Below are positions 1 through 40,910 of a stretch of DNA of 40,910 nt, piece after piece. The stretch lies in contig JACQZJ010000155.1 of assembly GCA_016213895.1 (NCBI GenBank), positions 12,273 to 53,182 of the forward strand, read 5' to 3'. The notes under the pieces were generated by a model that did no database searches, had not been told where the DNA came from, and was given only the letters and a program-made list of their open reading frames with translations. Position 1 is the first letter of the stretch. Each line of letters begins with the position of its first letter. Both the position numbers and the translations under genes were made by a program. The stretch comes from Planctomycetota bacterium (lineage in GTDB: Bacteria > Planctomycetota > B15-G4 > JADJEK01).

Positions 1-1
1 G

Positions 2-1717
2 GGCCGCGCCGTCGCGGCGGACCCGCCGTTCGACGCCACGTTCCGCTTCCTGCCGCTACGCGACTTCCGCTCCGTGCCGGACGGGCGCGTGGTGGTGCTT
101 GCGCCGCACCCGGACGACGAGGTCATCGGCGCGGGCGGCGCCATCGCCCTGCACGCCGGCCGCGGCGACGAGGTCGTGGTCGTGCACTTGACCGACGGCG
201 CCGGCGGCGACCGCGAGGCGCGGCAAGGCGGCGCGATCGCGCGCGTGCGCCGCGAGGAGGCGCGCGCGGCCGGCCAGGTGCTCGGGGTCAGCCGCACCCT
301 GGGCCTCGACTTCCCGGACGGCGGCCTCAGGCCCGAGGGCGCCTTCCTGGCCGGGCTCTGCGCCCTGCTCGAGACCCTGCGCCCCCGCGTCCTCTACGTG
401 CCCTCACCCTTCGAGCACCACCCCGACCACCGCGCCGCCTACCTGCTCGCCGCCGCGGCGCTCGAGCATCTCGCGCCCGCGCCCGCGGTGTTCCTCTACG
501 AGGTGAACGAGCCGCAGCCGGCCGGGTTCCTTCTCGACGTCACGCCGGTGCTCGCGCTGAAGGACCAGGCGCTTTGCTGCTTCTCCAGCCAGCGCGCCTA
601 CCTGGACGTCGCCGCCAAGACGCTGCATGCCAACCGCGCGCGCACCGTGAACGTGGACCTGCCGGAGGTGGAGGCGGCCGAGGCGTACCTCGAGATCGAG
701 CCGGCGCGCATGCGCGAGTGGGTCGGCTTCGCGGCCGCGGCGCGCGCCTTCCGCGAGGGGGCCGCGCCGCGCGCCGCGCCTGATGCGGCGCTGGACCCGG
801 CGCGGCCGCGCGCGCCGGTCTCGGCGGTGATCGCCACCTGGAACAAGCGCGACGACCTGCGCGAGAACCTGCGCGCCCTCGAGCGCCAGACCATCCCGCC
901 CGCCGAGATCATCGTGGTCGACAACTGCTCGAAGGACGGCACCGCGGACATGATCCGCGAGGAGTTCCCGGAGGTGCGCCTGCTCTCCTCGTCGAGCGAT
1001 CAGACCGGCGCCTGCGAGACCTTCAACATGGGCTTCAAGGCGGCAACGCAGCCCTACGTGGCGATCATGGACGACGACGTGGTGGCGCCGCCTGCCTGGC
1101 TGGAGACGCTCGTCCGGCGCATGGAGCAGGAGCCGCCGAGCACGGCCATGATCTCCTCGAAGGTCGTCGAGCCGGGCATGCCGGACGAGTTCATCCGCTC
1201 GGAGCGCGTCAACCGCGAGCGCTACATGGCGACCTTCCGCGGCTGCGGCACGCTCGCCCGCAGCGAAGTGCTGCGGCGCGCCGGCTACTACGACGAGGTG
1301 TTCTTCATCTACGGCAACGAGCGCGACCTGGCGGCGCGCGTGCTCGGCCTGGGCTGCCGCATCCTGCAGCTCCCGGACGCGGAGATCTTCCACAAGACGC
1401 CCTTCGGCATGAAGGCCGGCCGGCGCTCCCTCTACTTCCACGTGCGCAATTTCTGGCTCTACGCCTTCAAGAACTGCTCCTGGCGGCAGATTCTGGCCGC
1501 GGCCTTCGCGCTCGGGCTGAAGGGGCTGGGGCGGAGGCGCGGCGGCCACGCCAGCGACGCCACCGGCACCATCGGCCTGGAGCGAAGCCTCAAGGACACG
1601 CGCGGCGGGCTGTGGATCGCCTGCCGGGCGACGTTCGCGGCCCTGCTCCTCTTGCCCCACTGCCTGAGGAACCGCAAGGTCTGTCGCGCGGACGACTTCG
1701 AGCCGCCGCTGGCCTAG
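2..1717 (+). CDS. PIG-L deacetylase / GT2 glycosyltransferase fusion (5' end outside window)
   Basis: A two-domain enzyme. The first part is a LmbE/PIG-L zinc-dependent N-acetylglucosaminyl deacetylase: it has LAPHPDDEVIG (H12, D14, D15 counted from the GTG at 74) and a later HHPDHRAAY that supplies a second metal histidine. From about residue 245 a family 2 glycosyltransferase begins, with ATWNKRDDL, the nucleotide-binding VVDNCSKDGT and a DDD metal motif near residue 333. The frame stays open from 74 back to base 2 and reads as plausible protein (ATFRFLPLRDFRS), so the true start probably lies left of the window. The next GT2 gene starts 22 bases downstream. The fusion suggests deacetylation of an amino sugar coupled to transfer, but the substrate is unknown. 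The domain calls are firm; the start is not. Confidence 0.85.
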   Translation, partial: GRAVAADPPFDATFRFLPLRDFRSVPDGRVVVLAPHPDDEVIGAGGAIALHAGRGDEVVVVHLTDGAGGDREARQGGAIARVRREEARAAGQVLGVSRTLGLDFPDGGLRPEGAFLAGLCALLETLRPRVLYVPSPFEHHPDHRAAYLLAAAALEHLAPAPAVFLYEVNEPQPAGFLLDVTPVLALKDQALCCFSSQRAYLDVAAKTLHANRARTVNVDLPEVEAAEAYLEIEPARMREWVGFAAAARAFREGAAPRAAPDAALDPARPRAPVSAVIATWNKRDDLRENLRALERQTIPPAEIIVVDNCSKDGTADMIREEFPEVRLLSSSSDQTGACETFNMGFKAATQPYVAIMDDDVVAPPAWLETLVRRMEQEPPSTAMISSKVVEPGMPDEFIRSERVNRERYMATFRGCGTLARSEVLRRAGYYDEVFFIYGNERDLAARVLGLGCRILQLPDAEIFHKTPFGMKAGRRSLYFHVRNFWLYAFKNCSWRQILAAAFALGLKGLGRRRGGHASDATGTIGLERSLKDTRGGLWIACRATFAALLLLPHCLRNRKVCRADDFEPPLA

Positions 1718-1739
1718 CGGCGCCGGACTGGGCCTCTTC

Positions 1740-2807
1740 ATGAGCGAGCCGATCACCGCAGCCGTGACCGCCTACAACGGGGAGAGCGACCTCGGGGACT
1801 GCCTGCGCGCGCTCCTCGCCCAGGAGGACGCGGCGTTCGCCGAGGTGATCGTGGTGGACAACGCCTCGACCGACGGCACCGCCGCGCTCGTGGCGCGCGA
1901 CTTCCCCGCGGTGCGCCTGATCCGCATGGAACGGAACGACGGTCCCTGCCCGGCGCGCAACCGCGCGCTCGAGGAGGCGCGCACGCGGCTGGTCTTCCAG
2001 GTCGACCACGACGTGGTGGTGCGGCCGGACTGCGTGCGGCAGCTCCGCGCCGCGCTGCTCGCGAGCGGCGACGTCGCGGTGGCCTCCCCGCGCGCCCTCG
2101 ACGCCGCTCATCCCGAGATCGTGCACTACGACGGCGGCTTCCATCACTACGCCGGGGTCCTGGCGCTGCGCCACTTCTTCCGGCCGCTCAGCGAGTGCTC
2201 CGCCGCGGACGCGGACGTGGACGCGTTCGTGTCGCTCGCCGCGCTCGTGGACCGCGACAAGCTCCTGGAGGTGGGGGGCTACGACCGGGAGTTCTTCATC
2301 CTCTTCGAGGACAGCGACCTGTCCTACCGCATCCGTTTGCGCGGCTATCGCATCCGCTCGGTGGCCGGCGCCCTGGTCGAGCACCGCTCCGGCACCGCGG
2401 GCATCTCCTTCCGCGGCGGGCCGGTCTATCCGGCGCGCCGACTCTTCCTGCACTCGCGCAACCGCTGGCTCTTGGTGCTGAAGTGCTACCGCGCGCGCAC
2501 GCTGCTCCTCGCCCTACCCGGGGTGCTCGTCCTGGGCGCCGCCTACGTGGTCTTCGCCTGGAGCCAGGGAGCGCTCAGGGACTACGTGCGGGCCAAGGCG
2601 TCGCTCATCGCCCTGCTGCCGCACGTGCGCGCGGAGCGGCGCAGGCTGAAGGCGCTCCGGCGCCTGCGCGACCGCGACCTGCTCGGCGCCCCGGACCTGA
2701 CCTTCTCGCCGCGCATCGAGCGCGGCACGGGCGGGACCCTGGCCGAGCGCCTGCTCTCGCGGCTCTTGCGCGCCTACTGGACGCTGATCCGGCCGCTCGC
2801 CGGCTGA
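1740..2807 (+). CDS. GT2 family glycosyltransferase with C-terminal membrane segment
   Basis: Family 2 glycosyltransferase of 355 residues. The GT-A fold shows TAYNGESDL near the N-terminus, VVDNASTDGT for nucleotide binding, and VDHDVVV as the DXD-type metal site near residue 87. A later FILFEDSDLSYR resembles the ED-containing acceptor and catalytic loop typical of this family. Near residue 260 the stretch LLLALPGVLVLGAAYVVF is hydrophobic enough to span or associate with the inner membrane. It follows the PIG-L/GT2 gene by 22 bases and precedes another GT2, so it is probably in the same operon. It probably adds a sugar to a surface glycan; donor and acceptor cannot be read from the sequence. 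Confidence 0.85.
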   Translation: MSEPITAAVTAYNGESDLGDCLRALLAQEDAAFAEVIVVDNASTDGTAALVARDFPAVRLIRMERNDGPCPARNRALEEARTRLVFQVDHDVVVRPDCVRQLRAALLASGDVAVASPRALDAAHPEIVHYDGGFHHYAGVLALRHFFRPLSECSAADADVDAFVSLAALVDRDKLLEVGGYDREFFILFEDSDLSYRIRLRGYRIRSVAGALVEHRSGTAGISFRGGPVYPARRLFLHSRNRWLLVLKCYRARTLLLALPGVLVLGAAYVVFAWSQGALRDYVRAKASLIALLPHVRAERRRLKALRRLRDRDLLGAPDLTFSPRIERGTGGTLAERLLSRLLRAYWTLIRPLAG

Positions 2808-2867
2808 AGGGCAGGGCGCCCGGCCGCGCGCCCTGGATTTGCGCGGGGCCGGGCCCAGGGCGTCGGC

Positions 2868-2873
2868 TACAAT
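2868..2873 (+). promoter_or_regulatory. Candidate -10 box for the GT2 gene at 2882
   Basis: TACAAT sits in GGCTACAATCC and ends 8 bases before the ATG at 2882. No convincing -35 is visible. If it is used, transcription would begin almost at the start codon and give a leaderless or near-leaderless mRNA. Similar elements precede several other genes here. Confidence 0.4.
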
Positions 2874-2881
2874 CCTGGTTG

Positions 2882-3835
2882 ATGGAGAGAACCACCGAGC
2901 CCGGTCCGACCGCTGGGACGGTCGCGGTCATCCTGAACTGGAACAGGGCGGACGACACCATTCGCTGCGTCGAGGCCCTGCTGCGATCGGCTCCGGCCGC
3001 GCCGCGAATCATCGTGGTGGACAACGGCTCCAGCCAGGGGTCGCGAGACAGCATCCGCGCCCGCTTCCCCGCCTTGCGCCTGATCGAGGCCGGGCAGAAC
3101 CTCGGCTTCGCCGGCGGCAGCAACCTCGGGATCAAGGCTGCTCTCGCGGCGGGCGCCGAGCGCGTGGTGCTGGTGAACAACGACGTCGAGGTCGATCCGC
3201 GGTGCATCGCCCGGCTCGAGGCCGCGCTGCGGGCGGGCAAGGAGGCGGGCGCGGCCGGACCGATCATCCTCACGGCGCAGAACCACCGCCGCATCTGGGG
3301 GGCCGGCGGCGTGCTCTCGCACCGCGAGAACATCACGCGCCTGCGCGGCTTCGGCCAGGCGCAGAACGGGCGCTTCCGCGAGGACGAGGACGTCGACTAC
3401 CTGCCGGGTTGCGTGCTCATGGTGCGGCGCGAGGTGTTCGAGAAGGTCGGGCTGCTCGAGGAGTCCTTCTTCTGCTACATGGAGGACGTGGACTTCGGGC
3501 GGCGCTTGCTCGACGCCGGCTACAGGAACCGCTTCGTCGCCGGCGCCATCGCCTACCACGACGCATCGTCCTCGACCGGCGGCGGCTACACGCCGGCGCG
3601 CAAGTACATGAACGCCGTCAACTCGGTGCACTTCCTGCGCCGCCACGGCACCTGGAAGGCCTGGCTGGGCTTCCTCCTCTTCGACATCCTCGGCCTGCCC
3701 GGCGCGTTCGCGGTCGCGACGATGCAGGGCCGGCCGCTCGCCGCGTTCGCCAAGATGCGCGGCATCATCGACGGGCTCAGGGGCGTGCGCGTGACGCCCG
3801 AGCGCGTCGCGCGCTACGTACGCTCATCGCGATGA
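2882..3835 (+). CDS. GT2 family glycosyltransferase (rhamnosyltransferase-like)
   Basis: Family 2 glycosyltransferase of 317 residues. It shows AVILNWNRADDT, IIVVDNGSSQGS, NLGFAGGSNLGI and the metal-site region LVNNDVEVDP, followed by FCYMEDVDFGRR, the ED motif of this group. The NWN and NNDV pattern is common in WbbL/RgpB-like rhamnosyltransferases, but that does not fix the sugar. The frame is open far upstream; ATG 2882 is chosen because conserved sequence begins there and a candidate -10 lies just before it. Its stop codon overlaps the next start (ATGA at 3832-3835), so the two genes are likely translationally coupled. Confidence 0.87.
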   Translation: MERTTEPGPTAGTVAVILNWNRADDTIRCVEALLRSAPAAPRIIVVDNGSSQGSRDSIRARFPALRLIEAGQNLGFAGGSNLGIKAALAAGAERVVLVNNDVEVDPRCIARLEAALRAGKEAGAAGPIILTAQNHRRIWGAGGVLSHRENITRLRGFGQAQNGRFREDEDVDYLPGCVLMVRREVFEKVGLLEESFFCYMEDVDFGRRLLDAGYRNRFVAGAIAYHDASSSTGGGYTPARKYMNAVNSVHFLRRHGTWKAWLGFLLFDILGLPGAFAVATMQGRPLAAFAKMRGIIDGLRGVRVTPERVARYVRSSR

Positions 3836-5235
3836 AACTGCTGCAGGTCCTGCACTTCTTCCTGCCGCGCCATTCGGCCGGGACGGAGGTGTACACGGAC
3901 GGCGTGGCGCGCACGCTGCGCGAGCGCGGGCACGAGGTGCACCTCTTCTTCACCGACAAGGTCCTGTCGGAGCCGAACTACCGCCTGGTGCAGCGCCGGC
4001 ACAAGGGGATGCAGTGCCACGTCGTGATCAACAACCTGCTCTACGGCTCTTTCGTCGAGACCTTCCTCAACGAACCGGTGGAGCAGGCCTTCGCCCGCGT
4101 CCTGGAGGAGGTGCGCCCGGACGCGGTGCATTTCCAGCATCTCATGCTGCTCTCCATGCGCCTGCCCGAGATCGCCGCCCGGCGCGGCATCCCGACGCTC
4201 TTGACGCTGCATGACTTCTGGCTCTACTGCGCGCGCTTCGGCCAGCTCATGGAGCGCGGCGAGAAGGTCTGCCCCGGACCGGCGCCGCGGCGCTGCGCCG
4301 CGTGCATCACCGATTTCAAGTTCGCGCAGTCGCCGCTCGAGAAGCGCGTGATCTCGGCCATCCGCTGGACCAAGGAGGTGGCCGGTTTCGACCTGGCGCC
4401 GGTGGTGGACGCGTGGCGCGGCAGCCGTCTGGCGGGCGCGGCGCGCCTCCTGCCGCGGCGAGCGCGCGCCGAGGCCGGCGCGAGCACGGCCGCGGCCGGG
4501 CTGGAGGACGGCTTCCGCCTGCGCGCGCGCGCGCTCGCGGACATGCTCCCGCACCTCGACCTCATCCTCTCGCCGTCCAACACGGTGCGCGATCTGGTGG
4601 TCTCCTTCGGCTTGCCGGCGGAGCGCGTGGAGGTGGTGCCCCTCGGCATCCAGGGAATCGACCTGCCCGGGCCGAGACCATCATTCGCGGGCCGGGACCC
4701 GGTGTTCGGCTTCATCGGCACCATCTCGCCGCACAAGGGCGTGCACGTGGCGGTGGAAGCCATGCGCTACTTGAAGGGCCGCGGCGAGCTGGTCATCTTC
4801 GGCCGTCCCGACTTCTACCCGTGGTACGTCTCGAGCCTGCGCCCCTGGACCGAGAAGCTGCCGATCCGCTTCGCGGGCTCCGTGCCGCGCGGCCGCATCG
4901 GCGAGGCCTTCGGCTCCATCGACGTGCTGGTCGTGCCGTCCATCTGGCTCGAGAACTTCCCGATCAGCATCCAGGAGGCGCGCGCGGCGCGCGTGCCGGT
5001 GGTGGCCTCGAACCTGGGCGGCATGGCCGAGGCGGTGAGCCACGGCGTGGACGGCCTGCTGTTCGCCGCCGGGGACGCGCAGGACCTGGCGCGCCAGCTC
5101 GCCACGCTCATCCGCGAGCCCGAGCGCATCGCGGCCATGGCGGAAAACGTCACGCCGCCCATCACGCTCGAGGAGCACGCCAGCGCGCTGGAGGAGCGCC
5201 TGGGGCGGCTGGTCGCGGCCCGGCGCGGGGCGTGA
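3832..5235 (+). CDS. GT4 family glycosyltransferase with four-cysteine insert
   Basis: GT-B fold glycosyltransferase of 467 residues. The N-terminal domain has HFFLPRHSAGTEVYTDGVA and VHFQHL. Next comes LHDFWLYC (C133) followed by three more cysteines in the spacing C-x13-C-x7-C-x2-C, which suggests a bound metal. The C-terminal donor domain begins at FGFIGTISPHKG, carries the EX7E motif in WLENFPISIQE, and has the NLGGMAEAV phosphate-binding region. This is a retaining, NDP-sugar-dependent transferase of the GT4 family. Its ATG overlaps the stop of the preceding GT2 by 4 bases. It ends the first glycan operon and converges on a PhzF-like gene. Confidence 0.88.
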   Translation: MKLLQVLHFFLPRHSAGTEVYTDGVARTLRERGHEVHLFFTDKVLSEPNYRLVQRRHKGMQCHVVINNLLYGSFVETFLNEPVEQAFARVLEEVRPDAVHFQHLMLLSMRLPEIAARRGIPTLLTLHDFWLYCARFGQLMERGEKVCPGPAPRRCAACITDFKFAQSPLEKRVISAIRWTKEVAGFDLAPVVDAWRGSRLAGAARLLPRRARAEAGASTAAAGLEDGFRLRARALADMLPHLDLILSPSNTVRDLVVSFGLPAERVEVVPLGIQGIDLPGPRPSFAGRDPVFGFIGTISPHKGVHVAVEAMRYLKGRGELVIFGRPDFYPWYVSSLRPWTEKLPIRFAGSVPRGRIGEAFGSIDVLVVPSIWLENFPISIQEARAARVPVVASNLGGMAEAVSHGVDGLLFAAGDAQDLARQLATLIREPERIAAMAENVTPPITLEEHASALEERLGRLVAARRGA

Positions 5236-5317
5236 GGCGGGCGCGGCTCGACCTCGGCCTCAGCGCGACTTCGCCCCGACCTGGATGAAGGCGCCGATCC
5301 GGCCGTTCCAGGGCCCA

Positions 5318-6121
5318 TCAGCGCGAATCCGGCTCGAGCAGCTCGCCGCGCCAGACCGTGACCGCCTGGCCCTTGAGCAGGACGCGCTCCCCGCGCACTT
5401 CGACGCCGACGACTCCGCCGCGCGCCGAGGCCTGGAAGCCGACCAGCTCGCGCTTCTCGAGCGACGCGGACCAGTAGGGGCCGAGGGCGCAGTGGGCCGA
5501 TCCGGTCACCGGGTCCTCGTTGACGCCGACCCGCGGCGCGAAGAAGCGCGAGACGAAGTCGAACTCCGGCGACGCGGAGCGGCTGGTGACGATGACGCCC
5601 CGCGCTTCGACCAGGCCGAGGGCGCCGAAGTCGGGACGTGCCTGGCGCACCGCTGCATCTCCCTCGACCTCCAGCAGGTAGTCGAAGCGATTCCTGCCGA
5701 CCCGGACGGGAGAGATGCCGACGGCCTCGACCAGGCCGCGCGGCGGCTCCGCCGCCTCGGCTGGCGTCGCGGGAAAGTCGAGGACGATCCGTCCGCCCTG
5801 CCGCTCGGCGGTGAGCACGCCGCTCCTCGTGAAAAAGCGCGCCGGCTGGTCCGCGGGGAGCTCGCCCGTCTCCCACAGCACGTGGGCCGAGGCCAAGGTG
5901 GCGTGTCCGCACAGTTCCACCTCGACCGCCGGCGGGAACCAGCGCAGGTCGTAGCCTCCGTCGCGCCGCACCAGGAACGCGGTCTCGGAGAGGTTCATCT
6001 CACGGGCGACGAGCTGCATCCAGCGCTCGTCCCGCGGCTCGGGCAGCAGCATGACCGCGGCCGGGTTGCCCGAGAAAGGCCTGGCGGTGAACGCATCGAC
6101 CTGGTGAATCGCGAGCCCCAT
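5318..6121 (-). CDS. PhzF family isomerase/epimerase
   Basis: PhzF-family protein of 267 residues, close to the usual 260-300. The start HQVDAFTARPFSGNPAAV is the family signature. E46 in NLSETAFL matches the catalytic glutamate of PhzF. ELCGHATLASAHVL and DPVTGSAHCALGPYW form the second half of the symmetric active site. The frame extends 34 residues upstream, but conservation begins at the ATG at 6121. In Pseudomonas PhzF isomerises an intermediate of phenazine synthesis; most homologues, like this one, lie outside phenazine clusters and have no known substrate. It converges on the GT4 gene and is divergent from the secreted protein at 6278. Confidence 0.9.
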   Translation of the reverse strand: MGLAIHQVDAFTARPFSGNPAAVMLLPEPRDERWMQLVAREMNLSETAFLVRRDGGYDLRWFPPAVEVELCGHATLASAHVLWETGELPADQPARFFTRSGVLTAERQGGRIVLDFPATPAEAAEPPRGLVEAVGISPVRVGRNRFDYLLEVEGDAAVRQARPDFGALGLVEARGVIVTSRSASPEFDFVSRFFAPRVGVNEDPVTGSAHCALGPYWSASLEKRELVGFQASARGGVVGVEVRGERVLLKGQAVTVWRGELLEPDSR

Positions 6122-6277
6122 GTCCGCCTCCGCTGCCTGCGGGTGCTCGTGAGCGGCGGCTTCAGTCTGCGGGATGGCGGCGGGATTGCCAGTCAGGAAC
6201 TCGCGAATCGGCGCCACCGGCATGCCGGGAAGCCGGTTGAGACGCCGAGGAAACCAGGAAGCCGAGAGGTGCGAGCC

Positions 6278-8509
6278 ATGCGCGGAACCGTCCTGCCGTC
6301 CTTCTTCCTTGTCGCCGCGGTCTGGCCGGGCGCGCTTTTCGCCCAGAACCTGCTGGCGAACCCCGGTTTCGAGACAGGAGGGGGGGCGCCCGCGGGATGG
6401 TCGACCTGGCCTCCTGCTCCTCCCGGCGTCGCCTACGTCTGGTCGAGCTTCGCCCCCTGCTCGGGCAGCCGGTGCGTCGAGATCTCCGCCGCCACGACTT
6501 CCCTCGGCATGTGGCGGCAGGAGCTGCCGGTGACGGGCGGAGCGCTCTACACCTACTCCGGGTGGATCGAGACCGAGAGCATCGCTTCAGGAGGCGAATG
6601 CACCTTGCAGGCGGTGTTCCGCAACAGCAGCAACGCCATCCTCGAGTTCGTCGACCTGGGCTCCCACGACGGCACGATCACGCCCTGGATGTTCGACTTC
6701 CCGCACGTGAAGCGGGTGCGGGCGCCGCAGGGCGCCGTCAAGGTCGAGGTGAATCTCTACCTCCAGGGTCCGGGAAAGGCGCGCTTTGACGACGTGTTTT
6801 TCGGGCCGTGCGAGACGGGGACCATCTTCGGCCACGCCAGCAACGGAGCCGGGCCCATCGCCGGCGCCGAGATCGAGCTGTGGGGAACCGATAGCAAGGT
6901 CTACTCCGACGCGAACGGCCTGTTCCTCGTCCCCGGCGTGCCGGACGCGTCCCCGCGCTGGAATCTGATCGTGAGGGCGCCCGGGTACCGGGACGCAACC
7001 CTGGGCGGTGTCGACGTGGCCGCGGGCGAGTCGGCGCAGGTCTGCGTCGTGCTGCGCCCTGGGACGAATCCTGCCGACACGAACATCTGCCTCAGGGCGG
7101 GACGGCTGCACCACGCCGCGCAGTCGGCGCCCGCGACGGTCGATCCGACCGCCGTCATCGACCCGAGCATCTACCCTTCTCATGTCCTGCCCTTCCTCGC
7201 CAGCGACCCGTACATCGACTCCGACTCGCTGGAGGTGCAGGCGGTCGCGCAGGAGATCCTGGCGGGCGTCCCTCCCAGCCAGGCCACGAACCTGCAGGCC
7301 GTGTCGCACGCCGCCTACTTGTGGATCGCGCGGAACATCGAGTACGACGTCGTCTATTCCACGCAGAACTACATCGATCCCACCTCGGGCATGTGGCAGA
7401 CGATCTCGGGCGAAGGCTGGTGCTGGGGGCGGAACTTCACCGACTGGCTGTACACGCCGTCCGAGATGCTGCGCGAGAAGCGCGGAATCTGCATCGAGCA
7501 CGGCCGGCTGGGAACGGCGATTCTGCGCGCCCTGGGCATCCCCGCGCGTCCCATGGTGGGGCACGCGACCATGTTCTGGGTCGAGCCCCCGTCCGGGCAG
7601 GGCTGGTGGACGGCGATGTCGACCAGCGGCGGGCGCGCCGCCTACCGCGATCACGGCGACACCGCGTCCGCCTACGGCACGCTTCAGCCGTCCGCCCTCC
7701 ATCACGCCGCGCTCGACGCCGGGCCGGTGATCCACTCCGACTGGGAGTGCGCGCGGCCCGGGCTCTGGCGCGAGATTCACCCGTGGGGCGAAGGCTACCC
7801 TGACACGCCGGCCGGCCAGGCCCAGGCGCTCGCCGACCTCGCCGCCTTCGCCGCCTCGGGCAGCGCGCCGCAGGGCGTGCCGCACGCTCCCGGCGCCGCG
7901 TACGAGATCTCCTACTCCGACGTCACCATCGACCTTCGCAACGTCGGCCGGCAGCGCTCCCTGACGGCGCGCTTCCCTTTCGCCATGACCACGGCGGTCG
8001 TCACCGACCTGGGGAACCACGCCTGGTGGAGCGACCACCACGAGTGCGTGACGGGAACGTGGATCACGACCGAGAGCAACAGCGTGGAGTCGCGGAACTG
8101 GCTCAACCTGGCAGTCGACCTGACCCCGGTTCTCGGCCTCCCCGAGCCCGAGACCTGCGACGTCAAAGCGAACGGAGCGGACGAGGGCATCACCGTCACG
8201 CCGGGCACCTGGGTCACGTTCACGGTCAGCCTCGACGCGGCGGGCGTCGCTCCCGGTCCCCAGGACTGGTGGATCACCATTGCTTCGCCTTTCGGCTGGT
8301 TCCACGCGATTGGCGTCAACCTCTGGCAGTACGGCGCGGCGCCGGTGTACCAGGGCGCGGCGTTCGACCTGCCGGTCGAGGTCCCGATCCTCGACGTCCC
8401 GTCGCTGCCGGCGGGCACGTACACGCTCTTCTTCAGCCTGGACGCCGCCGACGGCGTTCCCCAGGGCACTCACACGGATTCCGTGAGCGTGACGGTGGAG
8501 GGTCCCTGA
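6278..8509 (+). CDS. Secreted transglutaminase-like multidomain protein
   Basis: A 743-residue exported protein. Residues 1-22 form a signal peptide ending ALFAQ. Residues 24-178 begin NLLANPGFETGG and resemble a CBM4/9-type carbohydrate-binding beta-sandwich. Residues 181-260 look like a carboxypeptidase-regulatory (CarboxypepD_reg) domain, with SDANGLFLVPG and VRAPGYRDA. The transglutaminase-like core lies around 335-450: KRGICIEHGRLGTAILRALG gives the nucleophile C405, and GHATMFWVE probably gives H429, but the usual downstream aspartate is not obvious. The last 120 residues (VKANGADEGITVTPG to TDSVSVTVEG) form a further beta-sandwich. The protein may process peptides or cross-link material outside the cell. 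The start is preceded by GAGAGGTGCGAGCC. No partner gene is obvious. Confidence 0.82.
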   Translation: MRGTVLPSFFLVAAVWPGALFAQNLLANPGFETGGGAPAGWSTWPPAPPGVAYVWSSFAPCSGSRCVEISAATTSLGMWRQELPVTGGALYTYSGWIETESIASGGECTLQAVFRNSSNAILEFVDLGSHDGTITPWMFDFPHVKRVRAPQGAVKVEVNLYLQGPGKARFDDVFFGPCETGTIFGHASNGAGPIAGAEIELWGTDSKVYSDANGLFLVPGVPDASPRWNLIVRAPGYRDATLGGVDVAAGESAQVCVVLRPGTNPADTNICLRAGRLHHAAQSAPATVDPTAVIDPSIYPSHVLPFLASDPYIDSDSLEVQAVAQEILAGVPPSQATNLQAVSHAAYLWIARNIEYDVVYSTQNYIDPTSGMWQTISGEGWCWGRNFTDWLYTPSEMLREKRGICIEHGRLGTAILRALGIPARPMVGHATMFWVEPPSGQGWWTAMSTSGGRAAYRDHGDTASAYGTLQPSALHHAALDAGPVIHSDWECARPGLWREIHPWGEGYPDTPAGQAQALADLAAFAASGSAPQGVPHAPGAAYEISYSDVTIDLRNVGRQRSLTARFPFAMTTAVVTDLGNHAWWSDHHECVTGTWITTESNSVESRNWLNLAVDLTPVLGLPEPETCDVKANGADEGITVTPGTWVTFTVSLDAAGVAPGPQDWWITIASPFGWFHAIGVNLWQYGAAPVYQGAAFDLPVEVPILDVPSLPAGTYTLFFSLDAADGVPQGTHTDSVSVTVEGP

Positions 8510-8593
8510 CCGCGCGCGATCGGCGCTTGCGGCGCAAACGGGCCGCCCTTCCGGGCCGGCGGGGCGCTATCGTGACCTGCCGAGGCGGCCGGC

Positions 8594-9991
8594 ATGAAGA
8601 TCGTCCACGCGGTGCACGGGTATCCCCCTGAGCTGATCGGCGGCACTGAGCTGTACGTCGAGCGGCTCGCGCGCGAGCAGGCGGCCGCGGGCCACCATGT
8701 CCTGGTTTTCTCCGGCTCGGTGGACTGGCGCGAGGAGTTCACGGTCGAGGAGGGCGAGCAGGACGGCGTGGCCGTGGTGCGCGCGCACCGGAACGACCTC
8801 TACTTCGACCGCTGGGACAAGGGCTACAACCCGCTGGTCGCCGTGCTCTTCGAGCGCGTGCTCGCCGCGGAGCGGCCCGACGTCCTGCATGTGCACCAGT
8901 GGATCCGTCTGACCACGAACCTGGTCTCGATCGCCGCGCGGCTCGGCGTGCCGGCCGTGATCACGGCGCATGACCTCTACGCGAGCTGCCCGCGCGTCTT
9001 CCGCCTGAAAGGCAAAGACGAGGATCAGGCCTGCGAGCTGGAGATGAGCCCGGAGGCGTGCGTCTCCTGCGTGCCGCGCTGGCGCTTCCAGAAGGACGAG
9101 GAGGTGTCGGCCAGCATCGCGAGCTACCGGGAGGACATGCGCCGCGAGCTCGATCTGGCGCGGGCCATCGTCGCGCCGAGCCGCTCGCACGGCGAGTTCC
9201 TGGCGCGCATGCTGGGCGGCGGCGTGCGCGAGATCCGCGTCGTGCCGCACGGCACGTTGGCTGAGAGCGGCGCGCGCCACGCGGCCCGCGCCGTCGCCGC
9301 GGGGAAGATCCAGCTCGCCTGCTTCGGGCATCTCCACCCCTGGAAGGGCGCACACGTCCTGCTCGAGGGGTTGGCGCGCTGCGCCCGCAAGGAACGCTTC
9401 ACTCTGCACCTGCACGGCAAGTTCTCGGGCGTGGAGTACGGCGCGCGGCTCGAGCAGCTCGCCGAGGGAAGCGACGTGGTCTTCCACGGCGCCTACTCAC
9501 CCCGCGACCTGGAGCGCGCGGCCATCGACGTGGTGGTCATTCCCACGCTCTGCCGCGAGTCCTACTCCTTCATCCTGGACGAGGCGGTTCTGCTCGGCGT
9601 GCCGATCTTGGCGGCGCGCGCCGGGGCGATCACCGAGCGCGCCACCGGCCGCGTGCTGCTCTTCGAGCAGAACGACCCGGCCGACCTGGCGCGGAGGCTC
9701 GAGGAGATCGCCGGCGATCCGGGCCTGCTCGCGGCCATGCGCGTCGCGCCGCCGCCCGCGCTCGTCTCCTTCGCCGAGCACGCCGGGCGCATCGAGGAGG
9801 TCTACCGGGGCGTGGCGGCCGCGGGAGCGCCCGCGCCGCCGCCCGCGGCGGACGAGCGCGAGCGCCTCGCCGAGCAGTGGGAACGGCGCGAGACCCTGTT
9901 CCGCGAGCTGGTGCGCATCGAGCGCTGGGAGGACGTGGTCGCCGAGCTGCGCGCGCGCGTGGCCGAGCTCGAGGCGCGGCTGCACGGGTGA
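8594..9991 (+). CDS. GT4 family glycosyltransferase
   Basis: GT-B glycosyltransferase of 465 residues, standing alone. The N-terminal domain has VHGYPPELIGGTELYVERLA and VLHVHQW. The four-cysteine segment follows AHDLYASC with spacing C-x14-C-x8-C-x2-C. The donor domain has CFGHLHPWKGAHVL and an EX7E motif in CRESYSFILDE. The C-terminal tail from about residue 415 is charged and probably helical or coiled coil (EQWERRETLFRELVRIE). CGAGGCGG before the ATG may serve as a ribosome binding site. It converges on the TPR gene at 10011. It presumably joins the same glycan pathway as the GT4 genes elsewhere in the window, but the separation makes that inference. Confidence 0.86.
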   Translation: MKIVHAVHGYPPELIGGTELYVERLAREQAAAGHHVLVFSGSVDWREEFTVEEGEQDGVAVVRAHRNDLYFDRWDKGYNPLVAVLFERVLAAERPDVLHVHQWIRLTTNLVSIAARLGVPAVITAHDLYASCPRVFRLKGKDEDQACELEMSPEACVSCVPRWRFQKDEEVSASIASYREDMRRELDLARAIVAPSRSHGEFLARMLGGGVREIRVVPHGTLAESGARHAARAVAAGKIQLACFGHLHPWKGAHVLLEGLARCARKERFTLHLHGKFSGVEYGARLEQLAEGSDVVFHGAYSPRDLERAAIDVVVIPTLCRESYSFILDEAVLLGVPILAARAGAITERATGRVLLFEQNDPADLARRLEEIAGDPGLLAAMRVAPPPALVSFAEHAGRIEEVYRGVAAAGAPAPPPAADERERLAEQWERRETLFRELVRIERWEDVVAELRARVAELEARLHG

Positions 9992-10010
9992 TGGGGGGGG
10001 GCGCGAGCGC

Positions 10011-10961
10011 TCAGCTCATGCGGCGCAGGTGCGTGATGCGCCCGAAGAGGCGCGGCTCGCTCGCGGTGCGTGACTCGTAGAGCTCGATGACGCGCTCTAC
10101 CTGGCCGGTGCGCCGCGCCGCGGTCTCCATGGCGGTCTCCAGCTTCGCGTCCCTGGCGCCGGCGGCGCTGGCGTCGAGGAAAAGGTCGAGCGCCAGGTCG
10201 TAGACCTGCAGCTTGTAGCACACCCAGGCGACGCGCGTGCGCGTGCGCTCGTCGAAGCGGCCGCGGCGGCCGGCCACGAACGCCCGTGCCTCCTCCGTCC
10301 GGCCGCTCCTGAGCAGCGTGTCGCAGAACTCGGGCAAGAGGTCGGGCGCGACCGGCTCGTCGAGATCGAGCAGCGCCTGCACCTCCGCGACCAGGCGCGC
10401 GGGCTCGGCCAGGCGCGCGCGCAGCCTGAGCCGCTGGCCGAGCGCGGCTTGATCCTCGGGGAAGGCCAGCAGGTAGGACTCGACCGCCTCGAGGGCGCGC
10501 TCCGGCTGCTCCTGCCGTTCGTACAACCAGGCGAGGTCCTTGAAGCAGCGCTTCTCCGCCGGCAGGAGCGCGAGCAGCCTGGCCTCCGCCTCCGCGAAGC
10601 GGCCGAGCTGCGTCAAGGTCGCGCCTATCAGGCGGCTGGTCCACCGGTCCTCGAACAGGCGGTTGCTTTCCTCGTAGCGGCCGAGCGCGGTCTCGTAGTC
10701 GCGCACCGCGTACGCCGCGCGGCCGCCGAGAAGCTGGATGCGCGCCGAACCCGGGAACTGGCCCGCGAGCTGGCGCGCCAGCGCCGCTGCCTCGCTGTTG
10801 CGGCCGCTGGCGAGAAGCAGCTCGAGACGCAGCCCGCGCGTCTCCACGGCCAAGGGATCCTCGGCCTCGAGCCGCTCCAGCGCCTCGGCGGCTGCATCAA
10901 GCTCGCGCGCGCGGATGCGGCGCGTCACTTCAGCGCGCAGGACATGGACGATGGCACTCAT
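10011..10961 (-). CDS. Tetratricopeptide-repeat-like protein
   Basis: A 316-residue helical-repeat protein without a signal peptide or membrane segment. It carries degenerate TPR-type repeats with the A/G/Y-rich spacing (GGRAAYAVRDYETALGRYEE, LAWLYERQEQPERALEAVES, LYESRTASEPR). Such proteins act as protein-protein scaffolds. It is divergent from the large ATPase/PglZ-like gene at 11039 with 77 bases between the start codons, so the two may share a regulatory region. That is the only hint of partnership. No enzymatic domain is seen. Confidence 0.75.
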   Translation of the reverse strand: MSAIVHVLRAEVTRRIRARELDAAAEALERLEAEDPLAVETRGLRLELLLASGRNSEAAALARQLAGQFPGSARIQLLGGRAAYAVRDYETALGRYEESNRLFEDRWTSRLIGATLTQLGRFAEAEARLLALLPAEKRCFKDLAWLYERQEQPERALEAVESYLLAFPEDQAALGQRLRLRARLAEPARLVAEVQALLDLDEPVAPDLLPEFCDTLLRSGRTEEARAFVAGRRGRFDERTRTRVAWVCYKLQVYDLALDLFLDASAAGARDAKLETAMETAARRTGQVERVIELYESRTASEPRLFGRITHLRRMS

Positions 10962-10984
10962 CGCGCCGCGACAGCGCTCCTGTC

Positions 10985-10993
10985 TGGTAGATT
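10985..10993 (+). promoter_or_regulatory. Candidate extended -10 for the ATPase/PglZ-like gene
   Basis: TGGTAGATT matches an extended -10 element (TG-n-TAGATT). It lies 45 bases before the GTG at 11039, with the ribosome binding site GAGGAAAGGA (11021-11030) in between. No clear -35 is visible. Confidence 0.4.
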
Positions 10994-11038
10994 CCCAAAT
11001 GACAGAACTTCCAAGACCTCGAGGAAAGGACGCCCGCA

Positions 11039-14000
11039 GTGCCCGCTCCAGAGCGCATCCGCGATCTCGTGGACGTCCTGGCCCATCCCACCGTGATCCG
11101 CCTGGAGCACCTGCGCGGCGGGGACGCGGGGTGGATCACGGCATCTTACTACACGACGCCAGAGGTGGAGGGCCACCTTTCCGGCCTGCGCCACGCCCTC
11201 GCCGCCGAGAGCGGCTGCGGCGTGTTCCTCATCGGCCAGTACGGCTCGGGCAAGTCCCACTTCCTGGCCTACGTCACGCAGAACCTCGAGGCCGGGCGGC
11301 TGCTTCCGGGCGGGCCGGAGGTGGCCGCGCTCTCGCTTCTCAACTTCCGCGGCGCCACGCGCCTCGAGGACGTCGTCGGCGACGTCCTGGGCATCGCCGC
11401 CGGCGCCGAACGCGATCGCCGCGCCGGCTGGGAGCGCATGCAGCAGGGCCACCCGCGCGGCCTGCTGCTCGTCATCGACGAGCTGTCGGAGTTCCTGCGC
11501 TCCAAACCGGACCGGCGCGCCTTCAGCGAGGACGTGCGCTTCCTGCAGTACATGGGCGAGTGGTGCCAGGGAGCGCGCTTCTGGGTGCTGTGCGGCATGC
11601 AGGAGCAGATCGAGCACGCGGGCGACCTCGAGCACGGCCTGTACCGCAAGATCAAGGACCGCTTCCCGCTGCGCTTCCTGCTCACGCCCGCGCACGTGCG
11701 CGAGCTGGTGCAGCACGCCGTCCTGGTGCGGCGCGAGGGCTGCGCCGAGGCGGCGCGGCGCTGCGCCGCGGAGGCGCGCGAGGCGCTGCCGTTCCTCGAG
11801 ATCGATGCGCAGGGGATCGCCGACTTCTATCCCATCCACCCGGCCACGCTCGACCTGCTCGAGGAAGTGCGCGACTGCTTCTCGCAGAGCCGCGGCGTCG
11901 TCGACTTCTGCGTGACGCGGCTGCGCGGCGACGCGGCGCGCGGCGTGCCGCCGTTCCTCGATCGGCCCTGGGGAGATCTGCTCACGCCGGAGTGCATCGT
12001 CGATCACTTCCGCGACCTGCTTGAGGTGCAGGCCGAGTTCCTGCCGCTCGCGCAGCGCGTGCTCCCCTGGTACGAGAAGAACCTCGCCGGGCTGTTCGAG
12101 CGCGACGCCCTGGCGGACCTGGCGCGCCGCCTGCTGCATCTCCTCGTGCTCGTCCACCTCGCCCCCGGGCGCGAGCGGTTGACCGCGCAGGAGGCGGCGA
12201 GCTGGCTGCTCTACCGCGCGTCGCGCATCGACCCGGAGAAGAACCTCTCGGTCATCGCGCGCGTGCTCGACACGCTGGCCGCGCGCGGGCGCTACGTGGT
12301 GCAGGACGGCGGCGGCTACCGCATCGACGCGGCCGAGGACGACGCCGAGGAGTTCGAGCGCAGGCTCAAGCGCGAGGCGGACGAGTGCGAGACCATGGGC
12401 GAGGGCGTGTTCGATGCTCTGGCGCCGTTGCTCGCCGGGCGCGCGTTCGATCCGTTCTCGTTGCCGCGCGACGAGGTGCAGAACCGCTCGCTGCGCTGGT
12501 TCTTCCATGAGCGTCGCTACGCCGTCTTTTCCGGCAACGGCCTGATCCCTTCGGCCAACGTGCCTTTGCTGGTGCTGCGCCTGTGCTGGGGCGACGCGCT
12601 GCCCGGGCCGGGCGCACTCAACGTGCTGCCCGCGCGGCTCGCGCCCGAGCGACGGCACTACGAGCTGGCCGCGTTGCGCCGGCTCGCCGAGGGGCGCTGG
12701 AGCGAGGAGACGCGACGCCGCCTGGCGGCGCGCGTGGCGGAGAAGGTCGCGGCTTTCGAAGGCGAGGTCAGGGCGGCGCACGCCGAGTGCACGGTGGTGG
12801 ACGCGGCCGGCCGCAAGCAGGAGATCAACGCCGCGGCCAAGACCTTCGACGAGTTCCTGGCGCGGCACGCCGCGCTGATCTTGCAGCGCATCTACCCGGC
12901 GTTCGAGCGCTTTGCCCCGGGGCACGGCCCGCTGCCCAAGGAGGCGCAGCGCCGCTTCGCCGACTTCGCCCTGGCGCAGGAGATGAGCGCCGAGTCGGCG
13001 GACGAGTACGTGAACCTCATCCGCGAGGCGTACCTGGTGCCGATGAAGCTGCTGGTGCGGCGCGGGCGCGGCTACGCCGCGCCGCCGAACGTGGAGAAGA
13101 ACGAGCTGGTGCGCCTGGTCATGCCGCTGCTCGAGCACAAGCCGGCGCCCGAGACCGTGTTCGCGCACCTCGCCCAGCCGATCTACGGGCTCGTGCCCGA
13201 TCAGGCTCATCTGCTGCTGCTGTTCCTCCTGGCCGCGGGCGAGCTGGACGTGGTGAAGCAGGGGAAGTCCTACCGGGAGCTGTACGCGCTCCTGCCGGAC
13301 ATGCGCCAGTACGACCGCGTGGTGGCGGTCAAGGGTCTCGGCGCCGAGGCGCTGCGCGGCCTTGCCGACCTCTGTTCGGGCCTGAGCCTGCGCGTCCCGC
13401 CGCAGTGGACGGTCGCCGCCCAGCGCCGCTCCGTGGAGCGCCTGCGCGTGACCGGGCGCGAGCTGGCCGCGTGCGTCGAGCCGCTGGTGCTGGCGCTTCA
13501 GAGCCGCGGCGGCGGGGAGAAGCTCGTGGAGCGGCTCGCGCGGCTGCTCGAACAGTGGCGCGCGCTCGAGGCCGGCGCGGACCTGCTCGCCGCCTTCGAG
13601 CAGTTCCTCTACGGCGTCCAGCCGGTCGAGCGCTTCGTGCGCGAGACCATCGGGGCGCGCGAGCTGCCGGGCCGCATCGAGCGGCTGATCGCCGAGGTCG
13701 AGCGCCATCGTCACGTCTTCGCCTTGCTGCCGCGGCCGGAGGCCGGCGCCGCCCAGCCGGCGCTGCCGTGCGACGACCCGGGCGAGCCGCCGGGCATGGA
13801 CCAGATCGCGGCGCTCGAGGAATGGCTCAAGCAGGCGCAGGCCGCGTACGAGCGCTACCGCGGCGAGTACCGCAAGCGTCACGACGCCTACTGGCGTGCG
13901 CTCGACGAAAGCCCGGCCTGGCGCTACCAGCCGCCGCCCGCGGCGCGCAGCCGCCACGCCGGCCTGGAGACCGAGCTGCGGGCGCTCGCCGAGGCGCGCG

Positions 14001-15340
14001 CCAAGGCCGCCGGTCTGCGCTGCCGCGGCCTCGTCGACCTGCACTTCCAGCCGTTCTGCCGCTGCGGTTTCGACGGCGCCGCGGCGCCGGTCGACGCCGA
14101 GCTGCAGCGCATCCAGGAGGCGCAGGCCGGCATCGAGATCGGGCTGCGCCGGTTCTTCGGGCAGGAGCGGGTCAGGGAGCAGGTGCGCGCCTTGAAGGAC
14201 GAGGGGCTCCTGACCGGACCGGCCGCGCTCGCGTATCTGCGCGGTGAGGCGCCGTGCCCGGAAGTGACGGACGTCGAGCGCCTCGACCGCCAGCTCGCGG
14301 GCGTGGAGCTGGTCAAGCCGCTGCGCGCCGACCTCTTGTTCGCTCGCCTCGCCGGCCGCAGCTTCGACCGCCAGGAGCTCTGCGCCGCGATCGAGGCGCT
14401 CTTCGACGGCGTCGCCGGCGAGTCCGGCAGGGTGCGCTTCGACCTCGAGACCACGGACGGCGGGGAGGTGGCGGCCTGGTGCCTCGCCCAGGCTTTGCGC
14501 CACGGTGTGCCCCTGCCGCGCGGCCTGCGCGCCGAGGATCTCGCCGCTGCCGCGGAGCTCATCCGTCCTGACCGGGTGGGCGAGGCGGCCCTGCGCCGGC
14601 TCGACCGCCTCGGCTTGGGCGAGGCCGCGCTCGCGCGCGTCACGCGCTACCTGATCGAGGGGCAGGTCCCGGCGCCGGCGCCCGCTGCCGAGGATGCGCC
14701 CCTCCTGGCGGCGGCGCGCGAGCTGGTCGCGCCGCACGCGCCCGCGGACGCCGCCGCGCTGGCGCAGCTCGCGGCCGTGCTCTACGGCGCGCACGCGCGC
14801 ATGTGGAGGATCGCGGGCGAGCGCTGGCTCGCGCGTCTCGACCAGTTGGCCGAGACGCGCCTCGATGTCGTCCCGGACGACCTGGCCGTGGTGCTCGAGG
14901 GCCTGCGCGAGCGGCAGTGGCTGATCATCGATTGCCTGGGGCTCCCCCTGACGCCGCTCCTGCTGGACGACCTGCGCGAGATCCTCGGCCAGTGGCGCCT
15001 GGAGCAGACGGTGTACGCCTTGGTCTCGACCGAGTCGAGCACGGACGCCTGCTGGCGCAAGCTGATCGACGCCGGCCTGGTCCGCTCCTGCGAGAAAGTG
15101 GACGCGATCGACCGCCTGATCCACGGGCGCTCCGAGGCGCTCGACGACATGGCGCGCCTCGCGGCCGCGGAGCTGCGCATCGCCTGCCGCGGCGCGCTCA
15201 GGCGCCTGGACGCGACGCGGCCGCTCGCCGTGTTCGCGGACCACGGCTTCCGCCTGCAGCGCGACGGCCGCGCGTTCGGCCACGGCGGCGCTTCCACGCT
15301 GGAGCGCGTGGTGCCGGTCTTGCTGCTCGCTCCGGCGTAG
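11039..15340 (+). CDS. BrxC/DUF6079-like P-loop ATPase fused to PglZ-like C-terminal domain
   Basis: A 1433-residue protein. The Walker A motif is GQYGSGKSH (G66-S73) and the Walker B motif is LLLVIDELSEF (D147, E148). The following YRKIKDRFPLRF is the sensor-like region seen in the BrxC/PglY and DUF6079 ATPases of phage-defence loci. The middle is long and helical, with a possible zinc site at C995, C1007 and C1009. The last 150 residues resemble the alkaline-phosphatase-like PglZ fold: LIIDCLG (D1298), VFADHGF (D1401, H1402) and GHGGAS (H1415) occur in the order and spacing of metal ligands, followed by a short hydrophobic strand ending the protein. The GTG start has GAGGAAAGGA eight bases upstream. 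The neighbours are a TPR protein and a DUF4332-like membrane protein. No PglX methyltransferase, BrxA, BrxB or BrxL is present. A role in defence or nucleoprotein remodelling is inference. Confidence 0.75.
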   Translation: MPAPERIRDLVDVLAHPTVIRLEHLRGGDAGWITASYYTTPEVEGHLSGLRHALAAESGCGVFLIGQYGSGKSHFLAYVTQNLEAGRLLPGGPEVAALSLLNFRGATRLEDVVGDVLGIAAGAERDRRAGWERMQQGHPRGLLLVIDELSEFLRSKPDRRAFSEDVRFLQYMGEWCQGARFWVLCGMQEQIEHAGDLEHGLYRKIKDRFPLRFLLTPAHVRELVQHAVLVRREGCAEAARRCAAEAREALPFLEIDAQGIADFYPIHPATLDLLEEVRDCFSQSRGVVDFCVTRLRGDAARGVPPFLDRPWGDLLTPECIVDHFRDLLEVQAEFLPLAQRVLPWYEKNLAGLFERDALADLARRLLHLLVLVHLAPGRERLTAQEAASWLLYRASRIDPEKNLSVIARVLDTLAARGRYVVQDGGGYRIDAAEDDAEEFERRLKREADECETMGEGVFDALAPLLAGRAFDPFSLPRDEVQNRSLRWFFHERRYAVFSGNGLIPSANVPLLVLRLCWGDALPGPGALNVLPARLAPERRHYELAALRRLAEGRWSEETRRRLAARVAEKVAAFEGEVRAAHAECTVVDAAGRKQEINAAAKTFDEFLARHAALILQRIYPAFERFAPGHGPLPKEAQRRFADFALAQEMSAESADEYVNLIREAYLVPMKLLVRRGRGYAAPPNVEKNELVRLVMPLLEHKPAPETVFAHLAQPIYGLVPDQAHLLLLFLLAAGELDVVKQGKSYRELYALLPDMRQYDRVVAVKGLGAEALRGLADLCSGLSLRVPPQWTVAAQRRSVERLRVTGRELAACVEPLVLALQSRGGGEKLVERLARLLEQWRALEAGADLLAAFEQFLYGVQPVERFVRETIGARELPGRIERLIAEVERHRHVFALLPRPEAGAAQPALPCDDPGEPPGMDQIAALEEWLKQAQAAYERYRGEYRKRHDAYWRALDESPAWRYQPPPAARSRHAGLETELRALAEARAKAAGLRCRGLVDLHFQPFCRCGFDGAAAPVDAELQRIQEAQAGIEIGLRRFFGQERVREQVRALKDEGLLTGPAALAYLRGEAPCPEVTDVERLDRQLAGVELVKPLRADLLFARLAGRSFDRQELCAAIEALFDGVAGESGRVRFDLETTDGGEVAAWCLAQALRHGVPLPRGLRAEDLAAAAELIRPDRVGEAALRRLDRLGLGEAALARVTRYLIEGQVPAPAPAAEDAPLLAAARELVAPHAPADAAALAQLAAVLYGAHARMWRIAGERWLARLDQLAETRLDVVPDDLAVVLEGLRERQWLIIDCLGLPLTPLLLDDLREILGQWRLEQTVYALVSTESSTDACWRKLIDAGLVRSCEKVDAIDRLIHGRSEALDDMARLAAAELRIACRGALRRLDATRPLAVFADHGFRLQRDGRAFGHGGASTLERVVPVLLLAPA

Positions 15341-15347
15341 CCGCGGC

Positions 15348-16706
15348 CTATTGCCCCGCGTGCGCCCGCGCGGCCTGCACCCAGACCTGCACGCGCTGCG
15401 GCCGCACGCGCTCGCCGCGCTCGCCGAGAGCGGAGAGCGCGGCGTACAACTCGTCCGGGTCGCTCGCGGCGAGCGCCTCCACCGATGCGACTCCGGCCTG
15501 GCCCAGGAGGCAGGCGTTGCACGTGCCGATGCCGCGCAGGTCGGCGAGGCGCGCCTCGGCCACGAGCCGTTCGATGCGCGCCGGGTCGTCCATGAGGCGG
15601 CGCGCCAGCTCTGCGACGCCGCCCGGCGCGTCCGCCGCCGCGATGAGGTCCCTCACGTCCCCGAGGCCGAAGAGCTCGAGCGAGGCGGTCTCGCGCCGGT
15701 TGGCGCAGGAGAGGCCGGAGACGCGCGGCGAGGTCGAATCGACGCTCTGCGACTCGAGGCCGGCGATGGCGCAGAGGCTGAGGGCGCTCACCAGTGCGGG
15801 CAGGCCGAGCAGCCGCGCCGCCGGATGGAGGCGCGCGGCCGTTGGCCCGCCCACGCCGCGCTCGCAGGGGACCGAGAGACCGAGGATCTCGAGGGCGCGC
15901 GCGCAGGCATAGGCCTCGAGCGCGAAGGGCAGGAAGCCGAGGAAGCCAAGCGGCGGCATCTCCACGCCCGGCGTCCGGTCGAACAAGGGCACGGTGTAGA
16001 TCCAGCGCGCGCGCGCGAGCACGTTCATCATCTCCCAGAAGAGGCCGCAGCAGAGGCCGGCGGCGAGCAGCCGCAGCAGGCGACCGGGCCGGCCGCGCTC
16101 CAGGTCGCGCAAGAGCGACGGCCAGCCGGGGCGGCGGTTGAACGGCTCGAGCAGCAGGAAGAGGAAGAGCCAGACCAGGGGGTAGCAGAGGCGCGGCAGG
16201 AGCAGCGGCAGGGCGAGGCAGAGCGCGCCTGCCGCGAGGAGGGCGCGCAAGACGGCGGGCCCGGCGCGGAAGCGCGGGGTGCGCGCCCGCTCGAAGCAGC
16301 CGTGGGCAGAGAGCAGGTCGTAGACCTCGAACAGGCCGGGCAGCACGGTGGCGAACGAGAGCACCAGGAAGACGCGCCCCGCCAGGAGATGCGGCGGCGC
16401 GTTGACGTAGTACCAGTTCTCGAGGCGCAGGTTCAGCGCCTCGAACAGCAGCCAGAAGGGAAGCGACCAGCCGAGCAGGCAAAGGAGCGCCAGCGGCCGG
16501 CCGGTGAGCAGAGAGGTGCCGCTCTTTCGCACCACCAGGGCGTCGACCACGAGCAGCGCCGGATACCAGGCGAGCACGTAGAAGTAGGTCGGGACCGGCT
16601 CCACCTCGAGCAGGGCGAGGGCGACGCAAAGGAAAAGGAGGACCACACCGGCCAGGCCGTGCTGGCCCTGCCGCAGCCTCTCAGCGATGTGCAGGCGGAT
16701 CGCCAT
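15348..16706 (-). CDS. Polytopic membrane protein with C-terminal helix-hairpin-helix (DUF4332-like) domain
   Basis: A 452-residue protein with about nine predicted membrane segments in residues 15-330 (for example GLAGVVLLFLCVALALL, FLVLSFATVLPGLFEV). After the last segment the chain turns soluble. The C-terminus contains LADLRGIGTCNACLLGQAGV and VEALAASDPDEL, matching the tandem helix-hairpin-helix DUF4332 type found in nucleic-acid-binding proteins. The frame is open up to 16829, but ATG 16706 is chosen because GGAGGG lies five bases before it. It converges on the large ATPase gene, leaving seven bases. The combination of membrane and HhH parts is unusual and its function unknown. Confidence 0.75.
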   Translation of the reverse strand: MAIRLHIAERLRQGQHGLAGVVLLFLCVALALLEVEPVPTYFYVLAWYPALLVVDALVVRKSGTSLLTGRPLALLCLLGWSLPFWLLFEALNLRLENWYYVNAPPHLLAGRVFLVLSFATVLPGLFEVYDLLSAHGCFERARTPRFRAGPAVLRALLAAGALCLALPLLLPRLCYPLVWLFLFLLLEPFNRRPGWPSLLRDLERGRPGRLLRLLAAGLCCGLFWEMMNVLARARWIYTVPLFDRTPGVEMPPLGFLGFLPFALEAYACARALEILGLSVPCERGVGGPTAARLHPAARLLGLPALVSALSLCAIAGLESQSVDSTSPRVSGLSCANRRETASLELFGLGDVRDLIAAADAPGGVAELARRLMDDPARIERLVAEARLADLRGIGTCNACLLGQAGVASVEALAASDPDELYAALSALGERGERVRPQRVQVWVQAARAHAGQ

Positions 16707-16766
16707 CACCCTCCGCGCGACGCGCACGCCATCATCCGTCAGGGGGCTCTGGTTCTCAAGCGGGCG

Positions 16767-16775
16767 TGCTACTCT
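16767..16775 (+). promoter_or_regulatory. Candidate extended -10 upstream of the broken GT4 gene
   Basis: TGCTACTCT fits the extended -10 pattern seen at other genes in the window. It lies 34 bases before the TTG start at 16810, with GGAG in between at about 16796-16799. The promoter and ribosome binding site therefore look intact even though the gene is not. Confidence 0.35.
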
Positions 16776-16809
16776 GGCGCGCATTCGTTCGACCGCGGAG
16801 CCGCCTCCG

Positions 16810-17636
16810 TTGCGCATCCTGCAGGCCATCCACGACTTTCTGCCCGACCACTCTGCGGGTTCGGAGATCTACACCTACCACCTGGGACAAGCGCTCGCCG
16901 CGCGCGGCAACGACGTGCGCCTGCTCTTCACCGAGAAGCGGCTCGAGCGCCCGCAGTTCGAGGTGACCGCGGGCAGCCGCTACGGCCTGCGCTTCCACGA
17001 GATCGTCTACAACCGGCACTTCTTCGACGTCGCCGACCTCTACGACGATCCGCGCATGGAGGCGCCGATCGGCGCGGTTCTCCGCTCGCGAGGGTCGAGC
17101 GCGCGGCCGGCGCGCCCCTGCGCTTGGGCTACCTCGGCACGCTCGCCGACTACAAGGGCGCGCACCTGGCGGTGGAGGCCTTCCAGCGCCTGCGCCCCGG
17201 CGAGGCGACGCTCCGCATCAAGGGCGAGACCGCGTGGTTCAAGGACTACACCGGGCCGCTCCTGGAGCAGGCGCTGGGGATCTCCGGGCTGACGTTCGAG
17301 GGGGCCGTCCTTCCGGGCGAGGGCTACCGCTTCCTGGCCGAGGTGGACGTGCTGCTCGTCCCGTCGCTCTGGTACGAGAACTCGCCGCTCACCATCCACG
17401 AGGCCTTCCAGACGGGCGTGCCCGTGGTCGCCACGGACCTCGGCGGCATGGCCGAGCTGGTGGAAAAGGGCGGCGGCCTGCTCTTCCGGCAGAACGACGC
17501 CGCGGACCTGCACCGCTCCCTGCGGCGTCTGCTGGACGAGCCCGGCCTGGTCGCCGCGCTCCGGCGGTCGATCCCGGCGGTCAAGTCCATCGAGGAGAAC
17601 GCCGCCGAGATGGAGGCGCTCTACCTCGAGGACTGA
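16810..17636 (+). pseudogene. GT4 glycosyltransferase broken by internal deletion and frameshift
   Basis: Two halves of a GT4 gene lie in different frames. The first (16810 to about 17092, TTG start) encodes LRILQAIHDFLPDHSAGSEI and VRLLFTEKRL, and ends near MEAPIGAVL. The second (about 17093-17636) encodes LRLGYLGTLADYKGAHLAVE, an EX7E motif in WYENSPLTIHE and DLGGMAELV, to a normal C-terminus. In the intact GT4 at 3832 these points are about 275 residues apart; here about 100 residues separate them, so roughly 175 codons are missing. The lost part includes the acceptor-side core and the four-cysteine segment. It is a pseudogene or an assembly collapse between GT4 paralogues. The halves could not make a working enzyme. 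Confidence 0.8.
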
Positions 17637-17650
17637 GCCGCGCGCGCGGC
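17637..17650. terminator. GC palindrome at a convergent junction, candidate terminator
   Basis: GCCGCGCGCGCGGC is a perfect 14-base palindrome directly after the stop of the broken GT4 gene and just before the convergent stop of the beta-helix gene. No T tract follows, so a hairpin-only terminator role is a guess. Confidence 0.3.
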
Positions 17651-17659
17651 CCGCGGCCG

Positions 17660-18694
17660 TCAGGGAGCGATCGTGCCGAAGGTGTTGGCGACGTAGACGT
17701 TCGAGCCCGGTGCGGTCTCGTCGTTGAGGTCGAAGCCGCCGCTGCCGCTCGCCCTGTTCTCCATGATGACGTGGCCGCCGCTCTGGACGAGGAGGCCGTC
17801 GTCGGTGGACTTCTTGAGCGTGTTCTTGCGCACCAAGGTCGAGGTAGAGATGTTCGCCAGCAGGATTTCCTCGTACCCAGCGCGTATCACCACGTTCTTC
17901 TCCAGCACACAGGCGCCGCCCCCGTACTGGATCCCGCGCTGGCCGAGCTTCTCGAACTTGTTCCGGGCGATCGTGTGCCCGACCGACCCGTTGGCGACCA
18001 GCAGGCCGCCCAGGGAATCCCGCACGTCGTTGTCCAGGACGGAGCAGTAGAGCGCGTAGAAGTCGGCCTTCTCCACGCGGTTCCCTGAGACCAGGCACAG
18101 GGTGCAACCGTCGCTGGCGTTGCCGAGCCGGATGCCGCACTCCCCGGCCTTCTTCGTGCGATTGCCCTCGATGGTGTTGCCGTTGCCCAGAACACGGATG
18201 CCGTTGACCGCGGCGTTCTCGATGCAGCACTTCCGCACACGGCAGCCGTCGCCGTCGATCTCGATCCCCTGGTCGCCGGCGCCATCGATGGAGCACTTGT
18301 CGATCAGCACCCCGGTCGAGTCCGCGATGCCGATGCCGTCCGTGCCGAGGTTCTCGAGCTTGCATTTGGCGATGGTGATCTGGTCCGAGAACTGGACGGA
18401 GATGCCCTCGGCACCCGAGTTCCTGATCTTGAGCGCGGCCGTGGGCCCCAGGCCTGCCGCGTCGATCGTGACCTTGTGCCCGCTCTTCGCGCGGATGGTC
18501 AGGTCGAGCGCGCCGTCGATGAGCACGTTCTCGTGGTAGACGCCCTGGGAGATCTCGATCACGTCGCCGGCTGCTGCCGCGTTGACCGCCGCCTGGATCG
18601 TGGCGTGGTCGCCGGGCACCTTGATCTTGCCCGCCTCGGCGTTGGCGCAGGTCAGCATGGCGGACAGAGCGAGACAGAAGCAGCGGAAACTCAT
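17660..18694 (-). CDS. Secreted right-handed parallel beta-helix protein
   Basis: A 344-residue exported protein. Residues 1-20 form a signal peptide ([15 protein letters not shown]). Next comes [20 protein letters not shown], the standard entry of pectate-lyase-like and NosD-like beta-helices. About ten PbH1-type coils follow with repeats such as [36 protein letters not shown] and [14 protein letters not shown]. Cysteines recur at similar coil positions. No lyase catalytic arginine or calcium set can be assigned, so it may bind polysaccharide or be structural. It is divergent from EF-G. ATG 18694 is the start that gives the signal peptide. Confidence 0.82.
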
Positions 18695-18756
18695 GGCGTT
18701 CCGCCGCGCCGCGCGCGGCCGAATCCGGGAAGGGTGCGGCGCGATGGCGTACGACA

Positions 18757-18765
18757 TGTTATAAG
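18757..18765 (+). promoter_or_regulatory. Extended -10 for EF-G; TTATAA core may act on both strands
   Basis: TGTTATAAG is an extended -10 element 55 bases before the EF-G ATG. Its TTATAA core is self-complementary, so the minus strand reads CTTATAACA towards the divergent beta-helix gene. It is the most AT-rich spot in the 126-base divergent gap. Confidence 0.45.
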
Positions 18766-18820
18766 TAGGGGTTTGATCACGATTCCCAGGAACCACGGGG
18801 AAGAGTCGGAACGTCCCATC

Positions 18821-20908
<2,088 letters not shown>

Positions 20909-20921
20909 CGGAGGCACGGCC

Positions 20922-21629
20922 ATGCAGCTTCGGGAAATGAACCACCGCAGCCCGATGCGCGCCTTCGAGCGCTCGGTCAAGGGAGGCCTGGCGCGCGGCA
21001 GCCTCGGCCTGGTGGCCGGCCGCGCCGGCGTGGGCAAGGACGCCTTCCTCACGGGAGTGGCGCTCGACCACCTCCTGCGCGGCGAGAAGGTCCTGCACGT
21101 GGCCGCGCAGCAGACCGTCGAGCACGTGCGCCAGCGCTACGAGGAGATCTTCGCTGACCTGGCGCGCACCGCGAACCTGGAGGAGCGCGCCCTGGCGCGC
21201 GAGGCCATGGAGCGCAACCGCATCATCCGCAGCTTCGCCGGCTGCGGCTTCGTGGTGGACCGGTTCGCCGGCACGTTGCATACGCTGCGCCAGTTCACCG
21301 CCTTCTTCCCCGACCTGATCGTCCTCGGCGGCCTGGACTTCGAGCAGGCCGAGACGCCGGCGCAGGTGGCCGAGGTGCTGGCGCTCGCGCGGCAGGTCGA
21401 CGCGAGGCTGTGGATGCCGGTGCGCGTGCACCGCCTCGAGCCCGGGGCCGACTGGCGCGAGATTCCGGCCGTGATCCAGCGCCTCGACGACTTGCCGGCC
21501 GTGGTCGTGCGCCTCGAGCCCCAGCCGCACTCGGTCCGCATCCGCCTGCTGAAGAACCGCCAGGAAGGCCCGCTGCCGGACCTCGACCTCGAGCTCGATC
21601 CCACGACCTTGCTCGTGAAGAGCGCCTGA
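20922..21629 (+). CDS. Small RecA-like P-loop ATPase of unknown function
   Basis: A 235-residue protein in an operon with EF-G. GGAGG lies directly before the ATG. It has a RecA/DnaB-like core: a Walker A motif GRAGVGKD at residues 33-40, the helix FLTGVALDHLLRGEKVLHVA, and a Walker B-like strand DLIVLGGLDF near residue 125. The Walker A motif ends in aspartate (D40), where serine or threonine normally binds magnesium, so catalysis may be altered or absent. Residues 170-235 alternate beta and charged stretches (RIRLLKNRQEG). No family name can be given with confidence. Cotranscription with EF-G hints at a housekeeping role. Confidence 0.7.
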   Translation: MQLREMNHRSPMRAFERSVKGGLARGSLGLVAGRAGVGKDAFLTGVALDHLLRGEKVLHVAAQQTVEHVRQRYEEIFADLARTANLEERALAREAMERNRIIRSFAGCGFVVDRFAGTLHTLRQFTAFFPDLIVLGGLDFEQAETPAQVAEVLALARQVDARLWMPVRVHRLEPGADWREIPAVIQRLDDLPAVVVRLEPQPHSVRIRLLKNRQEGPLPDLDLELDPTTLLVKSA

Positions 21630-21631
21630 GC

Positions 21632-21645
21632 GGCCGCGCGCGGCC
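21632..21645. terminator. GC palindrome at a convergent junction, candidate terminator
   Basis: GGCCGCGCGCGGCC is a perfect 14-base palindrome within the 19-base gap between the convergent P-loop ATPase and sulfatase genes. It resembles the palindrome at 17637. There is no T tract. Confidence 0.3.
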
Positions 21646-21648
21646 CCC

Positions 21649-23466
21649 TCAATCCTCCGTGGCGAGGAGCTCCTCGAGCGCGTCCACGAGTTCCTGGTAG
21701 GCGGCGAGCTGCTCGGGAGTGAGCCCGGGCGCGCCAGCGCCCAGGAGGTTGCTCACCTCCAGCGGGTCGATCTCCAGGTCGTAGAGGCTGTCCACGACCT
21801 TCGTTTTTGCGCCCTCGGTAGTGGTCACGCGTGTGAGCTTGTAGCCGGCGACGTTCCGCAGCGCGCGCTTGCTGTACGGTGCGTCCAGGAAGGAGAGCTT
21901 GACCATGTTGGAGAAGCTCCAGCCGAAGGGCAGGCCTGCGTCCGGCGCGACCACCTGGCAGATGATCGCGTGCTGGCCGCCGATCGTCTGCGGACCGCCG
22001 GGCACGGTGAGCGTCAGGCTGCCCTGCGGATCGAGCGGGACCGGCAGCAGGGCGAAGTAGGGCGAAGGGATGAGCAGCCCCCCGGCGATCGGGAAGGGAG
22101 CAAAGGTGAAGCTCGCGAGGAGCAGCGCCAGGGCGCCGGGCGGGCCGTTCTCGAGGCTGAGAAGGGCCGTGTTCCCCGGGAAGAGGGGCTGGCCGCAGGC
22201 GCTCAGACAGGAACCTCCCGGACCGCCCAGGCCCAGGTCCTTCTGGCACATGCTCTCCGGGTAGGGCTCTCCGTCGATGAGATTCGGGCCGAACCGCTCC
22301 GCGAAGTCGTAGGCGTGCGCAGAGGGAAGGGCGGGATTCGCCAGGAAGCGCACCAGGCTCATGCCGTCAACGGTCGCGCCGGGCAGCGCCGTTTCGAGGT
22401 CCACGCCCGCGATCTCGGCCACGGTCGGGAACACGTCCACGCCGTGCACCAGGGCGGCGCACTGGCTGCCAGGCGCGAGCACCAGCGGTCCGGCGACGAT
22501 GAGCGGTACGTTGATGCCTCCCTCGAAGACCGTGCCCTTGGCCTTCTTCTCGTCGATCGGAGGCGCGACGACCGGGCCCGGAGTGCCGTTGTCGGCGATG
22601 AAGATCACCGTGGTGCGCTGCATGACCAACGGATCGATGCTCGAGAGCAGCCGGCCCAACTCGCAGTCGAGAGCCTCGACCACGGCCTTGTAGTAGGGCC
22701 GCGGGTCCACTGTCGCGGGCGGGGCGCTCGAGAGGTCCTGCGAGTAGAGGCCCGCGGGCGGCACGTGCCAGGGAGCGTGGGGGGCGTTGAACGCCACGCA
22801 ACACAGCCAGGGCTCGCTCGCGCCCGCGAGCCAGGCGAGAGCGGAGTCCACGGTGTCGGTGGTGGCGTAGACGTTCGTCTGGCTCGCCACGCCGTTCGTG
22901 ACCTTCTCCCAGTCGAAGTAGCCGTGCGAGCCGCGCGCGTCGAGGTTCAGCAGGCTTCCGGCAAAGTGCGACCAGCCCGCATCGTTCGGCCCGGCGAGGC
23001 CTCCCGCTTCCTTGCTGTGCAGGTGCCACTTGCCGAAACAGCCGTGCGCGTAGAGTGCGCCGGTCCCGATGTCCAGCATCTCCGGCAGCGTGACCTCGCT
23101 CGCCGGCAGGACCGCCTCGTCCTCCTCATGCACGACGCAGCCGAGGCCGGTGCGAAAGGAGTGGCGCCCGGTCTGCAGACAGGCCCGAGTGGGCGAACAA
23201 AGCGGGTTCACGTAGGCGTTCCGGAACAGGACGCCGCTCGTCGCGAGCGAGTCGATGACCGGCAGAACGGGCAGGTCGGTCCCCTCGCCGTAGGCCGGGA
23301 CCATGTCCACGCCGAGGTCGTCGGCGATGACGATGAGCACGTTTGGAGGCGGAGCCGGAGGCTGGATCTCGCCGCCGAAGGCAGGCGAGACGAGAGTCCC
23401 GGCGATCGCCGAGAATGACCATGGAATGAACGGGCCGCTCGCGCGGCCGGCTCTGCGCCTTTTCAT
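21649..23466 (-). CDS. Secreted sulfatase with an inserted beta domain
   Basis: A type I sulfatase of 605 residues. Residues 1-32 look like a signal peptide ending PAFGG. Active-site elements are IADDLG (D49, D50), CSPTR at 90-94, whose cysteine becomes formylglycine, GKWH (K146, H148), NAPHAPWH (H230) and ADNG (D292, N293). The fold is interrupted at about 408-528 by LGLGGPGGSCLSACG through WSFSNMVKLSFL. This resembles a roughly 110-residue glycine/proline-rich beta domain usually found at the C-terminus of secreted proteins in planctomycete-like genomes. After it the sulfatase resumes with GYKLTRVTT, LYDLEIDPLEVSNLL. The substrate is probably a sulfated polysaccharide or small ester. GGGAG precedes the ATG by about eight bases. 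No maturation enzyme is nearby. Confidence 0.88.
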   Translation of the reverse strand: MKRRRAGRASGPFIPWSFSAIAGTLVSPAFGGEIQPPAPPPNVLIVIADDLGVDMVPAYGEGTDLPVLPVIDSLATSGVLFRNAYVNPLCSPTRACLQTGRHSFRTGLGCVVHEEDEAVLPASEVTLPEMLDIGTGALYAHGCFGKWHLHSKEAGGLAGPNDAGWSHFAGSLLNLDARGSHGYFDWEKVTNGVASQTNVYATTDTVDSALAWLAGASEPWLCCVAFNAPHAPWHVPPAGLYSQDLSSAPPATVDPRPYYKAVVEALDCELGRLLSSIDPLVMQRTTVIFIADNGTPGPVVAPPIDEKKAKGTVFEGGINVPLIVAGPLVLAPGSQCAALVHGVDVFPTVAEIAGVDLETALPGATVDGMSLVRFLANPALPSAHAYDFAERFGPNLIDGEPYPESMCQKDLGLGGPGGSCLSACGQPLFPGNTALLSLENGPPGALALLLASFTFAPFPIAGGLLIPSPYFALLPVPLDPQGSLTLTVPGGPQTIGGQHAIICQVVAPDAGLPFGWSFSNMVKLSFLDAPYSKRALRNVAGYKLTRVTTTEGAKTKVVDSLYDLEIDPLEVSNLLGAGAPGLTPEQLAAYQELVDALEELLATED

Positions 23467-23569
23467 CGCGTTTCTCCCGGAGCCTGGCCCCTCGCGGAGC
23501 TCCGGCTCCTCTCGCGGAATTGCGCCGAATTGCGGTCCCCGAACTGCGAGAAGGAAACACGACGATTCC

Positions 23570-23800
23570 GAGCCGTGCAAGCGGATTCTGCGCGCAGACG
23601 CGCTGAGACCCTGGAAAATACAGGGCGTCGACAACGTCGACCTACCGCCCGGTGGGCTCGATGGGAACGGCGACGGCGTGATCACCGTAGTGGTCGGCGC
23701 CATCCCGGACGGTCCGACCGGCGGAGACAGCGCGATAGCGGTCTTCGGCAGTCGCGCCGAGGCCGAGCAGGCGTTCGGCGAGAGCTTCCCCGGCAATTGA
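23570..23800 (+). pseudogene. 3' remnant of an unknown gene with an EF-hand-like loop
   Basis: An open stretch with good protein character at its end (VDLPPGGLDGNGDGVITVVV, FGSRAEAEQAFGESFPG) but no ATG, GTG or TTG start in a sensible place. The frame runs upstream into the antisense of the sulfatase. DGNGDGVIT matches a calcium-binding EF-hand or dockerin-type loop. Its TGA is followed at once by GGAGGAC, the ribosome binding site of the lipoprotein gene, which suggests an old operon whose first gene lost its 5' end. It could also be a short protein with an atypical start. Confidence 0.4.
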
Positions 23801-23810
23801 GGAGGACGCT

Positions 23811-24347
23811 GTGCAGCCGCGATGGTGCCTTCCCTCTTTCGCCTCCGTGCTTGTGATTGGTCTGGGATGCGGGTGCCAAGCCGGGTGGGATGAGCCCCCT
23901 TCCGACCCATGGCTTCATCCGCTTCCAGCAGACCTGAGCTCCGGGTTCGAGGCTGTATCGCCAGAGCGCTTCAGGGTAGTGCCGGAGGCCCAGCAGGCGG
24001 AAGCGCAGGAGATGCTCGTCGATCGGCCGTACGCAGTGATTTCGCTGGGGGCCGCGCAAGACTACGGTCTCGGCGCTGCCGGGGATCTGCCGGCCCAGGG
24101 CATGTTCGTGCTGTTGCGCGGCGTGGACGTGGAGACGGATGAGAACACCTCTTCGAGATCGGACAAGTTCCTGGTGCAGTGGAGGGACGCGGCAGTGCAT
24201 GTGATCTCCCTTGCCACGTTGAGTCGGTTCACGCCGGCAAAGCGCCGAGCGCTGGTCGCCCTTCTGCCGGCCGAACCCAAGGAGGTCTTCACAAGCCTGT
24301 GGATCGCGAGATGCGGGGATCTTCCGCCCTTGTCGGAACGGAGGTAG
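23811..24347 (+). CDS. Small lipoprotein of unknown function
   Basis: A 178-residue lipoprotein. It starts with GTG six bases after GGAGGAC. The signal peptide WCLPSFASVLVIGLGC ends in a lipobox with the acylated cysteine at about residue 20, followed by a second cysteine. The mature part is soluble and matches no family I know. The core VVPEAQQAEAQEMLVDRP and FVLLRGVDVE recurs, decayed, in the next 600 bases. Two cysteine-containing or aromatic stretches (FLVQWRDAAVHV, LWIARCGDLPP) lie near the end. The protein is probably anchored in the outer or inner membrane, periplasmic face. Confidence 0.65.
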   Translation: MQPRWCLPSFASVLVIGLGCGCQAGWDEPPSDPWLHPLPADLSSGFEAVSPERFRVVPEAQQAEAQEMLVDRPYAVISLGAAQDYGLGAAGDLPAQGMFVLLRGVDVETDENTSSRSDKFLVQWRDAAVHVISLATLSRFTPAKRRALVALLPAEPKEVFTSLWIARCGDLPPLSERR

Positions 24348-24442
24348 CGCCGGCCCTGGTGTCCCGGAAGTAGTATCGCGCCAACGGCCGGGTTCGAGAG
24401 GATGGGCGGCAGGTGCGGTATGCAATGCCAGGGGACCGGGGA

Positions 24443-24910
24443 ATGGAGGGAGGCGCGGTCTACCGGTCATCTTGGTGGCGGGGGCCGGCACCCTGGCTTG
24501 TTTGGGCCTGATGCTCTGCCCGTAGGGGCCGTACCCGCCGGGTAGCTGTGCGCGGTACGGGCCGTCGGTTCGGAAGAGGGCCGCCAAGGTGCGGGCGGAG
24601 GACCGGTCTTGCGTGGTCCCGGACCGCTGCCAACCGGAAGCGCGGGCGCTGCTCGCGGCGAAGCCACGGGTGCTGCTGCGCGGCCTGGACTTCGAGCGGC
24701 GCCGGTGCCAGCCAGGTTCGTCACGGCGCCGGCAGCACGGGACTGCTTCGCGCCCCGCCAGCGCGTGCCGGACTACTCCGTCGGTGTGGCGTCCCGGCGC
24801 GGTGGGGGTCGACCGGACATCCCGGGCGCCAGCCAGCTTCGGGACCGCGGGCGCGGCGCCGACCGCGGCGCTGGGGATCGGCCATGCCGGGAGGCGCGTG
24901 TTCCGGCTAG
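24443..24910 (+). pseudogene. Decayed second copy of the upstream lipoprotein gene
   Basis: This covers most of the 605-base gap between 24347 and 24953. One frame shows a lipoprotein signal (RRGLPVILVAGAGTLACLGL) ending in a TAG, then continues with VVPDRCQPEARALLAAKP and VLLRGLDFE. These align without gaps to VVPEAQQAEAQEMLVDRP (8 of 18 identical) and VLLRGVDVE (7 of 9 identical) of the intact lipoprotein at 23811, but here the two blocks are joined directly and the roughly 20 residues between them are gone. Beyond that, coding-like sequence shifts to another frame (FVTAPAARDCFAPRQRVPDY). Stops and frame changes make it a pseudogene. Nothing else is seen in this gap. Confidence 0.55.
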
Positions 24911-24952
24911 AGTTCCAGCATGGCCCCCGCAAGCTGAAGGGCGAACGCCTGC

Positions 24953-26206
24953 ATGCGCATCCTCCTGGTCACCGCCGCTTTCCTTCCCGAGTCGATCGGC
25001 GGCGTGGAGCTGCACGTGCGCGGCATCGCGCGCGAGCTGCTCCGGGAACACCAGGTCCTGATCTTCTGCCGCGGGGCCGATCCGAAGCGCCCCGAGTTCG
25101 ACCTCGAGCGCTACCAGGTCGACGGCATCGACGTGGCGCGCCTCAACTACCTGTTCGGCGACTGCACCAGCTTCGAGCGCATCTACCTGAATCCGGCGAT
25201 CCGGGCGCGCTTCGAACAGGTGCTCGCCGAGTTCCAGCCGGACGTGGTGCACGTCCACCACCTGACCTGCCTGTCGACCGACCTCATCGACGCGGCGCGC
25301 CAGCACGGGGCCGGCGTGGCCATGACGCTGCACGACTTCTGGATGGGCTGCCCGCGCGGCCAGCGCATGACTCCCGACCTGCAGCTCTGCCAGGACATCG
25401 TGCCCGAGAGGTGCGCGGCCTGCCTGGCGCGCATGTGGGGCGGGTGGTTTGGCCGCGGCCGCGACCTGGAGCAGCTCGCCGCGTACCACGAGTGGGTGCA
25501 CGGGCTCTTGCTGCGCGTGGACCGCCTGATCACGCCGTCGGCGTCGTCAAGGGAGGTCTTCAGCCGCTACGGCATTCCGCGCGAGCGCATCACCGTGGTG
25601 GAGAACGGCCTCGACCACGCGCCTTTTCAGGCGATCGCGCGCGCGCCCGCGGACGTGTTCCGTTTCGGCTTCATCGGCAGCGTGCTGCCGACCAAGGGCG
25701 TGCATGTCCTCATCGACGCGTTCGCGCGCCTCGGCCGCGCGGGCGCGCGGCTCGACATCCACGGCGAGATCCTGCCGTGGCACGAGGTCTCTGACTACGG
25801 GGCGCGGCTCCAGGCGCAGGCCGCGCCTCTGGGCGAGCGCGTGCGCTTCCACGGCCGCTACGCGCAGGAAGACCTGCCGCGCATCCTCGGCGCGCTCGAC
25901 GCCCTGGTGGTGCCGTCCCTCTGGTACGAGGCCTTCTGCCTGACGCTGCGCGAGGGCTTCCTCGCCGGCGTGCCGGTCCTGGTCTCGAACCTCGGCGCCA
26001 TGGCCGAGGGCGTGGAGGACGGCGTGACCGCGCTGCTCTTCGAGCCCGGGAACCCTGCCGCGCTCGCCGCGCAGATGGCGCGGATCATGGACGACGCCGG
26101 CCTGCGCGCCCGGCTCGCCGCGTCGCGCAAGTGCGTGCGCACGATCGCCGAGAACGCGGCCGAACTCCTGGCGATCTACCGTTCGCTCGCGCGCCGGGCC
26201 CGTTGA
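24953..26206 (+). CDS. GT4 family glycosyltransferase
   Basis: GT-B glycosyltransferase of 417 residues that opens the main glycan operon. The N-terminal domain has TAAFLPESIGGVELHVRG and VVHVHHL. LHDFWMGC begins the four-cysteine segment, spacing C-x12-C-x7-C-x2-C. The donor domain has FGFIGSVLPTKGVHVL, EX7E in WYEAFCLTLRE, and NLGAMAEGV. The gene directly follows the decayed lipoprotein copy, so its promoter is uncertain. Its stop overlaps the next start by one base (TGATG at 26204-26208), a sign of coupling. Donor sugar unknown. Confidence 0.88.
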   Translation: MRILLVTAAFLPESIGGVELHVRGIARELLREHQVLIFCRGADPKRPEFDLERYQVDGIDVARLNYLFGDCTSFERIYLNPAIRARFEQVLAEFQPDVVHVHHLTCLSTDLIDAARQHGAGVAMTLHDFWMGCPRGQRMTPDLQLCQDIVPERCAACLARMWGGWFGRGRDLEQLAAYHEWVHGLLLRVDRLITPSASSREVFSRYGIPRERITVVENGLDHAPFQAIARAPADVFRFGFIGSVLPTKGVHVLIDAFARLGRAGARLDIHGEILPWHEVSDYGARLQAQAAPLGERVRFHGRYAQEDLPRILGALDALVVPSLWYEAFCLTLREGFLAGVPVLVSNLGAMAEGVEDGVTALLFEPGNPAALAAQMARIMDDAGLRARLAASRKCVRTIAENAAELLAIYRSLARRAR

Positions 26207-27900
26207 TGCGCATCCTCTTCGTCACGCACCAGTACCCGCCGCGCTTCCAGACCGGCACGGAACTCTACGCCGACAGGCTGGCGCGGAAGCTCATGGATCC
26301 CCTGGGCCACGAGGTGCGCGTCTTCACCTTCGAGCCGGGCGCTGGCTGCCCGCGCGCGGCCTTCTCGGAGCAGGAGACCGAGCACGAGGGCCTCCGCGTG
26401 CGGCGCGTGTTCCTGGAGCGCGAGGCGGCGGCGAACCCCGTCCTCGCGTCGTACTATTACGTGCTCCTCGGCAAGTCCTTCGGCCGACTCCTCGACGAGT
26501 TCCGGCCGCACGTGGCGCACGTCTTCCACGCCGCCTTCCTCGGCGCCTCGCTCATCGAGGAGGCGCGCCTGCGCCGCGTGCCGGCGGTCGTCAGCCTGAT
26601 GGATGACTGGTTCCTCTGCCCCACGGCGCAGCTTCTCAGGGCGCGCGCGGGCGGCGTCTGCCCCGGACCCGACCTTGCCGCCTGCCTGGACTGCCTGGCG
26701 GCACAGGACGCGGGCCTGGAACCGCTCCGGCGCGTCACGGCCCGGGAGGGCTTCGTCGCGCCTCCGCACGCGGCGCTTCGCGCGCTCGAGGCGCGGCCGC
26801 GCTTCCTGCGCCAGATCCTGGAGAGCGCCAACCGCATCGTGGCACCCTCGCAGACGCTGCGCGCGCTCTTCGCGCGCTTTGGCTATGACCCGCGGTCCAT
26901 CCACCTGGTGCGCTACGGCGTCGAACCGCCGCCGCGGAGCACGCGCTTGCGCCCGGCCGGCGGCACGCTGCGCGTGGGCTATATCGGCAGCATCAACCGG
27001 CCGAAGGGCGCGTGCCTTCTGGCCGAGGCGGCCGCCGGTCTGGCGGGCGACCTCTCGGTCGATATCTTCGGCGACGACACGCTCTTCCCCGACTACGCCG
27101 ATGAGGTGCGCGCGGCCGCGCAGGGCGACCCGCGCGTGCGCCTGCGCGGCGCCTTGCAGCCCGAGCGCGTGTACGAGACGCTCGCTGGCCTCGACCTGCT
27201 GGTCGTGCCCTCGCTCTGGCACGAGAACACGCCCTTCGTGGTGCTCGAGGCGCAGGCCGCGGGCGTGCCCGTGCTCGGCGCGGACGTGCCGGGCATCGCC
27301 GAGATCGTCGCCGATCGGGTGAACGGGCGCCTCTTCCGCGCGGGCGACGCCGCCCATCTGCGCGCGCTGCTCTCGGAGCTCTTGCGCGACCGCGCTGAGG
27401 TGCGCAGCATGGCGGCGCGCTCGGGCGACGTGAGGACGCTATTGGAGAACGCCAGGGACTTCGAGGAGATGTACGCGGAGCTGAAGGGCGCCGCGCCCGC
27501 GGGCGCGCCGCAGGAGGAGCGCGCCCAGATCCTGGAACGGCACGCCGACCACCTGCTCGGCCAGCTCTACCACCAGCTCGAGCGGATCCAGGAGCTGCGC
27601 TCCGCGGGCGAAGCCCTCGGCGCGGAGGTCCGGCGCCTCGAGGGCTACCCGGCCGCGCTCGACTCCGCCCAAAGGACCGTCAACGAACTCGGGACCGCGC
27701 TCTTCGGCCAGAAGGAAGTGGAGCTCGACCTGCGGCGCCGCATGGCCGAACTCGAGGCCGAGGAGCGGGTCAAGGCGGCGCACATCGAGCGGCTGACGCG
27801 CGACCTCGAGCGCATCTGGCGGAGCCCGCCGCGCCGGGCGCTGCGCTTCCTGCGCCGGTTGCTCGGGGGCGGCGTGGCAGCCGGCGGCGGATCGGGCTGA
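26206..27900 (+). CDS. GT4 family glycosyltransferase with C-terminal coiled coil
   Basis: A 564-residue protein. Residues 1-430 are a GT4 enzyme: THQYPPRFQTGTELYADRLA, the four-cysteine segment after MDDWFLC (C-x13-C-x7-C-x2-C), VGYIGSINRPKGACLL and EX7E in WHENTPFVVLE. Residues about 435-545 are rich in E, R, L and Q with heptad character (LERHADHLLGQLYHQLERIQ, ELEAEERVKAAHIERL) and are probably a coiled coil. The end is basic and glycine-rich (RRALRFLRRLLGGGVA), perhaps a membrane-touching helix. The coiled coil may tether it to another enzyme or a chain-length partner. It overlaps the previous stop by one base and is followed after one base by a GT2 gene. Confidence 0.88.
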   Translation: MRILFVTHQYPPRFQTGTELYADRLARKLMDPLGHEVRVFTFEPGAGCPRAAFSEQETEHEGLRVRRVFLEREAAANPVLASYYYVLLGKSFGRLLDEFRPHVAHVFHAAFLGASLIEEARLRRVPAVVSLMDDWFLCPTAQLLRARAGGVCPGPDLAACLDCLAAQDAGLEPLRRVTAREGFVAPPHAALRALEARPRFLRQILESANRIVAPSQTLRALFARFGYDPRSIHLVRYGVEPPPRSTRLRPAGGTLRVGYIGSINRPKGACLLAEAAAGLAGDLSVDIFGDDTLFPDYADEVRAAAQGDPRVRLRGALQPERVYETLAGLDLLVVPSLWHENTPFVVLEAQAAGVPVLGADVPGIAEIVADRVNGRLFRAGDAAHLRALLSELLRDRAEVRSMAARSGDVRTLLENARDFEEMYAELKGAAPAGAPQEERAQILERHADHLLGQLYHQLERIQELRSAGEALGAEVRRLEGYPAALDSAQRTVNELGTALFGQKEVELDLRRRMAELEAEERVKAAHIERLTRDLERIWRSPPRRALRFLRRLLGGGVAAGGGSG

Positions 27901-27901
27901 G

Positions 27902-28804
27902 ATGGCGCGCGTGCCGGTGACCATCGTGATCCCGACGCTCGACGGCGGCCTGCTGTTCGAGCGCGCGCTCGCGGCCCTCGTCCTGGCCGAGCCGCGCCCA
28001 GAGAGCATCCTGGTGGTCGACTCGGGCTCGCAGGACGGCACGCCCGAGCGCGCCGCGGCCGCGGGCGCCGAGGTGCTGCGCGTGCCGCGCGCCGAGTTCG
28101 ACCACGGCGCCACGCGGCAGATGGCGGCCGCGCGAGCGGCGACCGAGTTCGTCGCCTTCCTCTCCCAGGACGCGGTGCCGGAGCCCGACTACCTCGGGCC
28201 CCTGGTCCGGGCCTTCTCCGACGCGCGCGTCGCCGGCGCGTCGGCGCGCATCCTGCCGCACCCTGACTCGTCGCCTCTGGCGCGGCGCACCGTGCTCTCG
28301 TCCCGCATGGCGAGCGCCCAGTCCCGCGTCATCGCCGTCCCGCCCGAGCAGTTCGCGACGTCGAGCGGGCGCGCGCGCTGTGACCTCCTGCTCTTCGACA
28401 ACGTCGCCTCGCTCTTGCGGCGCGACCTGCTCATGCGCTGGCCCTTCCCGCGCACCATGATGGGCGAGGACGCGGCGTTTGCGGCCGCGGCCCTCTTGCA
28501 CGGCCATCGCCTCGCCTTCGTGGCGCAGTCCGTGGTCAGGCACGCCCACGAGCACGGCCCGCTTTCCGCGTTCCGCCGCTATCGCGACGACGCGCGCTTC
28601 CAGCGCCGCGCTTTCGACGTGGCCGTGCGCGCGAGCCTGAGGGACACGCTGCGCGGCCTGGCCTACGAGCTCTGCGAGGACGCGCGCGGCCTGCGCGGCG
28701 AGCCGCTCGGAGCGCGCGCGGGCGCGCTCCTGCGCGCGCCACTCTTGCGCTCCTGCCAGGTCCTTGGCCAGTGGTGGGGCTCGCGCGCCGAGGCGCTGCC
28801 GTGA
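27902..28804 (+). CDS. GT2 family glycosyltransferase (rhamnosyltransferase-like)
   Basis: Family 2 glycosyltransferase of 300 residues with TIVIPTLDGG, LVVDSGSQDGT and FLSQDAVP as the metal-site region. AEFDHGATRQ is a variant of the F-x-H-G-x-T-R motif common in rhamnosyltransferases. FPRTMMGEDAAFAAAAL holds the acidic catalytic or acceptor motif. It starts one base after the previous stop, and its own TGA overlaps the next GTG (GTGA at 28801-28804), so all three genes are probably translated together. The GT2 part of the next protein is closely similar. Confidence 0.87.
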   Translation: MARVPVTIVIPTLDGGLLFERALAALVLAEPRPESILVVDSGSQDGTPERAAAAGAEVLRVPRAEFDHGATRQMAAARAATEFVAFLSQDAVPEPDYLGPLVRAFSDARVAGASARILPHPDSSPLARRTVLSSRMASAQSRVIAVPPEQFATSSGRARCDLLLFDNVASLLRRDLLMRWPFPRTMMGEDAAFAAAALLHGHRLAFVAQSVVRHAHEHGPLSAFRRYRDDARFQRRAFDVAVRASLRDTLRGLAYELCEDARGLRGEPLGARAGALLRAPLLRSCQVLGQWWGSRAEALP

Positions 28805-31503
28805 AAGCCTCCATCGTCATCCCCACCTGGAACGGCGAACGCGAGATCGGCGAGTGCCTGGAGGCCGTTTTCAGCCAGCGCGTCGACTTCCCGTTCGACG
28901 TGCTGCTCATCGACTCCTCGTCGAGCGACGGCACGCTCGCGGTCGCGCGGCGCTTCCCGGTGCGCGTGCACGTCATCCCGCAGGCGGACTTCGACCACGG
29001 CGACACGCGCAACCTGGGCGCGCTCCTGACCGACGGCGAGTACATCGTCTTCCTGGTGCAGGACGCGCGGCCGCTGCGTCGAGACTGGCTGGCCCGGCTC
29101 GTGGGGAACCTCGCCGACCCGCGGGTGGCCGGCGCCTTCAGCCGCGTGCTGCCGCGCCCCGGCGCTTCGCCGCTGGTGGTGCGCGGCGTGCAGGGCGACT
29201 TGAACTTCGGCGCCGAGCGCCTGGAGCGCGCCATCGAGGAGCGCGCGGCCTACGACGCGCTCGACCCGCTGGCGCGGCGCATCTTCGTCAACTTCAACGA
29301 CGTCGCCTCGTGCGTGCGGCGCGCGGTGTGGCAGAAGCTGCCCTTCCCGCGCACGCCGTTCGGCGAGGACGTGCTCTGGGCCAAGGCCGCGCTCGAGGCC
29401 GGACACCGCATCGTCTTCGACCCCGAGGCGCCGGTCATCCACTCGCACGAGTACGACGCCGCCACGCTGCGCCAGCGCACGCGCATCGACGGCTGGCTGA
29501 ACCGCGCCTACCTCGACCGCGTGTGCGTGGTGCGGCGCCGGGACGTGTTCACCATGACGCGGCGCGCGGCGCGCGCGGACCGCGAGCACCTGCGGGCCGG
29601 CGGCGCGCGCGGCCGGCGCTTCCTGGCGTTCTCCCTGCGCTCCTACGCCTACCACTACCTCGAGTTCCAGGGAGCCTGGGAGGGCGGGCGCACGCGCGAC
29701 CGCCTGCGCGCGCCAGTGCTCGTCCCCGAGGAGCGCCTCAAGGTGCTGCTCGTGGCGCACGCCTTCCCGCCCGAGAGCTCCGCCGGCACGGAGAACGTGA
29801 CGCTCGCGCTGGCGCGAGCGCTCGCGGCGTCTGGCCACGAGGTGGTCGTCTGCCACCGCTCCGCCGACCCGGCGCTCTCGGAGCACGCGGTGGCGGAGGG
29901 GGAGCACGCCGGCCTGCGCGTGCTGCGCATCGGCAACCGCCTGGCCTACGGGAGCATGCGCCAGACGTTCCACAACCGGCCGGTCGAGGACGCCTTCCGC
30001 GCGGTGCTCGAGCGCGAGCGGCCGCACGTGGTGCACTTCCAGCACCTCATCCACCTCTCGGTCGCCCTGCCCAGGATCTGCCGCCAGCAGGGCATCCCCT
30101 CGATCCTGACGCTCAACGACTTCTGGTTCCGCTGCCCGCGCGTGCAGCTCATGCGCCCGGACCGCAGGATCTGCTCGGGCGCTCCGCCCTTCCTCGGCTG
30201 CGCCGCCTGCCTGGCGAACCTGCCGTCCCTCGTCGCGCCGCTGCGGTTCGTCTCGCGCCCCCTGCGCCGGCCGCTCGCCTCCCTGGCGCGGCGCTTTCTC
30301 GCGGCAGCGGGCGCGCCGCGCACCTGGCTCGGGCAGAATCTCCGCGACGCGGCCTGGCTCGCGCTCCGGCCGGGCACGGTGGCGGCGGAGCTGTTGGCGG
30401 CCGACTTCATCTTCGCGCCGTCGCGCTTCCTCAAGGCCAAGATGGTCGAGGCCGGCGTGCCCGCGGAGCGGCTCATCGTCTCCGACTACGGCCTCGAGAC
30501 CGCCTGGCTCGAGGGCTTCCGGCGCGCGCCCGCTCCCGGCCGGGTGCGCTTCGGCTTCGTCGGCTCGCTCGTGTGGTACAAGGGGCTGGAGGTGCTGGCG
30601 CGCGCCTTCCAGCGCATCCCCGAGGAGGCGGCCGAGCTGCATATCCACGGCGACAGCGAGGGGCTGGAGGAGTTCCGCGAGACGCGAAGGCGCGTCGAGG
30701 CGCTGGTGACGCGTCCCGGGCTCTTCTTCCACGGCCGCTACGCGCCCGGGGACCTCGGCCAGGTGCTCGGCGCCATCGATGTCCTGGTGGTGCCGTCGCT
30801 CTGGTACGAGAACTCGCCGCTCGCGGTGCACGAGGCCTTCCAGGCCGGCATCCCGGTGCTGGTCTCCGACCAGGGCGGCATGCGCGACCTGGTGGCCGAG
30901 GGCGCGGGCGGACTGCGCTTCCGGCCCGGAGACGACCGCGACCTGGCGCGCGTGATGCGCCGCTTCCTGGCCGAGCCGGAGCTGGCGGCGCGGGTCGGCG
31001 GCGCGGCGCCGCGCGTGAAAACGGCGGCGGAGGCCGCGGCCGAGATGGAGGTGAAATACCGCCAGGCGCTCGGGCTGGCGCGCGGGCGCGGCCGGCTGCT
31101 GGCCCTTCCCGCCGCGGAGCACGTGCGCGCGCGCGGCGCGGTCGAGGAGGACGGCGATGCGATCGTGCTCCTGCCTCGGGGGGACGGCCCTTCCAGCGTG
31201 GAGTTCGACGTGGACCTGGGCGCGGCCGCGGCCGTGGAGCTGTCGCTCGCCGTGCTGCATGGCGCGGGCGAGGAGGGCGTGGAGCAAGGGGGCGAGGTGC
31301 TCCTCGACGGCAAGGGCGTGCTGCGCCTCGAGCCGACGGCAGGGTGCGCCGGCGGCGAAAGCACGAGCGAGTTCGTGGCGCCTCTTCGCCTGCGCGCCGG
31401 GCGGCGCCGGCTGCTCGTCTCCAACGCACTGCCGGGAGAGGGCCGCTACCTGCTCCGCTTCCGCGAGGTGGTCTTCTATCGTACCAGCGCGAGGTTGCAC
31501 TGA
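28801..31503 (+). CDS. GT2-GT4 fusion with C-terminal beta domain
   Basis: A 900-residue protein with three parts. Residues 1-305 are a GT2 with SIVIPTWNGEREIGE, LLIDSSSSDGT, FDHGDTRN and PFGEDVLW. Residues about 313-760 are a GT4 with AHAFPPESSAGTENVTLA, the four-cysteine segment after NDFWFRC (C-x12-C-x8-C-x2-C), FGFVGSLVWYKGLEVL and EX7E in WYENSPLAVHE. Residues about 765-900 form an apparent beta-sandwich (SSVEFDVDLGAAAAVELSL, GRYLLRFREVVFY) without a family match, possibly carbohydrate-binding. A two-enzyme chain could add two successive sugars. GTG 28801 overlaps the preceding stop by four bases and is preferred to an earlier in-frame GTG at 28771. Confidence 0.88.
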   Translation: MKASIVIPTWNGEREIGECLEAVFSQRVDFPFDVLLIDSSSSDGTLAVARRFPVRVHVIPQADFDHGDTRNLGALLTDGEYIVFLVQDARPLRRDWLARLVGNLADPRVAGAFSRVLPRPGASPLVVRGVQGDLNFGAERLERAIEERAAYDALDPLARRIFVNFNDVASCVRRAVWQKLPFPRTPFGEDVLWAKAALEAGHRIVFDPEAPVIHSHEYDAATLRQRTRIDGWLNRAYLDRVCVVRRRDVFTMTRRAARADREHLRAGGARGRRFLAFSLRSYAYHYLEFQGAWEGGRTRDRLRAPVLVPEERLKVLLVAHAFPPESSAGTENVTLALARALAASGHEVVVCHRSADPALSEHAVAEGEHAGLRVLRIGNRLAYGSMRQTFHNRPVEDAFRAVLERERPHVVHFQHLIHLSVALPRICRQQGIPSILTLNDFWFRCPRVQLMRPDRRICSGAPPFLGCAACLANLPSLVAPLRFVSRPLRRPLASLARRFLAAAGAPRTWLGQNLRDAAWLALRPGTVAAELLAADFIFAPSRFLKAKMVEAGVPAERLIVSDYGLETAWLEGFRRAPAPGRVRFGFVGSLVWYKGLEVLARAFQRIPEEAAELHIHGDSEGLEEFRETRRRVEALVTRPGLFFHGRYAPGDLGQVLGAIDVLVVPSLWYENSPLAVHEAFQAGIPVLVSDQGGMRDLVAEGAGGLRFRPGDDRDLARVMRRFLAEPELAARVGGAAPRVKTAAEAAAEMEVKYRQALGLARGRGRLLALPAAEHVRARGAVEEDGDAIVLLPRGDGPSSVEFDVDLGAAAAVELSLAVLHGAGEEGVEQGGEVLLDGKGVLRLEPTAGCAGGESTSEFVAPLRLRAGRRRLLVSNALPGEGRYLLRFREVVFYRTSARLH

Positions 31504-31517
31504 GGTGAGCGCGCCGC

Positions 31518-32669
31518 ATGCCTGAGACTCTGCCCGCTGTCTCCGTCGTGATCCCGAACTGGAACGGGAAGCGCCACCTCGAGCGCTGCTTCGCGTCGCT
31601 CGAGGCGCTCGCCTACGGCGGCCGCGTCGAGCTGATCCTGGTGGACAACGGCTCGCGCGACGGCTCGCTCGCGCTCATGCGGCGCCGCCATCCACGCGTG
31701 CGCCTCATCCAGAACCGCGTGAACGAGGGCTTCGCCGCCGCGTGCAACCGCGGGGCGCGCGCGGCCGAGGGCGCGGTCGTGGCCTTCCTCAACAACGACA
31801 TGCGCGTCGAGCCCGAATGGCTGAGCGGACTGGTCTTTGCCCTGCGGGGCGGCGCGCGCTGCGCCGCCTCGCTCATTATGTCCTGGGACGGGAGCAGGGT
31901 GAACTTCGCCGGCGGCGGCATGAACTTCCACGGCATCGGCATCCAGCTGGGCCTCGGCGACGAGGACGCGGCGCGCTACCACGAGCCCGGGGACACGCTC
32001 TTCGCCTGCGGCGGGGCCATGGCCGTCGAGCGCCGCCTCTTCCTCGACGCGGGCGGTTTCGACGAGGAGTTCTTCGCCTTCTACGAGGACGTGGACTTCG
32101 GCTGGCGCCTGTGGGTGCTGGGCGAAAAGGTGGTCTACGCGCCCGCGTCCATCGCCTACCACCACCACTCGGCGACCGCGGCGCGCGTCGACCTGCACCG
32201 CCTGCGCCTGCTGCAGATCAGGAACCCCCTGTGCGCCATCTTCAAGAACTACTCGGCCGAGAACCTGGCGAAGGCGCTGCCCGCCGCGCTGCTCTTGACG
32301 CTGCGCCGCACGCGCTACCTGCTGGCGCTCGACCCGGCGGAGTTCTCGCTCGGCGGGAACCGCGGCATGGAGCGCGGCTTGCTCGCCGGCCTGCGCGTGC
32401 GCGCGCGCGCCAAGCTGAAGAAGGCGCGCGTGGCGCGCGCCGGCCTCGCGGACGTGCTGGCGATCGACGACTTCGTCGACCGCCTGCCGCGCCTGGCGGA
32501 GAAGCGCCGCTGGATCCAGGAAAGGCGGCGGCGCCCGGACGGCGAGATCCTGCCGCTCTTCCGCGACCCGCGCTGGCTGGCCGAGTCGTCCCCGGACTAC
32601 GCCGAGGCGCAGGACGTTCTCCTGCGCTTCTTCGGGCTGGACGAGGTCCTCGGCCCGCCGGGGCGCTAG
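31518..32669 (+). CDS. GT2 family glycosyltransferase (rhamnosyltransferase-like)
   Basis: Family 2 glycosyltransferase of 383 residues. Motifs are SVVIPNWNGKRHLE, LVDNGSRDGS, NEGFAAACNRG, the metal-site region FLNNDMRVEP and FYEDVDFGWR. The GT-A domain ends near residue 240. The next 140 residues are basic and helical (RVRARAKLKKARVARAG) and may contact membrane or acceptor. It starts 14 bases after the fusion gene and belongs to the operon. It resembles the GT2 at 2882 in motif layout, so the two may transfer the same type of sugar. Confidence 0.86.
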   Translation: MPETLPAVSVVIPNWNGKRHLERCFASLEALAYGGRVELILVDNGSRDGSLALMRRRHPRVRLIQNRVNEGFAAACNRGARAAEGAVVAFLNNDMRVEPEWLSGLVFALRGGARCAASLIMSWDGSRVNFAGGGMNFHGIGIQLGLGDEDAARYHEPGDTLFACGGAMAVERRLFLDAGGFDEEFFAFYEDVDFGWRLWVLGEKVVYAPASIAYHHHSATAARVDLHRLRLLQIRNPLCAIFKNYSAENLAKALPAALLLTLRRTRYLLALDPAEFSLGGNRGMERGLLAGLRVRARAKLKKARVARAGLADVLAIDDFVDRLPRLAEKRRWIQERRRRPDGEILPLFRDPRWLAESSPDYAEAQDVLLRFFGLDEVLGPPGR

Positions 32670-32788
32670 AATCGCGCCTTCCGTACCGCTGAGGAGCGGA
32701 GTGTCAAGTTGAGCGGCCAGCTTGTCGATCGCGTGTGCAGCCTCCCGTGCGGCGCGGCGCGCACGCCTTCCCCGGACTCGGTCAGCGC

Positions 32789-33526
32789 ATGAAGCTCTCG
32801 GTCGTCATCCCGGTCTACAACGAGCGCGACACGATCGTGCCGGTCATCGACAAGGTCGCGGCCACGCCCTTCGCCAAGGAGATCATCGTCGTCGACGACT
32901 GCTCGACCGACGGCACGCGCGAGGTGCTCGAGTCCCTGCGGCGCGACGGCGTGGAGATCCGCGTGTTCCGCCACGAGGTGAACCAGGGCAAGGGCGCGGC
33001 GCTGCGCACCGGCTTCGCGCAGATCCGCGGGGACATCGTCATCATCCAGGACGCCGACCTGGAGTACACGCCGGACGACTACGGCCGGCTGATCAAGCCC
33101 ATCGAGGACGGCATGGCCGACGTGGTGTTCGGCTCGCGCTTCCTGGGCGGCACGCACCGCTGCCACCTCTACTGGCACTACGTGGTCAACAAGCTGCTCA
33201 CCTGGGTGTCGAACGTGTTCACCAACTTGAACCTGAGCGACATGGAGACCTGCTACAAGGTCTTCCACGCCGACGTCGCGCGCCGCATCCAGATCGAGAG
33301 CAACCGCTTCAACGTCGAGCCGGAGCTGACCGCCAAGGTGGCGCAGCTCAAGTGCCGGGTGTACGAGGTCCCGGTCTCCTACTTCGGCCGCGACTACTCC
33401 GAGGGCAAGAAGATCGGCTGGAAGGACGGCTTCCAGGCCGTCTGGTCCATCATCCGCTTCAACCTCTTCTCGGACGCGCCCGAGCCCCTGGAGCGGCGCC
33501 GCGCCGAGCCGCGCGCCTCGACCTGA
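32789..33526 (+). CDS. Dolichol-phosphate-mannose-synthase-like GT2
   Basis: A 245-residue GT2 close to the DPM1/DpgD type that transfers a sugar to a polyprenyl phosphate at the cytoplasmic face. It shows SVVIPVYNERDTI, VVDDCSTDGT, HEVNQGKGAALRTGF and IIQDADLEYTPDDY, the DXD motif of this subfamily, then VVFGSRFLGG. There is no C-terminal membrane helix, as in DPM1 rather than the multi-pass bacterial forms. The frame is open 54 bases further up, but conserved sequence begins at ATG 32789. The 119-base gap to the previous gene contains GAGGAGCGGAGTG but no better start. It may supply a lipid-linked sugar for the cluster. Confidence 0.88.
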   Translation: MKLSVVIPVYNERDTIVPVIDKVAATPFAKEIIVVDDCSTDGTREVLESLRRDGVEIRVFRHEVNQGKGAALRTGFAQIRGDIVIIQDADLEYTPDDYGRLIKPIEDGMADVVFGSRFLGGTHRCHLYWHYVVNKLLTWVSNVFTNLNLSDMETCYKVFHADVARRIQIESNRFNVEPELTAKVAQLKCRVYEVPVSYFGRDYSEGKKIGWKDGFQAVWSIIRFNLFSDAPEPLERRRAEPRAST

Positions 33527-33581
33527 TGCGCGCCGGTCCCAGCGCTCAATCGCGGGGCCGGGCCGGGCCGATAAGGCCGGG

Positions 33582-34094
33582 ATGGCGCCTCCCGGCCGCA
33601 GCAGACTGCCGCTCGTCTTCCTGGCCTGCCTGGCTCTTCTTCTCTGCCTGGCCGCGGCCGTGGACACGCCGGTCCTCGCGCTCTACCGGATCTCCGGCAA
33701 CTCGATGCTGCCGGCCTTCGAGAACGGCGACCGCGTGCTGGTGACGACCCTCGGCGGGATCGGCGTGAACGACGCGGTCATCGTCCGTCTGGGCGGGGAG
33801 ACGCTGATCAAGCGCGTGGTGGCCGCGCCGGGCGACGACGTAGCGCTGGTCAGCGGCCTCCTGTTCAGGAACGGAAGGCCCGCGGACCCGGTGGCGCCGA
33901 GCTACCGCGACGACTCCTGCGCCGGCCTCACCGCGCTCGGGCAGGATCAGTTCTTCGTGCTCGGCGACAACCGGAGCGTGTCGGTGGACAGCCGGACCTT
34001 CGGTCCGGTCGAGCGCCGCGCGATCCTCGGCAGGGTGGTCTATCGCTGGTTCCCGGCCCGGGACGGCGCGAGCGTGGCCGCGGCGCGCGACTGA
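33582..34094 (+). CDS. lepB: Signal peptidase I (S26 family)
   Basis: A 170-residue membrane peptidase, short for the family. An N-terminal membrane anchor (LPLVFLACLALLLCLAAAV, about residues 9-27) is followed by ISGNSMLPAFENGD with the catalytic serine S41, LIKRVVAAPGDD with the general-base lysine K77, and VLGDNRSVSVDSRTFGPV, the box E signature. It cleaves signal peptides on the outer face. Its place inside a glycosyltransferase operon suggests a dedicated copy rather than the main housekeeping enzyme, but that is inference. ATAAGG lies about eight bases before the ATG. Confidence 0.88.
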   Translation: MAPPGRSRLPLVFLACLALLLCLAAAVDTPVLALYRISGNSMLPAFENGDRVLVTTLGGIGVNDAVIVRLGGETLIKRVVAAPGDDVALVSGLLFRNGRPADPVAPSYRDDSCAGLTALGQDQFFVLGDNRSVSVDSRTFGPVERRAILGRVVYRWFPARDGASVAAARD

Positions 34095-34114
34095 CGGCGC
34101 GGCGCGCGCCCGTG

Positions 34115-34123
34115 TGCTACATT
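34115..34123 (+). promoter_or_regulatory. Candidate extended -10 for the radical SAM gene
   Basis: TGCTACATT is an extended -10 element ending eight bases before GTG 34132, which would place the transcript start at or next to the start codon. This supports GTG 34132 over the in-frame GTG at 34114, which lies within the promoter. Confidence 0.45.
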
Positions 34124-34131
34124 CGAGAATC

Positions 34132-35703
<1,572 letters not shown>

Positions 35704-35741
35704 GCTTGGGGAGCCCGGGGATGCGTCGCGAGCGGGCAGGA

Positions 35742-35795
35742 CCGCGAGGATGCCGGGGAAGGGCGGTTCCCCCGAGGGATAGGAGATCCTCGCGG
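35742..35795. terminator. Nested inverted repeat between convergent genes, candidate terminator
   Basis: Arms CCGCGAGGAT (35742-35751) and ATCCTCGCGG (35786-35795) pair over ten bases. Inside, GGGGAA (35755-35760) and TTCCCC (35767-35772) form a second hairpin with a six-base loop. It sits 39 bases after the radical SAM stop. No T tract follows on either strand. The rest of the 205-base gap holds only a degenerate TTCNGACTTC-like repeat. Confidence 0.45.
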
Positions 35796-35845
35796 CGCTA
35801 CCTACGCCACGCAGGCCGGCGGAAGACAGAAGCGGACCCAGGGGT

Positions 35846-35885
35846 CTTCTTGCTTCCGACTTCGATGTTCAGACTTCCAACTCGC
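35846..35885. repeat. Degenerate pyrimidine-rich short repeat
   Basis: The stretch contains CTTCTTGCTTCCGACTTC followed by CAGACTTCCAACTC, a loosely repeated CTTCC/GACTTC unit typical of non-coding spacers. It lies just before the stop of the anti-sigma gene. Confidence 0.35.
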
Positions 35886-35908
35886 GGTGGCGCCGCCGCG
35901 CTGAGAGG

Positions 35909-36682
35909 CTACGGCCGCATCTCCTCCTCGAGCAGGGCGAGGCAGGCCTCGGATTCGTCGGGCCGCCCCAGGCAGCGGAGGGAATGCGCCAGCTGGCACA
36001 GGGCCTCGCAGCGCTGCGCCCGCGAGATCGCTTCCCGGGCGAGGACCACTTGCCCCATGTCCGCGGCAGCGGCCCAGGCGCCCTTCTCGTTCAGGTGGGC
36101 GACCTGGGCCAGCAGGTCGTCGCCCGCGGAAGAACGGCTCCATCCGCCGAGCGGCGGGAGCTGTCCGGAAAAGAAGACCGCCACCCTGATCGGGCCGGGC
36201 ATGGGGACCGGGGTCGCCGACATGGGTCCGCCCTGCCCGGCGGAGAAGCCGGCGAGCTGCGGGCTGAAGGGGAAGATCGTGGCGCGCAGCTCGGAGCCGA
36301 CGGCCGGGGAGGAAGGCGCCTGCGCCGCTTCGTGGATCGTCTCGCGCCGCGGGGGGCTTGCCGGCTGCGCCCAGTGGTAGGCCGCGGCCGCGCTCACGAG
36401 CAAGAGCGCAGCGGCCGCGAGCTGGATGGGCTCGAGGCGGCGCAGCACGGGCACGAAGCGCCAGCGGCCCCGAAGGACCAGGGAGAAGCGGCTCGGCGGC
36501 TGCGCGGCCGGCACGGGCAGGCGCGTCCAGGCGGCCTTGAGCCAGCGGACGCTCGCCTTCGTGGCGGAATCGCACGCGTCCAGGGAGTCGCCGTTCTCCG
36601 ACAAGTGGCCGTTCGCCGGCGGATCGAGCCGGCTCCAGGCGCGGCGCAGCTCGTCGAGGGGATCGAAGCCGTCAGTTGTCAT
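35909..36682 (-). CDS. Putative membrane-anchored anti-sigma factor
   Basis: A 257-residue protein. Residues 1-75 are soluble and probably cytoplasmic, followed by one membrane segment near 87-105 (IQLAAAALLLVSAAAAYHW). The outer part is proline-rich (PRRETIHEAAQAPSSP) then helical, ending in a TPR-like stretch (AQRCEALCQLAHSLRCLG). No zinc-binding HxxxCxxC motif of the ZAS type is visible. The call rests on position: its ATG overlaps the end of the ECF sigma gene by 11 bases, which is how sigma/anti-sigma pairs are usually coupled. Function as anti-sigma is inference. Confidence 0.6.
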   Translation of the reverse strand: MTTDGFDPLDELRRAWSRLDPPANGHLSENGDSLDACDSATKASVRWLKAAWTRLPVPAAQPPSRFSLVLRGRWRFVPVLRRLEPIQLAAAALLLVSAAAAYHWAQPASPPRRETIHEAAQAPSSPAVGSELRATIFPFSPQLAGFSAGQGGPMSATPVPMPGPIRVAVFFSGQLPPLGGWSRSSAGDDLLAQVAHLNEKGAWAAAADMGQVVLAREAISRAQRCEALCQLAHSLRCLGRPDESEACLALLEEEMRP

Positions 36683-37280
36683 GCAGCTCTCCAGGGCCTG
36701 CCGGGTTGGCGATTCCGGGAATGCGTTCGCCCAGGATGCGGCGCAGGCGGCGGCGCGCGAGCGACAGGAGCGAGCGGACCGTGCCCTCGGTGATGCCGAG
36801 CGCCTCGGCCACCTCCGGGCTGCCCAGGCCTTCCAGGTCGCGCAGCACGAAGACCTCGCGTTCGCGCTCGGAGAGGGCGCCCAGGCTGCTGCGGACGATC
36901 TCCTGGACCTCGGACTGAGCGGCCTCGTCGAGGGGATCGGCGGGCAGGGGCCCCGCGCCGCGCGCCGCTTCCTCGGCGGCCGCGTCCTCGGCGCGCCGGC
37001 GCGCCGCCTTCCTGCGCAGCTTGTCCCGGCACAGGTTCGCGGTCACCGCGTTGCGCCAGGACTCGAAGCGGCGCGAGGGGTCGTAGGCCTTGAGGCGGTC
37101 GATAAGGTGCAGCATGGCGTCCTGAGCGGCGTCCTCCGCCTCGTTGGCCTCGAGCAGGAAGCCGAAGCACACTCGGTACACGTGGGGGTACTCGCGCCGA
37201 TAAAAGGCGTCCAGGGCGGCGGGCTCGCCGCCCAGGACAGCCCGGATGAGAGGATCCGACTGCTGCTGTCCGGTCGTCAT
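36672..37280 (-). CDS. ECF-type RNA polymerase sigma factor
   Basis: A 202-residue sigma-70 family factor of the extracytoplasmic type. Region 2 includes FYRREYPHVYRVCFGFL, EAEDAAQDAMLHL and FESWRNAVTANLCRDKLRR. Region 4 shows LSEREREVFVLRDLEGL and the helix-turn-helix SPEVAEALGITEGTVRSLLS. Regions 1.1 and 3 are absent, as usual. The linker is long and acidic (about residues 95-125). The 244 bases upstream, shared with the divergent ACT gene, would hold its promoter; GGGGCACGAG lies just before the ATG. Its regulon cannot be read from the window. Confidence 0.92.
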   Translation of the reverse strand: MTTGQQQSDPLIRAVLGGEPAALDAFYRREYPHVYRVCFGFLLEANEAEDAAQDAMLHLIDRLKAYDPSRRFESWRNAVTANLCRDKLRRKAARRRAEDAAAEEAARGAGPLPADPLDEAAQSEVQEIVRSSLGALSEREREVFVLRDLEGLGSPEVAEALGITEGTVRSLLSLARRRLRRILGERIPGIANPAGPGELHDN

Positions 37281-37486
37281 CTCGTGCCCCAGGTACGCGG
37301 CCGCCGCGCGCGCCGCTGAATGCTTCGCAGGGCGTTTCGGGTCAGACGCGCCGCGCGGTCCGCTTCGTGCCCGCTCGCGCGGTGAAGCGCGGAGCGAGGT
37401 CGGGTGCCAACTCTAGACCATTCAACATGTTGCGCCAGGAGGATCGCTGGCCGCTCAGGGAATCGCTTCCCGGCGGCCAGGAGCGC

Positions 37487-37495
37487 TGGTAACAT
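37487..37495 (+). promoter_or_regulatory. Candidate extended -10 for the ACT-domain gene
   Basis: TGGTAACAT has the same TGnTAnnnT form as the other extended -10 sites and lies 29 bases before ATG 37525. GGGGAC in between may be the ribosome binding site. Confidence 0.4.
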
Positions 37496-37524
37496 TGTTC
37501 CTTTTCGGCGCCGGGGACAAAGCG

Positions 37525-37932
37525 ATGAAGCGCTACACGCAGATCTCGGTCTTCACGGACAACAGGCCCGGGACCATGGCCCGCATCACCGCGGCGCTGG
37601 CGGGCGAGGGCATCCACATCCTCGGCATCGCGGCCTGGGGCGAGGTCGACCACGGCGCCATCCGCATGGTCGTCGACGAGCCGCTCAAGGCGCTGCACTT
37701 GCTCGGCGAGGGCGGTCTGCCGTGCACCGAGACCACGGTCCTTGGCGTGCGCCTCCCTGACCATCCGGCGGCCATGAATGACGTGGCGGCCGCCCTGGCG
37801 CGCAAGAAGGTCAACATCGACTACTGCTACGGCTCGGACTCGAGCGAGGGGAGCATGCTCTTCCTCAGGGTCTCCAGCCTCAAGGCGGCGGAAGAGGCCC
37901 TGAAGCCTCGCAAGCCGGCACGGAAGCGGTAG
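37525..37932 (+). CDS. Double ACT-domain protein
   Basis: A 135-residue protein made of two ACT modules and nothing else. The first begins YTQISVFTDNRPGTMARI with GEGIHILGIAAW; the second has GVRLPDHPAAMNDVAAAL and NIDYCYGS. ACT pairs of this size bind amino acids as stand-alone regulators. Which ligand is bound is unknown. ATG 37525 is preferred over an in-frame TTG at 37495 because conservation starts there. Its 3' end overlaps the convergent YfhO-like gene by 53 bases. Confidence 0.82.
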   Translation: MKRYTQISVFTDNRPGTMARITAALAGEGIHILGIAAWGEVDHGAIRMVVDEPLKALHLLGEGGLPCTETTVLGVRLPDHPAAMNDVAAALARKKVNIDYCYGSDSSEGSMLFLRVSSLKAAEEALKPRKPARKR

Positions 37933-40642
37933 GGGACTTCGCGCCAGCCGCCTGCTCCGCCGGCCGCCGGCGGTCGTGCGCGATGCCGAGCAGCAGTCCA
38001 AGCAGCGCCAGGCCGAGGCCGGCGAGGCTCAGGGGCAAGCCCGCCGCCACGCTCCTTGGCCGGTACTCCAGGACGATCTCCCGGACGTTCCGGCCAAACG
38101 GCACGGCGCGGAAGGCGTGATCCGCGAGCAGCACGGGCGCGGCCTCGCCGTCGACCGTGGCTTCCCAGCCGGGCGCGTAGGAATCGAGCAGGACGAGAAT
38201 CCCGGCGCTCGACCCGCCGGACAGGCGCACGACGACGCGCTCGGGCTCCTCGGTCGCGATCTCCGCCGCGGGCAGGTCCGCGGCCGCGCACAGGCCGCAG
38301 TCCGGCAGCTCCCCGCCCTCGAGCAGCACGGTCGCGCGTGCATCGAAGTCCGGCGCGAGCAGCCGGTCGAGGCGCGCCGCGTCTCCGAGCAGGCGGCCGT
38401 CCTCCGCGGCCGCGACCGTGAAGGCGCGCGGCAGGGCGCGCTCGTTCCGCAGCACGAAGCAGGCGCCGAAGCGGAGGTCGAGCACGATGCCGGGAGGCAG
38501 CGGCGCCGGCGGCTCGCCGCAGCCCAGGATGGCGCGGACGCCCATGAGGTCGAGGGCGCGCGAGGCGAGGTGCTCGGGCCGCGACAGCGGCGGGATGTAC
38601 ACGCTGCCTCCCAGGCGCCAGGACGGGTCGATGCGCTCGGCGATCTGCAGGAAGCGCCGCGGCGGCGAAACGGTGTAGCACCACGCGTCCAGCAGGCCGT
38701 AGCAGCCCGCGACATTGGGCGGCAGGGGCACGGTGACGGGCGACGGCTGGCCGCCGGCGTCGTAGCGCGCGAGCCTGCCGTCCCGCGCGCAGGTGCGCCG
38801 CAGGTGTTCGATGAGAGGATGGCCGCCGAGGAAGCCCGCGGCGGGCTGCGCGCCGGTGAGCGGCAGGGCGACGAGCAGCAGGTCAACGCCGGCCACGACC
38901 AGCGCGGGGCCCATGCGCCAGATCGGCCTGAGCCGGGTGGCCAGGAGGAAGAGCGCCGCGGCCGAGAGGGCGCCGGCCGCGCCCGCGCGCAGGAGGACGC
39001 CGCGCACCAGCTCCGCGTTCGCCGCGAGCGCCCCTGCGGGAATCGCTCCGCCGGTCCCGAGTTCGTGGCCGACCTCTCGCGCCCAGGCGGTGAAGGGGGC
39101 GAGCAGCGTGTCATCCGCGGCGAGCGCGGCCATCGCGAGAGCCGCAGCCGCGGCGGCGAGAAGCAACGCCGCGAGCGCACGCGCCGTGCGGCGCGCGCCG
39201 CCTCGAACCACGACCGAGAGGCCCAGGCCAGCGAGGCAGCAGCAGGCGAAAACGAGCGCGCCGAGCGCGCGGCGCGGGTCCGCGCCCGCGAAGAAGCCGC
39301 TGAAGTAGAGGGGATAGACGAAGGCCGGGACGCCCAGGGCGAAGGCGCCGAACAAGAGCGCGAGGAACGCGAGGAAGCCGCGGCGCGCGGCGCGCGCGAG
39401 CAGGCCGAGCGCGGCCAGGCAAAGCGGCAGGAGGCCGAAGTAGACCGTGTTCTCGACCAGGTTGCCGAGCTGGGCCGGGTCCTCGAGGAGGTCCGCGGGC
39501 GCGAGCGCGAAGAGGCGCGTGAGGTGGAAGATGGAGTGTTGGCACGAGAAGCCGGGCGCGCCGAAGAAGCCCGGAAGGAGCGCGTCCAGCAGGAAGAGCG
39601 GCCGCAGGCCGAACTGCACCTGCTGTTCCGGCGCGCCCAGGCCGCCGCGGTTCGCCCAGGGCATCCACTCCACGGCCGGCAGGTACTGGAGCGACGCGAT
39701 CAGCAGGCCGACGGCGAGCGCGCTGCCGAAGAGGAGCATGCGGCCGAGGAAGGCCCGCTTTCCCGGAGAGGCCAGGAAGACGAGCAAAAGCGCGGCGTGG
39801 GGCGCGAAGGCGAGCAGCACGAGCCGCTGGTTCTCGTTCAGGAAAGGGAGCGCGGCCGTGCCCGCGGCCGCGACCAGGAGCGCCGCGCCCAGGACTCTTG
39901 ACCAGCCGGCCTGCAGGTCGATGACGGCGGCGCGGTACAGGGCAAGCGCGATCCAGCAGAAGATCGTGTAGACCGCGGTCTGCGGCCAGCCGCTCAGCAG
40001 CACGGTGGCTGCGACCAGGGAAAGGAGCGCGAGCTGCGCGAGCGAGCGGCGCTCGAACCAGATCTCGACCAGGAGCAGGCCGAGCGGCAGCCAGGCGAAG
40101 CACGACGCGTACTGGTAGTAGTGCGCGCGCATCAGCAGGTAGGTGGAGAAGCCGAAGGCGAGCCCGCCGAGGAAGGCGCCGGCCGCGTGGCAGCCGATCC
40201 TCCGCAGCAGGAGGAAGGTGAAGAGCGCGGCGAGGAAGTGGTGCAGCGCGGCGAGGAAGCCGTAGGCCCGCTCCGGCGCGAGCCAGCGCATGAGCAGGTG
40301 CGGCGGGTAGAAGACGCCGTAGAGCCCCTGCGCGAGATGCGGCACGCCGCCCGCGCTGGTCGGGTTCCAAAGCGGCAGTTTGCCCGCGCGCCAGGCCGCG
40401 AGCGTGATCGCGTCGTCCGCGCGGAACGAGATGAGCTTGTCCGTGAGGTCGGTCAGCTCGTGGTGCGCCAGCTCGGCTGAGCGCTCGGGGGCAAGCTCCG
40501 CGCGCCACGGCATGAGGCGCTCGCTGTGCAGCGGGATGAACAGCCGGCCGGGCGGGAACGAGCGCCCGAAGATGGCGGCGCTGCAGGCCGCGAAGGCCAG
40601 GAGCACGAGGAGGAGATCGCGCGTGGTTCCCTTGAGCGCCAC
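37880..40642 (-). CDS. YfhO-like polytopic membrane protein
   Basis: A 920-residue inner-membrane protein with about 13 membrane segments in residues 8-600 and one near the C-terminus (LPLSLAGLGLALLGLLLGIA). The first loop carries PLWNPTSAGGVPHLAQG and FYPPHLL, the pattern of YfhO and related GT-C-like proteins that move lipid-linked sugars to outer-face acceptors. Residues about 620-860 form a soluble periplasmic part including LLLDSYAPGWEATVDGE, a YfhO-family signature. The GTG start lies six bases after a candidate -10 (TAGATT). The last residues overlap the ACT gene and are proline-rich, so the true stop may be right but the tail is probably unimportant. Likely links to the glycan pathway. 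Confidence 0.83.
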   Translation of the reverse strand: MALKGTTRDLLLVLLAFAACSAAIFGRSFPPGRLFIPLHSERLMPWRAELAPERSAELAHHELTDLTDKLISFRADDAITLAAWRAGKLPLWNPTSAGGVPHLAQGLYGVFYPPHLLMRWLAPERAYGFLAALHHFLAALFTFLLLRRIGCHAAGAFLGGLAFGFSTYLLMRAHYYQYASCFAWLPLGLLLVEIWFERRSLAQLALLSLVAATVLLSGWPQTAVYTIFCWIALALYRAAVIDLQAGWSRVLGAALLVAAAGTAALPFLNENQRLVLLAFAPHAALLLVFLASPGKRAFLGRMLLFGSALAVGLLIASLQYLPAVEWMPWANRGGLGAPEQQVQFGLRPLFLLDALLPGFFGAPGFSCQHSIFHLTRLFALAPADLLEDPAQLGNLVENTVYFGLLPLCLAALGLLARAARRGFLAFLALLFGAFALGVPAFVYPLYFSGFFAGADPRRALGALVFACCCLAGLGLSVVVRGGARRTARALAALLLAAAAAALAMAALAADDTLLAPFTAWAREVGHELGTGGAIPAGALAANAELVRGVLLRAGAAGALSAAALFLLATRLRPIWRMGPALVVAGVDLLLVALPLTGAQPAAGFLGGHPLIEHLRRTCARDGRLARYDAGGQPSPVTVPLPPNVAGCYGLLDAWCYTVSPPRRFLQIAERIDPSWRLGGSVYIPPLSRPEHLASRALDLMGVRAILGCGEPPAPLPPGIVLDLRFGACFVLRNERALPRAFTVAAAEDGRLLGDAARLDRLLAPDFDARATVLLEGGELPDCGLCAAADLPAAEIATEEPERVVVRLSGGSSAGILVLLDSYAPGWEATVDGEAAPVLLADHAFRAVPFGRNVREIVLEYRPRSVAAGLPLSLAGLGLALLGLLLGIAHDRRRPAEQAAGAKSPTASVPACEASGPLPPP

Positions 40643-40648
40643 GCGGGG

Positions 40649-40654
40649 AATCTA
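40649..40654 (-). promoter_or_regulatory. Candidate -10 for the YfhO-like gene
   Basis: On the minus strand GGTAGATT places TAGATT six bases before the GTG at 40642. As with the genes at 2882 and 34132, the start codon would then be at or near the first base of the transcript. Confidence 0.4.
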
Positions 40655-40678
40655 CCGCGCCCGGGCGCGGGCACCAAA

Positions 40679-40712
40679 AGAGCTGTCAGCTTTCAGCCGT
40701 CAGCTTTCCGCT
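40679..40712. repeat. Short direct repeat, GTCAGCTTTC units
   Basis: GTCAGCTTTCAGCC is followed by GTCAGCTTTCCGC, two 10-base units in tandem with a half unit (AGCTGTCAGC) before them. Repeats of this kind are often scattered in non-coding spacers of related genomes. No gene is seen here. Confidence 0.5.
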
Positions 40713-40758
40713 CGGACCGCGGCTGGCTCCGTCGGCCGCAGGTGAGTTGAACCGGAGC

Positions 40759-40879
40759 GGCCCGCCTCGACCGCGGGCCTCGGGACGGATCGTCGAGCGA
40801 GATGTGATGGGGAGGCCGGCCTCCGCGTGACGCAGTACCCTTGCGGGGTCTGCAAGCGTTTTACGCACTCGTCGAGTGC
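40759..40879. other. Cluster of four inverted repeats before a truncated gene
   Basis: Four perfect inverted repeats follow one another: GGCCCGC/GCGGGCC with a seven-base loop (40759-40779), the palindrome GGAGGCCGGCCTCC (40811-40824), CTTGC/GCAAG with a seven-base loop (40840-40856), and GCACTCG-T-CGAGTGC (40865-40879). AAGGAG and an ATG follow. The density is well above that of other gaps here and suggests a structured leader RNA or the end of a mobile element. No sequence family was recognised. Confidence 0.5.
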
Positions 40880-40896
40880 AGAAGGAGACCGGCCTC

Positions 40897-40910
40897 ATGG
40901 TGCAGTCTAG
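40897..40910 (+). CDS. Start of a gene cut off by the window end
   Basis: ATG at 40897 is preceded at eight bases by AAGGAG (about 40883-40888). Only MVQS can be read before the window ends, so the product is unknown. The hairpin cluster just upstream makes a transposase, reverse transcriptase or attenuated gene possible. Confidence 0.4.

What the first reader, a model, noticed from the sequence alone, without database searches (positions are those of the whole stretch)
11039..15340. Single protein combining a BrxC/DUF6079-like ATPase with a PglZ-like phosphatase fold
Seen: Walker A GQYGSGKSH at 66-74, Walker B VIDELSEF near 145-152, and a C-terminal set D1298 (LIIDCLG), D1401/H1402 (FADHGF) and H1415 (GHGGAS). 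Known: in BREX, BrxC/PglY supplies the ATPase and PglZ the alkaline-phosphatase-like domain as separate genes. Inference: one chain does both. No PglX, BrxA, BrxB or BrxL is present, so this would be a minimal or different system, perhaps with the divergent TPR protein and the convergent membrane HhH protein. It sits between glycan genes, as accessory cargo often does.
Basis: partly seen in the sequence, partly recalled or inferred. Interest (0 to 1): 0.78.

Follow-up and report, generated by a model that had tools for sequence, protein, structure and literature searches.

The report
One-chain BrxC–PglZ enzyme with TPR partner
A bacterial chromosome carries a compact two-gene cassette in which the ATP-driven DNA-loading protein and the DNA-cutting phosphatase-type enzyme of BREX phage defence are joined in one chain and paired with a dedicated helper protein, a combination we could not find described and one that makes it testable how these two enzymes work together.

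Summary
The 1433-aa frame is real. Its N-terminal two thirds are BrxC-like by sequence and by model: DUF6079 E=1.5e-19, and the best PDB fold matches are BrxC. Its last ~140 residues are a PglZ/alkaline-phosphatase-type domain: AF2 pLDDT 91, and the best fold matches are all PorX, a PglZ-domain protein. Twenty-eight full-length relatives keep a complete active-site set (D1298, T1335, D1358/H1362, D1401/H1402, H1415) and an intact P-loop.

The thing itself is larger than the finding. It is a two-gene cassette: this fusion plus a divergent TPR gene (10011-10961), conserved in 35 of 38 related loci from six phyla. A sister family of 1540-1800 aa has the same fusion in a co-directional TPR operon, often with a RecQ or SNF2 helicase, and recognisable PglZ domains. 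In a genome of the same family the cassette is absent and its flanking genes lie 15 bp apart. The convergent membrane gene is a flank, not a component.

It is not BREX: no methyltransferase, BrxA, BrxB or BrxL accompanies it. Flanks are not defence islands, so anti-phage function is plausible but unproven; RecQ association keeps DNA repair open. Verdict: new variant of the BrxC/PglZ kind.

The parts
11039..15340 (+). BrxC-PglZ fusion gene, 1433 aa, GTG start
10011..10961 (-). TPR protein gene, 316 aa, divergent partner of the fusion
   Evidence: Pfam TPR_19 6e-11; conserved upstream and divergent in 35 of 38 family-A loci; 43 and 39% identical in two Planctomycetota; distance matrices track the fusion, r=0.81
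10962..11038 (.). 77-bp intergenic region between the two divergent start codons; Shine-Dalgarno-like GAGGAAAGG before the fusion; no sigma-70-like match here
   Evidence: inference
11039..14158 (+). residues 1-1040: BrxC-like part (AAA+ of ORC/Cdc6 type, winged-helix and alpha+beta regions, coiled-coil)
   Evidence: DUF6079/BrxC profiles; profile hits BrxC chains 7e-8; AF2 pLDDT 82.9; Foldseek best hits BrxC 4.5e-8 then Cdc6/ORC
11234..11260 (+). Walker A GQYGSGKSH (66-74)
   Evidence: G66, G69, G71, K72, S73, H74 invariant in 28
11471..11494 (+). Walker B VIDELSEF (145-152)
   Evidence: D147-F152 invariant in 28
14021..14065 (+). C995, C1007-x-C1009 near the coiled-coil end, candidate metal-binding tip
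   Evidence: invariant in 28; a C-x-C also in the canonical BrxC of the same genome; metal binding is inference
14261..14908 (+). residues 1075-1290: helical linker
   Evidence: AF2
14915..15337 (+). residues 1293-1433: PglZ-like alkaline-phosphatase-superfamily domain
14930..14932 (+). D1298, first metal-ligand Asp
   Evidence: invariant in 28, aligned to the DG motif of family B
15041..15043 (+). T1335, predicted nucleophile (counterpart of PorX T272 / BREX PglZ T538 by order)
   Evidence: invariant, aligned to invariant Thr of family B; PMC12205998 for T538/T272
15110..15124 (+). D1358-x3-H1362, predicted metal site pair
   Evidence: invariant, aligned to D296/H300 of family B
15239..15244 (+). 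D1401 H1402 (ADHGF)
   Evidence: invariant
15281..15283 (+). H1415 (HGG)
   Evidence: invariant
9992..15347 (.). cassette (5.36 kb) absent from the same place in a genome of the same family, where the flanking genes are 15 bp apart

Best explanation
It is a two-gene accessory cassette that makes a single-chain BrxC-PglZ DNA machine plus a TPR partner protein. Shown here: the fusion, the intact catalytic sets of both halves across phyla, the conserved TPR partner, and joint gain or loss of both genes. Inferred: the AAA+ part assembles on DNA in an ATP-dependent way, as BrxC does. The covalently attached PglZ-type domain is a metal-dependent phosphodiesterase/nuclease that cuts DNA once the ATPase is loaded or triggered. 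Because the two are one chain, the BrxB bridge of BREX is not needed. The TPR protein is the adaptor that either senses the trigger or holds the enzyme inactive until it comes. With no methyltransferase linked, self versus non-self cannot rest on a mark made by this cassette; it must rest on DNA structure or on a signal read by the TPR protein. The most likely use is surveillance and destruction of invading DNA (a BREX-related defence cassette).
For: BrxC part: DUF6079 1.5e-19, above its cut-off; BrxC profile 7e-14; family profile hits solved BrxC at 7e-8; Foldseek best hits BrxC, then Cdc6/ORC. PglZ part: AF2 pLDDT 91.2; the best 17 fold matches are all PorX, then other alkaline-phosphatase-superfamily enzymes; profile-profile match to family B C-terminus, prob 98.5, E 1.8e-15, catalytic residues in register; family B hits Pfam PglZ (8 of 18, best 3e-5) and PorX (3.6e-7). 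Partner: TPR adjacent in 35/38 A loci, all divergent, and upstream co-directional in 35/42 B loci; mirror-tree r 0.81 against a permutation maximum of 0.47. Accessory: empty site; 3 of 392 phylum genomes, 3 of 61 and 7 of 147 elsewhere. [quoted passage not shown] BrxC is an ATP-dependent multimerising DNA binder that contacts BrxB:PglZ (PMC13326643).
Against: No defence genes are enriched around either family. None was found in viral contigs or phages, and plasmids gave only weak ATPase-region matches annotated BrxC or DUF6079. The gene tree partly follows phyla, which fits slow movement. In 8 of 9 family-B genomes tested the operon's RecQ is the only RecQ-like match at E<=1e-60, which would suit a repair function. 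No activity has been measured.
Confidence: 0.47

Rival explanations
1. The same single-chain machine serves genome maintenance rather than defence: the AAA+ part loads at damaged or stalled DNA and the PglZ-type domain trims it, with RecQ or SNF2 helicases as partners and the TPR protein as scaffold.
For: RecQ (with RQC and HRDC domains) sits in the operon in 11 B loci, and an SNF2-family helicase lies next to it in 5 B and 1 A loci; in 8 of 9 tested genomes that RecQ is the only strong RecQ match; no defence-island context; tree partly follows phyla.
Against: Patchy presence, about 1-5% of sampled genomes, and clean presence/absence at one site are unlike a core repair function; nearly all family-A loci, the window included, have no linked helicase; RecQ-like helicases (DpdF) also occur in Dpd defence.
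Confidence: 0.3
2. The PglZ-type domain degrades cyclic or linear oligonucleotide signals, as PorX does, and the AAA+/TPR parts regulate that; the system is a signalling module.
For: PorX is the closest fold; PorX and BREX PglZ cleave cyclic oligonucleotides (PMC12205998).
Against: The N-terminal 1040 residues look like a whole DNA-binding BrxC; linked helicases in family B point to DNA; no cyclase gene recurs next to it.
Confidence: 0.1
3. It is a decayed or reduced BREX system whose missing subunits (methyltransferase and others) are supplied from elsewhere in the genome.
For: The same genome carries a canonical BrxC with BrxF on another contig.
Against: The two-gene unit is conserved across six phyla with no linked methyltransferase, so it is an ancestral design; the canonical BrxC there is a separate, distant protein (32% over 60-279).
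Confidence: 0.06

Closest known systems
BREX BrxC/PglY (DUF6079)
   Same: ORC/Cdc6-type AAA+, intact Walker motifs, following winged-helix/alpha+beta/coiled-coil layout by model, best solved-structure match
   Different: 13-14% identity to solved BrxC by fold alignment; BrxC ends at about 1200-1300 aa without a phosphatase domain; here a PglZ-type domain follows in the same chain
BREX PglZ (BrxZ), Pfam PF08665
   Same: alkaline-phosphatase-superfamily core with the same order of catalytic residues; C-terminal HGG-S-x-x-E motif
   Different: the window protein is below Pfam and NCBIfam cut-offs; lacks the N-terminal inactive helicase/HTH part and C-terminal Ig-like domain that PMC12839542 describes; core shortened to ~140 residues
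PorX (PglZ-domain response regulator)
   Same: closest fold of the C-terminal domain
   Different: no receiver domain; attached to a BrxC-like ATPase
BREX-related (BR) systems and the HerA/FtsK capture system of PMC12839542
   Same: BrxC-class ATPase used with PglZ outside canonical BREX
   Different: those have separate genes and additional components (methyltransferase and helicase in BR; HerA/FtsK, GNAT, TGT in the capture system); the paper's text names no TPR or RecQ partner
Ssp/BREX type 4 SspC
   Same: DUF6079-type ATPase, weak profile match 1e-8
   Different: no phosphorothioation genes found linked

Membership tests
BrxC / DUF6079 ATPase family | significant match to DUF6079 over the ATPase region | tested here: met
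   PF19557 69.5 bits against a cut-off of 23; NCBIfam full-length BrxC equivalog not met, 42 of 400 bits
BrxC / DUF6079 ATPase family | fold of solved BrxC | tested here: met
   best four PDB hits are BrxC, E 4.5e-8, prob 1.00, though TM-scores are 0.23-0.43
PglZ domain (PF08665 / PorX-type) | Pfam or NCBIfam sequence cut-off | tested here: not met
   no PF08665 hit for 28 family-A members; TIGR02687 E 0.3; whole own genome negative for PF08665
PglZ domain (PF08665 / PorX-type) | alkaline-phosphatase-superfamily fold closest to PglZ | tested here: met
   17 best hits PorX; linked through family B, which does hit PF08665 and PorX
PglZ domain (PF08665 / PorX-type) | catalytic D, T, D-x3-H, DH, H | tested here: met
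   all invariant in 28 members and in register with family B
PglZ domain (PF08665 / PorX-type) | metal ligands converge in three dimensions | not testable with these tools
   model coordinates are not released; only fold match and confidence
BREX system | separate brxC and pglZ genes | tested here: not met
   one chain
BREX system | linked modification gene (PglX/BrxX, or PAPS reductase in type 4) | tested here: not met
   none recurs in 79 loci; none among the window genes scanned
BREX system | BrxA/BrxB/BrxL-type components | tested here: not met
   no recurrent neighbour other than TPR, RecQ and SNF2; TPR protein has no PADLOC hit
Anti-phage defence system | lies in defence islands or is enriched near defence genes | tested here: not met
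   241 flanking proteins; PADLOC hits mainly generic kinases and sigma-54 regulators, plus one type II methyltransferase and two PDC-S01
Anti-phage defence system | patchy presence, gained and lost as a unit | tested here: met
Anti-phage defence system | measured protection against phage or plasmid | not testable with these tools
   needs an experiment

The most novel reading that the evidence does not exclude
A separate, methylation-independent class of DNA-targeting system, spread over at least six phyla in two architectures (divergent TPR / fusion; TPR-RecQ/SNF2-fusion operon). Loading ATPase and cutting enzyme are one polypeptide controlled by a TPR sensor, with self/non-self decided by DNA structure or signal rather than by a chemical mark.
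Probability: 0.4. Interest if true: 0.85.

Novelty: new variant of a known kind. Interest (0 to 1): 0.72.

Why it matters
How BrxC's ATPase and PglZ's nuclease cooperate is an open question in BREX. A natural fusion of the two is direct evolutionary evidence that they act as one machine, and it reduces the problem from six or more proteins to a single chain plus one partner that can be expressed and mutated. It also shows that the BrxC/PglZ pair can exist without any linked methyltransferase, so self-protection must work differently or the target is different. The RecQ/SNF2 link in the sister family asks whether BREX effectors grew out of, or into, DNA repair.

Tried and rejected
A single-sequence scan of genome contigs gave no relatives; a three-row alignment did. 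Viral contigs and phages: none; plasmids: only weak ATPase-region matches annotated BrxC or DUF6079. The convergent HhH gene as a component was rejected. Antisense 1441-aa ORF rejected as a shadow ORF. A separate PglZ or BREX partner in the window was rejected; the own genome has no PF08665 match. Defence-island test by PADLOC on flanks was negative; its strong 'hits' are generic kinases and sigma-54 activators and were not counted as defence. A C-terminal match in G261:C307 lies in another reading frame of housekeeping-type genes and was treated as chance. Sigma-70 and terminator scans around the cassette were uninformative.
Full report
OBSERVATION. The frame 11039-15340 (+) is open and codes for 1433 aa. 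It has the best coding score in its region and a plausible ribosome-binding site. Pfam places DUF6079 at E 1.5e-19, above its curated cut-off; PADLOC gives BrxC 7e-14 and SspC 1e-8. The C-terminus alone is invisible to Pfam and reaches only E 0.3 with the NCBIfam PglZ model, so that half of the claim needed other tests.

RELATIVES. In the host's phylum, 3 of 392 sampled genomes, the own one included, carry a full-length copy (49 and 45% identical in the other two). A profile scan of one genome per species found 134 relatives and kept 80. They fall into two families. Family A (38 loci; ~1430 aa; 35-55% identical) comes from Planctomycetota, Gammaproteobacteria, Acidobacteriota, Myxococcota, Gemmatimonadota and Schekmanbacteria, including two cultured species, Sulfidibacter corallicola and Acanthopleuribacter pedis. 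Family B (42 loci; mostly 1540-1800 aa) comes mainly from Deltaproteobacteria, Syntrophomonadaceae and Nitrospirae. Counts are lower bounds, because candidates must share short conserved peptides.

C-TERMINAL HALF. Aligning 28 family-A tails shows invariant D1298, G1301, T1335, K1353, D1358, H1362, D1401, H1402, G1403, H1415, G1416, G1417 and E1422. AlphaFold2 models residues 1075-1433 at mean pLDDT 91.2. Its 17 best PDB matches are all PorX, whose output domain is PglZ (E 1.9e-5, prob 1.00), followed by phosphoglycerate mutase, phosphopentomutase and alkaline phosphatase; the TM-scores are low (about 0.3), since PorX has other domains. Family-B tails carry classical PglZ motifs: eight of 18 hit PF08665 (best 3e-5) and their profile finds PorX at 3.6e-7. 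Family A and B tails match each other at prob 98.5, E 1.8e-15, with every catalytic residue in register. The domain is therefore a short, divergent PglZ-type domain. PorX T272 and H500 correspond to BREX PglZ T538 and H741, which are needed for nuclease activity (PMC12205998); T1335 and H1415 are the counterparts by order (inference).

N-TERMINAL HALF. Residues 1-1044 model at pLDDT 82.9 with low global pTM (0.44) and a weak stretch at 266-289. The four best PDB matches are BrxC, then Cdc6/ORC, and the family profile finds the same BrxC entries at 7e-8. The P-loop and Walker B are invariant. A C995/C1007-x-C1009 cluster near the coiled-coil end is invariant too; the canonical BrxC of the same genome also has a C-x-C near its end, so this may be a general BrxC feature.

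THE SECOND GENE. The TPR gene 10011-10961 (-) is part of the system. A TPR gene of the same kind lies upstream and divergent in 35 of 38 family-A loci, and upstream and co-directional in 35 of 42 family-B loci. At least two of the exceptions (L046, L079) are contig ends; L043 and L067 lack it in spite of upstream DNA. TPR and fusion distances agree across 20 family-A loci (r 0.81; permutation maximum 0.47), which adds that they travel together but does not prove contact. In family B a RecQ helicase with RQC and HRDC domains lies in the operon in 11 loci, and an SNF2-family helicase lies next to it in five; one family-A locus (L063) has the SNF2 helicase on the strand of the TPR gene. No methyltransferase or other gene recurs.

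CASSETTE. In same-family genome G002 the glycosyltransferase (window 8594-9991) and the convergent DUF4332/HhH gene (15348-16829) are 15 bp apart, with neither TPR nor fusion. In the same-genus genome G001 nucleotide similarity stops at window base 9991 and resumes at 15344. There the contigs end, and both ends carry the inverted 14-mer AGAGCCTGAGCAGG / CCTGCTCAGGCTCT, as a repeated insertion element would leave (inference). The TPR gene has no match in G001-G007. G003 has another gene (about 2 kb) at the place. So the site is variable and the two genes come and go together. No integrase or repeats mark the window copy.

DISTRIBUTION. Presence is patchy: 3 of 61 genomes of the Acanthopleuribacter class for family A, and 7 of 147 of the class of L103 for family B. 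The gene tree is partly ordered by phylum (11 label changes; minimum 7; shuffled 17.4), so movement is slow or often within phyla.

FUNCTION. By homology the fusion should be an ATP-dependent DNA-bound machine with a metal-dependent phosphodiesterase or nuclease. In BREX, BrxC binds BrxB:PglZ (PMC13326643); here the link is covalent. For defence speak the kinship of both halves, the patchiness and the cassette. Against it, or at least not for it, speak ordinary flanks in both families, absence from viral contigs and phages, only weak ATPase-region hits on plasmids, and the fact that in 8 of 9 tested family-B genomes the operon's RecQ is the only strong RecQ match. I put defence first at about one half, genome maintenance at about three tenths.

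NOVELTY. The full-text library holds no paper with PglZ, RecQ and tetratricopeptide, or BREX, BrxC and tetratricopeptide. The January 2026 survey of BREX and BREX-related systems (PMC12839542) describes BrxC and PglZ as separate genes, other three- to seven-gene systems, and no TPR or RecQ. The library is open-access only and holds no bioRxiv preprints, so absence is not proof. I rate it a new variant of the BrxC/PglZ kind, not a member of BREX.

Noticed in passing
own genome, contig C168, locus L030 2712-6936 (-): A canonical BrxC (1942 bits to PADLOC PDLC02482) with BrxF just upstream: a separate BREX-type locus, probably type 3, on a 17-kb contig. Its other subunits were not traced.
   Followed up: partly
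L021 17132-17482 (+) (G305:C106): A 116-aa ORF repeats the last 88 residues of the nearby fusion at about 51% identity to the window; it lacks D1298 and T1335. Probably a remnant of a tandem duplication.
   Followed up: no
L128 end and L129 start (G001:C142/C122): Both contig ends at the cassette's site carry an inverted 14-mer (AGAGCCTGAGCAGG), suggesting an insertion element at the same place in a sister genome.
   Followed up: partly
L029 6863-10246 (G048:C588): A distant relative of 1127 aa with the ATPase part but ending before any PglZ-type domain, behind a response-regulator gene.
   Followed up: no
L026 9976-15780, L028 2306-8473: Longer, very divergent relatives (frames about 2000 aa) whose tails have VLDGVAPDVW / TTDHG / SHGRGG motifs: a possible third family.
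   Followed up: no
family-B RecQ genes, e.g. L087 7605-9998: In 8 of 9 genomes tested the RecQ inside the operon is the only strong RecQ match in the genome.
   Followed up: partly
window 18476-20908 (+): An EF-G-like gene lies about 3 kb from the fusion; EF-G or RF3-type genes also lie within about 10 kb of the fusion in four related loci (L061, L075, L087, L096). May be chance.
   Followed up: no
window 1-10000 and 24950-33500: Dense tandem run of GT4/GT2 glycosyltransferases plus a PIG-L deacetylase, a sulfatase and a B12-binding radical-SAM protein: a glycan or exopolysaccharide island in which the cassette sits.
   Followed up: no
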